A program made the position numbers and the translations under genes. Shown here one piece after another: positions 1-64,000 of a stretch of 64,000 nucleotides of DNA (within the stretch, counting starts at the first letter, position 1; every line of letters begins with the position of its first letter). The DNA is from Pseudomonas sp. GM78 (GTDB lineage Bacteria > Pseudomonadota > Gammaproteobacteria > Pseudomonadales > Pseudomonadaceae). The notes beneath the pieces are model-generated. The model was given only the letters and a program-made list of their open reading frames with translations, searched no databases and had not been told where the DNA came from. The stretch is taken from contig NZ_AKJF01000056.1 of NCBI RefSeq assembly GCF_000282475.1, forward strand, positions 1 through 64,000, given 5' to 3'.

Positions 1-960
1 AACTTCACCGGTACCGGTAATGCGCTGGCCAACACCCTCACCGGCGGGGTCGGTAACGACGTCCTCAACGGCGGTGCGGGTGCTGACCGGTTGGTGGGGG
101 GCGCCGGCAACGACACCTATATCGTCGATGCAGCCGCAGACGTATTGGTCGAGGTGACGGGTGGCGGTACGGATACCGTGCAGACCGCGCTGGCCAGCTA
201 CACGCTGGATGCCAACGTCGAGAACCTGACCTACACCGGCGTTGGCAACTTCGTGGGTGGCGGCAACCTGGTGAACAACGTCATCACCGCCGGGGCAGGC
301 AATGACACCCTCAATGGTGAAAACGGCGATGACATCCTCAGCGGCAACGGCGGTAACGACACGCTCAATGGTGACGCCGGTAACGACCAACTGCTGGGTG
401 GTATTGGTATCGATACCCTGAACGGCGGCACTGGCGATGACAGCCTCGACGGCGGTGACGGCAATGATGCATTGAACGGTGGTGCAGGCGACGACACGCT
501 GCTTGGCGGACTGGGAAGTGACAACCTGGATGGCGGTACCGGCAACGATCTGCTCCAGGGGGGCGATGGCGACGACACGCTGCTCGGTGGTGTCGGTAAC
601 GACACCTTGTTGGGTGGCATCGGCAATGACCTTCTTGATGGCGGTACTGGCAACGATACGGTCACTGGCGGCGCCGGCAACGACATCATGGATGCCGGCA
701 TCGGCAACGATATCTTCCTGTTCGCAGCAGGATTCGGTACCGATCAGATCATCAGCTTCGATGCCAACGCGGCGGGAGGCCAGGATCGGCTCGATGTCAC
801 CGCGTTCAACATCACGGCGGCGACCTTTGCCGGCAGCGTCACCATCACCGATGTCGGTGCGGATACCCTGGTCAGCATCGGAGGTGCTGACTCCATTCGC
901 CTGGTAGGTGTGAACGACGCAACAACCATCAATGCCACAGACTTCATCCTGGCCACTTGA
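1..960 (+). CDS. RTX-repeat exported protein, C-terminal part (5' end outside window)
   Basis: The frame is open from the first base, so this is the 3' end of a longer gene. It encodes a long run of glycine-aspartate nonapeptides of the GGxGNDxL type, roughly from codon 95 to codon 225, which in RTX proteins form a calcium-binding beta roll. The end resembles a type I secretion signal: an acidic-hydrophobic tail closing with DFILAT after a domain like the C-terminal domain of serralysins. Upstream of the beta roll are further degenerate repeats ([20 protein letters not shown]) of the kind found in large RTX adhesins and hydrolases. The catalytic or adhesive part lies outside the window, so the function cannot be told. 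No type I secretion genes are visible downstream. Confidence 0.85.
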
Positions 961-1000
961 GGTCCTGGTCAGTAGTGTCGCAGTAAGCGTAAACAGAGGA

Positions 1001-1031
1001 AGGGAGGGCAGTGGATGCCCTCCCTTTTTTT
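1001..1031 (+). terminator. Rho-independent terminator of the RTX gene
   Basis: A perfect 10-bp stem (AGGGAGGGCA with TGCCCTCCCT), a 5-nt loop and a run of seven T begin 40 bp after the RTX stop codon. Confidence 0.9.
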
Positions 1032-1044
1032 ATATTGCCAACCA

Positions 1045-1070
1045 CTGTGGGAGCGAGCCTGCTCGCGATG
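1045..1070. repeat. Solitary REP palindrome
   Basis: A single copy of the unit CTGTGGGAGCGAGCCTGCTC plus GCGAT, the same unit that occurs elsewhere in the window as inverted pairs. No mate is seen nearby. Confidence 0.8.
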
Positions 1071-1128
1071 AGCGTTAACCCGATCCACCTGCCGGAACAC
1101 AAGCGCCGTAAGGCACTTGCCATTGCCC

Positions 1129-1142
1129 TGACGTTAACGTCA
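1129..1142. promoter_or_regulatory. 14-bp perfect palindrome in the qhp regulator promoter
   Basis: TGACGTTAACGTCA is fully self-complementary. It ends about 22 bp before a TATAAA at 1165-1170 that could be the -10 of the regulator gene, so a protein bound here would overlap the -35 region. A related sequence (GTTAACGT, 2 nt, ACGTCAA) recurs at 8740-8756 upstream of qhpA. That both copies are sites for the same regulator is inference. Confidence 0.45.
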
Positions 1143-1203
1143 AGATGGCTCCACAGCGCCGACATATAAAATACGGCGCAGGGCGGACGACCCGGAGCGC
1201 TTG

Positions 1204-3108
1204 ATGACGCTAATAAAAACAAACTCCCCCAAATTGCACCGTGAAGCCCGGCTGGCCCGGGAAAAACTGCACCTGGAAGGCGAAGTCCCGGACGGCGTCC
1301 TGCGCGCGGAAATCGATGCCTCCTGGCGGCGCAGCCTCAGCCATGGTGTGCATTTCAATGCCAAGCATGAGCTGGCGCTGGAATCGAGTGCCAGCGTTGA
1401 CGTGTTGCTGGCGAGCAATCGCCTGCTGATCGATGCGGCGTTACCGGCGATCGATTACCTGGCCGAACGCCAGGGCAAGGAAGGGCTGATCATCCTCGCC
1501 AACTCCGACGCCACCATCCTTGCCGTCGAAGGTCGCGCCGACCGCCTCAAGGGCAGTGGCCTGCAAGACATCACCCTCGGCGCCTGCTGGAGCGAAGCCG
1601 CGCGCGGCACCAATGCCCTGGGCACGGCACTGATCGAAGCCCGGCCAACCCTGATCGATTGCGGCGAACATTACCTGGATCGCCTCAGTGATTTTTCCTG
1701 CACCTCGGTGCCGATCCGTTGCCCCCAGGGCGACATCCTCGGCGTCCTCGACCTGACCCGCGAAGGCCCGCTGGGCCGTGCCCACGACAGCACCGCGCTG
1801 CTGGCCATGGCCGTCAGCCAGATCGAGAGCCGGGTGTTCAACGCCAGCTACCCGGACGAAATCGTCCTGGCGTTCCACAGTCGCCGCCAGTACCTCGAAT
1901 CACCGTGGCAGGGCCTGCTGGCGGTGAGCCTGGGCGGGCAGATCCTCGCGGTCAGCGCCCAGGCCTGTCAGTTGTTGCATGCTGAGCGTGCGGCGCTGGT
2001 GGGTCGGCGCTGCGAAGAGTTTCTCGGCGTCGATGGCCTGCAATTGCTGGCACGCCTGCACCAGGGCGGCGTCGGCAGCCTGCAGACCGCCAAAGGCGAA
2101 TTTTTCTACAAGACCCTGCGCGCGCCGCAGCGAACCCTCAACGTCGGTACACCGCCACGCAGCCCGGCAAAAACCGCCAAGGCGCAACCGGACCTTGATT
2201 CCCTGGCCGGCAGCAACGCTCGGTATGCCCGTGCCCTGCGCATGGCCCGACAAGGCCTGGCCAATCAGTTGCCGGTGTTGCTGCTGGGTGAAACCGGCAC
2301 CGGTAAAGAAGTCATTGCCCGCGCCCTGCACATGGCCGGCAGCCGCTGCGACAAACCTTTCGTCGCGGTCAATTGCGCGGCGATCCCCGAAGGCCTGATC
2401 GAGTCGGAACTGTTCGGATACCGTGAGGGCGCGTTCACTGGTTCGCGCCGGGGCGGGATGGTCGGACGCCTGCAGCAAGCACATGGCGGCACCTTGTTTC
2501 TCGATGAAATCGGCGACATGCCGCTGGCCCTGCAAGCCCGCCTGCTGCGCGTGCTTCAGGATCGCAAGGTCGCGCCACTGGGCGCCGGCGAAGAGCAGGA
2601 CATCGACGTCGCGCTGATCTGCGCGACCCACCGCGACCTCAAGCGCCTGGTGCAGGACAAACACTTTCGCGAGGACCTGTTCTACCGGGTCAATGGCATC
2701 AGCGTGATGCTCCCGGCGCTGCGCGAGCGCGAGGATTTCAGTGCGCTGGTCGGCCGTCTGCTAACCCGGCTCGACGCACCGAACGTGGTCCTGCACGACG
2801 ACTTGAACCGCTTGCTCGAGGGCTATCATTGGCCGGGCAACATCCGGCAGCTGGAGATGGTCCTGCGCACCGCACTGGCCATGCGCGAAGCGGGGGAGAC
2901 CGTGCTCACCCTCGACCATTTGCCCGACAGCATGCTCGACGAGCTCAACGCCGGCGAACGGCCCCAGGCCGGCAGTATCCGGGAAAACGAACTGGAGATG
3001 ATCCGCCAGTCCCTGGACAGCCACCAGGGCAACGTCTCGGCTGCCGCCGACGCCCTGGGCATCAGCCGCGCGACCCTGTATCGCAAGCTCAAGCAGTTAC
3101 GCCCGTGA
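1204..3108 (+). CDS. Sigma-54-dependent activator of the AcoR type, likely regulator of the qhp genes
   Basis: A 634-residue enhancer-binding protein. The N-terminal third contains a GAF-like sensor region (around residues 80-200). An AAA+ domain follows at about 330-560, with Walker A GETGTGKE, Walker B-like FLDEIGDM and the sigma-54 contact loop at 409-414. The C-terminus has a Fis-type helix-turn-helix ([21 protein letters not shown]). The contact loop reads GAFTGS instead of the usual GAFTGA. I start at the ATG at 1204; a TTG lies directly before it. The stop overlaps the start of the ABC exporter (TGATG), so it is translated with the qhp maturation genes. A near-consensus -24/-12 promoter before the linked aldehyde dehydrogenase supports the role. 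The inducing ligand is unknown, probably an amine or its aldehyde product. Confidence 0.85.
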
Positions 3109-4826
3109 TGCAACGCCTGATCGTGCGGCTGATCGACAGCCAGAATCCCGAGGCCCTGCAAGCCGCGTTGCGCTGGCTATACAGCTTCGTGCGCCCGCAC
3201 CGCCTGGCGATTGCCGGGCTGCTGGGCCTGTCGGTCTGCGCCTCGGCGCTGGTCCTGGTGCAGCCCTGGCTGACCAAGTTACTGATCGACGATGGCCTGC
3301 TGGCGCGCAACTTCCCGATGCTGGTACTGATCGCCGGGCTGATGATCGTCGCGGGATTGCTGGGCACGGCGTTGTCCGGGATCAATCGTTATCTGCACAC
3401 GCGCTTGTCCGGGCGCATGCTGTTTGCCTTGCGCGATGATCTGTATCGGCATTTGCAGACCCTGTCGCCGAGCTTCTACGGCCAGCGGCGCATCGGCGAC
3501 CTGATGTCGCGACTCGATGGCGACGTGGCGGAGATCCAGCGCTTTGCCGTGGATTCATTGTTCTCGGCGGTGTCCAGCGTGATCGGCCTGGTGGTTGCCG
3601 TGGCCATGCTGCTGACGCTGTCGTGGAAGCTGTCGCTGCTGGCGCTGGTGCTGATTCCCCTCGACGTGCTCTGGCTGCGCTGGATGCGGCGCAAGGTCGA
3701 GCGCGATGTGCGGCAGTTGCGTGAACGCTCGGCTGACATGTCGTCGTTCATGGTCGAGACGCTGCCGGTGATGAAGTTCATCCAGTCCGCCGGCCAGCAA
3801 CAGCGCGAGGCGCGCCGGTTGGAGAGCCTGGGCCAGGGCTACATGAGCCAGTTGCTGCGCCTGCAGGTCACCGAGTTTTTCACCCAGGCCGTGCCGGGCA
3901 CGCTGACGTCGCTGTCGCGCGCGTGTGCGTTCCTGATTGGCGGATATTGGGTGGTGCAGGGCACCTGGCAGTTGGGTGCGTTGATTGCGTTTTCCACTTA
4001 CCTGGGCATGGCCGTCGGGCCGGTTCAGAGTCTGCTTGGGCTGTATGTCGCGATTCAGCGCATGACCGTCAGCCTCGGACGGGTGATGGAGCTGCGCGGT
4101 GAAGAAGCGACCGTACAGACACCCGAAGCACCGAAAGCGATGCCGAGCTCTGGCGAGCTGCGTTTCGATGACGTGCACTTCAGCCATCCCGGTCGTCCGA
4201 CCACCCTGCGCGGGATCGAGGCGCGGATTCCCTACGGCTTGAAAGTCGCCCTGAGCGGCGGCTCCGGGGTCGGCAAATCGACCCTGATCGATCTGCTGCA
4301 ACGCCACCACGACCCGCAATCCGGGCGGGTGCTGCTGGGGGACGTGGATGTGCGTGAACTCGACCTGTTCGAGTTGCGTCGGCGCATTGCCGTGGTCAGC
4401 CAGGACATCGTGCTGTTTCGCGGCAGCCTGGCCGACAACCTGGCCTACGCCGTGCCGGACGCCAGCCGGGAAGCGATCGCCGAAGTTGCGCGACTGGCGC
4501 AACTCGACAGCCTGATCGCGACCTTGCCCGAGGGCCTCGACAGTCCGTTGGGGGAGCGCGGCCAGCAGTTGTCCGGCGGGCAGAAACAACGCATCGCCAT
4601 TGCCCGCGCCTTGTTGCAGGACCCATTGATTCTGGTGCTCGACGAAGCCACCTCGGCGGTGGATGAAACCACCGAGCGTGAAGTGATCGAAGCCATCGAC
4701 CGGCTGTTTGCGGGACGCACGCGCATCCTCATCAGCCATCGCCCCTCGACCCTGGCCGATGCCGATCTGCGCTTTGAATTGCTCGACGGTGTATTGATTT
4801 CGAAAACGGTGCTGCATGAAGCCTGA
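3108..4826 (+). CDS. qhpF: ABC transporter (fused membrane and ATPase domains), QhpF-like peptide exporter
   Basis: A 572-residue half transporter with an N-terminal six-helix ABC exporter domain (about residues 25-310) and a C-terminal ATPase with Walker A GGSGVGKST, signature LSGGQKQR and Walker B LILVLDEATSA. It has no N-terminal C39 peptidase domain, fitting the qhp system, in which a separate subtilisin-like protein (the next gene) cleaves the leader. In characterised qhp loci QhpF is the exporter that carries the modified gamma subunit to the periplasm. The start overlaps the regulator stop by one base and the end overlaps qhpE by 11 bp. The assignment rests on domain make-up plus location beside qhpE and qhpG; alone it would only be a lipid A/peptide-type exporter. 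Confidence 0.82.
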   Translation: MQRLIVRLIDSQNPEALQAALRWLYSFVRPHRLAIAGLLGLSVCASALVLVQPWLTKLLIDDGLLARNFPMLVLIAGLMIVAGLLGTALSGINRYLHTRLSGRMLFALRDDLYRHLQTLSPSFYGQRRIGDLMSRLDGDVAEIQRFAVDSLFSAVSSVIGLVVAVAMLLTLSWKLSLLALVLIPLDVLWLRWMRRKVERDVRQLRERSADMSSFMVETLPVMKFIQSAGQQQREARRLESLGQGYMSQLLRLQVTEFFTQAVPGTLTSLSRACAFLIGGYWVVQGTWQLGALIAFSTYLGMAVGPVQSLLGLYVAIQRMTVSLGRVMELRGEEATVQTPEAPKAMPSSGELRFDDVHFSHPGRPTTLRGIEARIPYGLKVALSGGSGVGKSTLIDLLQRHHDPQSGRVLLGDVDVRELDLFELRRRIAVVSQDIVLFRGSLADNLAYAVPDASREAIAEVARLAQLDSLIATLPEGLDSPLGERGQQLSGGQKQRIAIARALLQDPLILVLDEATSAVDETTEREVIEAIDRLFAGRTRILISHRPSTLADADLRFELLDGVLISKTVLHEA

Positions 4827-5493
4827 GTTGAGGATTGGTGTGGTGGACAGCGGCCATTCGACGGCGCAGCGGGTGCAAGTCGTCGCCGGCCGGCGTTTTT
4901 CCCTGGTGGAAGATGGCCTGGTTGAAAGCGACTTGCGTGATGATCCGCTGGGCCATGGCAGCGCGGTGATCGAAGCCATCGGCCGGCGTGCACCTTCGGC
5001 CCTGTTTTGCGTGGCACAAGTGTTCGATCGGCGCGGGGTGACCAGCGCCTTGCAGATCGCCACGGCCATCGACTGGCTGGTGGCGCAGGACGTACGCTTG
5101 ATCAATCTGAGCCTGGGTTTGCGTCAGGATCGCAGCTTGTTGCGCAGCGCCTGCGCGGCGGCGGTGGAGCGGGGCGTGCTGCTGTGCGCTTCCAGCCCGG
5201 CCCAGGGCGAAGGCGTGTTTCCGGCGAATTACCCACAGGTGCTGCGGGTGACCGGCGATGCACGCTGCGCCGAACTCGAATGGTCATGGCTCGACAGTGC
5301 CCAGGCGGATTTCGCCGCGTGCGTGCATGGCACTTATCCGGGGCAGTCCGGCGCCAGTCTCGGTTGCGCGGCTTTAAGCGGGCACATCGCGGCATTTCTG
5401 GAGGCACAGCCCGAGGCGAGCAACGAGCAGATCATCGAGTATTTGCAGAAAAACGCCCGGTATCGCGGCCCGGAACGGCGTTTGGGGCCATGA
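4816..5493 (+). CDS. qhpE: Subtilisin-like serine protease, QhpE-type leader peptidase
   Basis: A 225-residue S8-family protein without signal peptide, so cytoplasmic. The catalytic triad can be placed at Asp11 (VVDSG), His47 (LGHGS) and Ser181 (GASLG). It is much shorter than secreted subtilisins and consists of little more than the catalytic core. In the QHNDH system QhpE removes the 28-residue leader from the crosslinked gamma-subunit precursor before export. It overlaps qhpF by 11 bp and its TGA overlaps the ATG of qhpG, indicating coupled translation. Confidence 0.85.
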   Translation: MKPELRIGVVDSGHSTAQRVQVVAGRRFSLVEDGLVESDLRDDPLGHGSAVIEAIGRRAPSALFCVAQVFDRRGVTSALQIATAIDWLVAQDVRLINLSLGLRQDRSLLRSACAAAVERGVLLCASSPAQGEGVFPANYPQVLRVTGDARCAELEWSWLDSAQADFAACVHGTYPGQSGASLGCAALSGHIAAFLEAQPEASNEQIIEYLQKNARYRGPERRLGP

Positions 5494-6788
5494 CCGCGAT
5501 GGTAATCCTGGGCGCTGGGCCCGCGGGCGCGGCGGTAGCGCTGGGGCTGCGGCGCCTTGGTTATGCAGTCACGCTGATCAGCGAATGGCGCCGCTTTGCA
5601 GCCCTCGAAGGCGTTTCCCAACGGGTGCTTGAGGCGTTGCGTGGCGCCGGCCTGCATGAGGCGCTGGCGCAGGCGACGTTGCCCTCCCAGCGGCAAGTGA
5701 ACTGGAATGGCCAGCAGCACGCGCAGAACGTCGAGTTCCTGCTCGACCGTCCGACCTTCGATCGCGGCCTGCGTGAAGCGTTGCGCCTGGCGGGCGTTGA
5801 GCTGATCGAGGGCCGGGTGTTGTCGGTTCAGGCACTCGCGAGCGGTCATCGAATCGAGATGGACGGTGGCCAGGCATTGGTTGCGGACTTTCTGGTGGAA
5901 GCCCGTGGCCGCCAGGCACCCGCCCTCGGCAAAGGCTTGCGCGGGCCGGAGACCGTCAGCCTGCTCAATCGCTGGCAAGGGGCGCCGGGCAACACCGCCA
6001 GCGCCGTGGAAAGCCTCGAGGACGGCTGGGCCTGGATGGCGCGGCGGGCCGACGGCCAGTGTTATTGGCAATGGACGGTGGATGTGGCCAGCGCCGCTCT
6101 GCCGGGCAAGGCCCAACTGCTCGAGTACTGTCGACAGCGGCGCCAGGCATCGTCGTTCGCCCAGGCGTTTTTCGGTGCCGACCCCGAGGTGGATTTGCAG
6201 CTGCACGCCCGCAGCAGCACGGCGATTCTCAGCCCGCAGGTGTGCGGTGACAACTGGATTCGGGTCGGCGATGCGGCGATGGCGGTCGATCCGTTGTCGG
6301 GCAACGGCATCTTTCAATCCCTGTCCTCGGCGCTGCAGGCACCGGCGGTGATCAATACCTTGTTGCGCAAACCCGAGCGCGCGGCGCTGGCCCGACGGTT
6401 TCATCAGCAGCGGGTGGAGCAGCTGTTTCTGCGGTTTGCGCGCATTGGCCGGGATTTTTATGCCGATGAACAGCGTTGGCTTGATCAACCGTTCTGGCAG
6501 GCGCGGCGGCAATGGCCGGATGCCGAGGTGGCTCATGCCGAGGCGGATTTCACTGCGTTGAGGATCGAGCGGGCACCGGTGCTGCGTGACGGGTTTGTCG
6601 ATGAGGCGGAAGTGGTGATCACGGCGGATCAGCCGCTGGGGATCTGGCATGTGCAGGGGGTGGAGTTGGCGCCGTTGGTGCGGCGGTTGATGTGCCGTGA
6701 GCCGGCGGAGCAGGTGTTGGCGGGGCTGACGGTGGAGCAGGGGAGGATGGTCAGGAGTTGGTTGTTGGCTCAGGGGTTCAAGCCCTAA
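5490..6788 (+). CDS. qhpG: FAD-dependent monooxygenase, QhpG-type tryptophan hydroxylase
   Basis: A 432-residue flavoprotein. The N-terminal Rossmann motif GAGPAG lies at residues 8-13, and the second FAD motif (RVGDAAMAVDPLSGNGI) near residue 265 is typical of group A hydroxylases and halogenase-like enzymes. In the qhp pathway QhpG dihydroxylates the tryptophan of QhpC that becomes the quinone of cysteine tryptophylquinone. Position directly after qhpE with an ATGA overlap supports this over an unrelated hydroxylase. It is the last gene of the regulator-qhpF-qhpE-qhpG run and is followed by a REP pair. Confidence 0.83.
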   Translation: MTAMVILGAGPAGAAVALGLRRLGYAVTLISEWRRFAALEGVSQRVLEALRGAGLHEALAQATLPSQRQVNWNGQQHAQNVEFLLDRPTFDRGLREALRLAGVELIEGRVLSVQALASGHRIEMDGGQALVADFLVEARGRQAPALGKGLRGPETVSLLNRWQGAPGNTASAVESLEDGWAWMARRADGQCYWQWTVDVASAALPGKAQLLEYCRQRRQASSFAQAFFGADPEVDLQLHARSSTAILSPQVCGDNWIRVGDAAMAVDPLSGNGIFQSLSSALQAPAVINTLLRKPERAALARRFHQQRVEQLFLRFARIGRDFYADEQRWLDQPFWQARRQWPDAEVAHAEADFTALRIERAPVLRDGFVDEAEVVITADQPLGIWHVQGVELAPLVRRLMCREPAEQVLAGLTVEQGRMVRSWLLAQGFKP

Positions 6789-6813
6789 GATTTCTGGTTG
6801 TCCGGGCGGGCCC

Positions 6814-6910
6814 TATCGCGGGCAAGCCCGCTCCCACAGGGTTTTGTGGTGAAGCTGCAATCTACGACATCACACAAATCACTGTGGGAGCGGGCTTGCC
6901 CGCGATGGCG
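6814..6910. repeat. Inverted pair of REP palindromes
   Basis: Two REP units of the GCGGGCTTGCCCGC type face each other with a spacer of about 40 bp, between the convergent qhpG and aldehyde dehydrogenase genes. The structure may act as a bidirectional transcript end. Confidence 0.85.
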
Positions 6911-6929
6911 GTCTATTGGCCGCCGCAAA

Positions 6930-8420
6930 TTACAGCTTGATCAACACCGACTTCAACTCGGTGTAATGCTCGATCGCCGCATACCCCATCTCGCGCCCGA
7001 CCCCCGACATCTTGTAGCCACCGAAGGGCAACGCCGGGTCCAGGGCGCTGTGGCAGTTGACCCACACCGAGCCCGACTTGATCCGCGGGATCATCCGGTG
7101 CACTGCCGCCAGGTCATTGGACCAGATGCTCGCGCCCAGCCCGTAAGGGCTGTCATTGGCCATGCGCAGCGCATCGGCTTCGTCATCGAAGGGAATCGCC
7201 ACCAGCACCGGGCCGAAGATTTCTTCCTGCACCAACGAATGTTTTTGATCGACGTCGACGATCACCGTCGGCTTGACGAAAAAGCCCGGCCCGAACTGCT
7301 CGCCACCGCAGGCGATGGTCGCGCCGCTTTCGCGGCCCTTCTCGATGTAGCCGTAGACCCGCGCCTGCTGGCGCGCGGAAATCAGCGGGCCCATCTCGAC
7401 GCTCGGGTCCAGGCCGTTACCCAGTTTCATGGCGTTGGCGATATCGCTGATGTCCGCCACCACATTGTCGAAATGCTTGCGTTGCACATACAGGCGCGAG
7501 CCTGCACAGCAGACCTGGCCCTGGTTGAAGAAAATCGCGCTGGCGGCACCGGCGGCGGCGGTTTTCAGGTCGGCATCGGCCATGACGATGGTCGGCGATT
7601 TGCCGCCCAGTTCCAGGGTGACCCGGGTCATGGAGTCCATGGCGATCTTGCCGATCTGCTTGCCCACGGCGGTGGAGCCGGTGAAGGTCAGCTTGTCCAA
7701 CAGCGGGTTTTGAGTGAGCGCGGAGCCTGCGGTGATACCGGTACCGGTGACCACGTTGAACACGCCCTCGGGGTAACCGGCCTCAAGCACCAGCTCGGCG
7801 AGTTTCAATGCCGTGAGCGGGGTTTCGTCGGCGGGTTTGAGCACCACGGTACAACCGGTGGCCAAGGCCGGGCCGAGCTTCCAGCAGGCCAGCAGCAGCG
7901 GGAAGTTCCAGGCGACGATGGCACCGACCACGCCTACCGCTTCGCGGCGGATGAAACTGTGGAACTGGTCGTTGGGCATCAGCGGCGCCGAGACATCGAC
8001 CGTGGAGCCTTCGATCTTGGTCGCCCAACCGGCCATGTAGCGCAGGAAGTCGATGGACAGCTGCACGTCCATCACTTGCGCCACGGCGGCGCTTTTGCCG
8101 TTGTTCAGGCATTCCAGCTGCGCCAGCAGTTCGGCGTCGCGCTGCATCAGGTCGGCAAGTTTCCACAACAGGTTCTGCCGCTCACGGGGACGGGTGCGGG
8201 TCCAGGTCGAATCATCGAACGCCTGGCGGGCGGCCAGTACCGCGCGGTCGACATCTTCCGGTGTGGCCCGTGGCACCACGCACAGCACTTCGCCCGTGGC
8301 GGGGTTGTGCAGGGGCATGGTCTGGCCGTCGGCGGCCTCGACCCAGTCGCCACCGATGAGCATGCGCGGGGCGCGCTGGATAAATGCCGAAGTGGCGGGA
8401 AGCAGGTTGGGAAGCGACAT
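6930..8420 (-). CDS. NAD(P)-dependent aldehyde dehydrogenase
   Basis: A 496-residue ALDH superfamily enzyme. The general base Glu270 lies in LELGGKSP and the catalytic nucleophile Cys304 in NQGQVCCAGSR; the coenzyme-binding FTGS motif precedes them. It is divergent from qhpA across a 513-bp regulatory region and has its own near-consensus sigma-54 promoter. Amine dehydrogenase releases an aldehyde plus ammonia in the periplasm, so a cytoplasmic ALDH under the same activator would carry the aldehyde to a carboxylic acid. The substrate is inferred from context; sequence alone would say betaine/phenylacetaldehyde-type ALDH. Confidence 0.9.
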   Translation of the reverse strand: MSLPNLLPATSAFIQRAPRMLIGGDWVEAADGQTMPLHNPATGEVLCVVPRATPEDVDRAVLAARQAFDDSTWTRTRPRERQNLLWKLADLMQRDAELLAQLECLNNGKSAAVAQVMDVQLSIDFLRYMAGWATKIEGSTVDVSAPLMPNDQFHSFIRREAVGVVGAIVAWNFPLLLACWKLGPALATGCTVVLKPADETPLTALKLAELVLEAGYPEGVFNVVTGTGITAGSALTQNPLLDKLTFTGSTAVGKQIGKIAMDSMTRVTLELGGKSPTIVMADADLKTAAAGAASAIFFNQGQVCCAGSRLYVQRKHFDNVVADISDIANAMKLGNGLDPSVEMGPLISARQQARVYGYIEKGRESGATIACGGEQFGPGFFVKPTVIVDVDQKHSLVQEEIFGPVLVAIPFDDEADALRMANDSPYGLGASIWSNDLAAVHRMIPRIKSGSVWVNCHSALDPALPFGGYKMSGVGREMGYAAIEHYTELKSVLIKL

Positions 8421-8457
8421 GATGAAACCTCGTCTTGTTCGTGTGGCGAGGTCTTTC

Positions 8458-8472
8458 GCAATGGCTGTGCCA
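8458..8472 (-). promoter_or_regulatory. Sigma-54 (-24/-12) promoter of the aldehyde dehydrogenase gene
   Basis: On the minus strand the sequence reads TGGCACAGCCATTGC, matching TGGCAC-N5-TTGC with correct spacing between the GG and GC elements. It ends 37 bp before the ATG at 8420. Confidence 0.85.
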
Positions 8473-8548
8473 GAAGCGGTTTTTTGCGGCGAGGGCTTGA
8501 TTCGACGGGTTTGGCGGCCCTTTTCCTAATCGCAATGACATCGACAAA

Positions 8549-8565
8549 CGTCGCAATTTGCGACG
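8549..8565. promoter_or_regulatory. 17-bp palindrome, candidate activator site
   Basis: CGTCGCAATTTGCGACG is a perfect inverted repeat with a single central base. It lies about 77 bp upstream of the -24 element of the aldehyde dehydrogenase promoter, the usual distance for an enhancer-binding protein. A partly matching sequence occurs at 8694-8710 (TGTCTCAGGTTGCAACA, 11 of 17 positions) about 95 bp upstream of the qhpA promoter candidate. Confidence 0.6.
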
Positions 8566-8590
8566 GCGTGAGACATCCGCAACACCCCCT

Positions 8591-8683
8591 CTGTAGGAGC
8601 GAGGCTTGCCCGCGAAGAACGATAACGCGGTTCTACTGATAAACCGCGGTGACTGCTTCGCGGGCAAGCCTCGCTCCTACAGA
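8591..8683. repeat. Inverted pair of REP palindromes between divergent promoters
   Basis: Two REP units (CTGTAGGAGCGAGGCTTGCC type) in inverted orientation sit in the middle of the qhpA/aldehyde dehydrogenase intergenic region, between the two candidate activator sites. Confidence 0.85.
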
Positions 8684-8739
8684 GGTCTATGCTGTCTCAG
8701 GTTGCAACAGTTGTCGCGAAATTAAACGTGGAATGCCGT

Positions 8740-8756
8740 TAACGTTTACGTCAAAA
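8740..8756. promoter_or_regulatory. Sequence shared with the qhp regulator promoter
   Basis: GTTAACGT, two T and ACGTCAA resemble the palindrome at 1129-1142. It lies about 50 bp upstream of the qhpA -24 element candidate. A shared regulator site is possible but unproved. Confidence 0.35.
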
Positions 8757-8804
8757 CCCCGGTAATTACCCGCAACCCATTGATTCAACGAAATGTTCTT
8801 AAGC

Positions 8805-8820
8805 TGGCACGCTCCGTGTA
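8805..8820 (+). promoter_or_regulatory. Weak sigma-54 promoter candidate of the qhpADCB operon
   Basis: A perfect -24 element TGGCACG is followed after 4 nt by GTGTA where TTGCA is expected, so the -12 GC is GT. A TTGC at 8821 is 5 nt too far. The regulator and the clear promoter on the opposite side make this reading plausible. Confidence 0.45.
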
Positions 8821-8933
8821 TTGCTCATCGCAGACGTTTCTCCTGCCTCCGTCAGCGGCTTGCCGCCGGCGGCAGAAACCCAAAAAACGATAAGCCACAA
8901 AAATAAGAAAGCACCGTGCGAGGTTCGACGTTG

Positions 8934-10514
8934 ATGAAGAGAAAACTCCGTTCAGGTATGAGCGCCAGTCTGCTGGCCATCGCAGCTTGCGTGGCCCTGC
9001 ATTCGCCTCACAGCCTGGCAGCCCGCGACGCCCAGACCATCCTCAAGGAAACCTGTCAGGGCTGTCATACCCCCGAAGCCGATAACGCCCTGAGCCGCAT
9101 TAGCCACCAGCGTAAAACGCCGGAAGGTTGGCTGATGAGCATTGCGCGTATGCAGACCATGCACGGTTTGCAGATCAGCGATGAAGACCGCCGCACGCTG
9201 GTCAAGTACCTGGCCGACACCCAGGGCCTGGCGCCAAGCGAAACCGACGGCGTGCGCTACGCCATGGAGCGCCGACTCAATACCGTCGAAAAATTCGACG
9301 ACCAGACCAGCCAGATGTGCGGCCGCTGCCACTCCGGTGCGCGGGTTGCCCTGCAACGGCGTCCGGCCCAGGAGTGGGAACGCTTGGTGAACTTCCACCT
9401 CGGCCAATGGCCGTCGCTGGAATACCAGGCACTGTCCCGCGACCGCGACTGGTTCGACCTGGCGCGCAAAGAGATGGTGCCGCTGTTGGCCAAGCGCTAT
9501 CCACTGGACAACCCGGCCTGGAAAAAGTGGCTGAGCACCGCGCCGAAAAGCGAGGCACTGGTGGGTGACTGGAGCTTCAGCGGTCACTTGCCGGGCAAAG
9601 GCGAACTGGCTGGTGTGATGAGCGTAAGCGCCGACGGCAGCGACACCTTCAAGGTCAGCGTCAAAGGCCAATACGCCGATGGCACGTCGTTCAACGGCGA
9701 CGGCAGCGCGATTCTCTATACGGGCTACGAATGGCGCGGCAATGTCAGCATCGACGGCGTGACCATGCGCCAGGTGTTCGCCGCCCAAGGCAACGCGATG
9801 CAGGGCCGGATGTTCGAGGCCGAGCACGATGAACGTGGCCTGGACTTCGTCGCCGCCAAGCAGGGCTCCCAGCGTTTGCTGGCAGTGCAGCCGGGTTATG
9901 TGAAGGCCGGCAGCGAAAGCGAAGTCACCCTGATCGGCAGCGGCCTGAGCGGTAAGCCGAACTTTGGCAAAGGCGTGGAAGTGCTCGAAGTCGTCGAGCA
10001 GAGCCCGGAGCGTATCAAGGTCAAGCTCAAGGCCGCCGCCAATGCCCAGCCGGGCTTGCACGCGGTCACCGTCGGCACGCTAAAAGGCCCGAGCCTGTCG
10101 GTCTACAGCAAGATCGACCAGGTCAAGGTCGTGCCGGAATTCTCGGTGGCGCGGATCGGCGAGGGCGGTGGTTCGACACCGAAAGTCCAGGGCCGTTTCG
10201 ATGCCGAAGCCTGGGGCAAGGGCGCTGACGGCAAGCCGTATCGCATCGGCGTGTTCCCGGCGCAGTGGAAGGTCGAGGCCTTCGATGACCGTGCCAAGGA
10301 AGATGAAGACGTCAAGTTCGCCGGCACCATGCAGGCCGACGCGGGCGTGTTCACCCCGGGCGATGCCGGGCCGAACCCGGCGCGCAAAATGTCCACCAAC
10401 AATGCCGGCAACCTCAAGGTGATCGCCGCCGTCGACGACGCAGGGAAATCCCTGACCGGCGAAGGCCACATGATCGTGACCGTGCAACGCTGGAACAATC
10501 CACCCATTCCATGA
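8934..10514 (+). CDS. qhpA: Quinohemoprotein amine dehydrogenase alpha subunit
   Basis: A 526-residue periplasmic protein with a Sec signal peptide (KRK then a hydrophobic stretch, cleavage near SLAARD). Two c-type heme sites are seen: CQGCH at 41-45 and CGRCH at 129-133. The rest is the set of beta-rich domains of the QHNDH alpha subunit. The two hemes pass electrons from the quinone in the gamma subunit to an external acceptor such as a cytochrome or azurin. I choose the ATG at 8934 because it starts directly at the signal peptide; a GTG lies six codons upstream. First gene of qhpA-qhpD-qhpC-qhpB. Confidence 0.95.
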   Translation: MKRKLRSGMSASLLAIAACVALHSPHSLAARDAQTILKETCQGCHTPEADNALSRISHQRKTPEGWLMSIARMQTMHGLQISDEDRRTLVKYLADTQGLAPSETDGVRYAMERRLNTVEKFDDQTSQMCGRCHSGARVALQRRPAQEWERLVNFHLGQWPSLEYQALSRDRDWFDLARKEMVPLLAKRYPLDNPAWKKWLSTAPKSEALVGDWSFSGHLPGKGELAGVMSVSADGSDTFKVSVKGQYADGTSFNGDGSAILYTGYEWRGNVSIDGVTMRQVFAAQGNAMQGRMFEAEHDERGLDFVAAKQGSQRLLAVQPGYVKAGSESEVTLIGSGLSGKPNFGKGVEVLEVVEQSPERIKVKLKAAANAQPGLHAVTVGTLKGPSLSVYSKIDQVKVVPEFSVARIGEGGGSTPKVQGRFDAEAWGKGADGKPYRIGVFPAQWKVEAFDDRAKEDEDVKFAGTMQADAGVFTPGDAGPNPARKMSTNNAGNLKVIAAVDDAGKSLTGEGHMIVTVQRWNNPPIP

Positions 10515-10596
10515 GTTGGCTGACCGTTGATCGCATCAGACACTTTTCGGAATGACCGCACGCCCCGCACAACGGGGCCTGCACAGGAGGTTGGCA

Positions 10597-12027
10597 ATGG
10601 GCGCTATCTTGAATCTGGTCGAACGCAACCTGCATGAAGTGCAGGTCGATGCTGACCGCATGCTGTTTCACATCCCCAGCAGTTCGCTGTTCGCCAGCGA
10701 TGAATTGACGGGCACCATCATCGATACCTTGCGCGGCCCGGGCTGTTCGTCGGACGACCTGATCCAGCGCCTCGCCGCGCGTTTCAACGGCGAGGAAATC
10801 ACCGAGACCCTGCGCGAGCTGATGGCCCTGGAACTGGTCAGCGACGGCTCGCCGCTGACTCCGGACATCGCCACCAAACGCGTCGAGCGCACGGCGATCA
10901 ATACCGTGGTGCTCAACGTCAACACCGGCTGCAACCTGAGCTGCACCTACTGCTACAAGGAAGACCTCGACAAGCCGTCGGCCGGCAAGAAAATGGATGT
11001 CGAGACGGCGATCGCTTCGGTGGAAATGCTGTTGCGCGAATCCCCGGACGAAGAGCGTTTCACCGTGGTGTTCTTCGGCGGCGAACCGCTGAGCAACCGC
11101 AAGCTGATCGAGTACATGGTCGACTACTGCGAGAAGCGTTTTCGCGAGGCCGGCAAGTTCGTCGAATTCGTCATGACCACCAACGCTACGCTGCTCACCG
11201 AAGAGACCGTGGACTACCTCAACGCCCACCGCTTTGGCTTGTCAGTGAGCATCGACGGGCCGAAAACCGTGCACGACCGCAACCGCATCACCGTGGGCGG
11301 GCAGGGCACCTACGACGTGGTGCGGCGCAAGGCCGAGATGCTGCTGTCGCGCTACAACAGCCGTCCGGTGGGCGCGCGGGTGACCCTGACCACCGGCGTC
11401 ACCGACGTCGAAACCATCTGGGATCACCTGTTCAACGAACTGGGCTTCGCCGAAGTCGGCTTTGCCCCGGTGACCTCCGGCGACATCAGCAGCTTCAACC
11501 TCACCAGCGATGAACTGGTGCAGGTGTTCGCCAACATGAAGGCCCTCGGTCGGCGCTATCTGGAAGCCGCGCTGGAGCACCGCAACATCGGTTTCTCCAA
11601 CCTGCACCAACTGATCACCGACATCCACGAAGGCCACAAGAAAGCCCTGCCCTGTGGCGCGGGCCTGAAGATGCTGGCAGTGGATCACAAAGGCGAGCTG
11701 AACCTGTGCCACCGCTTCACCGGTTCGAGCCTGCCGACCTTCGGCAACGTGCACAGCGGCGTGAAACAGGTGGAGTTGAACGACTTCCTGTCCCAGCGCC
11801 TGGACCGCACCAACACCGGTTGCGAAGACTGCCAGATCCGCAACCTGTGCTCCGGCGGCTGCTACCACGAGAGCTACGCCCGCTACGGCGACCCGACCCA
11901 CCCGACCTATCACTACTGCGAACTGATGCGTGACTGGGTCGACTTCGGCATCGAGGTCTACACCCGGATCATGGCCAATAACCCTGCGTTCATCAGCAGC
12001 TACATCACTCCGCGCAAGGCTCACTGA
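10597..12027 (+). CDS. qhpD: Radical SAM/SPASM peptide-modifying enzyme QhpD
   Basis: A 476-residue enzyme. The radical SAM cluster motif CxxxCxxC is at Cys112, Cys116 and Cys119 ([11 protein letters not shown]). The C-terminal SPASM region has the cysteine cluster [18 protein letters not shown] for auxiliary iron-sulfur clusters. QhpD forms the three thioether bonds between cysteine sulfur and methylene carbons of Asp/Glu in the QhpC precursor. The start at 10597 has a strong AGGAGG ribosome site; the open frame extends further upstream without one. The stop is directly followed by the qhpC start (1 bp between). Confidence 0.95.
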
Positions 12028-12028
12028 C

Positions 12029-12352
12029 ATGAAACATCTCAAGGCAATCAATAACAAAGCGTTGAAGCTGGATCAGGCCGCGGATGAAAACCGCATTGAA
12101 GAAGTGGTCGCCATGAGCTCCGTGGCGGGCTGTGCCTCGACCACCGACCCGGGCTGGGAAATCGATGCGTTTGGCGGTGTGTCGTCGCTGTGCCAGCCGA
12201 TGGAAGCCGACCTGTATGGCTGCTCCGATCCGTGCTGGTGGCCGGCCCAGGTGCCGGACATGATGAGCACCTACCCGGACTGGAACAAGGATGCCCAGGC
12301 GTCCAACGACAACTGGCGAAACCTTGGCACTGTCTTCCCGAAAGACAAGTGA
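12029..12352 (+). CDS. qhpC: Quinohemoprotein amine dehydrogenase gamma subunit precursor (CTQ-containing RiPP-like peptide)
   Basis: A 107-residue precursor with a 28-residue leader and a 79-residue core starting MSSVAGC. In core numbering every crosslink residue known from the P. putida enzyme is present: Cys7-Glu16, Cys27-Asp33, Cys41-Asp49 (thioethers made by QhpD) and Cys37-Trp43 (the cysteine tryptophylquinone). In precursor numbering these are C35/E44, C55/D61, C69/D77 and C65/W71. The stretch CSDPCWWP holds the cofactor. The peptide is modified in the cytoplasm, its leader is cut by QhpE and it is exported by QhpF. It was located by following the reading frame from the ATG at 12029. 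Confidence 0.97.
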
Positions 12353-12376
12353 TCGAATAACAAGAAGGATTCCAGC

Positions 12377-13495
12377 ATGCACAGCATCAAAGCCTGCGGC
12401 CTGGCCGCGTTCGCCGTCCTGAGTACGTTTTCGCTCGCTGTTCTGGCCGATGAAAACACCGCGCTGCAAGACGGTCACGAATACATGTTGACCACCAATT
12501 ACCCGAACAACCTGCACGTGATCGACCTGGCCACCGACACCTTGTACAAGACCTGCAAGATGCCCGACGCCTTCGGCCCTGGCAGCGTGCAATTGTCGCC
12601 GGACCGCAAGACCGCCTACGTGCTGAACAACCATTACGCGGATGTCTATGGCGTCGAGCTGGACAGCTGCAAGCAGGTGTTCCACGCCAGCATCACCCAG
12701 AAACCGGGCGAGAAAGCCAAGTCCATGTTCGCCTTCACCGTCAGCCATGACGGCGCGGAGTTGTACACCATCGCTAACCCCACGCTGATGATGAACGATC
12801 GCTACGAGGTGCAGCAGCCCCGGCTCGACGTGTACAAGACCGACGCCGGCATGGACGCCAAGCCGGTGCGCAGTTTCCCGGCGCCGCGCCAGTTGACCAT
12901 CATGCAGAGCGGGGACGACGGCACGCTGTACGTGGCCGGGGCGGATATCTACAAGGTCAATGTGCAAACCGGCAAGTTCGACGTGCTGATCCCCAGCCGT
13001 CACTGGAAACGCCCGAACTACAGCGCGCCGGACGTACTCTACGTGTGGAACCAGCAGACCTATCGGCATGATTTCTCGCTGCTCTACACCGCGGCGAAAT
13101 TCAAGGACAAGAAACAGGACCCGGCCACCGCCGAATACCTGTACGGCCTGTTCAGTGTCGACCTGAAGACCGGCAAGACCGAAACCACCGACTTCGGCCC
13201 CCTGACGGAGATCTACTTCAGCGGCATGCGCTCGCCCAAAGACCCGAACCTGATGTTTGGCGTGCTCAACCGCCTGGCCAAGTACGACATCAAGGAGAAG
13301 AAAATGCTCCAGGCGGCGACGCTCGATCACTCCTACTACTGCATTTCCTTCAACAAGGACGGCAGCAAGATCTACTTGGCCGGCACCTTCAACGATGTGG
13401 CGATCTTCGATGCCGACAGCTTGAAGCAGGTGGGCAACATCAAGTTGCCGGGTGGGGATATGGCGATTACGACGGCGCAGATTTTTGTGCGGTAA
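12377..13495 (+). CDS. qhpB: Quinohemoprotein amine dehydrogenase beta subunit
   Basis: A 372-residue periplasmic protein with a Sec signal peptide (cleavage near VLADEN). The repeating pattern of LSPDRKTAYVLN, SHDGAELYT and NKDGSKIYLAG marks a seven-bladed beta propeller like that of other quinoprotein amine dehydrogenases. In QHNDH the beta subunit caps the gamma subunit and shapes the substrate entrance. Starts 24 bp after qhpC with an AAGGA ribosome site, and is the last gene of the operon. Confidence 0.93.
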   Translation: MHSIKACGLAAFAVLSTFSLAVLADENTALQDGHEYMLTTNYPNNLHVIDLATDTLYKTCKMPDAFGPGSVQLSPDRKTAYVLNNHYADVYGVELDSCKQVFHASITQKPGEKAKSMFAFTVSHDGAELYTIANPTLMMNDRYEVQQPRLDVYKTDAGMDAKPVRSFPAPRQLTIMQSGDDGTLYVAGADIYKVNVQTGKFDVLIPSRHWKRPNYSAPDVLYVWNQQTYRHDFSLLYTAAKFKDKKQDPATAEYLYGLFSVDLKTGKTETTDFGPLTEIYFSGMRSPKDPNLMFGVLNRLAKYDIKEKKMLQAATLDHSYYCISFNKDGSKIYLAGTFNDVAIFDADSLKQVGNIKLPGGDMAITTAQIFVR

Positions 13496-13515
13496 TTGCG
13501 GCGCCTGAACTGACG

Positions 13516-13610
13516 CTATCGCGAGCAGGCTCACTCCTACAGTGGATTTTCGGTGAACATAAATGTTGTGCCTGACCGAAAACCCTGTAGGAGTGAGCCT
13601 GCTCGCGATT
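13516..13610. repeat. Inverted pair of REP palindromes after qhpB
   Basis: Two REP units of the GAGTGAGCCTGCTCGCGAT type face each other between the convergent qhpB and lprI-like genes. The inner spacer has its own complementary arms (TTTTCGGT and ACCGAAAA). Confidence 0.85.
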
Positions 13611-13632
13611 GGCCCTTACAGACGCTAGAGAA

Positions 13633-14034
13633 TCAACCCCCCTGCACCGGACACCCCAAATCCCCCTCCTGGCACTTCAGGTAAGTCTTGAACGTCTCCA
13701 CCCGCGCCTTGGTCAGTTCGGTCACGCAATTGCCGTAGATCAGCGGATAAACACTCCCGCCTTCCACCCCCGACGCCGAAAACTTGCACTCCGCATCGCG
13801 AAACCCGATCCACGAACGCTGCGCACCCACCAGCAGTTTCTTGCTGTCGGGATTGCCCTTCAATCGTGCGGTGATCTGCTGGTAAAGCGCATTCAACTCC
13901 TTGTCCGCCGCCGCATGCTGCTGCGCTGCGCACTGGTTCAGCGTGGCCTGGTCGCTGGCATTGTCGCAGTCGGCGGCCTGGGCCAAGGGCGTGAACAGCA
14001 AAGGTGTCAGTACCAGAAGGAAGCGTGAGTACAT
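13633..14034 (-). CDS. LprI/DUF1311-family periplasmic protein
   Basis: A 133-residue protein with a Sec signal peptide (cleavage after LAQAA). The mature part has the DUF1311/LprI pattern: CDNASDQATLNQCAAQQHAAADKELNALY followed by W-x-x-FRDAEC, with several cysteines likely to form disulfides. Family members include lysozyme inhibitors and uncharacterised envelope proteins. Single gene; its role here is not known. Confidence 0.8.
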   Translation of the reverse strand: MYSRFLLVLTPLLFTPLAQAADCDNASDQATLNQCAAQQHAAADKELNALYQQITARLKGNPDSKKLLVGAQRSWIGFRDAECKFSASGVEGGSVYPLIYGNCVTELTKARVETFKTYLKCQEGDLGCPVQGG

Positions 14035-14180
14035 GGGGAAGGCTCGCTATGACAGGGGAATTGGGGGCAGTGTAGCGATCCAAAGGCGGCGATTTCGACA
14101 ACGGACAGCGGCTTGATACAACTTTCGGGCTGGACATGTTGTCTTAGAGGCCTACTGTTGTTCATTACAGGAGGTGACGT

Positions 14181-14669
14181 ATGAAACCAGTACCCAACAG
14201 TTTTGAACGCAAAATCATGCTCAAGTCGCCCCGCGCCCATGTGTGGCGCGCTTTGGTGGATGCCGAGGCGTTCGGTCAGTGGTTCGGCGTTGCGCTTGAA
14301 GGCCGGCGATTCATCGCCGGCGAGTGGACGCAGGGGCAGGTTACGTATCCCGGTTATGAACATGTGTTGTGGAACGTGCTGGTCGAGCGGGTCGAGCCGC
14401 AGCAGCTGTTTTCCTTTCGCTGGCACCCCTACGCGGTGAACCCCAGGATCGACTACTCCCAGGAGCCCACCACGCTGGTCAAATTCGAACTGCAGGATTA
14501 CGAAGACGGCACGTTACTCAAGGTTTCCGAGTCAGGTTTCGCCCACATTCCCGACATACGCCAGAAGGAGGCGTATTACATGGACAGCCGTGGCTGGGAA
14601 GAGCAATTGAGCCGATTGGAACAATTTCTCATCGAAAACGCCAAGGCCCGCGAGCGAGGGAATGAGTGA
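14181..14669 (+). CDS. SRPBCC (AHSA1-like) ligand-binding domain protein
   Basis: A 162-residue protein matching the SRPBCC/AHSA1 helix-grip pattern: an opening FERKIMLKSPRAHVWRALVD, then FGQWFG and an FSFRWHPYA strand, and a final long helix EEQLSRLEQFLIENA. A very strong ribosome site (CAGGAGGTG) precedes the ATG. Family members bind small hydrophobic ligands. No partner gene is seen, so function is open. Confidence 0.8.
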   Translation: MKPVPNSFERKIMLKSPRAHVWRALVDAEAFGQWFGVALEGRRFIAGEWTQGQVTYPGYEHVLWNVLVERVEPQQLFSFRWHPYAVNPRIDYSQEPTTLVKFELQDYEDGTLLKVSESGFAHIPDIRQKEAYYMDSRGWEEQLSRLEQFLIENAKARERGNE

Positions 14670-14717
14670 CGGCAGATCCCTGGTTAAAAGCATCCTAGAG
14701 CGTTTGGGAAGGGCAGC

Positions 14718-14735
14718 TATAGCGAATGTCTTACA
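14718..14735 (+). promoter_or_regulatory. Candidate GacA upstream box of the Rsm small RNA
   Basis: An 18-bp window ending in CTTACA matches the second half of the TGTAAG-N6-CTTACA element fully and the first half at three of six positions. Its centre is about 65 bp before the inferred transcription start, the usual place for this element at rsm genes. Confidence 0.6.
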
Positions 14736-14791
14736 CGCGGTTACAACTATGTCCTCTGTTACATATTGGATCCGATGCGTATTCTGGCCCC

Positions 14792-14911
14792 ATCCACTGA
14801 GACACAGGGAGTGCTCTCAGGATCATGGATGATCGGCCATTTGCAAGGAATGCTGACGACAGGGAGTTGTAATGGTCTTGGAAGAACCCGCTTCGGCGGG
14901 TTTTTTTGTGG
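14792..14911 (+). ncRNA. rsmX: Rsm-family regulatory RNA (RsmX-like), sequesters RsmA/RsmE
   Basis: Four short hairpins with GGA in the loop follow one another: GAGACAC-AGGGA-GTGCTC, GATCA-TGGA-TGATC, GCA-AGGAA-TGC and ACGAC-AGGGA-GTTGT, with a fifth GGA just before the terminator. This is the architecture of GacA-controlled RNAs that titrate RsmA/RsmE proteins. A TATTCT at 14780-14785 could be the -10. The neighbours are neither rpoS/fdxA (rsmZ) nor dnr (rsmY), hence the RsmX label, which is inference. The 5' end is approximate. Confidence 0.8.
14885..14907 (+). terminator. Rho-independent terminator of the Rsm RNA
   Basis: AACCCG-CTTC-GGCGGGTT with a following T run of seven, directly after the last GGA motif. 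Confidence 0.9.
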
Positions 14912-14967
14912 GCGTCAGAAAAATCCTGGCTGCTTGAACCGCGGTTCTCGCCGCCAGGATTTTATTG

Positions 14968-15648
14968 TCAGCCGAGTTTCGCCGCCGCCCGCTCGGTGAT
15001 TTGCGCGCGCAGTTTCAATGAACTGGCGGCACGTGCGCGAGCTTCCTCCAGCACGCTGGCGGGCGCCGTTTGCGGGCTACCCGCCTGGAATGGCGGCGCA
15101 GGTGCGTATTCCAGTTGCAGTTGCACCAGCTCAGCGGTGTCCTGATCGAACAGCTCAGCGGCCAGGGTCAGGGCAAAATCAATGCCTGCGGTAATCCCGC
15201 CACCGGTCAGCAGATTGCCGTCGCGCACCACCCGATCCGCCACCGCAATCGCTCCCAGCGGCGCCAGCAACTCGTGATACGCCCAGTGGGTGGTGGCGCG
15301 TTTGCCCTTGAGCAGGCCCGCCGCACCGAGCACCAGCGCACCGGTGCAGACCGACGTCACGTACCGCGCGTTGGCGGCTTGGGTCTTGATGAACGCCAGG
15401 GTAGGTTCATCTTCCATCAACGGCCCGACCCCGCTGCCACCGGGTACGCAAATCACATCCAGCGCCGGGCAGTCGTTGAAAGTCACGGTCGGCTTGAGCA
15501 CCAGCCCGGTGCTGGCGGTGATGGGCATCAGGTCCTTCCAGATCAGATGCACCTTCACGTCGGGCAGCGACGCCAGAACGTCGTACGGGCCGGTCAGGTC
15601 AAGTTGCTGCACCTGTGGAAACAACAGAAAACCGATCTGCAAGGTCAT
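14968..15648 (-). CDS. inhA: Isonitrile hydratase (DJ-1/PfpI family)
   Basis: A 226-residue DJ-1/PfpI protein. It reads almost throughout like the isonitrile hydratase of P. putida (for example LTGPYDVLASLPDV, VHLIWKDL, VICVPGG). The catalytic residues known for that enzyme are at the same numbers: nucleophile Cys101 in SVCTGA, Asp17 and Thr102. It hydrates isonitriles to N-substituted formamides. The gene has a good AGGAG site and is divergent from a GlxA-type regulator, with a palindromic operator between them. Confidence 0.9.
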   Translation of the reverse strand: MTLQIGFLLFPQVQQLDLTGPYDVLASLPDVKVHLIWKDLMPITASTGLVLKPTVTFNDCPALDVICVPGGSGVGPLMEDEPTLAFIKTQAANARYVTSVCTGALVLGAAGLLKGKRATTHWAYHELLAPLGAIAVADRVVRDGNLLTGGGITAGIDFALTLAAELFDQDTAELVQLQLEYAPAPPFQAGSPQTAPASVLEEARARAASSLKLRAQITERAAAKLG

Positions 15649-15699
15649 GGTGTTTTTCTCCTGGAGTGGGTGGACGCCTTCACTCTAGGCGCCTAGGAT

Positions 15700-15715
15700 T
15701 TGGCGTATACGCCAA
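15700..15715. promoter_or_regulatory. Perfect palindromic operator between inhA and the GlxA-type regulator
   Basis: TTGGCGTATACGCCAA is fully self-complementary; a further half site TACGCCAA begins 12 bp downstream at 15728. The sites lie just upstream of both divergent start codons. AraC-type regulators usually bind direct half sites, so a third protein is also possible. Confidence 0.65.
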
Positions 15716-15737
15716 TCACCCCACGAATTACGCCAAC

Positions 15738-16721
15738 ATGTCGAAAACCATTCACGTACTCGCCTTCGCCAATGTGCAAGTACTCGATGTCACCGGGCCG
15801 TTGCAGGTGTTTGCGTCGGCCAATGACATCGCCCGCCAGCAAGGTTCGCCGCCACCGTATGCGCCGTCGGTGATTGCCAGCAGCGGCGGGGCGGTGATGT
15901 CGTCGGCGGGTTTGGCGCTGCTGGCCGAGCCTTTGCCCGGGCAGGGCAGCGACACCTTGATCATCGCCGGCGGCTGGGGCGTCTATGCGGCGGCGCAGGA
16001 CCCGTCACTGGTCAGTTGGGTACGTGTACACGCGGCAACGTGCCGGCGGGTGGCATCGGTGTGCACCGGGGCGTTTTTACTGGCGGCCAGCGGCTGGCTC
16101 GATGGCCGGCGCGTGGTCACCCACTGGACCCGCTGCGAACAGTTGGCGCAGCAACACCCGCGATTGCAGGTCGAGCCCAATCCGATCTTCATCAATGATG
16201 GTCCGGTCTGGACCTCGGCCGGGGTGACCGCCGGTATCGACCTGGCGTTGGCGATGGTCGAAGCCGACCTCGGTCGGACCATGGCCCTGGAAGTGGCCCG
16301 GCAACTGGTGGTGTTCCTGAAACGCCCTGGCGGCCAGTCGCAATTCAGCGTGACCCTGTCTTTGCAGAAAGAAGGCAACCGCTTCGACGAACTTCACGCC
16401 TGGATCAGTGAAAACCTCAGCAAGGACCTGGGCATTCCAGCCCTGGCCAACCAGGCCGGCATGAGCGAACGCAGCTTCGTGCGCCACTACCGCGCCGACA
16501 CCGGCCAGACCCCGGCCCGGGCCATCGAGCTGATCCGGGTCGAAACCGCGCGACGCCTGCTCAGCGATACGGGCGTGCCCATCAAGCGCGTGGCCGTGCA
16601 ATGCGGATTCGGCAGCGAAGAAACCCTGCGCCGCAGTTTCCTGCGGGCCATGGGGGTAACACCGCAGGCTTATCGCGAGCGGTTTTCGGTCAGTGCTGCA
16701 GCAGATCCAGTAATGCCTTGA
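15738..16721 (+). CDS. GlxA-type transcriptional regulator (DJ-1/PfpI domain plus AraC HTH)
   Basis: A 327-residue protein. Residues 1-190 form a DJ-1/PfpI-like domain (VLAFANVQVLDVTGPLQVF, SVCTGAFLLAASG), and residues 225-320 an AraC-type double helix-turn-helix (IPALANQAGMSERSFVRHYR and IKRVAVQCGFGSEETLRRSF). I start at the ATG at 15738, where the domain begins; the frame is open upstream across the inhA start. The sensor domain is homologous to the product of its divergent neighbour inhA, which suggests it senses an isonitrile or related compound. Its 3' end overlaps the next minus-strand gene by 32 bp tail to tail. Confidence 0.88.
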   Translation: MSKTIHVLAFANVQVLDVTGPLQVFASANDIARQQGSPPPYAPSVIASSGGAVMSSAGLALLAEPLPGQGSDTLIIAGGWGVYAAAQDPSLVSWVRVHAATCRRVASVCTGAFLLAASGWLDGRRVVTHWTRCEQLAQQHPRLQVEPNPIFINDGPVWTSAGVTAGIDLALAMVEADLGRTMALEVARQLVVFLKRPGGQSQFSVTLSLQKEGNRFDELHAWISENLSKDLGIPALANQAGMSERSFVRHYRADTGQTPARAIELIRVETARRLLSDTGVPIKRVAVQCGFGSEETLRRSFLRAMGVTPQAYRERFSVSAAADPVMP

Positions 16722-17592
16722 GCGTGGCCTCGGGCGCTTCTTCGGGAATGTTGTGCCCTGTACCGGCCAGCACCCGGCGCTCGTAATGCCCGGTGAAGTG
16801 CTCGATGTCGTCGTCGATCTCGGGCGCCGGGCCCACGCCATCGTCGGCACCACACAGGGAAATCGTCGGCACGCTGATCAGTGGCTGTCGGGCCAGGGCT
16901 TCTTCCATCCACTCCAGCGCCGGATCGCCGGACGCATACATGAACCGGTGCCGGTACGAGTGAATCACCACTTCGACAAAATCCGGGTTGTCGAAGGCAG
17001 GCGCGCTCAGCGGGTACAGCTCAGGACCCTTGGCCCAGGTCGGCGACCACAATTTCCAGAGCAATTCACACAGGGCCCGGCGATTCTCCGTCAGGCCGGC
17101 GACGCCCCGTGGAGTGTGGAAATAGTACTGGTACCAGAGGCGATGCTCGGTTTCCGGGTCCAGTGGCCGGGTTGAATGGGGAATGTCTTGCAGGTTGTAA
17201 CCATCCCCCGTCACCAGGCAACGAACCCGCTCCGGCCACAGCGCCGCCACGATGCACGCCGCCCGACCACCCCAGTCGTAGCCGCAAAGGGCCGCTTGCG
17301 GGATGCCAAGGACGTCCATCAGATCGAGCAAATCCTGGGCCAGGGCGGCTTGCTGACCGGAGCGTAGGGTGTCGGGGTTGTTGAAGCGGGTCGGGCCGTA
17401 GCCGCGCAGATAGGGGACGATCACGCGGTAGCCCTTTGAAGCGAGCCGTGGAGCGATTTCGTCGTAAGCGCGCGGGGAATAGGGGAAGCCGTGGAGCAAA
17501 ATGACTGGGTCGCCGGTGATGGGGCCGTGCTCCTCATAGGCGAGGTTCAGGCCAGGAGTCAGGACATGTTGTATCCGCACATCATTGTTCAT
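16690..17592 (-). CDS. Alpha/beta hydrolase, epoxide hydrolase/dehalogenase-like
   Basis: A 300-residue alpha/beta hydrolase. The oxyanion motif HGFPYSPRAYD is at about 35-45, and the nucleophile elbow GYDWGG carries Asp, as in epoxide hydrolases and haloalkane dehalogenases, instead of Ser. The catalytic His is in AGTGHNIPEEAP near the C-terminus and the acid is probably in CGADDG. No signal peptide. Substrate not known; convergent with the GlxA-type gene. Confidence 0.82.
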   Translation of the reverse strand: MNNDVRIQHVLTPGLNLAYEEHGPITGDPVILLHGFPYSPRAYDEIAPRLASKGYRVIVPYLRGYGPTRFNNPDTLRSGQQAALAQDLLDLMDVLGIPQAALCGYDWGGRAACIVAALWPERVRCLVTGDGYNLQDIPHSTRPLDPETEHRLWYQYYFHTPRGVAGLTENRRALCELLWKLWSPTWAKGPELYPLSAPAFDNPDFVEVVIHSYRHRFMYASGDPALEWMEEALARQPLISVPTISLCGADDGVGPAPEIDDDIEHFTGHYERRVLAGTGHNIPEEAPEATLKALLDLLQH

Positions 17593-17616
17593 TCGACACT
17601 CCCGGCTGAGTGGGTG

Positions 17617-18249
17617 TTATCCGAAAAGCACCCTTTGCCAATGATCTTCACTGATGATTGCAATGGGAACGCCACTTTCCCTCAGTTCAACGGCTTTTTT
17701 GATTTTTGTTCCATAGCTGCTGTGTAACCACTGATCGTTGCCGATACTGCCAACCACAAGATAATGGACTTTCTTGCTGACAGATCCACCGATCAATCCC
17801 CCACGTTCAACAATGAGTGATTCACAATCTTTGCGCGGGCCGTAAGCCATCACTCCGGTGAACAGGAAAACACGATCAGCCCAACTCAGATCGGGGGCGG
17901 GATTATCGAGAGGAAGGCTGTTAGGAGTGGTACGGATTTGCTCCGAGCCCACGGGCAGGCCTGCGAACTGGTGGAGCATATCCAGTAGCTCTGCAGACTC
18001 GTCGGAGTCCAACACACCATCGCTCAGCATGCTTGCAAGGCGTTTATAGAGAATGTTCACGACGGGATCGCCGAGATGGCATAGATGAGTTTCGATCCAT
18101 GACTTGAGAAACTCGGCTTCTTGCTGGTTGATTTTGCCGTCAGCGGCGAGCCCTGCAGCGATACCAACTAGTGCATCAGCCGATCTCCTGTCAATTCGTG
18201 CTTCGTGGAAAAAACCGCTGTTTTGAAACTCCTGATGCAAGTCGACCAT
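17617..18249 (-). CDS. BRCT-domain protein with TerB-like N-terminal region
   Basis: A 210-residue protein. The N-terminal half (residues 20-90: ALVGIAAGLAADGKINQQEAEFLKSWI, then SDGVLDSDESAELLDML) resembles a TerB-like helical repeat. The C-terminal half (about 125-205: VFLFTGVMAYGPRKDCESLIVERGG, SKKVHYLVVG) is a BRCT domain like that of NAD-dependent DNA ligases. Proteins of this build are annotated in phage- and accessory-rich regions without a clear function. It lies 10 bp after the unknown gene below on the same strand. Base composition looks somewhat less GC-rich than the flanks, hinting at transfer. Confidence 0.75.
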   Translation of the reverse strand: MVDLHQEFQNSGFFHEARIDRRSADALVGIAAGLAADGKINQQEAEFLKSWIETHLCHLGDPVVNILYKRLASMLSDGVLDSDESAELLDMLHQFAGLPVGSEQIRTTPNSLPLDNPAPDLSWADRVFLFTGVMAYGPRKDCESLIVERGGLIGGSVSKKVHYLVVGSIGNDQWLHSSYGTKIKKAVELRESGVPIAIISEDHWQRVLFG

Positions 18250-18259
18250 GGTCCTCTCC

Positions 18260-18649
18260 TTAGACTTCCACTTCCGCCATCTGGTTGAAATACTTCGTCC
18301 GATCCGGTGTAAACGTCACCATCATCCCGGTCCGTGAACAGGTCAGCGACCGTTCTTCCTTCAAGTCCACATCCAGATCCTCCCCGCGCAAGCCCTGCCA
18401 TTGGGCGAGGTATTTGAGGGAACCGTATTTCTCTAGCTTTTTCAGGCTGCGGCTGACGCCACCTTTCCAGCCCAGCACCGGCAGTTCGCCGGCGAGGCAT
18501 TGATGGGCGAGGTCGGGGAAGCGGGCGGCGCGCTGGCGGCCGACTTCCCAGCATTTGATCAGGCCCTTGTCTTGGGCTTCCCACAGTTCGTTGCGGTTCA
18601 GGCCGGTGCGAAGGGGGAGGTCGATGCTGCGGTGGATGCGCTGGGTCAT
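18260..18649 (-). CDS. Hypothetical protein paired with the BRCT protein
   Basis: A 129-residue protein I do not recognise. It is basic in the middle (GGVSRSLKKLEKYGSLKYL), has no signal peptide and no membrane segment, and contains three tryptophans in the first 90 residues. Ten bases separate its stop from the start of the BRCT gene, so the two are probably co-transcribed and may act together. Confidence 0.6.
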   Translation of the reverse strand: MTQRIHRSIDLPLRTGLNRNELWEAQDKGLIKCWEVGRQRAARFPDLAHQCLAGELPVLGWKGGVSRSLKKLEKYGSLKYLAQWQGLRGEDLDVDLKEERSLTCSRTGMMVTFTPDRTKYFNQMAEVEV

Positions 18650-18822
18650 TCTTTTTCCTTGAATTCGGGTTTTGTTGGACAGCTCCGCTGTGCCCGTTGG
18701 ACGGGGATGTTAGGTGGGGATGTAGTGGCTGGCAACAGGGTATTTTCGGGGACTGGACTCATATTTCGTTTATGAAATGTAGGATACCGGCCTACACAAA
18801 ACCATTGCCGCACCGCTGGCTC

Positions 18823-20646
18823 CTACGGCTGCCAGTTACTCTTCTCGCCGCTGAGCTTGCGATCCAGAAAACACGCCGCACTGATCAACGCCAGGTGCGT
18901 CAGCGCCTGTGGCGTGTTGCCCATGTGTCGCGCGCGGCTGTCGAATTCTTCGGCGTACAGCCCCAGCGGGTTGGCGTAGCGCAACAGTTGCTCGAATTCC
19001 AGGTGGGCTTTTTCCACCTGGCCGGCGCGGGCCAGGCATTCGACGTACCAGAATGAGCAGGCGGCGAAGGCGCCTTCGGTGCCGGGCAGGCCGTCGATGT
19101 GTTGATCGTCGTTGTGGTAGCGGTAGACCATGCCGTCGCGCACCAGGTTTTTCTCGATGGCGCCGAGGGTTGCGAGCCAACGCGGGTCCCTGGCGCTGAC
19201 GAAACGCACCAGTGGCATCAGCAGCATCGAACCGTCGAGGCCGGTGCCGCCGATGTGCTGCACGAAGTGCCCGCGTTCGTCGTTCCAGAAGTTTTCCCAG
19301 ATGTCGGTGTAGATGTCCTGGCGCGTCTGGTCCCAGCGGGCGAACGGCGCGGGCAGCGAGCGTTTCGAGGCGAGACGGATCGCCCGGTCCAGAGCGACCC
19401 AGCACATCAGTCGCGAGTGCAAAAAGTGGTGCTGCTCGCCGCGCATTTCCCAGATGCCGACGTCCTCCTGCTGCCAGGTTTCGCACACCTGATCGACCAC
19501 TTCCACGGTGTGCTTCCAGCCTTCGTGGGAGATGGCTTCGCCGTATTTGTTGACCAGGTACACCGCGTCCAGCAGTTCGCCGAAAATATCCAGCTGGACC
19601 TGCGCGTACGCCAGGTTGCCGATGCGCACCGGCGTGGCACCACCGTGCCCGGACAGGTGCGAGAGTTCGATTTCCGGCAGTTCCTGGCGACCGTCGATGC
19701 CATACAGGATATTGAGTTTCATTGGTTGGCCACGACAGTCGCTGACGCGTCCGCGCAACCAGCGCATGTAGGCGTTGGCCTCTTCGGTGAAACCCAGGCG
19801 CATGAAGGCATACACGGTGAAGGAGGCGTCGCGGATCCAGGTGTAGCGGTAATCCCAGTTGCGCTCGCCGCCGAGGGTTTCGGGCAGGCCAAAGGTCGCC
19901 GCGGCGAGGATTGCGCCATGTTTGCGCGAGGTCAAAAGCTTCATGGCCAGGGCCGAGCGGTTGACCATTTCCCGCCAGCGGCCCCGGTAGTTGGATTGGC
20001 CGATCCAGTCGCGCCAGAACTTCAGCGTGCGTTCCAGGCATAACGTGGCGCCTTTTTCCTTGAAGCGTGGATCGTCGATAGCGCCCAGCAGGAACTCGGC
20101 GGTTTGGTCCTGCTCCAGGGTGAATTCGGCGACGGCTGCCTGCCCGTCAATGCGCAATGGCTGATCTGCTGCCAGGCGCAGGGACGGCTGATCGGCGGCC
20201 TCGAAGATCACGTCCTGTTCATCCAGGCGGGCGAGGGTGCGGGCGCGCGCGTAGTCGTGGCGCACGGCGCAGCGCATTTGAAACGTCGCTTGGCCGCTGA
20301 CCACCCGGACCCGACGCATCAGCACCGGCAGGTTGTCTTCGGTGTCGCCGATGGGCAGCAGGTCGGTGATTTCCACCACGGCACGATCACTGAGCCAGCG
20401 GGTTTGCAGCACGTTGGTGTCGGGCAGGTAGATTTGCTCGCGGCGAGCGTCCGGCAAGTCCGGGGACAGTTGGAAAATACCGGCCTCGGGGGTGTCCAGC
20501 AGCGAACAGAAAATCGACGGGCTGTCGAACTCCGGCCAGCAGAAAAAATCCACGCTGCCCTTGTCATTGACCAGCGCGGCGCTGCGCATGTCGCCGATGA
20601 TGCCGTGAGCGTCGATGGGGCTTTGGCGTTCGGGGTGATCAGCCAT
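18823..20646 (-). CDS. Glycoside hydrolase family 15 protein (glucoamylase/trehalase-like)
   Basis: A 607-residue cytoplasmic protein. The N-terminal beta domain begins IGDMRSAALVNDKGSVDFFCWP, and the (alpha/alpha)6 barrel contains NWDYRYTWIRDASFTVYAFMRLG, the hallmark of bacterial GH15 enzymes. A second conserved stretch with acidic residues (GLYAEEFDSRARHMGNTPQALTH) lies near the end and supplies the catalytic base. Such proteins hydrolyse glucose polymers or trehalose; which one cannot be told. No clear operon partner. Confidence 0.88.
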   Translation of the reverse strand: MADHPERQSPIDAHGIIGDMRSAALVNDKGSVDFFCWPEFDSPSIFCSLLDTPEAGIFQLSPDLPDARREQIYLPDTNVLQTRWLSDRAVVEITDLLPIGDTEDNLPVLMRRVRVVSGQATFQMRCAVRHDYARARTLARLDEQDVIFEAADQPSLRLAADQPLRIDGQAAVAEFTLEQDQTAEFLLGAIDDPRFKEKGATLCLERTLKFWRDWIGQSNYRGRWREMVNRSALAMKLLTSRKHGAILAAATFGLPETLGGERNWDYRYTWIRDASFTVYAFMRLGFTEEANAYMRWLRGRVSDCRGQPMKLNILYGIDGRQELPEIELSHLSGHGGATPVRIGNLAYAQVQLDIFGELLDAVYLVNKYGEAISHEGWKHTVEVVDQVCETWQQEDVGIWEMRGEQHHFLHSRLMCWVALDRAIRLASKRSLPAPFARWDQTRQDIYTDIWENFWNDERGHFVQHIGGTGLDGSMLLMPLVRFVSARDPRWLATLGAIEKNLVRDGMVYRYHNDDQHIDGLPGTEGAFAACSFWYVECLARAGQVEKAHLEFEQLLRYANPLGLYAEEFDSRARHMGNTPQALTHLALISAACFLDRKLSGEKSNWQP

Positions 20647-20731
20647 TGGGGCGAGGCTCCGGGAGCTGAGGGCTTAAATAGCTGACTGGTTTTGGCGGGC
20701 GGGAGTTCATTTCGCGGTGACTGTTCTGGCC

Positions 20732-20817
20732 CCATCGCCAGCAGGCTGGCTCCCACAATGACTGATGTACACCCACCCAATGTGGGAGCCAGCCTGCTGG
20801 CGATGGGGGCTTCACAT
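20732..20817. repeat. Inverted pair of REP palindromes
   Basis: Two facing REP units of the CATCGCCAGCAGGCTGGCTC type between the GH15 gene and the MFS gene, with a spacer of about 25 bp. Confidence 0.85.
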
Positions 20818-20890
20818 TCAACCAACAATTCGGACCTTTCCCTGCTACCGGCCATATGGCAACTTGCATGCCCTTATCGAGGCCGGATCC

Positions 20891-22063
20891 ATGGCAAACC
20901 CTTACCGCGAACTGTTCAAAGCCCCAGGCAGCAGCGCTTTCGTGCTGGCCGGGATGATTGCGCGCATGCCGATTTCCATGACTGGCATCGGCCTGATCAC
21001 CATGCTGTCGCAGTTACAGGGCGGCTACGGTTTGGCGGGGGCGGTGGCGGCGACCTTTGCCCTGGCCACGGCGTTTTGTGCGCCGCAGGTGTCGCGGCTG
21101 GTGGACCGATTTGGCCAGCGCCGGATCCTGCCGGTGTCGGCGCTGATCGGGGGCGGGGCTTTGTTGCTGGTGTTGCTTTGCACCCGGTTGCAGGCGCCGA
21201 ACTGGACGCTGTTTGTGTTCGCCGCGATCGCCGGGTGCATGCCGAGCATGTCGGCGATGGTCCGGGCGCGCTGGACCGAGTTGTACCGCGGCCAGCCGCA
21301 ACTGCAAACCGCCTATGCCCTGGAGTCGGTGCTCGACGAAGTCTGCTTCATCGTCGGGCCACCGCTGTCGGTGGGGTTGTGCGTGGTGGCGTTCCCCGAG
21401 GCCGGGCCGTTGGCGGCGTTGCTGATGCTGGGGATCGGGGTCACGGCCTTCGTGTTGCAACGCAGCACCGAGCCGCCGGTGCACGCCCATGAGGAACACC
21501 ATCAAGGCTCGATCATCCGTTCGCGTGACATTCAGTGGCTGATGCTGCTGATGGTCGCCATGGGCACCATCGTCGGGGTGGTGGATGTGGTGAGCGTGGC
21601 CTTCGCCCAGCATCAGGGCCAACCGGCCGCGGCGAGTATCGTGTTGTCGGTGTATGCGATCGGGTCGTGCCTGGCCGGATTGGCGTTCGGTGCGTTGCGT
21701 TCGAAAGTGCCGCTGCCGCGCCTGTTTCTTTACGGCGGGGTCGCGACGGCGGTGACGACGTTGCCGTTGCTGCTGGCGACGAACATTCTCGGGTTGTCCC
21801 TGGCGGTGTTCGTCGCCGGGCTGTTTTTTGCGCCGACCCTGATCGTCGCCATGGCCCTGGTGGAGCAAATCGTGCCGCCGGCCAAACTCACGGAAGGCCT
21901 GACCTGGCTGGTGACCGGGTTGAGCATCGGCGTGGCGATCGGTGCGGCAGGGTCGGGGTGGATGGTGGATGCGTTCGGGGCGCGCAGCGGGTTTTGGCTG
22001 GCGATTGGGGCGGGGGCGGTTGTCCTCGGTTCCGCGATCCAAAGCTATCGCCACCTGAAATGA
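20891..22063 (+). CDS. MFS transporter
   Basis: A 390-residue membrane protein with about 12 hydrophobic helices. The N-terminal signature region reads RMPISMTGIGLITMLSQLQGGYGLAG, and DRFGQRRILPVSAL is a loop 2-3 MFS motif. I start at the ATG at 20891; the open frame continues upstream only through REP sequence. It precedes the pyoverdine thioesterase but is separated by a REP pair and lacks an iron-starvation box, so it is probably not part of that locus. Substrate unknown. Confidence 0.85.
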   Translation: MANPYRELFKAPGSSAFVLAGMIARMPISMTGIGLITMLSQLQGGYGLAGAVAATFALATAFCAPQVSRLVDRFGQRRILPVSALIGGGALLLVLLCTRLQAPNWTLFVFAAIAGCMPSMSAMVRARWTELYRGQPQLQTAYALESVLDEVCFIVGPPLSVGLCVVAFPEAGPLAALLMLGIGVTAFVLQRSTEPPVHAHEEHHQGSIIRSRDIQWLMLLMVAMGTIVGVVDVVSVAFAQHQGQPAAASIVLSVYAIGSCLAGLAFGALRSKVPLPRLFLYGGVATAVTTLPLLLATNILGLSLAVFVAGLFFAPTLIVAMALVEQIVPPAKLTEGLTWLVTGLSIGVAIGAAGSGWMVDAFGARSGFWLAIGAGAVVLGSAIQSYRHLK

Positions 22064-22071
22064 TGTTCTAA

Positions 22072-22173
22072 CTGTGGGAGCGAGCCTGCTCGCGATGGAC
22101 GCATGGACGACACGGGCTGTCTGATGCCCCGCGTTATCGTTGACGTCCATCGCGAGCAGGCTCGCTCCTACAG
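22072..22173. repeat. Inverted pair of REP palindromes
   Basis: Facing REP units (GAGCGAGCCTGCTCGCGAT type), a little over 40 bp apart, between the MFS gene and the pyoverdine locus. Confidence 0.85.
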
Positions 22174-22190
22174 GGGGATACATGCACGAC

Positions 22191-22214
22191 TAATTCCCCG
22201 TGGCGCTCATCCGT
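22191..22214 (+). promoter_or_regulatory. PvdS iron-starvation box before the thioesterase gene (one mismatch)
   Basis: TAATT, 16 nt, CGT. The consensus of the strong boxes in this window is TAAAT-N16-CGT. It ends 33 bp before the GTG start at 22248. Confidence 0.6.
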
Positions 22215-22247
22215 TCTCCTATACAGACAACTTTCGAGGTAAGCCCG

Positions 22248-22982
22248 GTGACCCAGCTGACATTGCTGTGCCTGCCCTATTCGGGCGCGAGTGCCATGGT
22301 CTATAGCCGCTGGCGGCGCAAGCTGCCGGAGTGGATCAAGCTGCAGCCCGTGGAGCTGCCGGGGCGCGGTGCCCGCTTCGGCGAACCCTTGCACACCGAC
22401 ATGCGCCGCCTGGCGCTGCAACTGGCGCTGGAACAAAAAACCATGCTCAAAGCGCCCTATGCCCTGTTCGGCCATAGCCTCGGCGCGTTGCTCGCCTGTG
22501 AAATGGCCCATGCGTTTCGCTCGCTTGGCTGTCCTGAGCCCGTCGCACTGTTCGCCTCGGGCACTGCCGCGCCGACCCTGCGCGAGGACTACGACCGTGG
22601 ATTCGCCGAGCCCAAGACCGATGCCGAATTGATTGAGCAACTGCGCAGCCTGAACGGCACCAGCGAAGAAGTGCTGGCCAACCAGGAGCTGATGAGCCTG
22701 ACACTGCCGATCCTGCGCGCCGACTTCCAGTTGTGCGGGCGTTTCGAGCCGCTGCAGCGGCCGTTGCTCAAATGCCCGGTGCACGTGCTCGGCGGCAAGG
22801 CCGACCGCGCCACCAGCGAGCAGTTGATCGGCTGGCGCAAGGAAACCCTCGGCAGCTTTTCCGTGGACATGCTCGCCGGCGGGCACTTCTTCATCCATGA
22901 GCATGAAGCCAAGGTGCTCAAGGTGATCAAGGATCAGCTTGAAGTTCATCATCGCCGGCATGCCATGGCCGTGGCGGGTTAA
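22248..22982 (+). CDS. Type II thioesterase of pyoverdine synthesis (PvdG-like)
   Basis: A 244-residue stand-alone thioesterase. It opens with LTLLCLPYSGASAMVYSRW, the nucleophile elbow is GHSLGA and the catalytic His is in AGGHFFIHEH. Enzymes of this type free NRPS carrier domains from wrong or stalled acyl groups. I choose the GTG at 22248, which has a GAGGT ribosome site 7 nt upstream; the longer frame lacks one and overlaps the promoter. Position directly before the side-chain NRPS and an iron-starvation-like box tie it to pyoverdine. In P. aeruginosa the analogous gene pvdG sits beside pvdL and not here. Confidence 0.85.
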   Translation: MTQLTLLCLPYSGASAMVYSRWRRKLPEWIKLQPVELPGRGARFGEPLHTDMRRLALQLALEQKTMLKAPYALFGHSLGALLACEMAHAFRSLGCPEPVALFASGTAAPTLREDYDRGFAEPKTDAELIEQLRSLNGTSEEVLANQELMSLTLPILRADFQLCGRFEPLQRPLLKCPVHVLGGKADRATSEQLIGWRKETLGSFSVDMLAGGHFFIHEHEAKVLKVIKDQLEVHHRRHAMAVAG

Positions 22983-23007
22983 CCCAATCTCAAGCACCAC
23001 CCATCCC

Positions 23008-23098
23008 CTGTAGGAGTGAGCCTGCTCGCGATGACGGAGTGTCAGTCGATATCAATGCCGTCTGACTCACCGCTATCGCGAGCAGGCTCACTCTCACA
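23008..23098. repeat. Inverted pair of REP palindromes
   Basis: Facing REP units of the GAGTGAGCCTGCTCGCGAT type between the thioesterase and the first NRPS. It separates the two genes, and the NRPS has its own promoter elements after it. Confidence 0.85.
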
Positions 23099-23140
23099 AT
23101 GATTTTCAACAACCTTCCAGACTTCGCTCGCTTTCCTTCT

Positions 23141-23182
23141 GATACTTATTCTCATTCGCTAATTTTTCCGGTCTGCATTCGT
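23141..23182 (+). promoter_or_regulatory. Candidate Fur box and iron-starvation box before the first NRPS
   Basis: 23141-23159 matches the 19-bp Fur consensus at 13 positions. Directly after it, TAATT with CGT at 15 nt (or CTAAT with CGT at 16 nt) ends at 23182, 54 bp before the NRPS start. The PvdS-type reading is weaker than at pvdE or pvdA. Confidence 0.45.
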
Positions 23183-23236
23183 TTTATAGGGACGACGTGC
23201 CTTTGTGCTTCCCGCCACTGATCCGGATACCCAGAA

Positions 23237-26200
23237 ATGAATGCTGAAGACTCCTTGAAACTTGCTCGCCGGTTTATCGGGTTGCCCCTGGAAAAGCGCC
23301 AGATGTTCCTTGCGGCCTTGCACAAGGAGGGCGTGGATTTCGCCCGGTTTCCGATTCCTGCGGGGGTGGAGGCCGAGGATCGCCAGGCGCTGTCGTACGC
23401 ACAGCAACGCATGTGGTTTCTCTGGCAGCTGGACCCGCAAAGCGGCGCCTATAACTTGCCGGGTGCGGTGCGCCTGACCGGTAACCTGAATCTGCCGGCG
23501 CTGGAACAGGCATTCGCCAGCCTGGTGGCGCGCCACGAAACCTTGCGCACGGTGTTCGCCGCACAGGCCGACGACAGCTTGCTGCAAGTGCCGGCCACAG
23601 CGCCGCTGCTAATCGAACAAGTCGATTTCAGCGCCTTACCGGCCACCGAGCGCGAGCAGGCCGTGGCCGAAGCCGCCGAGCGCCAATCGGTGCTGCCATT
23701 CGATCTGGGCACTGGCCCGTTGCTGCGCGTGACCTTGCTCAAGCTCGCCGAACAGGAACACGTCCTGCTGCTGACCCTGCACCACATCGTGTCCGACGGC
23801 TGGTCGATGAACGTGCTGATCGACGAATTCATCCGCTGCTACGACGCCTTCGATGCCGGCGCGCAACCGCAACTGGCAGCCTTGCCGATCCAGTACAGCG
23901 ACTACGCCCTGTGGCAACGCCGCTGGCTGGAGGCGGGCGAGCAGGCGCGTCAGCTCGACTACTGGCAGGCGCAACTGGGCGACGAACACCCGGTGCTGGA
24001 GCTGCCCATCGATCACCCGCGCCCGGCGATGCCGAGCTATCGCGGCACCCGCTACGAGTTCGCCGTCGACGGCCAGCTGGCCGAGCAACTGCGGGCCACC
24101 GCGCAGAAACACAACATCACCTTGTTCATGCTGCTGCTCGGCGCCTTCAACGTGCTGCTGCACCGCTACACCGGGCAGACCGACATCCGCGTCGGCGTAC
24201 CGATCGCCAACCGCAACCGCGCCGAGATCGAAGGCCTGATCGGCTTCTTCGTCAACACCCAGGTGCTGCGTACGCAACTGGACGGCCAGACCCGGGTCGA
24301 CGACCTGCTGCGCCGCATCAAGGAAACCGCACTTGGCGCCCAGGCTCACCAGGACCTGCCGTTCGAGCGCCTGGTCGAAGCGCTGAAACTGGAGCGCAGC
24401 CTCAGCCACACGCCGCTGTTCCAGGTGATGTACAACCACCAGCCGCAGGTCGCGGACATCTCCACGGTGACCACGGCGTCCGGCCTGGCGCTGGGCACGA
24501 TCGAGTGGCAAGGGCGCACCACCCAGTTCGACCTGACCCTGGACACCTACGAAAAAGGCGGCAAGCTGCACGCCGCGCTGACCTACGCCAACGACCTGTT
24601 CGACGCCGCGACCATCGCGCGCATGGCGCAACATTGGACGCACCTTTTACAGGGCATGGTCAGCGATACCCAGCAGCGCATCAGCGATCTGCCGCTGCTG
24701 GAACAAGCCGAATACCAACTCATCGTCCATGACTGGAACCGCGCCGACGACGGCTTCGCCCAAGACCTGTGCATTCATGAACTGATCAGCCAGCAAGTCG
24801 CCGCGACCCCGGATGCGCTTGCCGTGACCTTCGCCACTCGCCAGCTGACTTATGGCGAACTCGACCACCAAGCCAATCGCCTGGCGCACAAGCTGATCGA
24901 ACTCGGCGTCGGCCCGGAAGTGCGGGTGGGCGTGGCCATCCAGCGTTCCGAGCAACTGCTGGTGGCCTTGCTGGCAGTGCTCAAGGCCGGTGGCGCCTAC
25001 GTGCCGCTGGACCCGGATTACCCCGCCGAACGCGTGGCCTACATGCTCGAAGACAGCCGCGCGCTCGTGCTGCTGACCGAAGCGGAAGTGGCCAGGACCC
25101 TGAGCGTGGCGAGCGATACCCAAGTGTTGCTGATGGACAGCCTCGCGTTGGCGGCTTACCCCATCAGCGCCCCGGTCACCGGCGTCACGCCGGACAACCT
25201 GGCCTACGTCATCTACACCTCCGGTTCCACCGGCAAGCCCAAGGGTGTGGCGATTGCCCATCGCAACGTGCTGGCGCTGATCGACTGGTCGCAGGCGGTG
25301 TACAGTCGCGACGACATCCAGGGCGTGCTGGCTTCAACGTCGGTGTGCTTCGACCTGTCGGTGTGGGAACTGTTCGTCACCCTGGCCAACGGCGGATCGC
25401 TGATCATTGCCCGCAACGCCCTGGAGTTGTCGCAGCTGCCGGCCCGGGATCAGGTGCGCTTGATCAACACCGTGCCCTCGGCGATCAACGCGCTGCAGCG
25501 CGACGGGCACATCCCGCCGAGCGTGCGCATCATCAACCTGGCCGGTGAGCCGTTGAAACAAAGCCTGGTGGACGCGCTGTACCAGCAGCCGACCGTCGAG
25601 CACGTCTACGATCTGTACGGCCCTTCGGAAGACACCACCTATTCCACCTGGACCCGCCGCGAGGCCGGTGGCCGCGCCAATATCGGCCGCCCGCTCAAGC
25701 ACACCGCCAGCTATCTGCTGGACGCCGACCTGCAACCGGTGCCACAAGGCGTATCCGCCGAGCTGTACCTCAGTGGCGCGGGCATCACCCGTGGTTACCT
25801 GGCACGGCCAGGCCTGACTGCGGAAAAGTACGTACCCAACCCGTTTTCCAGCACCGGCGAACGCCTGTACCGCACCGGTGACCTGACTCGTTATCAGGCC
25901 GACGGCACCCTGCAGTACGTTGGCCGCATCGACCATCAGGTCAAGGTCCGTGGCTTGCGCATCGAGCTGGGTGAAATCGAAGCGCGGCTGTTGCAACAGG
26001 ACGCGGTGCGCGAACTGGCGGTGCTGGCCCAGGACGGCATCAACGGTCAGCACCTGGTGGCCTACATCGTGCCGAGCGATCCGGCGTTGCTGGTCGACCT
26101 CGATGCGCAAGCGACCCTGCGTGAATCCCTGAAAGCGGCCTTGCGTCAGCACCTGCCGGACTACATGGTCCCGGCGTTCCTGCTGTTCCTCGAGCAACTG

Positions 26201-29200
26201 CCGCTGACCCCCAACGGCAAACTCGACCGCAAGGCGTTGCCGGCGGTGGATGGCAGCCAGCAACAACGCGAACACGTGGCGCCACGCAGTGCGCTGGAAA
26301 AGTCCCTCGCGACGATCTGGCAAGACGTATTGGCCATCGACAACGTCGGCCTGGAAGACAATTTCTTCGAACTGGGCGGCGACTCCATCGTCTCGATGCA
26401 AGTGGTCAGCCGCGCCCGGCAGGCCGGGATCGTGCTCAGCCCCAAGGACCTGTTCCAGCATCAGACCGTCCGCAGCCTGGCCCAGGCGGCGCGCAGTGGC
26501 GAGCAACAGCTGATCGACCAAGGCCCGGCCAGCGGCGCGGTAGCGCTGGCGCCGGTGCAACAGTGGTTCTTCGAGCAGGCTATCCCTGCGCGTCAGCACT
26601 GGAACCAGTCGCTGTTGCTGGTACCGCGCGAGGCGTTGAACGTCGAAGCACTGGAGCGTGCCCTGGAACAATTTCTGACCCATCACGACAGCCTGCGCCT
26701 GCGTTATCAACCGACAGATAGCGGCTGGCAGCAGACCTATGCCGCGCCGACCACCGACTCGGTGCTGTGGCAGCGCCAGGCGCAATCGGTCGAAGCGCTG
26801 AACGCCTTGTGCGATGAAGCCCAGCGCAGTCTCGACCTGCACAACGGCCCGTTGCTGCGCGCACTGCTGGTGTCGATGGCTGACGGCAGCCAGCGTTTGC
26901 TGCTGGTGGTTCACCATCTGGCGGTGGACGGTGTGTCCTGGCGCGTGCTGCTGGAAGATCTCCAGCAGTTCTACAACGGCGCTGCGGCACCGGCAAAAAC
27001 CAGCAGCTACCAGCGCTGGGTCGCGCGTTTGCAGGATCACCTTCCAGCCTTCGAACTCAGCCTCGGCCACTGGCAGGCCCAACTGCAGGATGCGCCAGTC
27101 GACCTGCCGTGCGAACGCCCGCACGGCGCACTGGAAAACCGCTTCGAACACAAACTCGAAATCAAGCTCGATACCGAGCAAACCCGCCAGCTGCTGCAAC
27201 AGGCCCCAGCGGCCTACCGCACCCAGGTCAACGACCTGCTGCTGACCGCACTGGCACGCGCCGTTGGCCGCTGGAGCGGGCAGGGCAGCACGCTGATCCA
27301 GCTCGAAGGCCATGGCCGCGAAGACCTGTTCGATGACGTCGACCTGACGCGCACCGTGGGTTGGTTCACCAGCCTGTTCCCGGTCAACCTCAAACCAACT
27401 GCCGATCTCGGCGCCTCGATCAAAACCATCAAGGAACAACTGCGCAGCGTCCCGGACAAGGGGCTGGGCTACGGCGCGCTGCGCTACCTCGGCAGCGTAC
27501 AGACCCGCGCCGAACTGGCGGCGTTGCCGCAACCGCGCATCACCTTCAACTACCTGGGGCAGTTCGACCGTCAGTTCGACGAGGGTGCCTTATTCACCCC
27601 GTCCACCGAAGGCAACGGCATCGCGCAGAACCCGTCGGCCCCGCTGGGCAACTGGCTGGTGGTGGAAGGCCAGGTCTACGGCGGGGAGTTGTCCCTGAGC
27701 TGGGGCTTCAGCCGTGAGATGTTCGACACCGCGACCGTCCAGCACCTGGCTGACGATTACGCCCAGGAACTGATCGCACTGATCGAACATTGCTGCGCCC
27801 TGGAAGCACCGCAAGCCACGCCATCGGACTTCCCGCTGGCGCGCATCGATCAGGCACAACTGGACGGGCTGCCGCTCGCCGTCGCCAATCTCGAAGACCT
27901 GTACCCACTGTCGCCGATGCAGCAGGGCATGCTGTTCCACACCCTGTACGAACCGCAGGTCGGCGCCTATATCAGCCAGTTGCGCCTGGACATCGGCGGG
28001 TTGGACTCCGAGCGCTTTACCCGTTCCTGGCAAGCCGCGGTCGAGCGTCATGACATCCTGCGCAGCAGCTTCCACTGGCAAGGCCTCGATACCGCACATC
28101 AGGCGATTGCCCGTCAGGTCGCGTTGCCACTCGAAGTGCTTGAAGCGACTGACACCGATGCACTGGCCGACGCCGAGCGCGCGCAAGGTTTCGAGCTGGG
28201 CATGGCACCGTTGTTTCGCCTGAAACTGGTGCGTACCGGCGCTGACGCCTGGCACCTGATCTACACCAGCCACCACATCTTGATGGACGGCTGGAGCAAC
28301 GCGCAGTTGTTGGCCGAAGTGATCCAGCACTACGCCGCCGGCCAGCCGCTGCCAGCGCCAACGGGTCAATACCGCGACTACCTGGGTTGGTTGCAGCAGC
28401 AATCGGTGCCGGCTGGTGAAAAGTTCTGGAAAGCCGCATTGGCACCGCTGCAAGCACCGACCTTGCTGGCCGAAGCCTTGCGTCCACCGGTAGGCGCGAC
28501 GGGTAGCGAAGAGCATCGCGTCAGCCTCGACAACCGCGCCACCCAGCGTCTGGCCGAGTTCGCCCGTCAACAGAAAGTCACCCTCAACACCCTGTTGCAA
28601 GCGGCGTGGAGCCTGTTGCTGCAACGCTACACCGGCCAGGATTGCGTGGTGTTCGGCGCCACCGTGGCCGGGCGTTCGGCGCCGTTGCCGGGGATCGAAC
28701 AACAGCTGGGCCTGTTCATCAACACCCTGCCGCAGGTGTGCGCGATGAAACCGGACCAGACCGTCAGCCAGTGGCTGGGCGAATTGCAAGGCCTGAACCT
28801 GGCCATGCGCGAATTCGAGCATGTGCCGCTGTACGACATCCAGGGTTGGGCGGGGCAGCAGGGTTCTGCGTTGTTCGACAGCCTGTTGGTGTTCGAAAAC
28901 TTCCCGGTGGCCGAAGCGCTGAAGCAGGGCGCACCGGCCGGATTGACGTTCGGCAACCTGCACAACCACGAGCGCACCCACTATCCGCTGACCCTGGGCA
29001 TCGAATTGGGCGAAGGCCTGGGTCTGGAGTTCAGTTATGACGCGGCGCGTTTCAGCGCGGCTCAGGTCGCACAGTTGTCAGCTAATTTGCAGCACCTGCT
29101 GACGCAATTGGTGGCATCGCCGGAGGCGGCGTTGGGCTCGCTTGAGCTGTTGGACGTCGATGGAAAGCACGCGGTGCTCGCGATCAGCCAGCCGCCTGCG

Positions 29201-32200
29201 GTTGAGTTATCCACAACGCTTCTGGCCCACGAACAGATCGCCGCGCAAGCCGCCGCCACTCCCGACGCACTGGCATTGCAGGTAGACGGCCACACCCTGA
29301 GCTACGGCCAACTCAATGCACAAGCCAACGACCTGGCCCAGCGCCTGATCGACAATGGCGCCGGCCCCGGCAAGCGCGTCGGCCTGGCCGTACGCCGCGG
29401 CCCGCAACTGATCGTCAGCCTGCTGGCGGTCCTGAAAAGCGGCGCGGCCTACGTACCCCTCGATCCAAAATACCCAACCGAACGCCTGGCCTACATGATC
29501 GAAGACAGCCGCCTCGACGTGCTGCTCCACGAATCCGGCCTCCTCGAAGACGTACCTAACGTAAGACGCCTAACCCTCGAAGACACCACAACCCCTGTAG
29601 GAGCAAAGCTTGCTCGCGATAGCGGCCTCCCAACCGTTGAAGATCTCGCCTACATCATCTACACCTCCGGCTCCACTGGCCAACCCAAAGGCGTCGCCAT
29701 TACCCACGCCGCCCTGCGCGAGTTCTGCCAGACCGCCGCCGACTACTCAAAACTGTTACCCACCGATCGCGTCCTGCAATTCGCCACCTTCAGCTTCGAC
29801 GGCTTCGTCGAACAATGCTTCCCGGCATTGTGCGTCGGCGCAACCTTGATCATGCGCGGCGACGACCTGTGGGACGCCGGCCGACTGGCTGCAGAAATCG
29901 TCGGGCAGGGCGTGACGGTGGCCGACTTGCCGGCCGCCTACTGGTTCCTGCTGGCCCGCGAATGCGCCAGCGGCGTGGTGCAAAACCTCGGCGATTTGCG
30001 CCAGGTTCACGTCGGCGGTGAAGCCATGTCGGTGGAAGGCCTGCGCCTGTGGCATCAGTCCGGCTTGAGCCACGTGCGCCTGCTCAACACCTACGGCCCG
30101 ACCGAGGCGACCGTGGTGTCCAGCGTGCATGAATGCCAATTGGCCGATGCCAGCGATGCCTTCGGCATTCCAATCGGCCGCGCCATTCCCGGCCGTGCGC
30201 TGTACGTGCTGGACGCTGCCGGTCAGCTACTGCCGGCCGACGGCGTCGGCGAGTTGTGCATCGGCGCGCCGGCCTGCCTGGCGCAAAGCTATTTCGACCG
30301 TCCGGCGCTGACCGCCGAACGTTTCCTGCCGGACCCGTTTGCCCGCGAACCGGGCGCACGGCTGTACCGCAGCGGCGATCTGGCGCGCTACAACGGTAAC
30401 GGCGATCTGGAGTACGTCGGGCGTATCGACCACCAAGTGAAGATTCGCGGTTTCCGCATCGAGATGGGCGAGATCGAAGCCTGCCTGCAGGCCCGGGACG
30501 AGGTGCGCGAAGCCGCCGTCATCGCCCAGGACGGCACACAGTTGGTGGCCTACGTCGTCGCCAGCGGCGCGGTGGTTGCGCAGGCTGAATACCTGGCAGG
30601 GCTCAAAGCCATCCTGCAGCGATCGTTGCCGGACTACATGGTGCCCAACCACATGGTCCTGCTCGACAGGTTGCCGCTCAATAACAACGGCAAGCTCGAC
30701 CGCAAGGCCTTGCCACGGGTTGAAGCGGGCGATGCTCAACGTGCCTTTGTAGCGCCTGCCGAAGGTCTGGAAATGCAACTCGCGCAGATCTGGCAAGAAG
30801 TGCTGCAGGTCGAGAAAGTCGGTCGTGACGACAACTTCTTCGAGCTGGGCGGCCACTCGTTGCTGGTGCTGCAAGTGATCTCCCGTGTACGTCAGCACCT
30901 GCAACTTGAGCTGTCGGTGAGCAGCCTGTTCTCGGCGGCGAATCTGGCGGAGTTCGCCGAGCGCGCTGCGCAAGCGAGCCTCAGCGGCCAACCGCCGCTG
31001 CAACGCGCAGCAGACGATCAGCCACGCCTGCTGTCCTACGCCCAGCAACGCCAGTGGATTCTCTGGCAACTGGACCCGCACAGCGCGGCCTACAACATCC
31101 CGGCGGCGCTGCGCCTCAAAGGCCCGCTGAACCGCGACGCCCTGCGCAAAACCTTCGCCCAGTTGCAGCTGCGCCACGAAACCTTGCGCACCACCTTCGA
31201 ACAGGATGGTCAGCAGGCGCGCCCGGTGGTGCATGTCGAGCTGCCATTGCAGTTCAACGAACAACCCATCGATGAGTCGGCGATCAACAGTGCGGTGGCC
31301 GCAGAAATCGCCCAACCTTTCGATCTGCGCAACGGCCCGCTGTGGCGCTGTTTGCTGCTTCAAGTCAGCGCCGAAGACCATGTGCTGGTACTCACCGTGC
31401 ACCACATCGCCGCCGATGGCTGGTCGATGCAGGTGATGGTCGATGAGTTCAGCGCGCTGTATCAGGCTGCCGTTGACGGGCGTGCAGCCAACCTGTCGGC
31501 ACTGCCGGTGGCTTACAGCGACTACGCCCGTTGGCAACGCGACTGGCTGGAAGCCGGCGAGGGCGCGCGGCAACTGGCGTGGTGGCGCGAGCAACTGGCG
31601 GGCAGCCAGGCGCCGCTGGAGTTGCCGAGCGAACTGACCTGCCCGGCCCGCCGTAGCGAGCATGGCGCCAGCCTGACGTTGAACGTCGATCGCCAGCTGC
31701 TGGCCGGTTTGCGTAAGCGTGCGCAGGAGCAGCAAGTGACGTTGTTCATGCTATTGCTGGCGAGTTTCCAGACCCTGCTGCACCGCCAGAGCGGGCAGTC
31801 GGGCATCAGCGTCGGCGTGCCGAGTGCCGGCCGTTCGCGTCTGGAAACCGAAGGCCTGATCGGCTTCTTCATCAACACCCAGGTGCTGCGCGCCGAGATC
31901 GACGGGCAGCAGCCGTTCAGCGCGCTGCTGCAACAGGTCAAGCAAACGGCATTGGCCGCGCAGGCGCATCAGGATTTGCCGTTCGAGCAACTGGTGGATG
32001 CCCTGCAACCGGATCGCAGCCTCAATCACAGCCCGTTGTTCCAAGTGCTCTACAACCATCAACAAAAACTGGGTGCCAGTGTCGAGCGCGCAGTGGTCGA
32101 TTTGCAGGTCGAGCGCCTGCATTGGCAGCAACACACCGCGCAATTCGATCTGCTGCTCGACACTCAGGAGCAGGGCGATGAACTGGACGCCAGCCTGAGC

Positions 32201-34216
32201 TACGCCACCGATCTGTACGACGCGGCCTCGATGCAGCGCTTCGCCGAACAGTGGTTGAACCTGTTGCGCGCAGTGGTCGAAAACCCACAGCAGCGCGTGG
32301 GTGAATTGCCGTTGCTGCAAGCGCCGCAATACGACGGGTTGATCCAGCACTGGAATCCGGCCTTCGAGGCACAAGCGCAATCGCCAACCTTGCATCAGCT
32401 ATTCGAAGCTCAAGCCGCGCAACGGCCGGACGCCATCGCACTGACCTGCGAAGGCGAGCAGCTGAGCTACGCTGCGCTCAACGCCCAGGCCAACCGCCTG
32501 GCGCACAAACTGCGCGAGCAGGGTGTCGGCCCAGAAGTGCGCGTAGGTATCGCCACCGAGCGGGCGATGCCGCTGGTAGTGGGCTTGCTGGCGATTCTCA
32601 AGGCCGGTGGCGCTTACGTGCCGCTGGACCCGCAATACCCGGCCGAGCGCCTGAGCTACATGATCGATGACAGCGGCATTGGCTTGTTGTTGACCCAGGC
32701 TCACCTGATTGACGGGTTGCCGTCCCGCGAAGGTGTGCAGGTCCTGGACCTGGCGGCGTTGCAGCTGGACCGCTACAGCACCGATAACCTGGCGCCATTG
32801 GCGACCCCGGACAACCTCGCCTACGTGATCTACACCTCCGGTTCCACCGGCCGCCCCAAGGGCGCCTTGCTCAGCCATGGCAACGTCGGGCGCTTACTCA
32901 CGGCCACCGCGGGCGAATTCAATTTCGGCGCCGACGATGTCTGGACCCTGTTCCACTCCTACGCCTTCGATTTCTCGGTGTGGGAGCTGTTCGGTTCGCT
33001 GTGCACCGGGGGGCGCCTGGTAATCGTGCCGTATTACATCAGTCGCGAGCCGCAGGAGTTCCACCGCTTGCTCTGCGATGAAGGGGTGACGGTGTTGAAC
33101 CAGACCCCGACCGCGTTCCGCCAGCTGTTGCCGATCGCCTGCGCCAGCCCGCGCAGCCTGGCGTTGCGCCAGGTGATCTTCGGTGGCGAGGCGCTGGAAG
33201 TGGCCAGCCTACGCCCGTGGTTCGAACGCTTCGGCGACCGGCAACCGACCCTGGTGAACATGTACGGCATCACCGAGACCACGGTGCACGTGACCTACCG
33301 CGCGATCCGCCTGGCCGACCTCGACGGCAAGGCCCAGAGCCCGATCGGCCTGCCGATCCGCGACCTGCGCTGGTACTTGCTCGACAGCCAGTTGCAACCG
33401 GTGCCGGTGGGCGTGGCGGGCGAGCTGTACATCGCCGGTGCCGGCCTGGCGCGGGGTTATCACGGGCGTTTCGGCCTGACCGCCGAGCGTTTCGTGCCGA
33501 GCCCGTTCGACGCCTCGCAGCGCCTGTATCGCAGCGGCGACCTGGCGCGCCAGCGGGCCGACGGCAGCATCGACTACCTGGGGCGGATCGACCAGCAAGT
33601 GAAGATCCGCGGGTTCCGCATTGAACTGGGCGAGATCGAAGCGGCCGTGCTGGCGCAACCGGGCGTGCGTCAGGCGGTGATCAGCGTGCATGTCGATGAC
33701 GGCGGTCCGCAGCTGTGCGCCTACGTTGTCGGCGAACACCTGCCGAACGATCCGATCGCCTGGCGCGACACCCTGCGCGCCGCGCTGAAAGTCGACCTGC
33801 CGGACTACATGGTGCCCAGCCACTGGCTGCTGCTCGATGCATTGCCGCTGACCAGCAACGGCAAGCTCGACCGCAAGGCCTTGCCGCTGCCGGACGCCCA
33901 AGACTGGCAGCGTCCGTTCGAGGCCCCCGAAGGCGAGCTTGAACAGCAACTGGCCGCGATCTGGGCCGAGGTGCTGGGCGTGGCCCGGATCGGCCGGCGC
34001 GACAACTTCTTTGAATTGGGCGGGCATTCGCTGCTCGCCGCCCAGGCCAATGCCCGCGTGGAACTGGAACTGGGCATCGAGCTGCCGCTGCGCGCACTGT
34101 TCGAAAGCAACGACCTTCAGGCTTATGCCGCCAACGCCGGGCAACACGCCCCGACTGACAACGATGCACGCCTGGATGCGCTTGAGTCGCTTCTGGACGA
34201 GATGGAGTTCAACTGA
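23237..34216 (+). CDS. Pyoverdine side-chain NRPS, three modules (C-A-T-E / C-A-T / C-A-T)
   Basis: A 3659-residue synthetase of the PvdI/PvdJ type. Domains: C (about 50-490, LCL type), A (510-1005), T (Ser1050), E (1105-1530, HHLAVDGVSW), C (1555-1980, DCL type, YPLSPMQQGMLFH), A (1995-2495), T (Ser2541), C (2600-3030, LCL type), A (3050-3550), T (Ser3598), then a short acidic tail probably docking to the next NRPS. Specificity residues read by eye: module 1 D-L-W-N-N-A-L-T-Y (Ala-like; D form because of E), module 2 D-G-E-D-H-G-T-V-V (Lys-like), module 3 D-F-W-N-I-G-M-V-H (Thr). The first domain is a condensation domain, so it takes a chain from another NRPS, presumably PvdL, encoded elsewhere. 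A REP palindrome is translated within module 2. It ends overlapping the next NRPS (TGATG). Confidence 0.95.
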   Translation: MNAEDSLKLARRFIGLPLEKRQMFLAALHKEGVDFARFPIPAGVEAEDRQALSYAQQRMWFLWQLDPQSGAYNLPGAVRLTGNLNLPALEQAFASLVARHETLRTVFAAQADDSLLQVPATAPLLIEQVDFSALPATEREQAVAEAAERQSVLPFDLGTGPLLRVTLLKLAEQEHVLLLTLHHIVSDGWSMNVLIDEFIRCYDAFDAGAQPQLAALPIQYSDYALWQRRWLEAGEQARQLDYWQAQLGDEHPVLELPIDHPRPAMPSYRGTRYEFAVDGQLAEQLRATAQKHNITLFMLLLGAFNVLLHRYTGQTDIRVGVPIANRNRAEIEGLIGFFVNTQVLRTQLDGQTRVDDLLRRIKETALGAQAHQDLPFERLVEALKLERSLSHTPLFQVMYNHQPQVADISTVTTASGLALGTIEWQGRTTQFDLTLDTYEKGGKLHAALTYANDLFDAATIARMAQHWTHLLQGMVSDTQQRISDLPLLEQAEYQLIVHDWNRADDGFAQDLCIHELISQQVAATPDALAVTFATRQLTYGELDHQANRLAHKLIELGVGPEVRVGVAIQRSEQLLVALLAVLKAGGAYVPLDPDYPAERVAYMLEDSRALVLLTEAEVARTLSVASDTQVLLMDSLALAAYPISAPVTGVTPDNLAYVIYTSGSTGKPKGVAIAHRNVLALIDWSQAVYSRDDIQGVLASTSVCFDLSVWELFVTLANGGSLIIARNALELSQLPARDQVRLINTVPSAINALQRDGHIPPSVRIINLAGEPLKQSLVDALYQQPTVEHVYDLYGPSEDTTYSTWTRREAGGRANIGRPLKHTASYLLDADLQPVPQGVSAELYLSGAGITRGYLARPGLTAEKYVPNPFSSTGERLYRTGDLTRYQADGTLQYVGRIDHQVKVRGLRIELGEIEARLLQQDAVRELAVLAQDGINGQHLVAYIVPSDPALLVDLDAQATLRESLKAALRQHLPDYMVPAFLLFLEQLPLTPNGKLDRKALPAVDGSQQQREHVAPRSALEKSLATIWQDVLAIDNVGLEDNFFELGGDSIVSMQVVSRARQAGIVLSPKDLFQHQTVRSLAQAARSGEQQLIDQGPASGAVALAPVQQWFFEQAIPARQHWNQSLLLVPREALNVEALERALEQFLTHHDSLRLRYQPTDSGWQQTYAAPTTDSVLWQRQAQSVEALNALCDEAQRSLDLHNGPLLRALLVSMADGSQRLLLVVHHLAVDGVSWRVLLEDLQQFYNGAAAPAKTSSYQRWVARLQDHLPAFELSLGHWQAQLQDAPVDLPCERPHGALENRFEHKLEIKLDTEQTRQLLQQAPAAYRTQVNDLLLTALARAVGRWSGQGSTLIQLEGHGREDLFDDVDLTRTVGWFTSLFPVNLKPTADLGASIKTIKEQLRSVPDKGLGYGALRYLGSVQTRAELAALPQPRITFNYLGQFDRQFDEGALFTPSTEGNGIAQNPSAPLGNWLVVEGQVYGGELSLSWGFSREMFDTATVQHLADDYAQELIALIEHCCALEAPQATPSDFPLARIDQAQLDGLPLAVANLEDLYPLSPMQQGMLFHTLYEPQVGAYISQLRLDIGGLDSERFTRSWQAAVERHDILRSSFHWQGLDTAHQAIARQVALPLEVLEATDTDALADAERAQGFELGMAPLFRLKLVRTGADAWHLIYTSHHILMDGWSNAQLLAEVIQHYAAGQPLPAPTGQYRDYLGWLQQQSVPAGEKFWKAALAPLQAPTLLAEALRPPVGATGSEEHRVSLDNRATQRLAEFARQQKVTLNTLLQAAWSLLLQRYTGQDCVVFGATVAGRSAPLPGIEQQLGLFINTLPQVCAMKPDQTVSQWLGELQGLNLAMREFEHVPLYDIQGWAGQQGSALFDSLLVFENFPVAEALKQGAPAGLTFGNLHNHERTHYPLTLGIELGEGLGLEFSYDAARFSAAQVAQLSANLQHLLTQLVASPEAALGSLELLDVDGKHAVLAISQPPAVELSTTLLAHEQIAAQAAATPDALALQVDGHTLSYGQLNAQANDLAQRLIDNGAGPGKRVGLAVRRGPQLIVSLLAVLKSGAAYVPLDPKYPTERLAYMIEDSRLDVLLHESGLLEDVPNVRRLTLEDTTTPVGAKLARDSGLPTVEDLAYIIYTSGSTGQPKGVAITHAALREFCQTAADYSKLLPTDRVLQFATFSFDGFVEQCFPALCVGATLIMRGDDLWDAGRLAAEIVGQGVTVADLPAAYWFLLARECASGVVQNLGDLRQVHVGGEAMSVEGLRLWHQSGLSHVRLLNTYGPTEATVVSSVHECQLADASDAFGIPIGRAIPGRALYVLDAAGQLLPADGVGELCIGAPACLAQSYFDRPALTAERFLPDPFAREPGARLYRSGDLARYNGNGDLEYVGRIDHQVKIRGFRIEMGEIEACLQARDEVREAAVIAQDGTQLVAYVVASGAVVAQAEYLAGLKAILQRSLPDYMVPNHMVLLDRLPLNNNGKLDRKALPRVEAGDAQRAFVAPAEGLEMQLAQIWQEVLQVEKVGRDDNFFELGGHSLLVLQVISRVRQHLQLELSVSSLFSAANLAEFAERAAQASLSGQPPLQRAADDQPRLLSYAQQRQWILWQLDPHSAAYNIPAALRLKGPLNRDALRKTFAQLQLRHETLRTTFEQDGQQARPVVHVELPLQFNEQPIDESAINSAVAAEIAQPFDLRNGPLWRCLLLQVSAEDHVLVLTVHHIAADGWSMQVMVDEFSALYQAAVDGRAANLSALPVAYSDYARWQRDWLEAGEGARQLAWWREQLAGSQAPLELPSELTCPARRSEHGASLTLNVDRQLLAGLRKRAQEQQVTLFMLLLASFQTLLHRQSGQSGISVGVPSAGRSRLETEGLIGFFINTQVLRAEIDGQQPFSALLQQVKQTALAAQAHQDLPFEQLVDALQPDRSLNHSPLFQVLYNHQQKLGASVERAVVDLQVERLHWQQHTAQFDLLLDTQEQGDELDASLSYATDLYDAASMQRFAEQWLNLLRAVVENPQQRVGELPLLQAPQYDGLIQHWNPAFEAQAQSPTLHQLFEAQAAQRPDAIALTCEGEQLSYAALNAQANRLAHKLREQGVGPEVRVGIATERAMPLVVGLLAILKAGGAYVPLDPQYPAERLSYMIDDSGIGLLLTQAHLIDGLPSREGVQVLDLAALQLDRYSTDNLAPLATPDNLAYVIYTSGSTGRPKGALLSHGNVGRLLTATAGEFNFGADDVWTLFHSYAFDFSVWELFGSLCTGGRLVIVPYYISREPQEFHRLLCDEGVTVLNQTPTAFRQLLPIACASPRSLALRQVIFGGEALEVASLRPWFERFGDRQPTLVNMYGITETTVHVTYRAIRLADLDGKAQSPIGLPIRDLRWYLLDSQLQPVPVGVAGELYIAGAGLARGYHGRFGLTAERFVPSPFDASQRLYRSGDLARQRADGSIDYLGRIDQQVKIRGFRIELGEIEAAVLAQPGVRQAVISVHVDDGGPQLCAYVVGEHLPNDPIAWRDTLRAALKVDLPDYMVPSHWLLLDALPLTSNGKLDRKALPLPDAQDWQRPFEAPEGELEQQLAAIWAEVLGVARIGRRDNFFELGGHSLLAAQANARVELELGIELPLRALFESNDLQAYAANAGQHAPTDNDARLDALESLLDEMEFN
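29593..29625 (+). repeat. REP palindrome inside the NRPS coding sequence
   Basis: CCCTGTAGGAGCAAAGCTTG followed by CTCGCGATAGCGG matches the intergenic REP units of this window, with the internal GAGCAA/TTGCTC stem. It is read in frame as PVGAKLARDSG (about residues 2120-2130) between core motifs A2 and A3. Confidence 0.85.
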
Positions 34217-37200
34217 TGGAACACAGCACTGCCCAGCGTATCGCCACCCGTTTCGCCGGCTTGCCTGCCGAAAAACGCCGCGAGTTCCTGACCAAAATGC
34301 AGGAGCAGGGCGTGAGCTTCGGCCAACTGCCGATCCCGCCCGCCGCCGAACCACAAGCGACCTTCGAGCTGTCCTATGCGCAGCAGCGCCAATGGTTCCT
34401 CTGGCAGCTCGACCCACAGGGTTCGGCCTACAACATTCCCGCGGCCCTGCGTCTGCAGGGGCCGCTGAACCTTGCGGCGCTGCAACAGAGTTTCGACGTG
34501 CTGCTGGAGCGCCATCAGAGCCTGCGCAGCCGCTTTGTCGAGGACGACGGCCAGGTGATGCAAGCCCTGGCGAGCTTCAACACGCTGCCCATCGAACAGC
34601 ACGATCTGCGTGCCGAACCCGAGGCGCTGCGCCTTGAATCGGCGATGAAAACAGTCGAAGCGGAGATTGCCCGGCCGTTCGACCTGCAGCACGGCCCGCT
34701 GTTGCGCGTCAGCCTGTTGCAGCTGGACGTTGATGATCATGTGCTGGTGCTGACCCTGCACCACATCGTCACCGATGGCTGGTCGATGGGGGTACTGGTC
34801 GAGGAATTTTCAAGGCTCTACGCAGCCTATTGCCAAGGCCAGAGCGCTGAGCTTGAAACGCTGCCGATCCAGTATTCGGACTATGCCGCCTGGCAGCGTC
34901 GCTGGATGGAAGCGGGGGAGCTGGACCGTCAACTCAATTGGTGGCGGGAAAAGCTCGGCAGCGAACAACCGTTGCTGGAATTGCCTACCGACCGCCCACG
35001 CCCTGCACAACCGAGCCAGCAGGGCGCGCGCCTGGATTTCGCCCTCGACTCAACATTGGCCCGCGGCCTGATGAGCCTGGCCAAACAGCGCGGCGTCACG
35101 CCGTTCATGCTGTTGCTGGCGAGTTTCCAGGCGCTGCTCTATCGCTACAGCGGCCAGTCCGACCTGCGCATCGGCGTGCCCATCGGCAACCGTAACCGTG
35201 CGGAAACCCGTGGCCTGATCGGCTTTTTCGTCAACACCCAGGTGATGCGCGCCGAACTCGATGGCCGGCTGCCGTTCACCCAGTTGCTCGACCAGACCCG
35301 CGCCTTTGCGCTGGATGCCCAGGATTATCAGGACTTGCCGTTCGAGCGCCTGGTGCAGGCGCTGCAAGGCGAGCGCAGCCTGAGTCACAGCCCGTTGTTC
35401 CAGGTGATGTTCAACCACCAGCAGGCCAAACCCGCAGCGGTCAGCGGCTTGCTGGCCGGCCTTCGTGTCCAGGCACTGAACGCCACGGCGCACACCACCC
35501 AGTTCGACCTGCAACTGGACACCCAGGAAGAGGGCGACAAGCTGTTCGCCAGCCTGACCTACGCCACCGACCTGTTCGACGCCGAACGCATCGAGCACCT
35601 GGCCCGGCATTGGCGCAACCTGCTGGCCGGGGTGCTGGCGAACCCGCAAGCCCCGCTGGCCGAATTGCCATTGCTGGATGCTGACGAGCACCTGCGCATT
35701 CTCGACGACCTCAACGACACCGCTCAAGCCTATCCGGGCGACGTCTGCGTACAGCGGCATTTCGAAGCGCGGGTGATGGAAAGTCCCCAGGCGACGGCGC
35801 TGGTGTTCCAGGGCCAGTCCCTGAGCTACGCCGAGCTCAACCTGCGCGCCAATCGCCTGGCCCACCACTTGCGCGCCCAGGGTGTCGGACCGGAAGTGAT
35901 CGTGGGGATCGCCTGCGAGCGTTCGCTGGAAATGGTCGTCGGCCTGCTGGCGATCCTCAAGGCCGGCGGTGCCTACGTGCCGCTGGACCCGGAATACCCG
36001 CTCGATCGCCTGAGCTACATGATCGAGGACAGCGGCATTTCCCTGCTGTTGACCCAGGAGCACCTGCTGGCGCAACTGCCGACGCCGGACAGCGTGCGCA
36101 CCCTGTGCCTGCAAGCGCACGCCGAGTGGCTGAGCGACCTGCTAGGCGAGGATCTGCCCAACCTGGCTGTCGGCGAAAACCTCGCCTACATGATCTACAC
36201 CTCCGGCTCCACCGGAAAACCCAAAGGCGCGGGCAACCGTCATGTCGCCTTGCATAACCGCCTTGAGTGGATGCAGCAGGCCTACAACCTTCTGCCGAGC
36301 GACCGCGTGCTGCAAAAGACGCCGTTCAGTTTTGACGTGTCGGTGTGGGAGTTTTTCTGGCCGTTGATCAAAGGCGCCACGCTGGTCATCGCCGCCCCGG
36401 GTGAACATCGCGATCCGCAGCGCCTTGCCGCACTGATCGTCGAGCAGGCGATCACCACGCTGCACTTCGTGCCGTCGATGCTTTCGGCCTTCATCGCTGC
36501 CGACGAGGCGCTGGCCTGCACCTCGCTGACCCGCATCATCTGCAGCGGCGAAGCATTGCCCATGGAGCTGCAACGCCAGACCCTGCGCAGCCTGCCGCAA
36601 GTCCATCTGTACAACCTGTATGGCCCGACCGAAGCGGCCATCGACGTCACCCACTGGACCTGTGTGGAAGAGGGCCGCGACAGCGTGCCGATCGGCCGGC
36701 CGATCGCCAACCTGCGCACCTTGATCCTCGACAGCGAACTGCAGCCCTTGCCGCTGGGCGCGGTGGGCGAACTGTACCTGGGCGGTATCGGCCTGGCCCG
36801 GGGTTATCACCGCCGTGGCGCGTTGACCGCCGAGCGTTTTGTGGTCGACCCGTTCGGCAGCGGCGAGCGCCTGTACCGCACCGGTGACCTGGCGCGCTAC
36901 CGCGCCGACGGTGCCATCGACTATTGCGGACGCATCGACCATCAAGTGAAGATTCGCGGCTTGCGTATCGAGCTGGGGGAAATCGAAGCGCGCCTGCAAG
37001 AACATGCCGGCGTGCAGGAAGCCGTGGTGCTGGCCCTCGACAGCCCGATCGGCAAGCAGCTGGTGGCGTACATCGTGCCGCAGGATCGCGGCTTGGTCGG
37101 CGCCGATGCGCAGCAGCAAGGCGCCTGGCGCGAAACCCTGAAAAGCCATCTGCTCGGCAGCCTGCCGGACTACATGGTGCCGGCGCAGACCGTGCTGATT

Positions 37201-40200
37201 GAACAGATGCCCCTGAGCCCCAACGGCAAACTCGAGCGCAAGCGCCTGCCGGCACCGACCGCGCAGGTCAGCCAGCGCGCGTTCGAAGCACCGCGCAGCG
37301 AACACGAGCGCGTGCTGGCGCAGATCTGGCAGGACGTGCTGGGCCTGGAGCAGGTCGGCCGTCAGGACAACTTCTTTGAACTGGGCGGTGACTCGATCAT
37401 TTCGATCCAGGTGGTCAGCCGCGCCCGCCGTGCCGGCCTGAGCCTGCAACCGCGCGACCTGTTCCAGCAGCAGACCCTGCAAGCGCTGGCCGCGGTGGTG
37501 AAAGAACAAGCCGCACCGCTGGCGCAGCAAGGGCCGGTCGACGGTGTGCAAACACTCACGCCGATCCAGCGCTGGTTCTTCGAAGAACCGATTCCACAGC
37601 GTGCCCACTGGAACCAGGCGGTGTTGCTGACGCCGCGCGAAACCCTCGAACTGCCGCGCCTGCAAGGCGCCCTGCAACGCGTGCTCAAGCAACACGATGC
37701 CCTGCGCTTGCGTTTCAGCCAGGTCGACGGCCAATGGTCGGCGCGTTATGTCGGTGCCGACAGTGCCGATGTCATCGACATGCTCTGGACCGCCCGCGTG
37801 GCCAGTGATGCGTCGCTGGAATCGGTGTGCGATGAAGCCCAGCGCAGCCTCAGCCTGCAGGACGGGCCGCTGCTGCGCGTGGCGCTGATCGCCCAGGCCG
37901 ATGGTTCGCAACGTTTGCTGTTGGTCATCCACCACCTGGCGGTGGATGGAGTGTCCTGGCGCGTGCTGCTGGAAGATTTGCAGGCCGCGTATCAAGGCCA
38001 GGACCTGCCGCCCAAGACCAGTGCCTTCCAGGCCTGGGCGGACAAGCTCGATGCTTATGCCAAGTCCGAAACGGCCATGAATGAGTTGAGCTGGTGGCAG
38101 AGTCATCTGCACGGTGCCAGCGATTCGTTGCCGGCGGCCAATGCACAAGCGAATCAGGCCGGTCATTTGCGCCAGGGCGTCAGCATCGGTCTGGACCGCG
38201 AACAAACCCGCCAACTGCTGCAGCAGGCCCCGGCGATCTACCGCACCCAGGTCAACGACCTGCTGCTGACCGCACTGGCGCGTACCCTCAGCCGTTGGAC
38301 CGACAGCCAATCAGCACTGATCCAGCTCGAAGGCCACGGCCGCGAAGAGCTGTTCGACGACATCGACCTGACCCGCACGGTCGGCTGGTTCTCCAGCCTG
38401 TTCCCGGTGCGCCTGACGCCGACGGCCGACCTTGGTGGCTCGATCAAGGCGATCAAGCAGCAACTGCGGGACATCCCCGGCAAAGGCCTGGGCTACGGCC
38501 TGTTGCGCTACATGGGCGATGCAGCAGCGCAAGCGGCGGTGGCCGCGTTGCCGCAAGCACGGGTGACCTTCAACTACCTCGGCCAGTTCGACCAGAGCTT
38601 TGCCGAGGACGCGCTGTTCACGCCCGCACGCGAATCCAGCGGCGCCGCGCAGTCGGCGGATGCGCCGTTGCCGAACTGGCTGTCGGTGGACGGCCAGGTC
38701 TATGGCGGTGAACTGAAACTCGACTGGACTTTCAGCCGCGAATGCTTCGAGCTGCGCGAGATCGAAGCCCTGGCGAACGATTTCCGCGCTGAACTGTTGG
38801 CGCTGATCGACCATTGCCTGAGCGACGGCGCGGGCGGCGTGACCCCGGCGGACTTCCCGCTGGCGCGTTTGAGCCAGGCGCAACTCGATGGTCTGCCGGT
38901 GCCGCCGGCGCAGATCGAGGATGTCTACCCGCTGTCGCCGATGCAGGCGGGTCTGTTGTTCCACAGCCTCTACGAATCCGAGTCTGGCGCCTACGTGAAC
39001 CAGCTCAGCGTCGAAGCTCGTGGCCTCGATGCCGATCGTTTGGGCCGTGCCTGGCAAGCCGTGCTCGACAGCCACGCGATCCTGCGCAGCAGCTTCCACT
39101 TCCCCGAAGGTTTCGAGGCACCGGTGCAACTGGTGCATCGTCATCTGCCATTGCCGATGACCTGCCTCGACTGGCGTGGCCGCGAGAATCAGGCCGATGC
39201 GCTGGCGCAACTGATCGACAGCGAACGCCTGCAACTCGATCCGACCCGCGCCCCGCTGATGCGCCTGGCCCTGGTGCGCCTGGACGACGAGCGCCAGCAA
39301 CTGATCTACACCCACCATCACCTGCTGCTCGATGGCTGGAGCAACTCGCTGCTGCTCAGTGAAGTCCTGCAGCGTTATGCCGGGCAGGATGTACCCGCAC
39401 CCACCGGGCGATTCGCCGACTACATCGGCTGGCTGCAACGCCAGGATGCCGAGGCTGACGAGCTGTTCTGGCGCGAGCAACTGGCGAGCCTCGACAACCC
39501 GACGCTGCTGGCCGAGACCATGGGTTTCAACAACCGGGCGGACGCGGTATTTGCCGATCACCGCCAGACCTTCGACGTCGCCACCAGCCAGCGCTTCAGC
39601 GACTTTTCCCGGCAGCAGAAAGTGACGCTCAACACCCTGGTGCAAGGTGCGTGGGCACTGTTGCTGCAACGCTACAGCGGCCAACGCAGTGTGGCGTTTG
39701 GCGCCACGGTGGCGGGGCGCCCGGTGGATTTGCCGGGGGCCGAAAGCCAGCTCGGCCTGTTCATCAACACCTTGCCGGTGATCAGCAGTCCGGACGCGGT
39801 GGAAAGTGTCGAGCAATGGCTGACGCGTTTACAGGCGCAGAACCTGGAACTGCGCGAGCACGAATTCACCGCACTGGGCGACATTCAGCGTTGGGCCGGA
39901 CGCGCCGGCGAGCCGCTGTTCGACAGCCTGCTGGTGTTTGAAAACTTCCCGGTCGCCGAAGCCTTGCAGCAGGGCGCACCGGCTGGCTTGAGCTTCTCCA
40001 TCCCACAGAACCACGAGCGCACCAATTTCCCGCTGACCCTGGCGGCCACAGCCGAAAACCAGCTCAGCATCCACTGGAGCTACCAGTGCAGCCACTTCAG
40101 CCGCGAAGCGATTGCACGCATGAGCGAGCACCTGGCCGCGCTACTGGCGGCAATGGTCGCCGCGCCACAGGCGGCCTTGAGTGAGCTGGACCTGCTGACC

Positions 40201-43200
40201 ACCGCGGAACGCACCCAGCAATTGCTGGAGTGGAACCCGCCGTTCAGCGCAGAAGAAAACCCGCTGTGCGTGCATCAACTGATCGAGGCCCAGGCCGAGA
40301 TTCGTCCAGATGCCACGGCGCTGATCTTCAACGACCTGGAACTGAGCTTCGACCAGCTCAATCGCCGCGCCAACCAATTGGCCCATCGCCTGCGCGCCTT
40401 GGGCATCGGCCCGGAAGTGCGGGTCGGCCTGGCCATGCAGCGTTCGCCAGAAATGATCATCGGCCTGCTGGCGATCCTCAAGGCCGGCGGCGCCTACGTG
40501 CCGCTGGACCCGGCCTACCCGGCGGATCGCCTGCGCTACCTGATGGAAGACAGCGGGATTTCGCTGCTGATCAGCCAATCCTGGTTGCGGGAAAAACTGC
40601 CGCTTCCCGAAGGCTTGCCGGTGCTGGAAATCGACAGCGAACCGCTGGAGGCCATGGCTGAGAGCAACCCGGTCAACCTCACTTGCGGTGAGAACCTCGC
40701 CTACCTCATCTATACCTCGGGCTCCACCGGCCGGCCCAAAGGCGTCAGCGTGGCCCACGGCCCGCTGGCCATGCACTGCGTGAAGATCGGCGAGTTGTAC
40801 GGCATGACTCCGGACGACCGCGAACTGCAATTTGCCTCGATCAGCTTCGACGGCGCCCATGAGCGCTGGCTGACGCCGCTGGTGTTCGGTTCGGCAGTGA
40901 TGCCCCGCGACGACGAGTTGTGGAGCGTGGAGCGCACCTGCGCCGAGATCGAAAAGCACGGCATCACCATCGCCTGCTTCACCCCGACCTACCTGGGGCA
41001 GATCGCCGATTTCATGGGCGAAGCCGGGCGTGACCTGCCGATCCGCTCCTACACCCCGTGCGGTGAGGGCATGGCCAAGCATGCGTTCGACGAGGTTCAG
41101 CAAGTCCTGCAACCCAAGCGCTTGATCAACGGCTATGGCCCGACCGAAACGGTGATCACGCCGCTGATCTGGCTGGCCTATCCGGATACCGAATTTGATT
41201 CGGCCTTCATGCCGATCGGCCGCCCGGTGGGCAACCGCAGCGCCTACATCCTCGACGGCGGCTTGCAGCCGTTGCCGGTCGGCGTGGCGGGTGAGTTGTA
41301 CCTGGGCGGCGAGGGCGTTGCCCGTGGTTATCACCAACGCCCGGACCTGACTGCCGAACGCTTCGTGCCCGATCCGTTCGTGCCGGGGGCGCGTCTGTAC
41401 CGCAGTGGCGACCTGGCGCGGTTCCGTGCCGATGGCGTCGTCGAATACCTGGGCCGTATCGACCAGCAAGTGAAGATTCGCGGCTTCCGTATCGAACTCG
41501 GCGAAATAGAAGCCTGCCTGCTCGAACATGAAGGCGTGCGTGAAGCCTTTGTGATTGATCGCGAAAGTCCGGTGAGCCGTCAACTGGTGGGCTACGTGGT
41601 GCCGCGCGATCCGCTGGCTGACGAGCAGGATCTGCGTGACGCATTGACGTCGCACCTGCGCAGCCGCTTGCCGGCGCACATGCTGCCGGCGCATTTGATG
41701 TGCCTGGCCGCGTTGCCGCTGACGCCGAATGGCAAGCTCGATCGCCAGGGTTTGCCAGCGCCTGAAGCAACACGGCAGAGTCACGATCAGGTGGCCGCCG
41801 CGTCGCCTGCCGAAGCGCTGTTGGTGGAAATCTGGCAGGACTTGCTCGGTCTGGAATCGGTGGGCGTCACCGAAAACTTCTTCGAACTGGGCGGTGACTC
41901 GATCATCTCGCTGCAAGCGGTGAGCCGTGCCGGGCTGCGCGGGCTGGTGTTCAGTCCCAAGCAACTGTTCGAGCAGCAGACCATTCGCGCCCTCGCAGCC
42001 GTGGCCGGCAGCCGTGAAGCCGCGCTGGTCGAAGCGCCGAAGGTCGAGGCATTTGCGCTGGTGCCATTTATCGACGTGTCTGCCCGCGAAGGTCTGCAAG
42101 ACCTGTATCCGCTGTCGCCGATGCAGCAGGGCATGCTGTTCCATTGCCTCGAATCACCGCAGCTCAACCCCTACGTCAACCAATTGAGCGTGGCGGTGGA
42201 CGGCTTGCAGGTGCCGCGATTCCGCGCGGCGTGGCAGGCGTTGATCGAGCGTCATGAGGTGCTGCGCGCGGCGTTCCGTTGGCGTGACGGCCTGGCCGAT
42301 CCGCTGCAAGCGGTGTTCGCCAGCGTCGAGTTGCCGATTGAAGAGTTCGACTGGCGCGAGCGCACGGACACCGAGCAAGCGCTGAGCGAACTGGCGGCCG
42401 CTGAGCAGGCCAAGGGTTTCGACCTGAGCTGCCCGCCGCTGATGCGCTTCATTCTGGTACGCCTGGGTGAAGAGCGGTACCAGATGATCTGGATCTACCA
42501 CCACCTGCTGCTCGATGGCTGGAGTGCTTCGCGCCTGCTGGGCGAGATGCTGCGCCTGTATCACCACGACAGCCTGCCGGCGCTGACCGGGCGTTACGCC
42601 GACTACATCGCCTGGCTGCAACGCCAGGACGAGGCGCAGGCAGAAAGCTTCTGGCGTGAGCGCCTGGCGTCGCTCGAGGCACCGACCATCCTGGCCACGG
42701 CATCGGGCGCAGAAGGCTCCGGCCACGGCGTGATGTACAGCGACCTCGACGCCGAGGCGACGCGCAAGTTGCACAGCTTCGCCAAGCGCCAGCGCGTCAC
42801 CCTCAACACCCTGGTCCAAGGCGCCTGGCTGTTGCTGCTGCAACGTCACAGCGGCCAGCGCAGCGTGGCGTTCGGGGCCACGGTGGCGGGGCGGCCGACG
42901 GGGCTGGCCGGTGCCCAGGACATGCTCGGCCTGTTCATCAACACCTTGCCGGTGATCCAGACCCTCGACCCGCAACAGCCGCTGGGCGAGTGGTTGCGCG
43001 ACTTGCAGGACTACAACCTGGCCGTACGCGACTACGAACACACGCCATTGTCCGACGTGCAGCGCTGGGCCGGGCAGGGGGGGCAGGGCCTGTTCGACAG
43101 CATCATCGTGTTTGAAAACCATCCGGTGGACCGCGCCTTGAAAGGGGGCGAGGAAGGTGAGTTGCGCTTCGCCGAAGTCGGCAGCGGCGGCGTCACCAAC

Positions 43201-45969
43201 TTCCCGATGGACTTGATGGTCAGCGCCAACGAGCAGGGGCTGGAAGTCGAGTACCTGTACCTGCGTGATCGCTTCAGCGAACAGGAAGTGCAGCGCATTC
43301 GCGCACAGATGGAAGGTTTGCTCCGTGCCTTGCCGGAGGATGCGGATTGTCTGCTGGGTAACATTGGTTTGCCTGAGGCGCGTTTGACCTTGCCGCAAGT
43401 GTCCACCGATCAAGCTGATGTGCTGCACAGCTTTAACCACCATGTGCGCACACAACCGCAGAAAATTGCCTTGTTCTGTGAGGATCGGGAGGTCAGTTAT
43501 GCACAGCTTGAGACCCAAGCCAATGGTTTGGCGCAGCAACTGATCGCTCGCAGTATCGGTGCGGAAAGCCTGGTGGCGGTGGCATTGCCGCGTTCCGAGC
43601 GCACCATCGTTGCGTTCCTCGCGGTACTTAAAGCAGGTGCGGCGTACCTGCCGCTGGATCTGGCGTACCCGGCTGAACGACTGGCCTACATGCTCAGTGA
43701 TTCCGCCGCCAGCCTGTTGCTTTGCGACAGCGACCTGGGCGAACGCCTGCCGCTGGCTGACGGCCCGCCACGCTTGCTGCTTGATCAACTTGCCGTTGCC
43801 GACAATACCGATTGCCCGATTTCCCATCCGCTACCGGGGCATCTTGCGTACCTGATCTACACCTCCGGCTCCACCGGCCAGCCCAAAGGCGTGGCGGTGG
43901 AACGTGGACCGATTGCCCGGCATTGTCGCGGTATCATCGACCTCTACGAACTGGCGCCTCGCAGCCGCGAACTGCACTTCATGTCGTTCGCCTTCGACGG
44001 TGCCCAGGAACGCTGGCTGAGCGTGCTGCTGGCCGGTGGCAGCCTGGTGATTCGCGAAGACAATCTGTGGACCCCGGAACAGACCCTGGAGGTGCTGCAC
44101 CGTCACAGCGTCACCGTCGCCTGCTTCCCGCCGGCGTACCTGCAACAGATGGCCGAAGTGGCCGAGCGCCTGGGCAATCCGCCGGCGGTCGAGGTGTACT
44201 GCTTTGGCGGTGATGCGGTGCCGGACGCCAGCTTCGAGCAGGTCAAGCGCGCCTTGCGCCCGCAGCGCCTGGTCAACGGCTATGGGCCGACCGAAACCGT
44301 GGTCACGCCGTTGCTGTGGCGTGCCGAGGCCAGCGAAACCTGCGAGGCGGCCTATGCGCCGATTGGCCGTGGTGTGGCGGGCCGTGGCCTGTACATCCTC
44401 GACGCCGATCTCAATCCGTTGCCGGTCGGTGTCAGCGGCGAGTTGTACCTGGGCGGCGAATGCCTGGCCCGTGGTTACCACCAGCGGCCAGGCATGAGCG
44501 CCGAGCGTTTCATTGCCGATCCGTTCGCGGCCGGTGGCCGTATGTACCGCACCGGCGACCTGGTGCGCCAGCGAGAGTGCGGGTTGATCGACTACCTTGG
44601 CCGGCTCGACCAGCAGGTGAAGATCCGCGGTTTCCGTATCGAACTGGGCGAGATCGAAGCCCGCCTGCGTGACTGCGCCGGGGTGCAGGATGCCGCCGTG
44701 GTGGTGCACGACACGCCCACCGGCAAACAGCTGGTCGGTTATGTGGTGGCCGCCGCTGCCGCCGGGCTGGATCGACGCTTGAAGGCCGACCTGCAAGCGC
44801 AGATGCCGGACTACATGGTGCCGGCGCGGATCCTCGTGCTGGAGCGTTTCCCGCTGTCGGCCAACGGCAAGCTCGACCGTCGCGCACTGCCGGTGCCGGA
44901 ATGGGCGCTTGGCGGTTACCGCGCGCCGCGCAACGCCCTGGAAAGCGCGCTGGCGACCATCTGGCAAGAGGTGTTGGGTGTGCCGCAAGTGGGCATCGAC
45001 GACAACTTCTTTGAGCTCGGCGGCGACTCGTTGCAGGTGCTCAAAGTCATCTCGCGGGTGCGCAGCCAGCCGCAACTGGGCTTCGAATTGAAACTGCGCG
45101 ACCTGATGCAGAAACCCTGCATCGCCGAACTCAGCGGCTATCAGGCTGCCGAGACTTCGAGTGCGCCGGACCCGTTGCTGGCCTTGAATGGTCGGGTGGC
45201 GAACGTGCCGGCGCTGTTCTGCCTGCACGCCGGTTTCGGCACGGTGTTCGACTACGAGCCCCTGGCCCGTCGCCTGGAAGGGCGGCGCACGGTGTACGGA
45301 CTGCAATGCCGCATGCTGCTCGACCCGCAGTGGCAGGATCAGTCGTTGCTGGCCATGGCCCAGGCTTACGCGCAGCGAATTCGCACGCAACAACCGGAAG
45401 GCCCGTATTACTTGCTCGGCTGGTCGCTGGGTGGCGCGTTGACGCAACTGGTCGCCCATGAACTGGAAAGCCATGGGCAGACGGTGGCGTTTGCCGGGCT
45501 GGTCGACAGTTATGTGGCGGGTACCGCCGAAGCGGGGGACTGGCGCGAAGATTTGGCGGATTTCCTGAAGTTTGTCCTCGGTCAACCGTCTGAAGAAGCA
45601 CAGGCATTGATTACCTCGAAAGCCGCAGGCCTGAACGAGCGCGAAGGCGCTGCCACGGTGATCGAGGCGGCCATGCACGGCGCTAATGACCACGCAGCGT
45701 TGGGCGCCAGCGAACTGACGCAGATCTTCGCCACCGGCTCGTCGCTCAAACAACTGGCCCTGGCCCAGCGGCAATTGCCGAAGGTACAGGTTGCCAGCCA
45801 TCGCTGGTGGGTGGCCGGGCGCGACGACGAACGCCGGGTATTCGAGGCCCAGGTGGGGCATCGCGGAGTGGACCGTCTGTTGGCGGGCGGGCACTACGAG
45901 TTGCTGCGTGGCGATCAATTGCTCGATGAACTTGAACAACTGTTGGAGCACAGCCCGGCTATCGCATAA
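34216..45969 (+). CDS. pvdD: Terminal pyoverdine NRPS, three modules plus thioesterase
   Basis: A 3917-residue synthetase. Domains: C (50-490, LCL), A (510-1010), T (Ser1060), E (1115-1545), C (1570-1995, DCL), A (2018-2515), T (Ser2562), C (2630-3055, DCL-like motif), A (3075-3560), T (Ser3605), TE (3660-3915; nucleophile Ser3737 in GWSLGG, His in GGHYELL). Specificity residues: module 1 D-V-W-H-I-S-L-I-D (Ser, D form because of E); module 2 D-G-E-C-T-C-G-I-T and module 3 D-G-E-C-C-G-G-V-T, both of a type I read as ornithine derivatives, which suits an acyl-hydroxyornithine followed by cyclo-hydroxyornithine at the end. The thioesterase marks it as the last NRPS of the line, as PvdD is. No E domain lies between T2 and C3 although both look like E-associated types. 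The start overlaps the previous stop by one base. Confidence 0.95.
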   Translation: MEHSTAQRIATRFAGLPAEKRREFLTKMQEQGVSFGQLPIPPAAEPQATFELSYAQQRQWFLWQLDPQGSAYNIPAALRLQGPLNLAALQQSFDVLLERHQSLRSRFVEDDGQVMQALASFNTLPIEQHDLRAEPEALRLESAMKTVEAEIARPFDLQHGPLLRVSLLQLDVDDHVLVLTLHHIVTDGWSMGVLVEEFSRLYAAYCQGQSAELETLPIQYSDYAAWQRRWMEAGELDRQLNWWREKLGSEQPLLELPTDRPRPAQPSQQGARLDFALDSTLARGLMSLAKQRGVTPFMLLLASFQALLYRYSGQSDLRIGVPIGNRNRAETRGLIGFFVNTQVMRAELDGRLPFTQLLDQTRAFALDAQDYQDLPFERLVQALQGERSLSHSPLFQVMFNHQQAKPAAVSGLLAGLRVQALNATAHTTQFDLQLDTQEEGDKLFASLTYATDLFDAERIEHLARHWRNLLAGVLANPQAPLAELPLLDADEHLRILDDLNDTAQAYPGDVCVQRHFEARVMESPQATALVFQGQSLSYAELNLRANRLAHHLRAQGVGPEVIVGIACERSLEMVVGLLAILKAGGAYVPLDPEYPLDRLSYMIEDSGISLLLTQEHLLAQLPTPDSVRTLCLQAHAEWLSDLLGEDLPNLAVGENLAYMIYTSGSTGKPKGAGNRHVALHNRLEWMQQAYNLLPSDRVLQKTPFSFDVSVWEFFWPLIKGATLVIAAPGEHRDPQRLAALIVEQAITTLHFVPSMLSAFIAADEALACTSLTRIICSGEALPMELQRQTLRSLPQVHLYNLYGPTEAAIDVTHWTCVEEGRDSVPIGRPIANLRTLILDSELQPLPLGAVGELYLGGIGLARGYHRRGALTAERFVVDPFGSGERLYRTGDLARYRADGAIDYCGRIDHQVKIRGLRIELGEIEARLQEHAGVQEAVVLALDSPIGKQLVAYIVPQDRGLVGADAQQQGAWRETLKSHLLGSLPDYMVPAQTVLIEQMPLSPNGKLERKRLPAPTAQVSQRAFEAPRSEHERVLAQIWQDVLGLEQVGRQDNFFELGGDSIISIQVVSRARRAGLSLQPRDLFQQQTLQALAAVVKEQAAPLAQQGPVDGVQTLTPIQRWFFEEPIPQRAHWNQAVLLTPRETLELPRLQGALQRVLKQHDALRLRFSQVDGQWSARYVGADSADVIDMLWTARVASDASLESVCDEAQRSLSLQDGPLLRVALIAQADGSQRLLLVIHHLAVDGVSWRVLLEDLQAAYQGQDLPPKTSAFQAWADKLDAYAKSETAMNELSWWQSHLHGASDSLPAANAQANQAGHLRQGVSIGLDREQTRQLLQQAPAIYRTQVNDLLLTALARTLSRWTDSQSALIQLEGHGREELFDDIDLTRTVGWFSSLFPVRLTPTADLGGSIKAIKQQLRDIPGKGLGYGLLRYMGDAAAQAAVAALPQARVTFNYLGQFDQSFAEDALFTPARESSGAAQSADAPLPNWLSVDGQVYGGELKLDWTFSRECFELREIEALANDFRAELLALIDHCLSDGAGGVTPADFPLARLSQAQLDGLPVPPAQIEDVYPLSPMQAGLLFHSLYESESGAYVNQLSVEARGLDADRLGRAWQAVLDSHAILRSSFHFPEGFEAPVQLVHRHLPLPMTCLDWRGRENQADALAQLIDSERLQLDPTRAPLMRLALVRLDDERQQLIYTHHHLLLDGWSNSLLLSEVLQRYAGQDVPAPTGRFADYIGWLQRQDAEADELFWREQLASLDNPTLLAETMGFNNRADAVFADHRQTFDVATSQRFSDFSRQQKVTLNTLVQGAWALLLQRYSGQRSVAFGATVAGRPVDLPGAESQLGLFINTLPVISSPDAVESVEQWLTRLQAQNLELREHEFTALGDIQRWAGRAGEPLFDSLLVFENFPVAEALQQGAPAGLSFSIPQNHERTNFPLTLAATAENQLSIHWSYQCSHFSREAIARMSEHLAALLAAMVAAPQAALSELDLLTTAERTQQLLEWNPPFSAEENPLCVHQLIEAQAEIRPDATALIFNDLELSFDQLNRRANQLAHRLRALGIGPEVRVGLAMQRSPEMIIGLLAILKAGGAYVPLDPAYPADRLRYLMEDSGISLLISQSWLREKLPLPEGLPVLEIDSEPLEAMAESNPVNLTCGENLAYLIYTSGSTGRPKGVSVAHGPLAMHCVKIGELYGMTPDDRELQFASISFDGAHERWLTPLVFGSAVMPRDDELWSVERTCAEIEKHGITIACFTPTYLGQIADFMGEAGRDLPIRSYTPCGEGMAKHAFDEVQQVLQPKRLINGYGPTETVITPLIWLAYPDTEFDSAFMPIGRPVGNRSAYILDGGLQPLPVGVAGELYLGGEGVARGYHQRPDLTAERFVPDPFVPGARLYRSGDLARFRADGVVEYLGRIDQQVKIRGFRIELGEIEACLLEHEGVREAFVIDRESPVSRQLVGYVVPRDPLADEQDLRDALTSHLRSRLPAHMLPAHLMCLAALPLTPNGKLDRQGLPAPEATRQSHDQVAAASPAEALLVEIWQDLLGLESVGVTENFFELGGDSIISLQAVSRAGLRGLVFSPKQLFEQQTIRALAAVAGSREAALVEAPKVEAFALVPFIDVSAREGLQDLYPLSPMQQGMLFHCLESPQLNPYVNQLSVAVDGLQVPRFRAAWQALIERHEVLRAAFRWRDGLADPLQAVFASVELPIEEFDWRERTDTEQALSELAAAEQAKGFDLSCPPLMRFILVRLGEERYQMIWIYHHLLLDGWSASRLLGEMLRLYHHDSLPALTGRYADYIAWLQRQDEAQAESFWRERLASLEAPTILATASGAEGSGHGVMYSDLDAEATRKLHSFAKRQRVTLNTLVQGAWLLLLQRHSGQRSVAFGATVAGRPTGLAGAQDMLGLFINTLPVIQTLDPQQPLGEWLRDLQDYNLAVRDYEHTPLSDVQRWAGQGGQGLFDSIIVFENHPVDRALKGGEEGELRFAEVGSGGVTNFPMDLMVSANEQGLEVEYLYLRDRFSEQEVQRIRAQMEGLLRALPEDADCLLGNIGLPEARLTLPQVSTDQADVLHSFNHHVRTQPQKIALFCEDREVSYAQLETQANGLAQQLIARSIGAESLVAVALPRSERTIVAFLAVLKAGAAYLPLDLAYPAERLAYMLSDSAASLLLCDSDLGERLPLADGPPRLLLDQLAVADNTDCPISHPLPGHLAYLIYTSGSTGQPKGVAVERGPIARHCRGIIDLYELAPRSRELHFMSFAFDGAQERWLSVLLAGGSLVIREDNLWTPEQTLEVLHRHSVTVACFPPAYLQQMAEVAERLGNPPAVEVYCFGGDAVPDASFEQVKRALRPQRLVNGYGPTETVVTPLLWRAEASETCEAAYAPIGRGVAGRGLYILDADLNPLPVGVSGELYLGGECLARGYHQRPGMSAERFIADPFAAGGRMYRTGDLVRQRECGLIDYLGRLDQQVKIRGFRIELGEIEARLRDCAGVQDAAVVVHDTPTGKQLVGYVVAAAAAGLDRRLKADLQAQMPDYMVPARILVLERFPLSANGKLDRRALPVPEWALGGYRAPRNALESALATIWQEVLGVPQVGIDDNFFELGGDSLQVLKVISRVRSQPQLGFELKLRDLMQKPCIAELSGYQAAETSSAPDPLLALNGRVANVPALFCLHAGFGTVFDYEPLARRLEGRRTVYGLQCRMLLDPQWQDQSLLAMAQAYAQRIRTQQPEGPYYLLGWSLGGALTQLVAHELESHGQTVAFAGLVDSYVAGTAEAGDWREDLADFLKFVLGQPSEEAQALITSKAAGLNEREGAATVIEAAMHGANDHAALGASELTQIFATGSSLKQLALAQRQLPKVQVASHRWWVAGRDDERRVFEAQVGHRGVDRLLAGGHYELLRGDQLLDELEQLLEHSPAIA

Positions 45970-45978
45970 CCGCTTTAC

Positions 45979-46048
45979 CTGTAGGAGCATGGCTTGCCCG
46001 CGATGGCGCACCTGAGATCGCCATCGCGGGCAAGCCATGCTCCTACAG
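45979..46048. repeat. Inverted pair of REP palindromes
   Basis: Tightly spaced facing REP units (GCATGGCTTGCCCGCGAT type, spacer about 10 bp) directly after the NRPS stop; could form one long hairpin. Confidence 0.85.
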
Positions 46049-46094
46049 GGCCACATTTCATTTCCGATTTCATCTTTTTCCAAGGGATCCCCCC

Positions 46095-47051
46095 ATGGCC
46101 CTACTGCCAGAACTTGAAGCTTTCCTCGAACTCGCCGAGTTCGGCCGCCTCACCGGCAAGAGTCGCCCGATGCACGAACAGACCCCGCAACAGGCGCGGA
46201 TCGACTTCGAAGCATCCTCCGGGTTCCTCGATGTGCCGCTGGACCACATCGCCTGCGACAACTTCACCATCACCGCCCGCGACGGCCACAGCCTGGCGGC
46301 GCGCCTGTATTGCGACGGCCAAACAGCCGACGACCTGCAACCGGTAATCCTGTATTTCCACGGCGGTGGCTACGTGGTCGGTAGCCTCGACTCCCACGAT
46401 GCACTGTGTCGACGCCTGGCCGCCCAGGGCGGTTTTGCCCTGTTGACCGTGGATTATCGCCTGGCCCCCGAATGGCGTTTCCCGACCCCGGTGCAGGACG
46501 CCTGCGACGCCGGCAACTGGCTGGCCCGCGAAGGCGCGGCCCGTGGCCTGGACGCCACGCGGGTGGCACTGGCCGGTGACAGCGTCGGCGCGACACTGGC
46601 CACGGTGTTGTCGATCATCGCCGTCCGCGAGCCAGCGGAACTGGCGTTGCAACCCAAGGCCCAACTGCTGGTGTACCCCGTCACCGACGCCACCACCCAC
46701 CGTGCTTCGCACCGGGATTTCGCCGAGGGCTACCTGCTGGAAACTCCGACCCTGGACTGGTTCTACGCCCACTACGCACGTACGCCTGCGGACCTGGCCG
46801 ACTGGCGCTGCTCGCCGTTGCTGGCCGAGGATTTGTCGGGTGTGGCCCCGGCGCTGGTGTACCTGGCCGGTTATGACCCGTTGCATGATGAAGGGTTGGC
46901 CTATGCCGAGCGTTTGCGGGCGGCGGGGAATGAGGTGACGTTGCTGGAGCAGCCGGGTATGACCCATGATTTTTTGCGCATGGCCGGGTTGTTGGGTGAG
47001 GTGGAGGGGATTCACGCGCAAGTGGCGGGGTGGGTGCGTTCAAAGGTTTGA
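46095..47051 (+). CDS. Alpha/beta hydrolase of the hormone-sensitive lipase family
   Basis: A 318-residue hydrolase. HSL-family motifs are present: oxyanion motif HGGGYVVGS, nucleophile elbow GDSVGA, acid in AGYDPLHDEG and His in GMTHDFLRM. No signal peptide, so cytoplasmic. An AAGGGA ribosome site lies 7 nt before the ATG. It stands in line with the NRPS genes, 125 bp after the pvdD stop, and has no iron-starvation box of its own, so it is either read through from the NRPS operon or uses another promoter. A role in siderophore maturation or deacylation is possible but not shown; the family is broad. Confidence 0.85.
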   Translation: MALLPELEAFLELAEFGRLTGKSRPMHEQTPQQARIDFEASSGFLDVPLDHIACDNFTITARDGHSLAARLYCDGQTADDLQPVILYFHGGGYVVGSLDSHDALCRRLAAQGGFALLTVDYRLAPEWRFPTPVQDACDAGNWLAREGAARGLDATRVALAGDSVGATLATVLSIIAVREPAELALQPKAQLLVYPVTDATTHRASHRDFAEGYLLETPTLDWFYAHYARTPADLADWRCSPLLAEDLSGVAPALVYLAGYDPLHDEGLAYAERLRAAGNEVTLLEQPGMTHDFLRMAGLLGEVEGIHAQVAGWVRSKV

Positions 47052-47064
47052 TTTGAAGTAAAAG

Positions 47065-47099
47065 GCCGCCATTTCTGAGTGGGGGATGGCGGCTTTTTT
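47065..47099 (+). terminator. Rho-independent terminator of the hydrolase gene
   Basis: GCCGCCAT and ATGGCGGC pair across a 12-nt loop and are followed by six T, starting 14 bp after the stop codon. Confidence 0.9.
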
Positions 47100-47122
47100 G
47101 TGCCCGGTGCTGGGTTTTTTGG

Positions 47123-47238
47123 TGGGGCGACTATCGCCTTCGCGAGCAGGCTCGCTCCCACAGTTGACCGAGGTGAACTCGGGTTTTGTGCACACCGAAG
47201 ATCCCCTGTAGGAGCGAGGCTTGCCCGCGAAGGCGGCC
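47123..47238. repeat. REP pair, left copy of a near-identical block
   Basis: A REP pair whose spacer (TTGACCGAGGTGAACTCGG, then TTTGTGCACACCGAAGATCC) is repeated almost base for base at 47924-48035. Together the two copies flank the DUF6124-type gene as direct repeats. Confidence 0.85.
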
Positions 47239-47364
47239 TCTGTTCAAAGTGCTGTTTAACGGCCGTCATCGTTACTTCGCGAAAACTACATCACCTTGCG
47301 TAACGGCCTACAGGTACACCAGAATCCGCCGGCTTGTGCGCCTTGGGGTCGCTCGGTAACTTGG

Positions 47365-47558
47365 ATCGGGTCACTGATTGTCAGTGATCGGGTTTAGTAG
47401 CCCGGCTAGTTATCCTCGGTTGTACAGGTGTCATTCAGTCAGGCATATGCCTGCACTTGATGGTGGCTGTGCGCATGGCGCCTTCGGGCGCGCCGGGTTT
47501 TGGGTGACTTTACCGGTCTACTAACTTGCGCACAGCTACCACCCTTTCGTGTAGTAGC
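47365..47558 (+). promoter_or_regulatory. Structured leader upstream of the DUF6124-type gene
   Basis: Several strong stems follow each other: TCACTGA-TTG-TCAGTGA (47371-47387), the palindrome CAGGCATATGCCTG (47440-47453), and a long stem between 47461-47475 and 47528-47543 closing over a GGCGC-CTTCG-type hairpin (47477-47494). The GCTAC of the right arm could instead pair with GTAGC at 47554-47558, giving two exclusive folds. Whether it acts as RNA is inference. Confidence 0.5.
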
Positions 47559-47592
47559 GAGATGGTCGTGGCCCTTTCTGGAGAAAACACCC

Positions 47593-47916
47593 ATGTTCAA
47601 GGTCACACCGAATCCGCCTGACCCCGATCCGACATCCTCGTCAGAAAATTCCGACGACCGCATCCCCTCAGCCGCCGACATCAACGCCACCCCACGCAAG
47701 CTCTGCAGCATGTTCATCGTCAACCCTGAACTCGATGTCGAAACCCTGTTGGCCCACGCCTGTGAGTCGCTGGCTTCGGCCAATGTCATGGCGTTGGATC
47801 TGGCGGATCATATGGAAGGGACTGGTCGTAATTCGTTGTTGGGGATTGCCCAGGTGATCATGTTGGGGGAGTTGGCGGTGAATCGTGCACTGGATCGGAT
47901 CGATCCGCCTGAATAA
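47593..47916 (+). CDS. Small DUF6124/DUF3077-type protein
   Basis: A 107-residue protein with a proline-rich start (TPNPPDPDPTSSSENSDD) and a helical rest (CSMFIVNPELDVETLLAHACESLASANVMALDLADHMEG). This pattern is common to small, multi-copy Pseudomonas proteins of unknown function, which I place in DUF6124/DUF3077 from memory. The ATG at 47593 has a GGAG ribosome site. No signal peptide or membrane segment. A highly structured leader precedes it, and matching REP blocks flank the unit. Confidence 0.7.
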   Translation: MFKVTPNPPDPDPTSSSENSDDRIPSAADINATPRKLCSMFIVNPELDVETLLAHACESLASANVMALDLADHMEGTGRNSLLGIAQVIMLGELAVNRALDRIDPPE

Positions 47917-47923
47917 TCAATGT

Positions 47924-48035
47924 TGGGGCGACTGTCGCCATCGCGAGCAGGCTCGCTCCCACAGTTGACCGAGGTGAACTCGGAATTTGTGCACACCGAA
48001 GATCCCCTGTGGGAGCGAGCCTGCTCGCGATGACG
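47924..48035. repeat. REP pair, right copy of a near-identical block
   Basis: Differs from 47123-47238 by only a few bases over about 95 nt, including the non-REP spacer. Lies between the DUF6124-type gene and the end of fpvA. Confidence 0.85.
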
Positions 48036-48065
48036 TCATCACAGGCACCGCAAACATCGGCCCAT

Positions 48066-48098
48066 AAAAAATGCCCGCATCTCTCGATACGGGCATTG
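48066..48098 (-). terminator. Rho-independent terminator of fpvA
   Basis: On the minus strand AATGCCCG and CGGGCATT form a stem with a 12-nt loop, followed by a T-rich run; it starts 18 bp after the fpvA stop. Confidence 0.85.
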
Positions 48099-48115
48099 TT
48101 CATATCAGCTCAGAC

Positions 48116-50599
48116 TCAGAAGTCGTACTTCGCGGTGATCTGCATGTTGCGCGGTTCGCCGTAGAAGGTGGTGCCGAAGTTGCCAAGGCCGGTCAGGTAG
48201 CGCTTGTCGAAGACGTTGTAGGCGTTGACGGTGAAGCTCAGGTGGTCGTCGTACTGGTAACGGGTCATCAGGTCGACGAGGGTGTAGCCACCTTGCTTGA
48301 GCATGGTGCTGCCGCCTTCACCGCCGCCTACGTTCGGGCTGTAGCTCTGGCCGTAAAACGCGCTCTGCCAGCTGACACCGCCACCGACGGTGAACTGGTC
48401 CAGCGCGCCGGGCAGGCGGTAAGTGGTGAAGGTGCGCACTACGTGTTCCGGTTTGCTGGTGGCCAGTGGGAAACCGAAGATGCGTTGGTGATCCTTGTCG
48501 CGAGTACGGGCATAGGTGTAGCCAGCCGATACGTTCCAGTCCGGAGCCAGTTCGCCGGCCAGTTCCAGTTCAACGCCATTGGTGGTGGCACCGTCGACGG
48601 CTTTGTAAATGCCGTCACCGGTAATCTCATTGGTGCCGATCGACTCAGCAACGTTGTCCTGCTCGATACGGAAGAAGGCCAGGCTGGCGTTGAGTTTGCC
48701 TTCGAAGTAGGCCGCTTTCAGACCGGTTTCGTAGCTGTCACCTTCAACTGGGTCCAGGGTCTTGCCATCGGCGTCTTTGTTGATTTGTGGCTGGTAGATG
48801 CTGGTGTAGCTGGCGTAGACCGAGTAGGTATCGTCCAGGTCATAGACCACACCGGCGTAAGGCGTGACGACGCCGTGTTCCTTGTAGCTGGCGTGGGTGT
48901 CGGCCAGGCCGGCGCCCGGGTAGTAGGTGTAGTCCTCGTTGTACTTGTAGGTACTGACACGGCCACCGAGGATGAACGAGAGGTCGTCGGTCGGACGCAA
49001 GCGTGTGGCCAGGTAAGCGCCATTCTGGCTCAGGGTGCGCTCGTACTTGCCGTCTTTCGGAAAGTCCGGTTTCGCAATATGGCCTGTCCAGTCAAAGATG
49101 CTGCCCGGTACCAGTCCATCGGAGTCGGTGGGGGCACCAAAGGTTGAGCCAGTCTGACGGGAGTGGGCCGCCATGAAACCAGCCACCAGTTCATGCTCGC
49201 GACCGCCCAGGGTAAAAGGGCCGGAGACGTTCACGTCAGCAGTGTTCTGCACGCGATGGCCTTCCCAGTGACCCTGGTAAAAGAACATGCCTTCGCCGGT
49301 ATTGCGGTCCGGGTAACCACCGCTGGCAGAGGCCAGTTGAGTATCGTGATCGGTGGTTTTCTGGTCGAAGCTGGCCTTGAATTTCCAGTCGTTGGCCAGC
49401 GCTTGCTCGAGGGACGCGAAGTAGGTGGTGCTGTCGAAGTCACGACGGCTCCAGTCGGCGCCCGGGTTGAAGCTGCGGGAGAAGTTGGTCTTGCCGCCGT
49501 CGGCGTAGTAAACCGTGTTTCCGGTCCAGGAACTGCCGCGCGGGGTGGCGCTGGACTTGTCGACGCCCAGGGTCAGCAGGGTATCGTCGGTCAGGTCGGC
49601 TTCGAGAACACCGTAGTACAGGTCTCTCTTCTGGCTGTAGTGGTCGATGTACGAATCTTTGTCCTGCATGGCGCCGACAAAGCGGCCGCGCACGTTGCCG
49701 GATTCGGTCAGCGAGCCGGAGATATCGCCTTCGGTGCGGTAGCTGTCCCAGTAACCGGCGGTGGCGCTGACCGAAGCCTTGAACTCCTTGGTCGGCTTTT
49801 TACGCACCAGGTTGACGGTGGCGGACGGGTCGCCGGCGCCGGTCATCAGGCCGGTTGCGCCTTTGATGACTTCGACGCGGTCGAGGTTGGCAGCGTCGTC
49901 GGTGTTGTTCGGGTTTTCACCGTACACGCCGTCGTAGGGAATGTTGACGCCATCGTACTGAAAGTTGGTGATGGCAAAGCCCCGTGCGGAAAATTCTGTA
50001 CGGTCGCTGTCGTACTTCTGCGACGTGATACCGGGGGTATTCTTCAGCGCATCGCCAACGCTCTGTACGCCGCGATCGTCCATCTGCTGACGAGTGACCA
50101 CGGTCACCGATTGCGGCGTTTCGCGAATGGTCAGCGGCAGCTTGGTGGCGGTGGTGGTGGCGCCGGTGGTGTAGGAACCAGTGTCTTCAGTGGTCAGGCC
50201 CAGGGCCTGGCCGGAAATGGTCGTGGCGCCCAGTTGCAGGCTCGATGAGCCACCCGACACCAGCGTCACGCTGTTGCCGTTGATCTGGAACGAAATGCCG
50301 GTGCCCTTGAGCATCTCGGCCAGGGCCGCGGAAGGCTCCAGCGAGCCGGACACGGCGCGGGACTTGATGCCGGCCACCTGATCCGGGCTGTAGAGGATTT
50401 GCAGGTTGGTTTGCATGCCCAGTTGGGTCAGCGCGCTGGACAGCGGCTGCACGGCAATACTCACTTTTACAGGTGCTGCGTTGGCCATCGTGCTCCCCAG
50501 CAACGTGGCGGTCAGCAGGACGCTGGTCAACAGCGTCTTGTGCAATGACGGGCGCTGTACGGCCAGCGCGAGAGGGGTACGGCGTGGAAGAGATCGCAT
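48116..50599 (-). CDS. fpvA: Ferripyoverdine TonB-dependent receptor and signal transducer
   Basis: An 827-residue outer membrane protein. A signal peptide (cleavage near MANAAP) is followed by an STN signalling domain (about 45-125: VKVSIAVQPLSSALTQLGMQTNLQILYSPDQVAG), a plug domain (SVTVVTRQQMDDRGVQSVGDAL, FSARGFAITNFQYDGV) and a 22-strand barrel ending in MQITAKYDF with the typical C-terminal Phe. The STN domain is used by transducers that signal through an inner-membrane anti-sigma factor to an ECF sigma, here presumably FpvI. Being inside the pyoverdine locus beside pvdE makes fpvA the safe name; the ligand is presumably the strain's own pyoverdine. The gene is 116 bp downstream of pvdE on the same strand and has its own Fur-like site. 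Confidence 0.93.
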   Translation of the reverse strand: MRSLPRRTPLALAVQRPSLHKTLLTSVLLTATLLGSTMANAAPVKVSIAVQPLSSALTQLGMQTNLQILYSPDQVAGIKSRAVSGSLEPSAALAEMLKGTGISFQINGNSVTLVSGGSSSLQLGATTISGQALGLTTEDTGSYTTGATTTATKLPLTIRETPQSVTVVTRQQMDDRGVQSVGDALKNTPGITSQKYDSDRTEFSARGFAITNFQYDGVNIPYDGVYGENPNNTDDAANLDRVEVIKGATGLMTGAGDPSATVNLVRKKPTKEFKASVSATAGYWDSYRTEGDISGSLTESGNVRGRFVGAMQDKDSYIDHYSQKRDLYYGVLEADLTDDTLLTLGVDKSSATPRGSSWTGNTVYYADGGKTNFSRSFNPGADWSRRDFDSTTYFASLEQALANDWKFKASFDQKTTDHDTQLASASGGYPDRNTGEGMFFYQGHWEGHRVQNTADVNVSGPFTLGGREHELVAGFMAAHSRQTGSTFGAPTDSDGLVPGSIFDWTGHIAKPDFPKDGKYERTLSQNGAYLATRLRPTDDLSFILGGRVSTYKYNEDYTYYPGAGLADTHASYKEHGVVTPYAGVVYDLDDTYSVYASYTSIYQPQINKDADGKTLDPVEGDSYETGLKAAYFEGKLNASLAFFRIEQDNVAESIGTNEITGDGIYKAVDGATTNGVELELAGELAPDWNVSAGYTYARTRDKDHQRIFGFPLATSKPEHVVRTFTTYRLPGALDQFTVGGGVSWQSAFYGQSYSPNVGGGEGGSTMLKQGGYTLVDLMTRYQYDDHLSFTVNAYNVFDKRYLTGLGNFGTTFYGEPRNMQITAKYDF

Positions 50600-50642
50600 T
50601 ACTTGCCTGTGCTCCTGAAAAGTGTCGTGCAGAGTTTTTGTT

Positions 50643-50661
50643 AATAGGAATGATTATTAAG
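50643..50661 (-). promoter_or_regulatory. Candidate Fur box upstream of fpvA
   Basis: An AT-rich 19-mer (AATAGGAATGATTATTAAG on the plus strand) matches the Fur consensus at 11 positions, in the 116-bp gap between pvdE and fpvA. No TAAAT-N16-CGT box is present here. Confidence 0.4.
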
Positions 50662-50715
50662 ACGAGATGCGATTATGAAACCGGAAAAGAAATGTGAAAA
50701 AAATGTTATTTGGGG

Positions 50716-52365
50716 TCAGGCAGCCGTCAGCTCGGTGACGACCCGGCCGCTTTCCATGCGCACCAGTTGGTCGGCCACATCGAAATAACGGTCATCGTGG
50801 GAGATCACGATGATGGTCTTGCCCAGGCGCTTGAGGTCCGGCAGCAGCTCGGTGTAGAAAATCCGCCGGAAGGTCGGGTCCTGGTCGGCCGCCCATTCGT
50901 CGAACACCAGCACCGGCCGCTCTTCCAGCCAGGCATTGACCAGCGCCAGGCGCTTGCGCTGCCCGGTTGAAAGGTCGGTGGTGGTGAAGTTGCCGTCCTT
51001 GACGCTGACCTTGTGCGCGATCTCCAGGCGCTGCAGGTATTTGTTGGCGTCTTCGGGGATCTGCGTATCGCCCTGGACCACGTCGTCGAACAGGTAGTAG
51101 TCGGCGAAGATGGTGGTGAACAGCTGGCGATAGTCGTCGCGGTTGTGCGCGTCGATGGCCTCGCCATTGACCCGGATCTGCCCCTGTTGCGGGGTGTACA
51201 GGCCCAGCAGCAGCTTGATCAGGGTGGTTTTGCCGCAGCCGTTCTCGCCGACGATGAAGGTGATGTCGCCCTGCTTGATCGACAGGTTGACCGGGCCGAG
51301 CTGGAACGGCGCCGCACCCTCGACCGACGGGAAGGCGTAGCGCACGTCCGCCAGTTGCAGTTCGTGAACAGCTTGTTTGACCTTGCCCTGGTCGCTGAGC
51401 AGCAGGTGCGGTTCCGGGGTGGAAAATTGTTCCGACAGTTCAGCGATGCGGCGAAAAGCGATCTGCGCGCGGCTGACGATCGGCAGGGTGCCGATCAAAT
51501 GCTCCAGCGGGCCTTTCATGTACAGCAGCACCAGCACGAAGCCGCTCATGACGGTCTTGTCGGCGCTCGGCCAGAACGTTTGCAGGGCCAGGGCCAGGCC
51601 GATGACCACGAAGAACAGCATCGAGCCGAAGGTCTTGGCGATGACGAAGGTGTTGATCGAACGCACCTGGGTGTTGCAGATGAATTCGGCGGTGCCCTTG
51701 ATGCCCGAGGTGAACATGCGCTGGCGGCGTGGGCGGTGGATGCGCAGTTCCTTGGCGCCTTCGGCAATCGCGTTGTAGTGCTTTTGCAGCTCGTCTTCAG
51801 CGTCGCGGGCGGCCATGAAACCTTGCACGCCCTTGCTCTGGGCGTAGGCCTGGATCGCGCTGCCGATCAGGATTGCGGCCACCATGATCAGGAACATGGG
51901 CCAGGACAGGATCGCGAGGTAGCCCATGCAACCCAGGGTCACGGTCAGGGAAATCGCCAGCGGCGCGAAGGCGAAGGCGAAGTCGCTGATGGTGTCGACG
52001 TCGTGGGTCAGCACCGGGATCAGGCGATGGCTGCGGTAACGCTCGATCTGCTCGATCGGCGCCGACAGCACCTTCTCGCCCAACTGTTTGCGCAGCTTGG
52101 CGATGATGTGCTGGCCGACGTAGTTGGTGCCGATGTCGGAGCAGATCGAACTGGCCAGCGCCAGCAGGCACAGGCCGGCGAACAGCGCGACCACGCCCTG
52201 GGTCAGGCCGCTGTCCGAATGCAGGGCATTGTTGATGGTCGCCAGCAACACCGTGACGCTCAGGCCGCCGACCATGCCCAGGAATATGGACGCGGCGACG
52301 ATGAGTCGAAAGGGTTTGAGCAGGGCGAACAATTCGCCGATGGCGCCTCGGGTAGGCTGGGTCAT
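50716..52365 (-). CDS. pvdE: ABC transporter exporting the pyoverdine precursor to the periplasm
   Basis: A 549-residue half transporter with an N-terminal membrane domain (about 1-310) and a C-terminal ATPase: Walker A VGENGCGKTT, signature LSTGQRKR and Walker B PVLVFDEWAADQDP. The STGQ signature and the DEWAADQ motif are the variants shared by PvdE and cyclic-peptide-type exporters. PvdE moves acylated ferribactin into the periplasm, where maturation happens. A perfect iron-starvation box lies 41 bp upstream of the start codon. Confidence 0.93.
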   Translation of the reverse strand: MTQPTRGAIGELFALLKPFRLIVAASIFLGMVGGLSVTVLLATINNALHSDSGLTQGVVALFAGLCLLALASSICSDIGTNYVGQHIIAKLRKQLGEKVLSAPIEQIERYRSHRLIPVLTHDVDTISDFAFAFAPLAISLTVTLGCMGYLAILSWPMFLIMVAAILIGSAIQAYAQSKGVQGFMAARDAEDELQKHYNAIAEGAKELRIHRPRRQRMFTSGIKGTAEFICNTQVRSINTFVIAKTFGSMLFFVVIGLALALQTFWPSADKTVMSGFVLVLLYMKGPLEHLIGTLPIVSRAQIAFRRIAELSEQFSTPEPHLLLSDQGKVKQAVHELQLADVRYAFPSVEGAAPFQLGPVNLSIKQGDITFIVGENGCGKTTLIKLLLGLYTPQQGQIRVNGEAIDAHNRDDYRQLFTTIFADYYLFDDVVQGDTQIPEDANKYLQRLEIAHKVSVKDGNFTTTDLSTGQRKRLALVNAWLEERPVLVFDEWAADQDPTFRRIFYTELLPDLKRLGKTIIVISHDDRYFDVADQLVRMESGRVVTELTAA

Positions 52366-52406
52366 GGAAGACGGTTCCTTGGGTCGGAAGGCAGATACCC
52401 AGTAGA

Positions 52407-52430
52407 ACGTCTGGTCGAGGGGTTAATTTA
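52407..52430 (-). promoter_or_regulatory. PvdS iron-starvation box of pvdE
   Basis: On the minus strand: TAAAT, 16 nt, CGT, a full match, ending 41 bp before the pvdE ATG. Confidence 0.9.
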
Positions 52431-52467
52431 GAGGGTGGGCGACTGGTGGTGGGGGACTTCACACAAA

Positions 52468-52563
52468 CCCCTGTAGGAGCTGCCGCAGGCTGCGATCTTT
52501 TGACTTTGGCATTTTAGAAGCAAGATCAAAAGATCGCAGCCTGCGGCAGCTCCTACAGGGGAT
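52468..52563. repeat. Inverted pair of REP-like palindromes (GCCGCAGGCTGCGATC type)
   Basis: CTGTAGGAGCTGCCGCAGGC with TGCGATCTTTTGA is repeated in inverted form after a spacer of about 25 bp. It lies between the pvdO stop and the pvdE promoter. This subtype also occurs at 53474-53572 and 62917-63029. Confidence 0.85.
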
Positions 52564-52574
52564 GGTGTATGGGT

Positions 52575-53438
52575 TTAGAGCTCGCGCACTACGCGAAAAC
52601 CCATCCAGTCCCCGCGTTCCTGAGGGTACTGGCTGTTGCGGTTACCGGAGCGGGAGAACACCGGGGCTTCTCCCCAGTCGTTGCCGCGGATGCGCACGGC
52701 TTCGCAGTTGGGTTCCAGCCAGGCGCTGCCATCGGTGGGGGCGCCGACGTAGTCCGGGTGTTCGCAGTCTTCGACCCATTCATAGACATTTCCCTGCATG
52801 TCGTACATTCCGAAGGCGTTGGGCGGGTAGCTGCCAACGGGCGAGCTGTAGCTGTAGCCGTCCGCCGGGCCGTAGGTGTTGGCATGTTTGGCGATGCTGT
52901 ATCCCTTGCCTTCATCGAACGGGAAGGGGAACGGGCCCGAGGTGCCGCCGCGTGCGGCGTATTCACGCTGGGCTTCGCTGACCATGCTGTATGTCTGCCC
53001 GGTTTTCTTCGAAAGCCAGGCGACATAGTGCTTCACGTCGTCGAAGTTCATGCACACCGCCGGCTGGCGCGGGCTCTGCGGGTAGCGCGGCTTGCTGGCG
53101 ACGCACTCGCGACCTGGCCGGGTGTCGCCGTTGGCGATGGTCACGCCGCTTTCCTTCACATAGCTGTCCCACTCACCGGCGGTGATCTGGAAGCGGCTCA
53201 TGGCGAAGGGTTTGGCGAAGGTGACTGCATGCATCGGACCTTCATCGGACTCGCGGCCGACTTCGTCATCCGGGGTGCCCATGGTGAAGGTCCCGGCGGG
53301 CAGCACGACCATTTCCGGGCAGTTCTTGCAGTCCTTGAATACCTTGCCGGGTTGAAGTGGCGTGGCGGCCTGCGCAGCAGCCGGAAGCAGGCTGGCGAAG
53401 ATGGCAGCCAGTCCAACGGTCAGCAGATTTCGGTTCAT
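52575..53438 (-). CDS. pvdO: Pyoverdine chromophore maturation protein PvdO
   Basis: A 287-residue periplasmic protein with a Sec signal peptide (cleavage near AAAQAA). The whole mature part is a formylglycine-generating-enzyme (SUMF1) fold: VVLPAGTFTMGTPDDEVGRESDEGPMHAVTF, PVGSYPPNAFGMYDMQGNVYEWVEDC, and an end GDWMGFRVVREL. In P. aeruginosa PvdO catalyses the last oxidation of dihydropyoverdine to the mature chromophore. No iron-starvation box is seen directly upstream, so it is probably transcribed with pvdM and pvdN through the REP pair that separates it from pvdN. Confidence 0.93.
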   Translation of the reverse strand: MNRNLLTVGLAAIFASLLPAAAQAATPLQPGKVFKDCKNCPEMVVLPAGTFTMGTPDDEVGRESDEGPMHAVTFAKPFAMSRFQITAGEWDSYVKESGVTIANGDTRPGRECVASKPRYPQSPRQPAVCMNFDDVKHYVAWLSKKTGQTYSMVSEAQREYAARGGTSGPFPFPFDEGKGYSIAKHANTYGPADGYSYSSPVGSYPPNAFGMYDMQGNVYEWVEDCEHPDYVGAPTDGSAWLEPNCEAVRIRGNDWGEAPVFSRSGNRNSQYPQERGDWMGFRVVREL

Positions 53439-53473
53439 GACTCATCTCGATCGAAGAAAAACGGGGCGATAAC

Positions 53474-53572
53474 TATAGGAGCTGCCGCAGGCTGCGATCT
53501 TTTGATCTTGATCTTCTGCAGTATCAAAAAGATCAGGATCAAAAGATCGCAGCCTGCGGCAGCTCCTACAGG
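53474..53572. repeat. Inverted pair of REP-like palindromes between pvdN and pvdO
   Basis: Same subtype as 52468-52563. The two halves are complementary over more than 30 bp with a spacer of about 35 bp. Inside a likely pvdMNO transcript it could stabilise or end the upstream message. Confidence 0.85.
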
Positions 53573-53579
53573 GGGCGCG

Positions 53580-54872
53580 TCATGCTGTCTTGTTCAGCAG
53601 GGCCATGAAGCGGTCGATTTCGTGTTCGTTGTTGAGCAGGCCGGGGGCGATGCGCACCACCGGGCCGGCGTCACGCTCCACCGCATCGCAGACCACGCGG
53701 TTCTGCATCAGTTGGCTGGCGACCTTTTCGCAATCCTGGTTCTTGATCCGGAAGAAGGTGAAACCAGCGGACAGTTGCGCACTCTTTGGCGTGACCAGTT
53801 CGATCCGCGGCTGCTCCAGCAGGCGCTCCTTGGCATAGGTGTTGAGCTCATGAATGCGCGTCTGGACCTCGGCTTTGCCCAAATCCAGGTGCAGCTTGAA
53901 CGCTTCGTCCGCGGCCCAGCGGTGTTCGAAACTGTGATAGCCGCCGGGGGTCATGATGGTCGCGAAGTCGGTGGATTCGCTGAAGGTCGGAATGATCGGC
54001 GTGACGTTCTTGAGCTCGGCGGAGCGGGCGCAAATGATCCCGGTGCCACGGGGGCCGAACATCCATTTGTGCGTGCCGGCGATGAAGAAGTCGCAGTGCA
54101 TGTCGGGAAACTCGAAGTCCTCGACACCAAAGCCGTGCACCCCATCGACCACATACAGGATCTGGTCTTTCTCGTCGCGCTTGCGGTTCAGCTCTTCGAC
54201 CAGTTTGCCGATGTCGCCGATCGGCAGTTTCACGCCGCTGCCCGATTGCACCCAGGTCATGCCCAGCACGCGGGTTTGCGGACGGATGCCCTGGGCGATC
54301 GAACCCAGCACCTCGTCTACGGAAATGTCGTGGCTGTTCTCGAAAAGCTTGAGTTTGCGCACGTTCGTGCCCTGGCGTTGCTGACGAAATTCCAGGGTGT
54401 AGTTGGTGGAATAGTGCTCATGTTCGCTGACCAGGATTTCCTGGTCGGGCCGCACATGAATCCCGCCATAGATCATCGCCAGGCCTTCCGTGGTGCTGCC
54501 GGTCAGCGCGATCTGCTCGGGTTTGGCATTGAGGTAACGCCCGGCCCAGACCCGCACGTTGTGCTCGCGTTTCTCGGTTTCCTGCAGGTCCCAGTCCATG
54601 GCCCGGCCAGGGTTGCGGTCGATGTTGGCGCGGTGCATCTCGATCGCGTTGCGCACCGGCGTGGGATGCGAGGTGACGAGGAAGTTGGCGAAATGCAGGT
54701 AGTCCGGGTCCTGATTGAACAGCTGGCGCAATTGCGCCCATTTGCCCTTGGGCAAAGGCGGCGGCTGCTGTTGTAGATCGCCGGCTATGGCTGGCGGGTA
54801 CACGGAAGCAGCCAGGGGCAGGCCGGCGGCGAGAATGCCGGCCTGCTTGAGGAATGAGCGACGGTTGGTCAT
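53580..54872 (-). CDS. pvdN: PLP-dependent pyoverdine side-chain maturation enzyme PvdN
   Basis: A 430-residue protein of the aminotransferase class V fold. It starts MTNRRSFLKQAG, a twin-arginine signal, so it acts in the periplasm. The PLP lysine lies in DFFIAGTHKWMFGPRGTG, with the upstream Asp in VDGVHGFG. In Pseudomonas PvdN converts the glutamate attached to the chromophore to the succinamide form. I start at 54872 because the Tat motif directly follows; the frame is open ten codons further to the pvdM stop. It follows pvdM by 29 bp. Confidence 0.93.
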   Translation of the reverse strand: MTNRRSFLKQAGILAAGLPLAASVYPPAIAGDLQQQPPPLPKGKWAQLRQLFNQDPDYLHFANFLVTSHPTPVRNAIEMHRANIDRNPGRAMDWDLQETEKREHNVRVWAGRYLNAKPEQIALTGSTTEGLAMIYGGIHVRPDQEILVSEHEHYSTNYTLEFRQQRQGTNVRKLKLFENSHDISVDEVLGSIAQGIRPQTRVLGMTWVQSGSGVKLPIGDIGKLVEELNRKRDEKDQILYVVDGVHGFGVEDFEFPDMHCDFFIAGTHKWMFGPRGTGIICARSAELKNVTPIIPTFSESTDFATIMTPGGYHSFEHRWAADEAFKLHLDLGKAEVQTRIHELNTYAKERLLEQPRIELVTPKSAQLSAGFTFFRIKNQDCEKVASQLMQNRVVCDAVERDAGPVVRIAPGLLNNEHEIDRFMALLNKTA

Positions 54873-54901
54873 GGCTTCGGGTTCGCTTGGCAAAAGTGGC
54901 A

Positions 54902-56251
54902 TCAGTTTTTGGCGACGGGCCTGGAGGATTTTTCGACCTGGTCCCAGACCCGCAGGAAATTACCGCCCCAGAGTTTGGCGATATCGGCCTCGCTGTAACC
55001 GCGGCTGATCAGCTCGGCGGTCACGTTGCGCGCCTCGCTGACGTCCTTCCAGCCGTCCAGGCCGCCGCCATCGTTGAAGTCGGAACTGATGCCGACGTGA
55101 TCGATGCCGATTTTCTTCACCGCGTAGTCAATCGCGTCGCCGTAGTCCTTGAGGGTGGCCTTGGGTTCTTCGTCGACAATCGCGTAGAGCTGGCTGGCGT
55201 ATTCGCCGAAACGTTGTTCAGACCATACGGTGATGATCGGGTCGCCCGGCATCAACGCCATCTCCAGGCCTTGCAGCGGTTGCAGGTCGAAACGCGCACG
55301 CAGGGCGTTGAGTTTGTCCTGGGTGGCCTGGCTCAGTGGGCGGATGTAGGTCGGGAAGCCGACGATCTGCACCACGCCGCCGCTGTCCTTGATCAACTGC
55401 ATTTCGTGGTCGCTGAGGTTGCGCGGGATGTCCACCAGGGCGCGCGGGGCGGAGTGCGATGCCACCATCGGCGTGCGGCTCAAGCGGGCCACTTGCTCCA
55501 GGGCCTTGGTCGACATCTGCGACACGTCGATGATCACACCGAGGTCGTTGAGACGGTGCACCGCCTGCTTGCCGATGTCCGAGAGACCGCCGAGGGCGTC
55601 CCGGGAATCGTTGAAGAACGGCAACGGCCTGGATGAATCGGCCCAGGCGTTGTTGCCCACATAGCTGAAGCCGAACATGCGCATGCCCCGCGCGGCCCAT
55701 TTGTCCAGGGCATTGAGGTCGTTGCCCAGCGGGTAGGCGTTGAGCATGCTGAGGAAAATCGCGAACTTGCCTTCGCCATGCAGGCGCCGGAAATCGTCGG
55801 GGGTGTAGGCGATGGCGGCCTGGTTGGGGAAGTCGCGCACCAGGGCGCTGATGATTTTGTAGCGGGTTTCCTGTTCGAAGCGTGCCTCTTCGATGAAGCC
55901 GGCGGTGGGGCGATGCGGCGCGTTGGGGCCGTTCCAGATTTCCGGCCAGCCGAAAATCGTCAGGGCCGCCCCGGACAGGCGTCCGCGCCCGCTCTTGACC
56001 AGGTCGAACTGGCCGCTGCCGTCCTTGTCGGCTTCATTGCCGGCGGTGCCGAAATCCATGGGCACGGTGATGTGGCTGTCGAACGAGAGAAGGCGCTCAT
56101 GCAGTTCATCGGCCTGCTTCATCACCTTGACCGGGTAGCCGGGATTGTCCTTGAACCAGTAATCCCAAGCCGCAAAGCCTGCACCCGCGCTGATCGCCAG
56201 GGCCAACGGCAGGCCGATGAAAAGAGCCTTTTTCGAACGTGGTTTTGTCAT
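54902..56251 (-). CDS. pvdM: Periplasmic dipeptidase-family pyoverdine maturation protein PvdM
   Basis: A 449-residue membrane dipeptidase (M19) family protein. The N-terminus has one membrane segment (KKALFIGLPLALAISAGAGFAAW) that directs it to the periplasm. The metal-binding region begins FDSHITVPMDFG, and the later stretches SHSAPRAL and HVGISSDFND are conserved in the family. PvdM is needed for chromophore formation; it works with PvdP in the oxidation of ferribactin. The start at 56251 is chosen from the membrane segment; the frame extends upstream through REP sequence. First gene of pvdMNO, with its own iron-starvation box. Confidence 0.93.
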   Translation of the reverse strand: MTKPRSKKALFIGLPLALAISAGAGFAAWDYWFKDNPGYPVKVMKQADELHERLLSFDSHITVPMDFGTAGNEADKDGSGQFDLVKSGRGRLSGAALTIFGWPEIWNGPNAPHRPTAGFIEEARFEQETRYKIISALVRDFPNQAAIAYTPDDFRRLHGEGKFAIFLSMLNAYPLGNDLNALDKWAARGMRMFGFSYVGNNAWADSSRPLPFFNDSRDALGGLSDIGKQAVHRLNDLGVIIDVSQMSTKALEQVARLSRTPMVASHSAPRALVDIPRNLSDHEMQLIKDSGGVVQIVGFPTYIRPLSQATQDKLNALRARFDLQPLQGLEMALMPGDPIITVWSEQRFGEYASQLYAIVDEEPKATLKDYGDAIDYAVKKIGIDHVGISSDFNDGGGLDGWKDVSEARNVTAELISRGYSEADIAKLWGGNFLRVWDQVEKSSRPVAKN

Positions 56252-56289
56252 TGCCTTCTCAGTCAGGGAGCCTTTGCTATCTGGGAGGA

Positions 56290-56313
56290 ACGAGTCAGCG
56301 GGGGAGGAATTTA
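56290..56313 (-). promoter_or_regulatory. PvdS iron-starvation box of pvdMNO
   Basis: On the minus strand: TAAAT, 16 nt, CGT, a full match, 38 bp before the pvdM ATG. Confidence 0.9.
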
Positions 56314-56329
56314 GTGTTTGTTCTGACGC

Positions 56330-56402
56330 CATCGCTGGCAAGCCAGCTCCCACAGGGATCTCCAGTGTTCGCACGGTCACTGTGGGAGCTGGCTTGTCGG
56401 GT
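56330..56402. repeat. REP pair between divergent pvdM and pvdP promoters
   Basis: Facing REP units of the CATCGCTGGCAAGCCAGCTC type. The right unit is altered at its outer end (GGCTTGTCGGG instead of GGCTTGCCAGC). It sits exactly between the two iron-starvation boxes. Confidence 0.8.
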
Positions 56403-56424
56403 CGCCGCATCGCAGCGAAGCTTT

Positions 56425-56448
56425 TAAATTTCCGGAGACAACAAACGT
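56425..56448 (+). promoter_or_regulatory. PvdS iron-starvation box of pvdP
   Basis: TAAAT, 16 nt, CGT, a full match, ending 45 bp before the pvdP ATG. Confidence 0.9.
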
Positions 56449-56493
56449 TCTAGCTTGGATAAAGCCTGCTTCATGGCTGACACAGGTAGGGCA

Positions 56494-58113
56494 ATGAAGA
56501 TTTCTCGACGATGGTTCATGGCAGGCCTGGCGCTGACCGGTGCTGCCGTGCCCGCGGCTTTTTATGGGCATCCCCAGTGGACGAAGCCGGATCCGACGAT
56601 CACCCCCGGCGAAGCGTCGTTCGATGTGGCGGATGTTGCCGGTCAACGCTTGGCGAATACGCTGCGCGGTGTCTGGCAGATCCGTTTCGAAGGCCGTGAT
56701 GCCGGGCTCGAAGGCTTGCCACGGGACGGACTGGAGCTGTTTCTCGACATCGGCCACAAGGGCCGTGGCCTGGTGGGTTTTCTCGACACCGCCGAGCGCT
56801 TGCGTTCACACGAAGTGCCGCGCTATCAGGTGCTCGGTGATGTGGCCGGGGTCAAGCCGGAGCAATTGAGCTGGCGCTTGCTCAGCGCCCGTGGCAGCTG
56901 TGACTACGAGTTCAGCATGGCGCTGGACGAAGTCTGGGCCGGTTTCGGCAATGCCGGCAGCGGCAGCCTCAGTGGGCGCGTGCTGGACCTGGATCGTCCC
57001 TTGATGATGACGGCCCAGGACAATCGTTTCGTCGCCGTCAAGAAAGTGTTCCCTGAGGCCCGCGAACGCACCGGTCTGAATCCACCATTGCTGGCCTGGC
57101 TGACGTCCCAGGAGCATCGCTTGTTCCATCAGCTCTGGCATGCGTCCAGGGATAAATGGCACACCTTGCCCGAAGACAAGCGCAACGCCTTGCGCGGCAT
57201 CGGCTGGCAGCCCGGGCCGCGGGACAAGGAGCGTGATGCCCGTGGCACGCGCAAGGATCGCAACGGCTCGGGCGTGGACTTTTTCTTCATGCACCGGCAC
57301 ATGCTCGGCACCGCACGTTCGATGCAGGACTTGCCCTCGTGGACGCAATTCCCCTTGCCGCAACCGGAGTTGCTCCGGGACCGCATCGGCTTCGCCCATT
57401 ATTTCGACAACCACGACGGCACGGCGCTGCCGCCGACCTGGCTGGCCGAAGACGATGACGAGTATTCGCAATGGGTCAGCGACATCAAGACCGCCGAGAC
57501 CTACCACAGCAATTTCCAGGTCTGGGAGTCGCAGTACCGCGACCCGCGTTACCTGTCGAAGTTGACCCTGGGACAGTTTGGCTCGGAGGTGGAGCTGGGC
57601 CTGCATGACTGGCTGCACATGCGCTGGGCCTCGGTGCCGCGCGACCCGTCCAACGGCCAGCCGGTGCCGTTCGCCCGCGATCCGGCGGACTTTTCCGCGC
57701 GCTGGTATGCGCCGGAAAACGACTTCCTCGGCGATCCTTTCTCGTCCCATGTGAACCCGGTGTTCTGGCACTTCCACGGCTGGATCGATGATCGCCTGGA
57801 AGACTGGTTCCGCGCCCATGAGCGCTTTCATCCGGGGGAAGTGAGCCGGCTTGAGGTCAATGGCGTGCCGTGGTTCGCGCCGGGGCGCTGGGTCGAGATC
57901 GGCGACCCGTGGCTGGGGCCGGATACCCATGGTTGCAACACCACGCCGGGGTTGCAGGCGGGCAAGTCGGTGGAGATGGATCCGGAGACCATGAAGCTGG
58001 CGCTGCGGATTACCTTTGGTGAGGATGAGAAGAAACTGGCGGATTTGTTCAGGAAGGTGCCGCAGCGGCCTTGGTATGCGCGGAATCTGAAGGCCAAACA
58101 AAGTCAGGTCTGA
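56494..58113 (+). CDS. pvdP: Periplasmic tyrosinase PvdP of pyoverdine chromophore formation
   Basis: A 539-residue protein. It opens MKISRRWFMAGLAL, a twin-arginine signal. Copper ligands are expected in the histidine-rich stretches HRLFHQLWHASRDKWH, DFFFMHRHMLG, LHDWLHMRW and NPVFWHFHGWIDDRLEDW, the tyrosinase pattern, which follow a beta-rich N-terminal domain. PvdP oxidises ferribactin (D-Tyr/Dab part) to build the dihydroxyquinoline chromophore. I start at 56494, where an AGGTAGGG ribosome site precedes the Tat signal. It is divergent from pvdMNO, each side with its own iron-starvation box. Confidence 0.94.
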   Translation: MKISRRWFMAGLALTGAAVPAAFYGHPQWTKPDPTITPGEASFDVADVAGQRLANTLRGVWQIRFEGRDAGLEGLPRDGLELFLDIGHKGRGLVGFLDTAERLRSHEVPRYQVLGDVAGVKPEQLSWRLLSARGSCDYEFSMALDEVWAGFGNAGSGSLSGRVLDLDRPLMMTAQDNRFVAVKKVFPEARERTGLNPPLLAWLTSQEHRLFHQLWHASRDKWHTLPEDKRNALRGIGWQPGPRDKERDARGTRKDRNGSGVDFFFMHRHMLGTARSMQDLPSWTQFPLPQPELLRDRIGFAHYFDNHDGTALPPTWLAEDDDEYSQWVSDIKTAETYHSNFQVWESQYRDPRYLSKLTLGQFGSEVELGLHDWLHMRWASVPRDPSNGQPVPFARDPADFSARWYAPENDFLGDPFSSHVNPVFWHFHGWIDDRLEDWFRAHERFHPGEVSRLEVNGVPWFAPGRWVEIGDPWLGPDTHGCNTTPGLQAGKSVEMDPETMKLALRITFGEDEKKLADLFRKVPQRPWYARNLKAKQSQV

Positions 58114-58129
58114 CGACCGCGTTATCGTT

Positions 58130-58224
58130 CATCGCTGGCAAGCCAGCTCCCACAGGGAATAATGCGTGCCACATGATTTCGGCTCGACACATAACCTGTG
58201 GGAGCTGGCTTGCCAGCGATGGCG
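58130..58224. repeat. Inverted pair of REP palindromes
   Basis: Facing REP units of the CATCGCTGGCAAGCCAGCTC type between the convergent pvdP and opmQ genes. Confidence 0.85.
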
Positions 58225-58242
58225 GCCTGACAGGCGCAGCAA

Positions 58243-59637
58243 TTACAAAACCTGCCACCCACCCCCAAGTGCCTTGTACAACGCAATGCTCGCCTGCATC
58301 CGCGACAGCCTCAGCTGCACATTCAAATCCTGCGCCGCATACAGCGTGCGTTGCGTCTCCAGCACCGTCAGCAAGTCCTCGGCACCGGCTTCATAGCGGC
58401 TTTGGGCGATGTTGAACGCGGTCTGCGCCTGGCTCAGTTCCTCGCTTTGCCACTGGCGCTGTTCGTCCAGCCCGCGAATGCTGTTCAAGGCTTTTTCCAC
58501 GTCGGCGAAGCCATTGATGATCGCGCCGCGGTAGGTTTCCAGCAGTTCTTCCTGGCGGCCCAAAGCCTTGTCGCGCTCGGCGCCCAGGCGTCCGTTGTTG
58601 AACACAGGGGCAAGCAATCCGGCGGTGAGGTTGTAGAAGGGGCTGCGCAGGATGTCGCCGGCACGGTCGGCGCCAGAGCCGATTTCCGCGCTCAAGGTCA
58701 CGGTCGGCAACATCGCGGCGCGGGCCACGGTGACGTCGGCCTGGGCGGCGGCCAGTTGCGCTTCGGCCCGGGCGATGTCCGGGCGGCGGCTGAGCAATTC
58801 ACTGGGGACACCCGCGTCGATGGCAGGCCAGGACAATTGATCGAAGTGTTCCTGGCCCAGCGCCAGTTCCTGCACCGGGCGGCCGAGCAGGGTGGCGAGG
58901 CTGATCTGCGCGTCGATGGCCTGCTGCTGCACCAGCGGCAATTGCCGTTGTTGCGCCGCCACCAGGCTTTTCTGCTGGGCTAGCTCCAGAGCTGTCGCCG
59001 AACCTGAGTCATAGCGGGTCTGCACCAGTTTCAACACGTTCCGGGCGTTGGCCAGGTTGAGCTCGGCAATACGGCTCTGCTCCTGCAGCGACAGGGTTTG
59101 CGCATAGGTGTTGGCGACACCGCTGAGCAGCGTCAACTCGACCGTTGCCTGATCGAACTCGCTGGCCTGCAAGGCGAATTGCGCACTGTCACGGGAAGCG
59201 CGCTGGCCGCCCCAGAAATCGATTTCGTAGCTCGCGGTCAGGTTGGCGGTGAAGTAGTCGACCGCCTTGTTATCGCTGTCGGCATCGAGTTGGCTGTAGC
59301 CATTGCCGCGCAGCAACTTCTGTCGGTTGGCGTTCAAACCGGCCTTGACCTCGGGCAACTGCGAGCCGCCGGCGACTACTGTTTCGGCCTGTGCCTGGCG
59401 TACTCGGGCAATAGCGGCGGCCAAATCGTAGCTGCCGACCCGGGCCTGTTCGATCAGGCGGCCCAGTTGCGGACTGCCGAAGCGGTTCCACCATTGCTGG
59501 TTGTCGCGGGTGGCACCCGCTGTGTGCGGCGATTGCCAGGCGGCGGGCGGCGCAATGCCGCTGTCCAGGCGCTGGACAGGGCTGCCACAGGCACCGAGCA
59601 GCAGGCAAAGGGTCAGCAAGCTCAATTGCGGCTTCAT
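58243..59637 (-). CDS. opmQ: Outer membrane efflux lipoprotein OpmQ
   Basis: A 464-residue TolC/OprM-family factor. The start MKPQLSLLTLCLLLGACGS ends in a lipobox (LGAC), so it is a lipoprotein. The family pattern is present: WNRFGSPQLGRLIEQA, LPEVKAGLNANRQK, SRRPDIARAEAQLAAAQADVTVARAAMLPTVTLSA. With PvdR and PvdT it exports or recycles pyoverdine from the periplasm. The start at 59637 is set by the signal sequence; it follows pvdT by 7 bp. Confidence 0.93.
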   Translation of the reverse strand: MKPQLSLLTLCLLLGACGSPVQRLDSGIAPPAAWQSPHTAGATRDNQQWWNRFGSPQLGRLIEQARVGSYDLAAAIARVRQAQAETVVAGGSQLPEVKAGLNANRQKLLRGNGYSQLDADSDNKAVDYFTANLTASYEIDFWGGQRASRDSAQFALQASEFDQATVELTLLSGVANTYAQTLSLQEQSRIAELNLANARNVLKLVQTRYDSGSATALELAQQKSLVAAQQRQLPLVQQQAIDAQISLATLLGRPVQELALGQEHFDQLSWPAIDAGVPSELLSRRPDIARAEAQLAAAQADVTVARAAMLPTVTLSAEIGSGADRAGDILRSPFYNLTAGLLAPVFNNGRLGAERDKALGRQEELLETYRGAIINGFADVEKALNSIRGLDEQRQWQSEELSQAQTAFNIAQSRYEAGAEDLLTVLETQRTLYAAQDLNVQLRLSRMQASIALYKALGGGWQVL

Positions 59638-59644
59638 GGAAAGA

Positions 59645-61618
59645 TCATTCACTGGTAAGGGCCGTGACCGGGTCGAGTCGGGCAGCTTTGCGGGCCGGCA
59701 TGAAGCCGAAGACAACACCGGTGACCAGGGCGCAGCCGAACGCGCCCAGTACCGCTATCAAGGAAAACGCGACGGCGACTTCGCTGAGGATCAACACGCC
59801 GCCGACAATCAGCGCCAGGGCGATCCCGGCCAAGCCGCCGACCACCGAAAGCATCACCGCTTCGGTGAGGAACTGGCGCAGGATGTCCCGTTGCCGGGCA
59901 CCGGTGGCCATGCGGATGCCGATCTCGCGAGTGCGTTCACGCACGGTCATGAGCATGATGTTCATCACCCCGATACCGCCCACCAGCAACGAAATCGCGG
60001 CAATCGAACCGAGCATCAGCGACAGGGTGTTTTGCGTGCGCGCTTCGGCCTGGATCATCGCCGCGTTGTTGGTCAGCTCGAAATCCTTCTTGCCGTTGTG
60101 CAGACGCAGCATCAATTGCTCGATGGCCTGTTCCGTCTCCTTGACCTTGCGCGCATCGGCGGCGGCAATCGCGATGTATTCGGGGTTGTGGGTGCCGAAC
60201 AGCCGCACACTGGCCGCGGAGTAGGGGATGGCGATGCGGTCGTCACTGTCGGAGTCGCCGGAGCTGGCGCCTTTTTCCGCCAGCACGCCGACGACCTGGA
60301 ATGGCACGTTTTCGATCAGGATGTACTGGCCGATGGGATTGGCCACGTCCTTGAGCAGCTTGGTCCGCACCTTGTGGCCGATCACCGCGACCGCCGCGGC
60401 GTTTCGCTCATCGGCCTCGGTGAAATAGCTACCTTGCACCACCGGCCAGTTGAAGATCGCCGGGAAGTTGGTGTCGTTGCCGCCGACGTAGCTCAGGTGG
60501 TCGAGGTTGCCAAAGCGTACCCCGGCTTCCTGGCCGTTGACCGGCATGATGCGCATGACCTGGGGCAGGCTTGCCACTGCCTTGACTTCGTCCAGGGTGA
60601 CGATGCCCAGCGGTGTCCGCGGGTTGGGCGACGAGCCGCTGAGGTAAATGATGTTGGAACCGAACGCGCCCATCTGGGCCATGACCTGGCGCTTGCTGCC
60701 TTCGCCGACGGCCAGCATCACCACCACCGAAGCGACGCCTATGATGATCCCCAACAGGGTCAGCGCGGTGCGGAACTTGTTGATCCACATCACCCGCCAG
60801 GCGGCTTGCACCGCATCGACCAGCTCGCCTTTCCAGGCGCCGCTGGCTTGCGCGCCTTCAGTCAGGCGCTTGCGCAGGTCCACCGCTTGCAACGCACCGG
60901 GATTGGCAGAGGTTTGCGCGGCTGGATTGTCCCGGGCGCTGTCGCTGATGATCAGGCCGTCGCGGATCTCGATGATGCGCTTGGCCCGCGCCGCCACCTC
61001 GCGGTCGTGGGTGATGAGGATCACCACGTGGCCCTGGCTCGCCAGCTCATCGAGCAGCGCCATGACTTCCTTGCCGCTGTGGCTGTCGAGGGCGCCGGTG
61101 GGTTCGTCGGCGAGGATAATATGGCCGCCGTTCATCAAGGCGCGGGCGATGGACACCCGTTGCTGCTGACCACCGGAAAGCTGGTGCGGACGATTGCCCG
61201 TGCGCGTGGCCAGGCCGAGGCGCTCAAGCAGGGCGGCGGCGCGGGCATGGCGTTCGGCGGCCGGGGTGCCTGCGTAGATCGCCGGCATTTCGACGTTTTC
61301 CTGGGCCGAGCCGGACGGGATCAGGTGGTAACCCTGGAACACGAAACCGAAGGCTTCGCGGCGCAGCCAGGCCAGTGCGTCACTGTCCAGGGCGGCGACG
61401 TTTTCTCCGGCGAAGCGGTATTCGCCCGAGGTCGGACGGTCGAGGCAGCCGAGGATGTTCATCAGTGTCGACTTGCCGGAACCGGAGGCGCCGACGATCG
61501 CCACGAACTCACCGGCATGGATCGACAGGTCGATGCCGCGCAACACGTGGACTTCAGGGGCGTCGCCACCGCCGTAGGCTTTGCGGATGTCCTGCAATTC
61601 GATCAAGGGCGTCTGCAT
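59645..61618 (-). CDS. pvdT: MacB-like ABC efflux pump subunit PvdT
   Basis: A 657-residue protein with an N-terminal ATPase (Walker [10 protein letters not shown], signature LSGGQQQR, Walker [14 protein letters not shown]) and a C-terminal FtsX/MacB permease with one helix before and three after a large periplasmic domain ([28 protein letters not shown]). It drives the PvdRT-OpmQ tripartite pump. Its ATG follows the pvdR stop with no base between. Confidence 0.94.
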
Positions 61619-62791
61619 TCAACCGCCACTCCCGTCGGCCGGGCCGATCAACAGGTGATCGCCTTCCTGCAGGCCGTCGAGGATCTGCACCCGCAAGCGG
61701 TCGCTGATGCCGGTGCGGACGTTGCGCTGTTCGATGCTGCCATTCCTGGCCACCACTTGCGCGGTCTGGCTGTCGGCTTGCACGCCGGCCTGCAGGGCGG
61801 CGATCGGCGCGGTGAGGACGTTCTGCGCCTGGTCTGCGACGAAAAATACCTGGGTGGTCATTTCCGCCATCAGCGCGTTGTCGGCGTTGTCGACGTCCAG
61901 CAGCACGGTGTACAGCACCACCCGCGCGCTGCCGCTTTTGCTCGAACTGGCCGGGCTGCCGCCGCCCTGGCTGGTCTGGTCGAGGGGTTTGGGCGGCACC
62001 GGCAGAATCTGCCGCACGGTGCTTTTCCAGCGTCGGGTGCCGCCGCTGAGGGTGGTGAACCAGGCGTTCATGCCGGGTTTGACGTGGCCGATGTCGGCTT
62101 CGGAGACTTCGGCCCACACGGTCATCGGCGACAGCTTGGCGATGCGCAGAATCAGCGGAGTCTGTTGCTGGGCGTTGAGGGTCTGGCCTTCCCGGGCATC
62201 CAGTGCGACCACGGTGCCGGACATCGGCGCATAGATCCGGGTGTAGCCGAGCTCGGCCTGATCGCTGCGCAGGCTGGCCTGGGCCTGGCGAATCTGCGCC
62301 TGGAACATGTCGATGCGCGCCTGGGTCGCACGCAGTTCGGCCCGGGCGGTCTGCACGTCTTCTTCGCGGGTGGCGTTGCCGGCCTTGAGGTTTTGCTGAC
62401 GCTGGTATTTCTGTTGGGCGAGGTCGTGTTGCGCGCGTTGCTCCTGGAGCTGCGCCTTGAGGTTTTCGATGGAGAAACGCCCGGCATCGAGTTTGGCCTG
62501 CTGCGTGGAGGGATCGATTTCCACCAGCAATTGACCTTCCTTGACCACGTCCCCGACTTCCACATGGATCTTCTGAATCTGCCCGGACGCCTGGGCGCCG
62601 ACATCGACATAACGCCTCGGTTGCAGGGTACCCAAGGCCGTGACGCTGCTTTCGATGTCGGCGCGGGTGACCTGCACGGTGGCGAACTGGTCGCGCCCGG
62701 GCGGGATGAACTGCCAAGCCGCGACGGCGACAACGGGGATCAGGCTGAGTGCTACAAGCAGGGCGCGTCGGGTGTGACGGGGACGATTCAT
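61619..62791 (-). CDS. pvdR: Periplasmic adaptor (membrane fusion protein) PvdR
   Basis: A 390-residue MacA-like adaptor. One N-terminal membrane anchor (ALLVALSLIPVVAVAAWQF) is followed by the lipoyl half motif VTALGTLQPRRYVDVGAQASGQI, a long coiled coil (residues about 100-180, QLQEQRAQHDLAQQKYQRQQ) and the second half YTRIYAPMSGTVVALDAREGQTL. It links PvdT to OpmQ. I start at 62791; the longer frame has no ribosome site and crosses the iron-starvation box. First gene of pvdRT-opmQ. Confidence 0.94.
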   Translation of the reverse strand: MNRPRHTRRALLVALSLIPVVAVAAWQFIPPGRDQFATVQVTRADIESSVTALGTLQPRRYVDVGAQASGQIQKIHVEVGDVVKEGQLLVEIDPSTQQAKLDAGRFSIENLKAQLQEQRAQHDLAQQKYQRQQNLKAGNATREEDVQTARAELRATQARIDMFQAQIRQAQASLRSDQAELGYTRIYAPMSGTVVALDAREGQTLNAQQQTPLILRIAKLSPMTVWAEVSEADIGHVKPGMNAWFTTLSGGTRRWKSTVRQILPVPPKPLDQTSQGGGSPASSSKSGSARVVLYTVLLDVDNADNALMAEMTTQVFFVADQAQNVLTAPIAALQAGVQADSQTAQVVARNGSIEQRNVRTGISDRLRVQILDGLQEGDHLLIGPADGSGG

Positions 62792-62868
62792 GCAGGGTTC
62801 CGGCCAAAGGATTTCGGCCCGTCGTTCAGCGCGCAAGGTTCGGGCAAAGACGGGGAGCTGTCCTGTAA

Positions 62869-62892
62869 ACGATGGAAGAACCGGGGAATTTA
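62869..62892 (-). promoter_or_regulatory. PvdS iron-starvation box of pvdRT-opmQ
   Basis: On the minus strand: TAAAT, 16 nt, CGT, a full match, 77 bp before the pvdR ATG. Confidence 0.88.
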
Positions 62893-62916
62893 GCCCCGGA
62901 CATATGGCGTTACACG

Positions 62917-63029
62917 TGTAGGAGCTGCCGCAGGCTGCGATCTTTTGATCTTTGGCGCATCCAGATTTGCCGAAGAGCAAGCGCCTGAAAGCAGAAGATC
63001 AAAAGATCGCAGCCTGCGGCAGCTCCTAC
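62917..63029. repeat. Inverted pair of REP-like palindromes between pvdR and fpvI
   Basis: GCCGCAGGCTGCGATC subtype with a spacer of about 50 bp; occupies most of the divergent intergenic region where fpvR stands in P. aeruginosa. Confidence 0.85.
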
Positions 63030-63069
63030 TATTTGTCGGGCAAGACAAAGCAATACTTTAAATCTATAT

Positions 63070-63088
63070 GAGAATTACTATAAATTAC
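63070..63088 (+). promoter_or_regulatory. Candidate Fur box of fpvI
   Basis: GAGAATTACTATAAATTAC matches the 19-bp Fur consensus at 11 positions in an AT-rich stretch 91 bp before the fpvI start. fpvI is Fur-controlled in P. aeruginosa. Confidence 0.45.
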
Positions 63089-63179
63089 GCACTTCAAATT
63101 GCCACTATCGTGCCACTGCCTGTTTTTGTGGTCGAGAGCGGGCTCAAGGACAGGAACCGCACCCGTGCGGACGGGAGTC

Positions 63180-63662
63180 ATGTTGGAAAACTACTATCGA
63201 GAGCTGGTGTGTTTCCTCAACGCCAAGCTCGGCAACCGCCAGGTGGCCGAAGATGTGGTGCATGACGCTTATCTGCGAGTCCTGGAACGCTCCAGCGACA
63301 CGCCGATCGAGCAGCCCCGGGCGTTCCTTTATCGCACGGCCTTGAACCTGGTGATCGACGATCACCGACGCAATGCATTGCGCCAGGTCGAGTCGCTGGA
63401 GGTGCTCGACAACGAAGAGCGCTATTTCAGCCCATCGCCCCTCAGCAGCCTCGATCACGGCCAGCGCCTGGACATGCTCCAGCGCGCCCTGGCGGAATTG
63501 CCCCGGCTGTGCCGCGAGAGTTTCCTGCTGCGCAAGATCGAAGGCCTGTCACACCCGCAGATCGCCGAACACCTGGGCATCTCCAAGGCCCTGGTGGAAA
63601 AGCACATCGTCAATGCCATGAAGCATTGCCGGGTGCGGATGCGCCAATGGGATGCGCATTGA
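63180..63662 (+). CDS. fpvI: ECF sigma factor FpvI, controls fpvA
   Basis: A 160-residue ECF sigma factor. Region 2 spans about 5-70 (LENYYRELVCFLNAKLGNRQVAEDVVHDAYLRV, typical DAE-type core) and region 4 about 100-155 (LAELPRLCRESFLLRKIEGLSHPQIAEHLGISKALVEKHIVNA). It belongs to the iron-starvation (FecI-like) class. The place beside pvdA and pvdR is that of fpvI in P. aeruginosa. PvdS is less likely, since PvdS lies apart from pvdA and is somewhat longer. The start at 63180 has a GGGAG ribosome site. No fpvR anti-sigma gene adjoins it. Confidence 0.88.
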   Translation: MLENYYRELVCFLNAKLGNRQVAEDVVHDAYLRVLERSSDTPIEQPRAFLYRTALNLVIDDHRRNALRQVESLEVLDNEERYFSPSPLSSLDHGQRLDMLQRALAELPRLCRESFLLRKIEGLSHPQIAEHLGISKALVEKHIVNAMKHCRVRMRQWDAH

Positions 63663-63685
63663 TTCTCGCGTTGACCTGTTCTTGT

Positions 63686-63709
63686 TAAATTTTATTTCAC
63701 TGTCCTCGT
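63686..63709 (+). promoter_or_regulatory. PvdS iron-starvation box of pvdA
   Basis: TAAAT, 16 nt, CGT, a full match, ending 98 bp before the pvdA ATG. Confidence 0.9.
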
Positions 63710-63807
63710 TCCTAATCAACAGACGACCTGCTGTCCTGCTCAAGGCCGGCCAGGTCACTTAGGCTTATCTCCCCGCCGCTCGGGGGTTCATCCAGAGGAC
63801 ACTGGAA

Positions 63808-64000
63808 ATGACACAGGCAATTGCATCGCCCATCGTTCACGACCTGATCGGCGTCGGTTTCGGCCCTTCGAACCTGGCACTGGCCATCGCCCTGCAAGAG
63901 CGCGGGCCGACCCAGGGCGAACTGGATGTACTGTTTCTCGACAAGCAAGCCAACTACAGCTGGCATGGCAACACGCTGTCGACCCAGAGCGAGCTACAGA
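63808..64000 (+). CDS. pvdA: L-ornithine N5-monooxygenase PvdA, 5' part (cut by window end)
   Basis: The first 64 codons are present. The start MTQAIASPIVHDLIGVGFGP leads into the FAD-binding motif GVGFGPSNLALAIAL, followed by FLDKQANYSWHGN, all typical of PvdA. The enzyme hydroxylates ornithine with NADPH and oxygen to give the hydroxyornithine used by the NRPS modules, agreeing with the two ornithine-type modules predicted in the terminal NRPS. An AGAGGA-like ribosome site and a perfect iron-starvation box lie upstream. Confidence 0.95.
   Translation, partial: MTQAIASPIVHDLIGVGFGPSNLALAIALQERGPTQGELDVLFLDKQANYSWHGNTLSTQSELQ

Follow-up and report, generated by a model that had tools for sequence, protein, structure and literature searches.

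How does a REP unit, a type of repeat for which an extragenic location is one of the defining features, come to be translated as part of an NRPS adenylation domain, and does it serve any purpose there? The question is raised by a 64,000-nucleotide stretch of DNA from Pseudomonas sp. GM78 (contig NZ_AKJF01000056.1, positions 1 to 64,000; hereafter the window), in which an original prediction, made from the letters alone, had placed such a unit inside a large NRPS gene. In the definition given within PMC3686654, a REP consists of a 5′ GT(A/G)G tetranucleotide followed by a palindrome. REPs inside genes are already known, as part of Di Nocera et al. 2013 describes GTAG REPs that lie wholly within ORFs and are translated, and suggests that such insertions are tolerated in flexible linkers or loops (PMC3733652). 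We therefore considered the identity of the element, its occurrence in related genomes, the history of the loop that carries it, and the signs of function that might have kept it there.

Results

The REP unit within the second adenylation domain

The features concerned are as follows.

23237..34216, + strand: NRPS ORF, 3659 aa (2300 residues compared)
29222..30751, + strand: second adenylation domain of this ORF, bearer of the REP loop
29593..29625, + strand: REP unit, a GTAG-tagged palindrome, single and with no inverted partner (sequence search)
29594..29626, + strand: codons for PVGAKLARDSG in the A2-A3 loop (translation)

The ORF contains four Condensation, three AMP-binding and three PP-binding stretches according to Pfam, and over the residues compared it is 82-96% identical to its counterparts in 22 other genomes and 63% identical to the outgroup. 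A neighbour of the NRPS cluster matches the TonB-dependent siderophore receptor family (TIGR01783) above cut-off and, going by this neighbour and by the original prediction, the cluster is a putative pyoverdine producer.

The unit, CCCTGTAGGAGCAAAGCTTGCTCGCGATAGCGG, has its first base at 29593. It is read in frame as PVGAKLARDSG between what we take to be motifs A2 and A3 of this module, as had been predicted, although the codons are shifted by one base from the span first assigned to them. At 29597-29619, GTAGGAGCAAAGCTTGCTCGCGA shows the GT(A/G)G tetranucleotide at its 5′ end and then the palindrome. An 18-mer from the 3′ part of the REP, GCTTGCTCGCGATAGCGG, has 11 matches in the window with at most three mismatches, the NRPS copy and other REPs among them, against an expectation of 0.16 from 100 shuffles, which rules out a chance match. 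The pattern TGTAGGAGC N3-7 GCTTGCTCGCGATAGCGG has three exact matches in the GM78 genome, and the other two belong to inverted pairs. The surrounding codons had also been described as less GC-biased than the rest of the gene, which the counts bear out: GC3 of 29540-29660 is 0.525 compared with 0.81 for the whole ORF, and only 12 of 3619 windows are as low, nine of them overlapping the site. Within this segment the REP codons have a GC3 of 0.36 and the remainder 0.59, so that the low values extend beyond the REP into its flank.

A regular expression for the REP core, which misses some units with different stems found by a looser search (e.g., at 56326, 58125 and 58196), matches 20 times in the window. 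Eighteen of these cores form nine inverted pairs, the singles being those at 1047 and 29597. When the cores are placed on 22 mechanical ORFs picked by hand, the one at 29597-29619 is alone in lying within the body of an ORF, and three further cores are about 40 bases or less from the end of one. The unit at 29597 stands alone, whereas a REPIN is made up of two nearby inverted REPs, and between 23097 and 45981 no second regex core accompanies it. REPs of this kind are numerous: the window has its 20 cores, and exact counts of three subtypes across the GM78 genome give 5, 5 and 23 copies. The same genome has three matches above cut-off to the PF01797 (Y1_Tnp) profile (C70, C142 and C117), which are candidates for the REP-associated tyrosine transposase (RAYT) that moves these REPs.

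REP-bearing and REP-free relatives

Positions 29300-29900 of the window were compared with 298 genomes of the genus, GM78 included, and the loop was read in the 30 best loci. The REP was present in seven (GM78, G264, G274, G088, G167, G002 and G221) and absent from 23. A scan of genome_contigs (84,980 species per the tool description), in which exact matches to one forward REP consensus were sought 22-52 bases upstream of the A3 motif, returned 13 loci, all from Pseudomonas, all in this same NRPS module and all with the REP in the frame of the A domain. Five were already among the seven and eight were additional, the latter aligning with the window across about 7 kb at 82-88% identity, which brings the total to 15 REP-bearing genomes, including P. 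umsongensis DSM 16611, P. mandelii RIT-562 and P. gregormendelii LMG 28632. Given that all 13 scan loci are in this module, A-domain loops do not appear to be a general hotspot for the forward consensus.

The reading frame and the distance to motif A3 are identical in all 15 REP-bearing genes, and the REP copies are ungapped in the codon alignment from the GTA, GTG or GCA codon as far as motif A3; in G002 the tag has turned into GCAG. With the same element in 14 other genomes at the same frame and spacing, an assembly error is ruled out. Nor are the loop residues a conserved feature of the domain that merely resembles a REP, as the loop of the REP-free orthologues is unrelated. The copy is thus intragenic and in frame in 15 genomes, against the extragenic location expected of GTRG-REPs. 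G264, which is marked as the same species as GM78, is only 93% identical over 29300-29900, which hints at recombination or rapid change at the locus.

The loop with and without REP

Thirteen REP-free loci reached at least 75% identity in the 298-genome comparison; eight of them were placed in a codon alignment together with the 15 REP-bearing loci and the outgroup G122. The loop of the REP-free gene reads NPPNH-AVAEDLAY. In PS862 and GM41 a native-type loop ending in PQNH is followed by the REP and then by VAE, and it is this combination of native-type loop and REP which indicates that the event began as an in-frame insertion. PD9R retains part of the native residues, and in 10 of the 15 (s3h14, P. 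mandelii and the clade of eight that includes GM78) those ahead of the REP are lost.

Measured between fixed markers, the REP-free A2-A3 distance is 70 or 73 aa in the eight close orthologues and 77 aa in the outgroup. Among REP-bearing genes it is 84 aa in PS862 and GM41, 83 in PD9R, 81 in TNT3, 85 in P. gregormendelii, 62 in P. mandelii and 73-75 in the other nine, with 73 in GM78, and in nine of the 15 the loop is again near its native length. The A2-A3 distance had been put at about the same as in module 1; set against the REP-free orthologues, an unchanged distance is true of the GM78 gene (73 aa against 70 or 73) but does not extend to the bearers as a whole (62-85 aa). The accompanying claim, that the loop was replaced or absorbed and not simply lengthened, agrees with what is seen in GM78, where the native residues are gone at this near-native length.

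By phmmer, the peptide falls in a gapped stretch ahead of A3 of linear gramicidin synthase, and we assume that the REP loop lies at the protein surface. By eye, TNT3 has one apparent extra in-frame 15-base copy of the 5′ part of the REP before the REP itself, and P. gregormendelii has two; an example of such a partial copy is CCTGCAGGAGCAAAG ahead of CCATCTGTAGGAGCAAAG. It is as if the REP were re-expanding by slippage.

Gene trees and REP subtypes

In the tree of the NRPS gene, from which the loop was removed, the REP-bearing genes are not one clade. REP state changes seven times on the full-gene tree, and a single clade for the 15 is rejected by 717 lnL units. The gyrB tree, in which many branches are weakly supported, is similar: a group of eight including GM78 is entirely REP-bearing and the other main group is mixed. 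In the NRPS tree, the REP-bearing TNT3 branches off directly after the outgroup.

Within 60 codons of the site there are three changes and one clade is compatible with the data (p 0.295), whereas with about 150 codons on each side one clade is rejected (p 0.011). Sliding windows at the site gave three changes with flanks of 40, 60, 80 or 100 codons and four with flanks of 150, short windows being of low power; the 66 control windows, which overlap and hence are not independent tests, gave a mean of 5.6 changes, with one reaching three and eight having four or fewer. The sole control window with three changes stops about 50 codons short of the site, on its upstream side. The idea that the REP may mark a recombination point therefore gains moderate support, in that REP state fits the genealogy next to the site better than the genealogy of the remaining gene; the support is for exchange of alleles at the site and not for the REP as its cause. 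The better fit near the site suggests one old insertion, which may have been followed by short-tract recombination between alleles and/or loss. Partial substitution of NRPS genes via horizontal transfer was described in 2024 for the pyoverdine synthetases of this species complex (in part of PMC11366639).

Exact copies of three REP subtypes were counted in 24 genomes. The GATAGCG subtype found in the NRPS gene is rare elsewhere in G221 (1 copy versus 38 of GATGGCG), P. mandelii (1 versus 73) and TNT3 (3 versus 50), a pattern that fits an inherited copy; GM41 and s3h14, by contrast, hold 35 and 20 other copies, respectively, and there the subtype is not rare. The NRPS copy of G167 and G002 is of the GAAGAGGCC subtype, of which their genomes hold 97 and 59 other copies, and shows a coupled stem change from AAG..GCT to AGG..GCC, which suggests that it was rewritten by conversion from genomic REPs. 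A rule whereby the gene copy follows the commonest REP type of the host is fitted by G167 and G002 but not by G274, which has the GAAGAGGCC tail in the NRPS gene and zero other copies in its genome, or by PS862, with 45 GAAGAGGCC copies elsewhere and a different tail in the NRPS gene, and these counts argue against so simple a rule. Among the three subtypes counted, GATGGCG also outnumbers the gene-carried type in P. mandelii, P. gregormendelii, TNT3 and GM41.

Tests for constraint

The predicted RNA fold of 29580-29640 has a z of -0.12, with 84 of 200 shuffles folding as well or better, and so gives no sign of a role as an RNA hairpin. The proposal of a message stability site gains no support from this ordinary folding. 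Variation in the 20-nt REP core is 0.064, compared with 0.157 for the gene and with 0.40 and 0.35 for the adjoining loop, the last two figures being drawn from columns filled in all 15 only, few of which are on the upstream side. However, the conservation of the core is equalled in 255 of 2245 gene windows, and its synonymous identity of 0.84-0.87 in 204 of 2156 windows of 7 codons, 126 of 2185 of 8 codons and 79 of 2193 of 9 codons. Strong constraint at the DNA level is thus not shown, the core being conserved against its own loop and unexceptional against the gene.

Discussion

We favour a single in-frame insertion of a REP, followed by trimming of native residues and then by exchange or loss of alleles, with no function of the REP involved, and we put the probability of this reading at about 0.68. 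An ancestor of the P. umsongensis/mandelii neighbourhood would have received the REP and a few flanking bases once, in the variable A2-A3 loop of this module, with about 45 nt replacing about 3 (by eye, GM41 against REP-free genes) and in what appears by eye to be the only stop-free forward frame of this REP. The reading frame would have been kept open, with a gain of about 14 residues. Deletion of the native residues ahead of the REP would then have followed in most lineages, leaving a loop made of REP-derived residues, and REP-bearing and native alleles would since have been swapped or lost, with short-tract homologous recombination as the most likely route.

That several REPs entered the one loop independently, whether as a favoured target or as one of few tolerated positions, we regard as unlikely. 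It would account for the presence of bearers in both main gyrB groups, the seven changes on the gene tree and the variation of REP tails by subtype among species, and there is a parallel in recB, where different REPs occupy about the same site in Xanthomonas campestris and X. oryzae (described within PMC3733652). However, frame and A3 spacing are identical in 15 of 15, and all 13 loci found in genome_contigs with the one forward consensus belong to this module and to no other A domain.

A further conjecture, which we would call rather doubtful, is that the REP loop is an exchangeable cassette, passed from species to species by short tracts and rewritten by ectopic conversion as in G167 and G002, so that the loop evolves in concert with the intergenic repeats. 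An insertion older than both groups, undone by many deletions or replacements with native loops, is improbable. Although TNT3 carries the REP as the first branch after the outgroup, the REP-free alleles have a common native-type loop and, in seven of eight, the GCG junction codon, so deletion alone would have had to restore the native loop exactly, and more than once; loss via recombination with native alleles, on the other hand, merges into the single insertion with allele exchange that we prefer. Retention of the REP for a function, as an RNA hairpin, protein-binding site or useful surface peptide, is highly improbable, since the low variation of the core and the coupled change in G167 and G002 are offset by the ordinary fold, the many gene windows of equal conservation and synonymous identity, and the match of the coupled change to a REP subtype that abounds in these two genomes, for which conversion also accounts. 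On these comparisons, the REP has most likely been carried along as a tolerated passenger and turned into loop sequence, without function in the protein or the message.

Like the intragenic GTAG REPs of Di Nocera et al. 2013, the NRPS unit lies wholly inside an ORF and is translated. The section 15 genes of that paper cover DNA repair, RNA-binding and others, with no NRPS named, and that section describes no counterpart of the step-by-step replacement that the native loop shows in the species compared here (PMC3733652); the NRPS loop is a clear new example of such intragenic REPs. In the literature, among the matches listed and outside subscription journals and supplements, titles and abstract openings contain no REP in an NRPS adenylation domain. 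Rickettsia palindromic elements (RPEs) are kept across species. They are likewise small palindromic repeats inside coding genes, in R. conorii, but are an analogue only, being from another host and, in the case of RPE-1, described as longer (within PMC3733652). The NRPS unit is of the same kind as the REPs of Pseudomonas REPINs, and inverted pairs account for most cores of the window, whereas the NRPS copy is a singlet; REP singlets are considered to be non-functional REPIN remnants in the portion of Bertels and Rainey 2011 that treats them (PMC3116915).

Living relatives display how a selfish repeat may turn into protein, with native loops, native loops plus REP, half-trimmed and replaced loops, and apparent partial copies. 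The locus also identifies an NRPS adenylation-domain loop in which about 14 extra residues occur naturally, and the REP loop offers a marker of short-tract recombination in NRPS synthetases.

Two other REPs of the window deserve mention. A compact inverted pair at 45981-46046 begins about a dozen bases past the stop codon that closes the second NRPS ORF (34216-45969) and may terminate its transcript. The REP unit at 56326 is near the start of the mechanical ORF 54902-56410, which is without an NCBIfam match, and the start of this ORF, or the ORF itself, has probably been misread.
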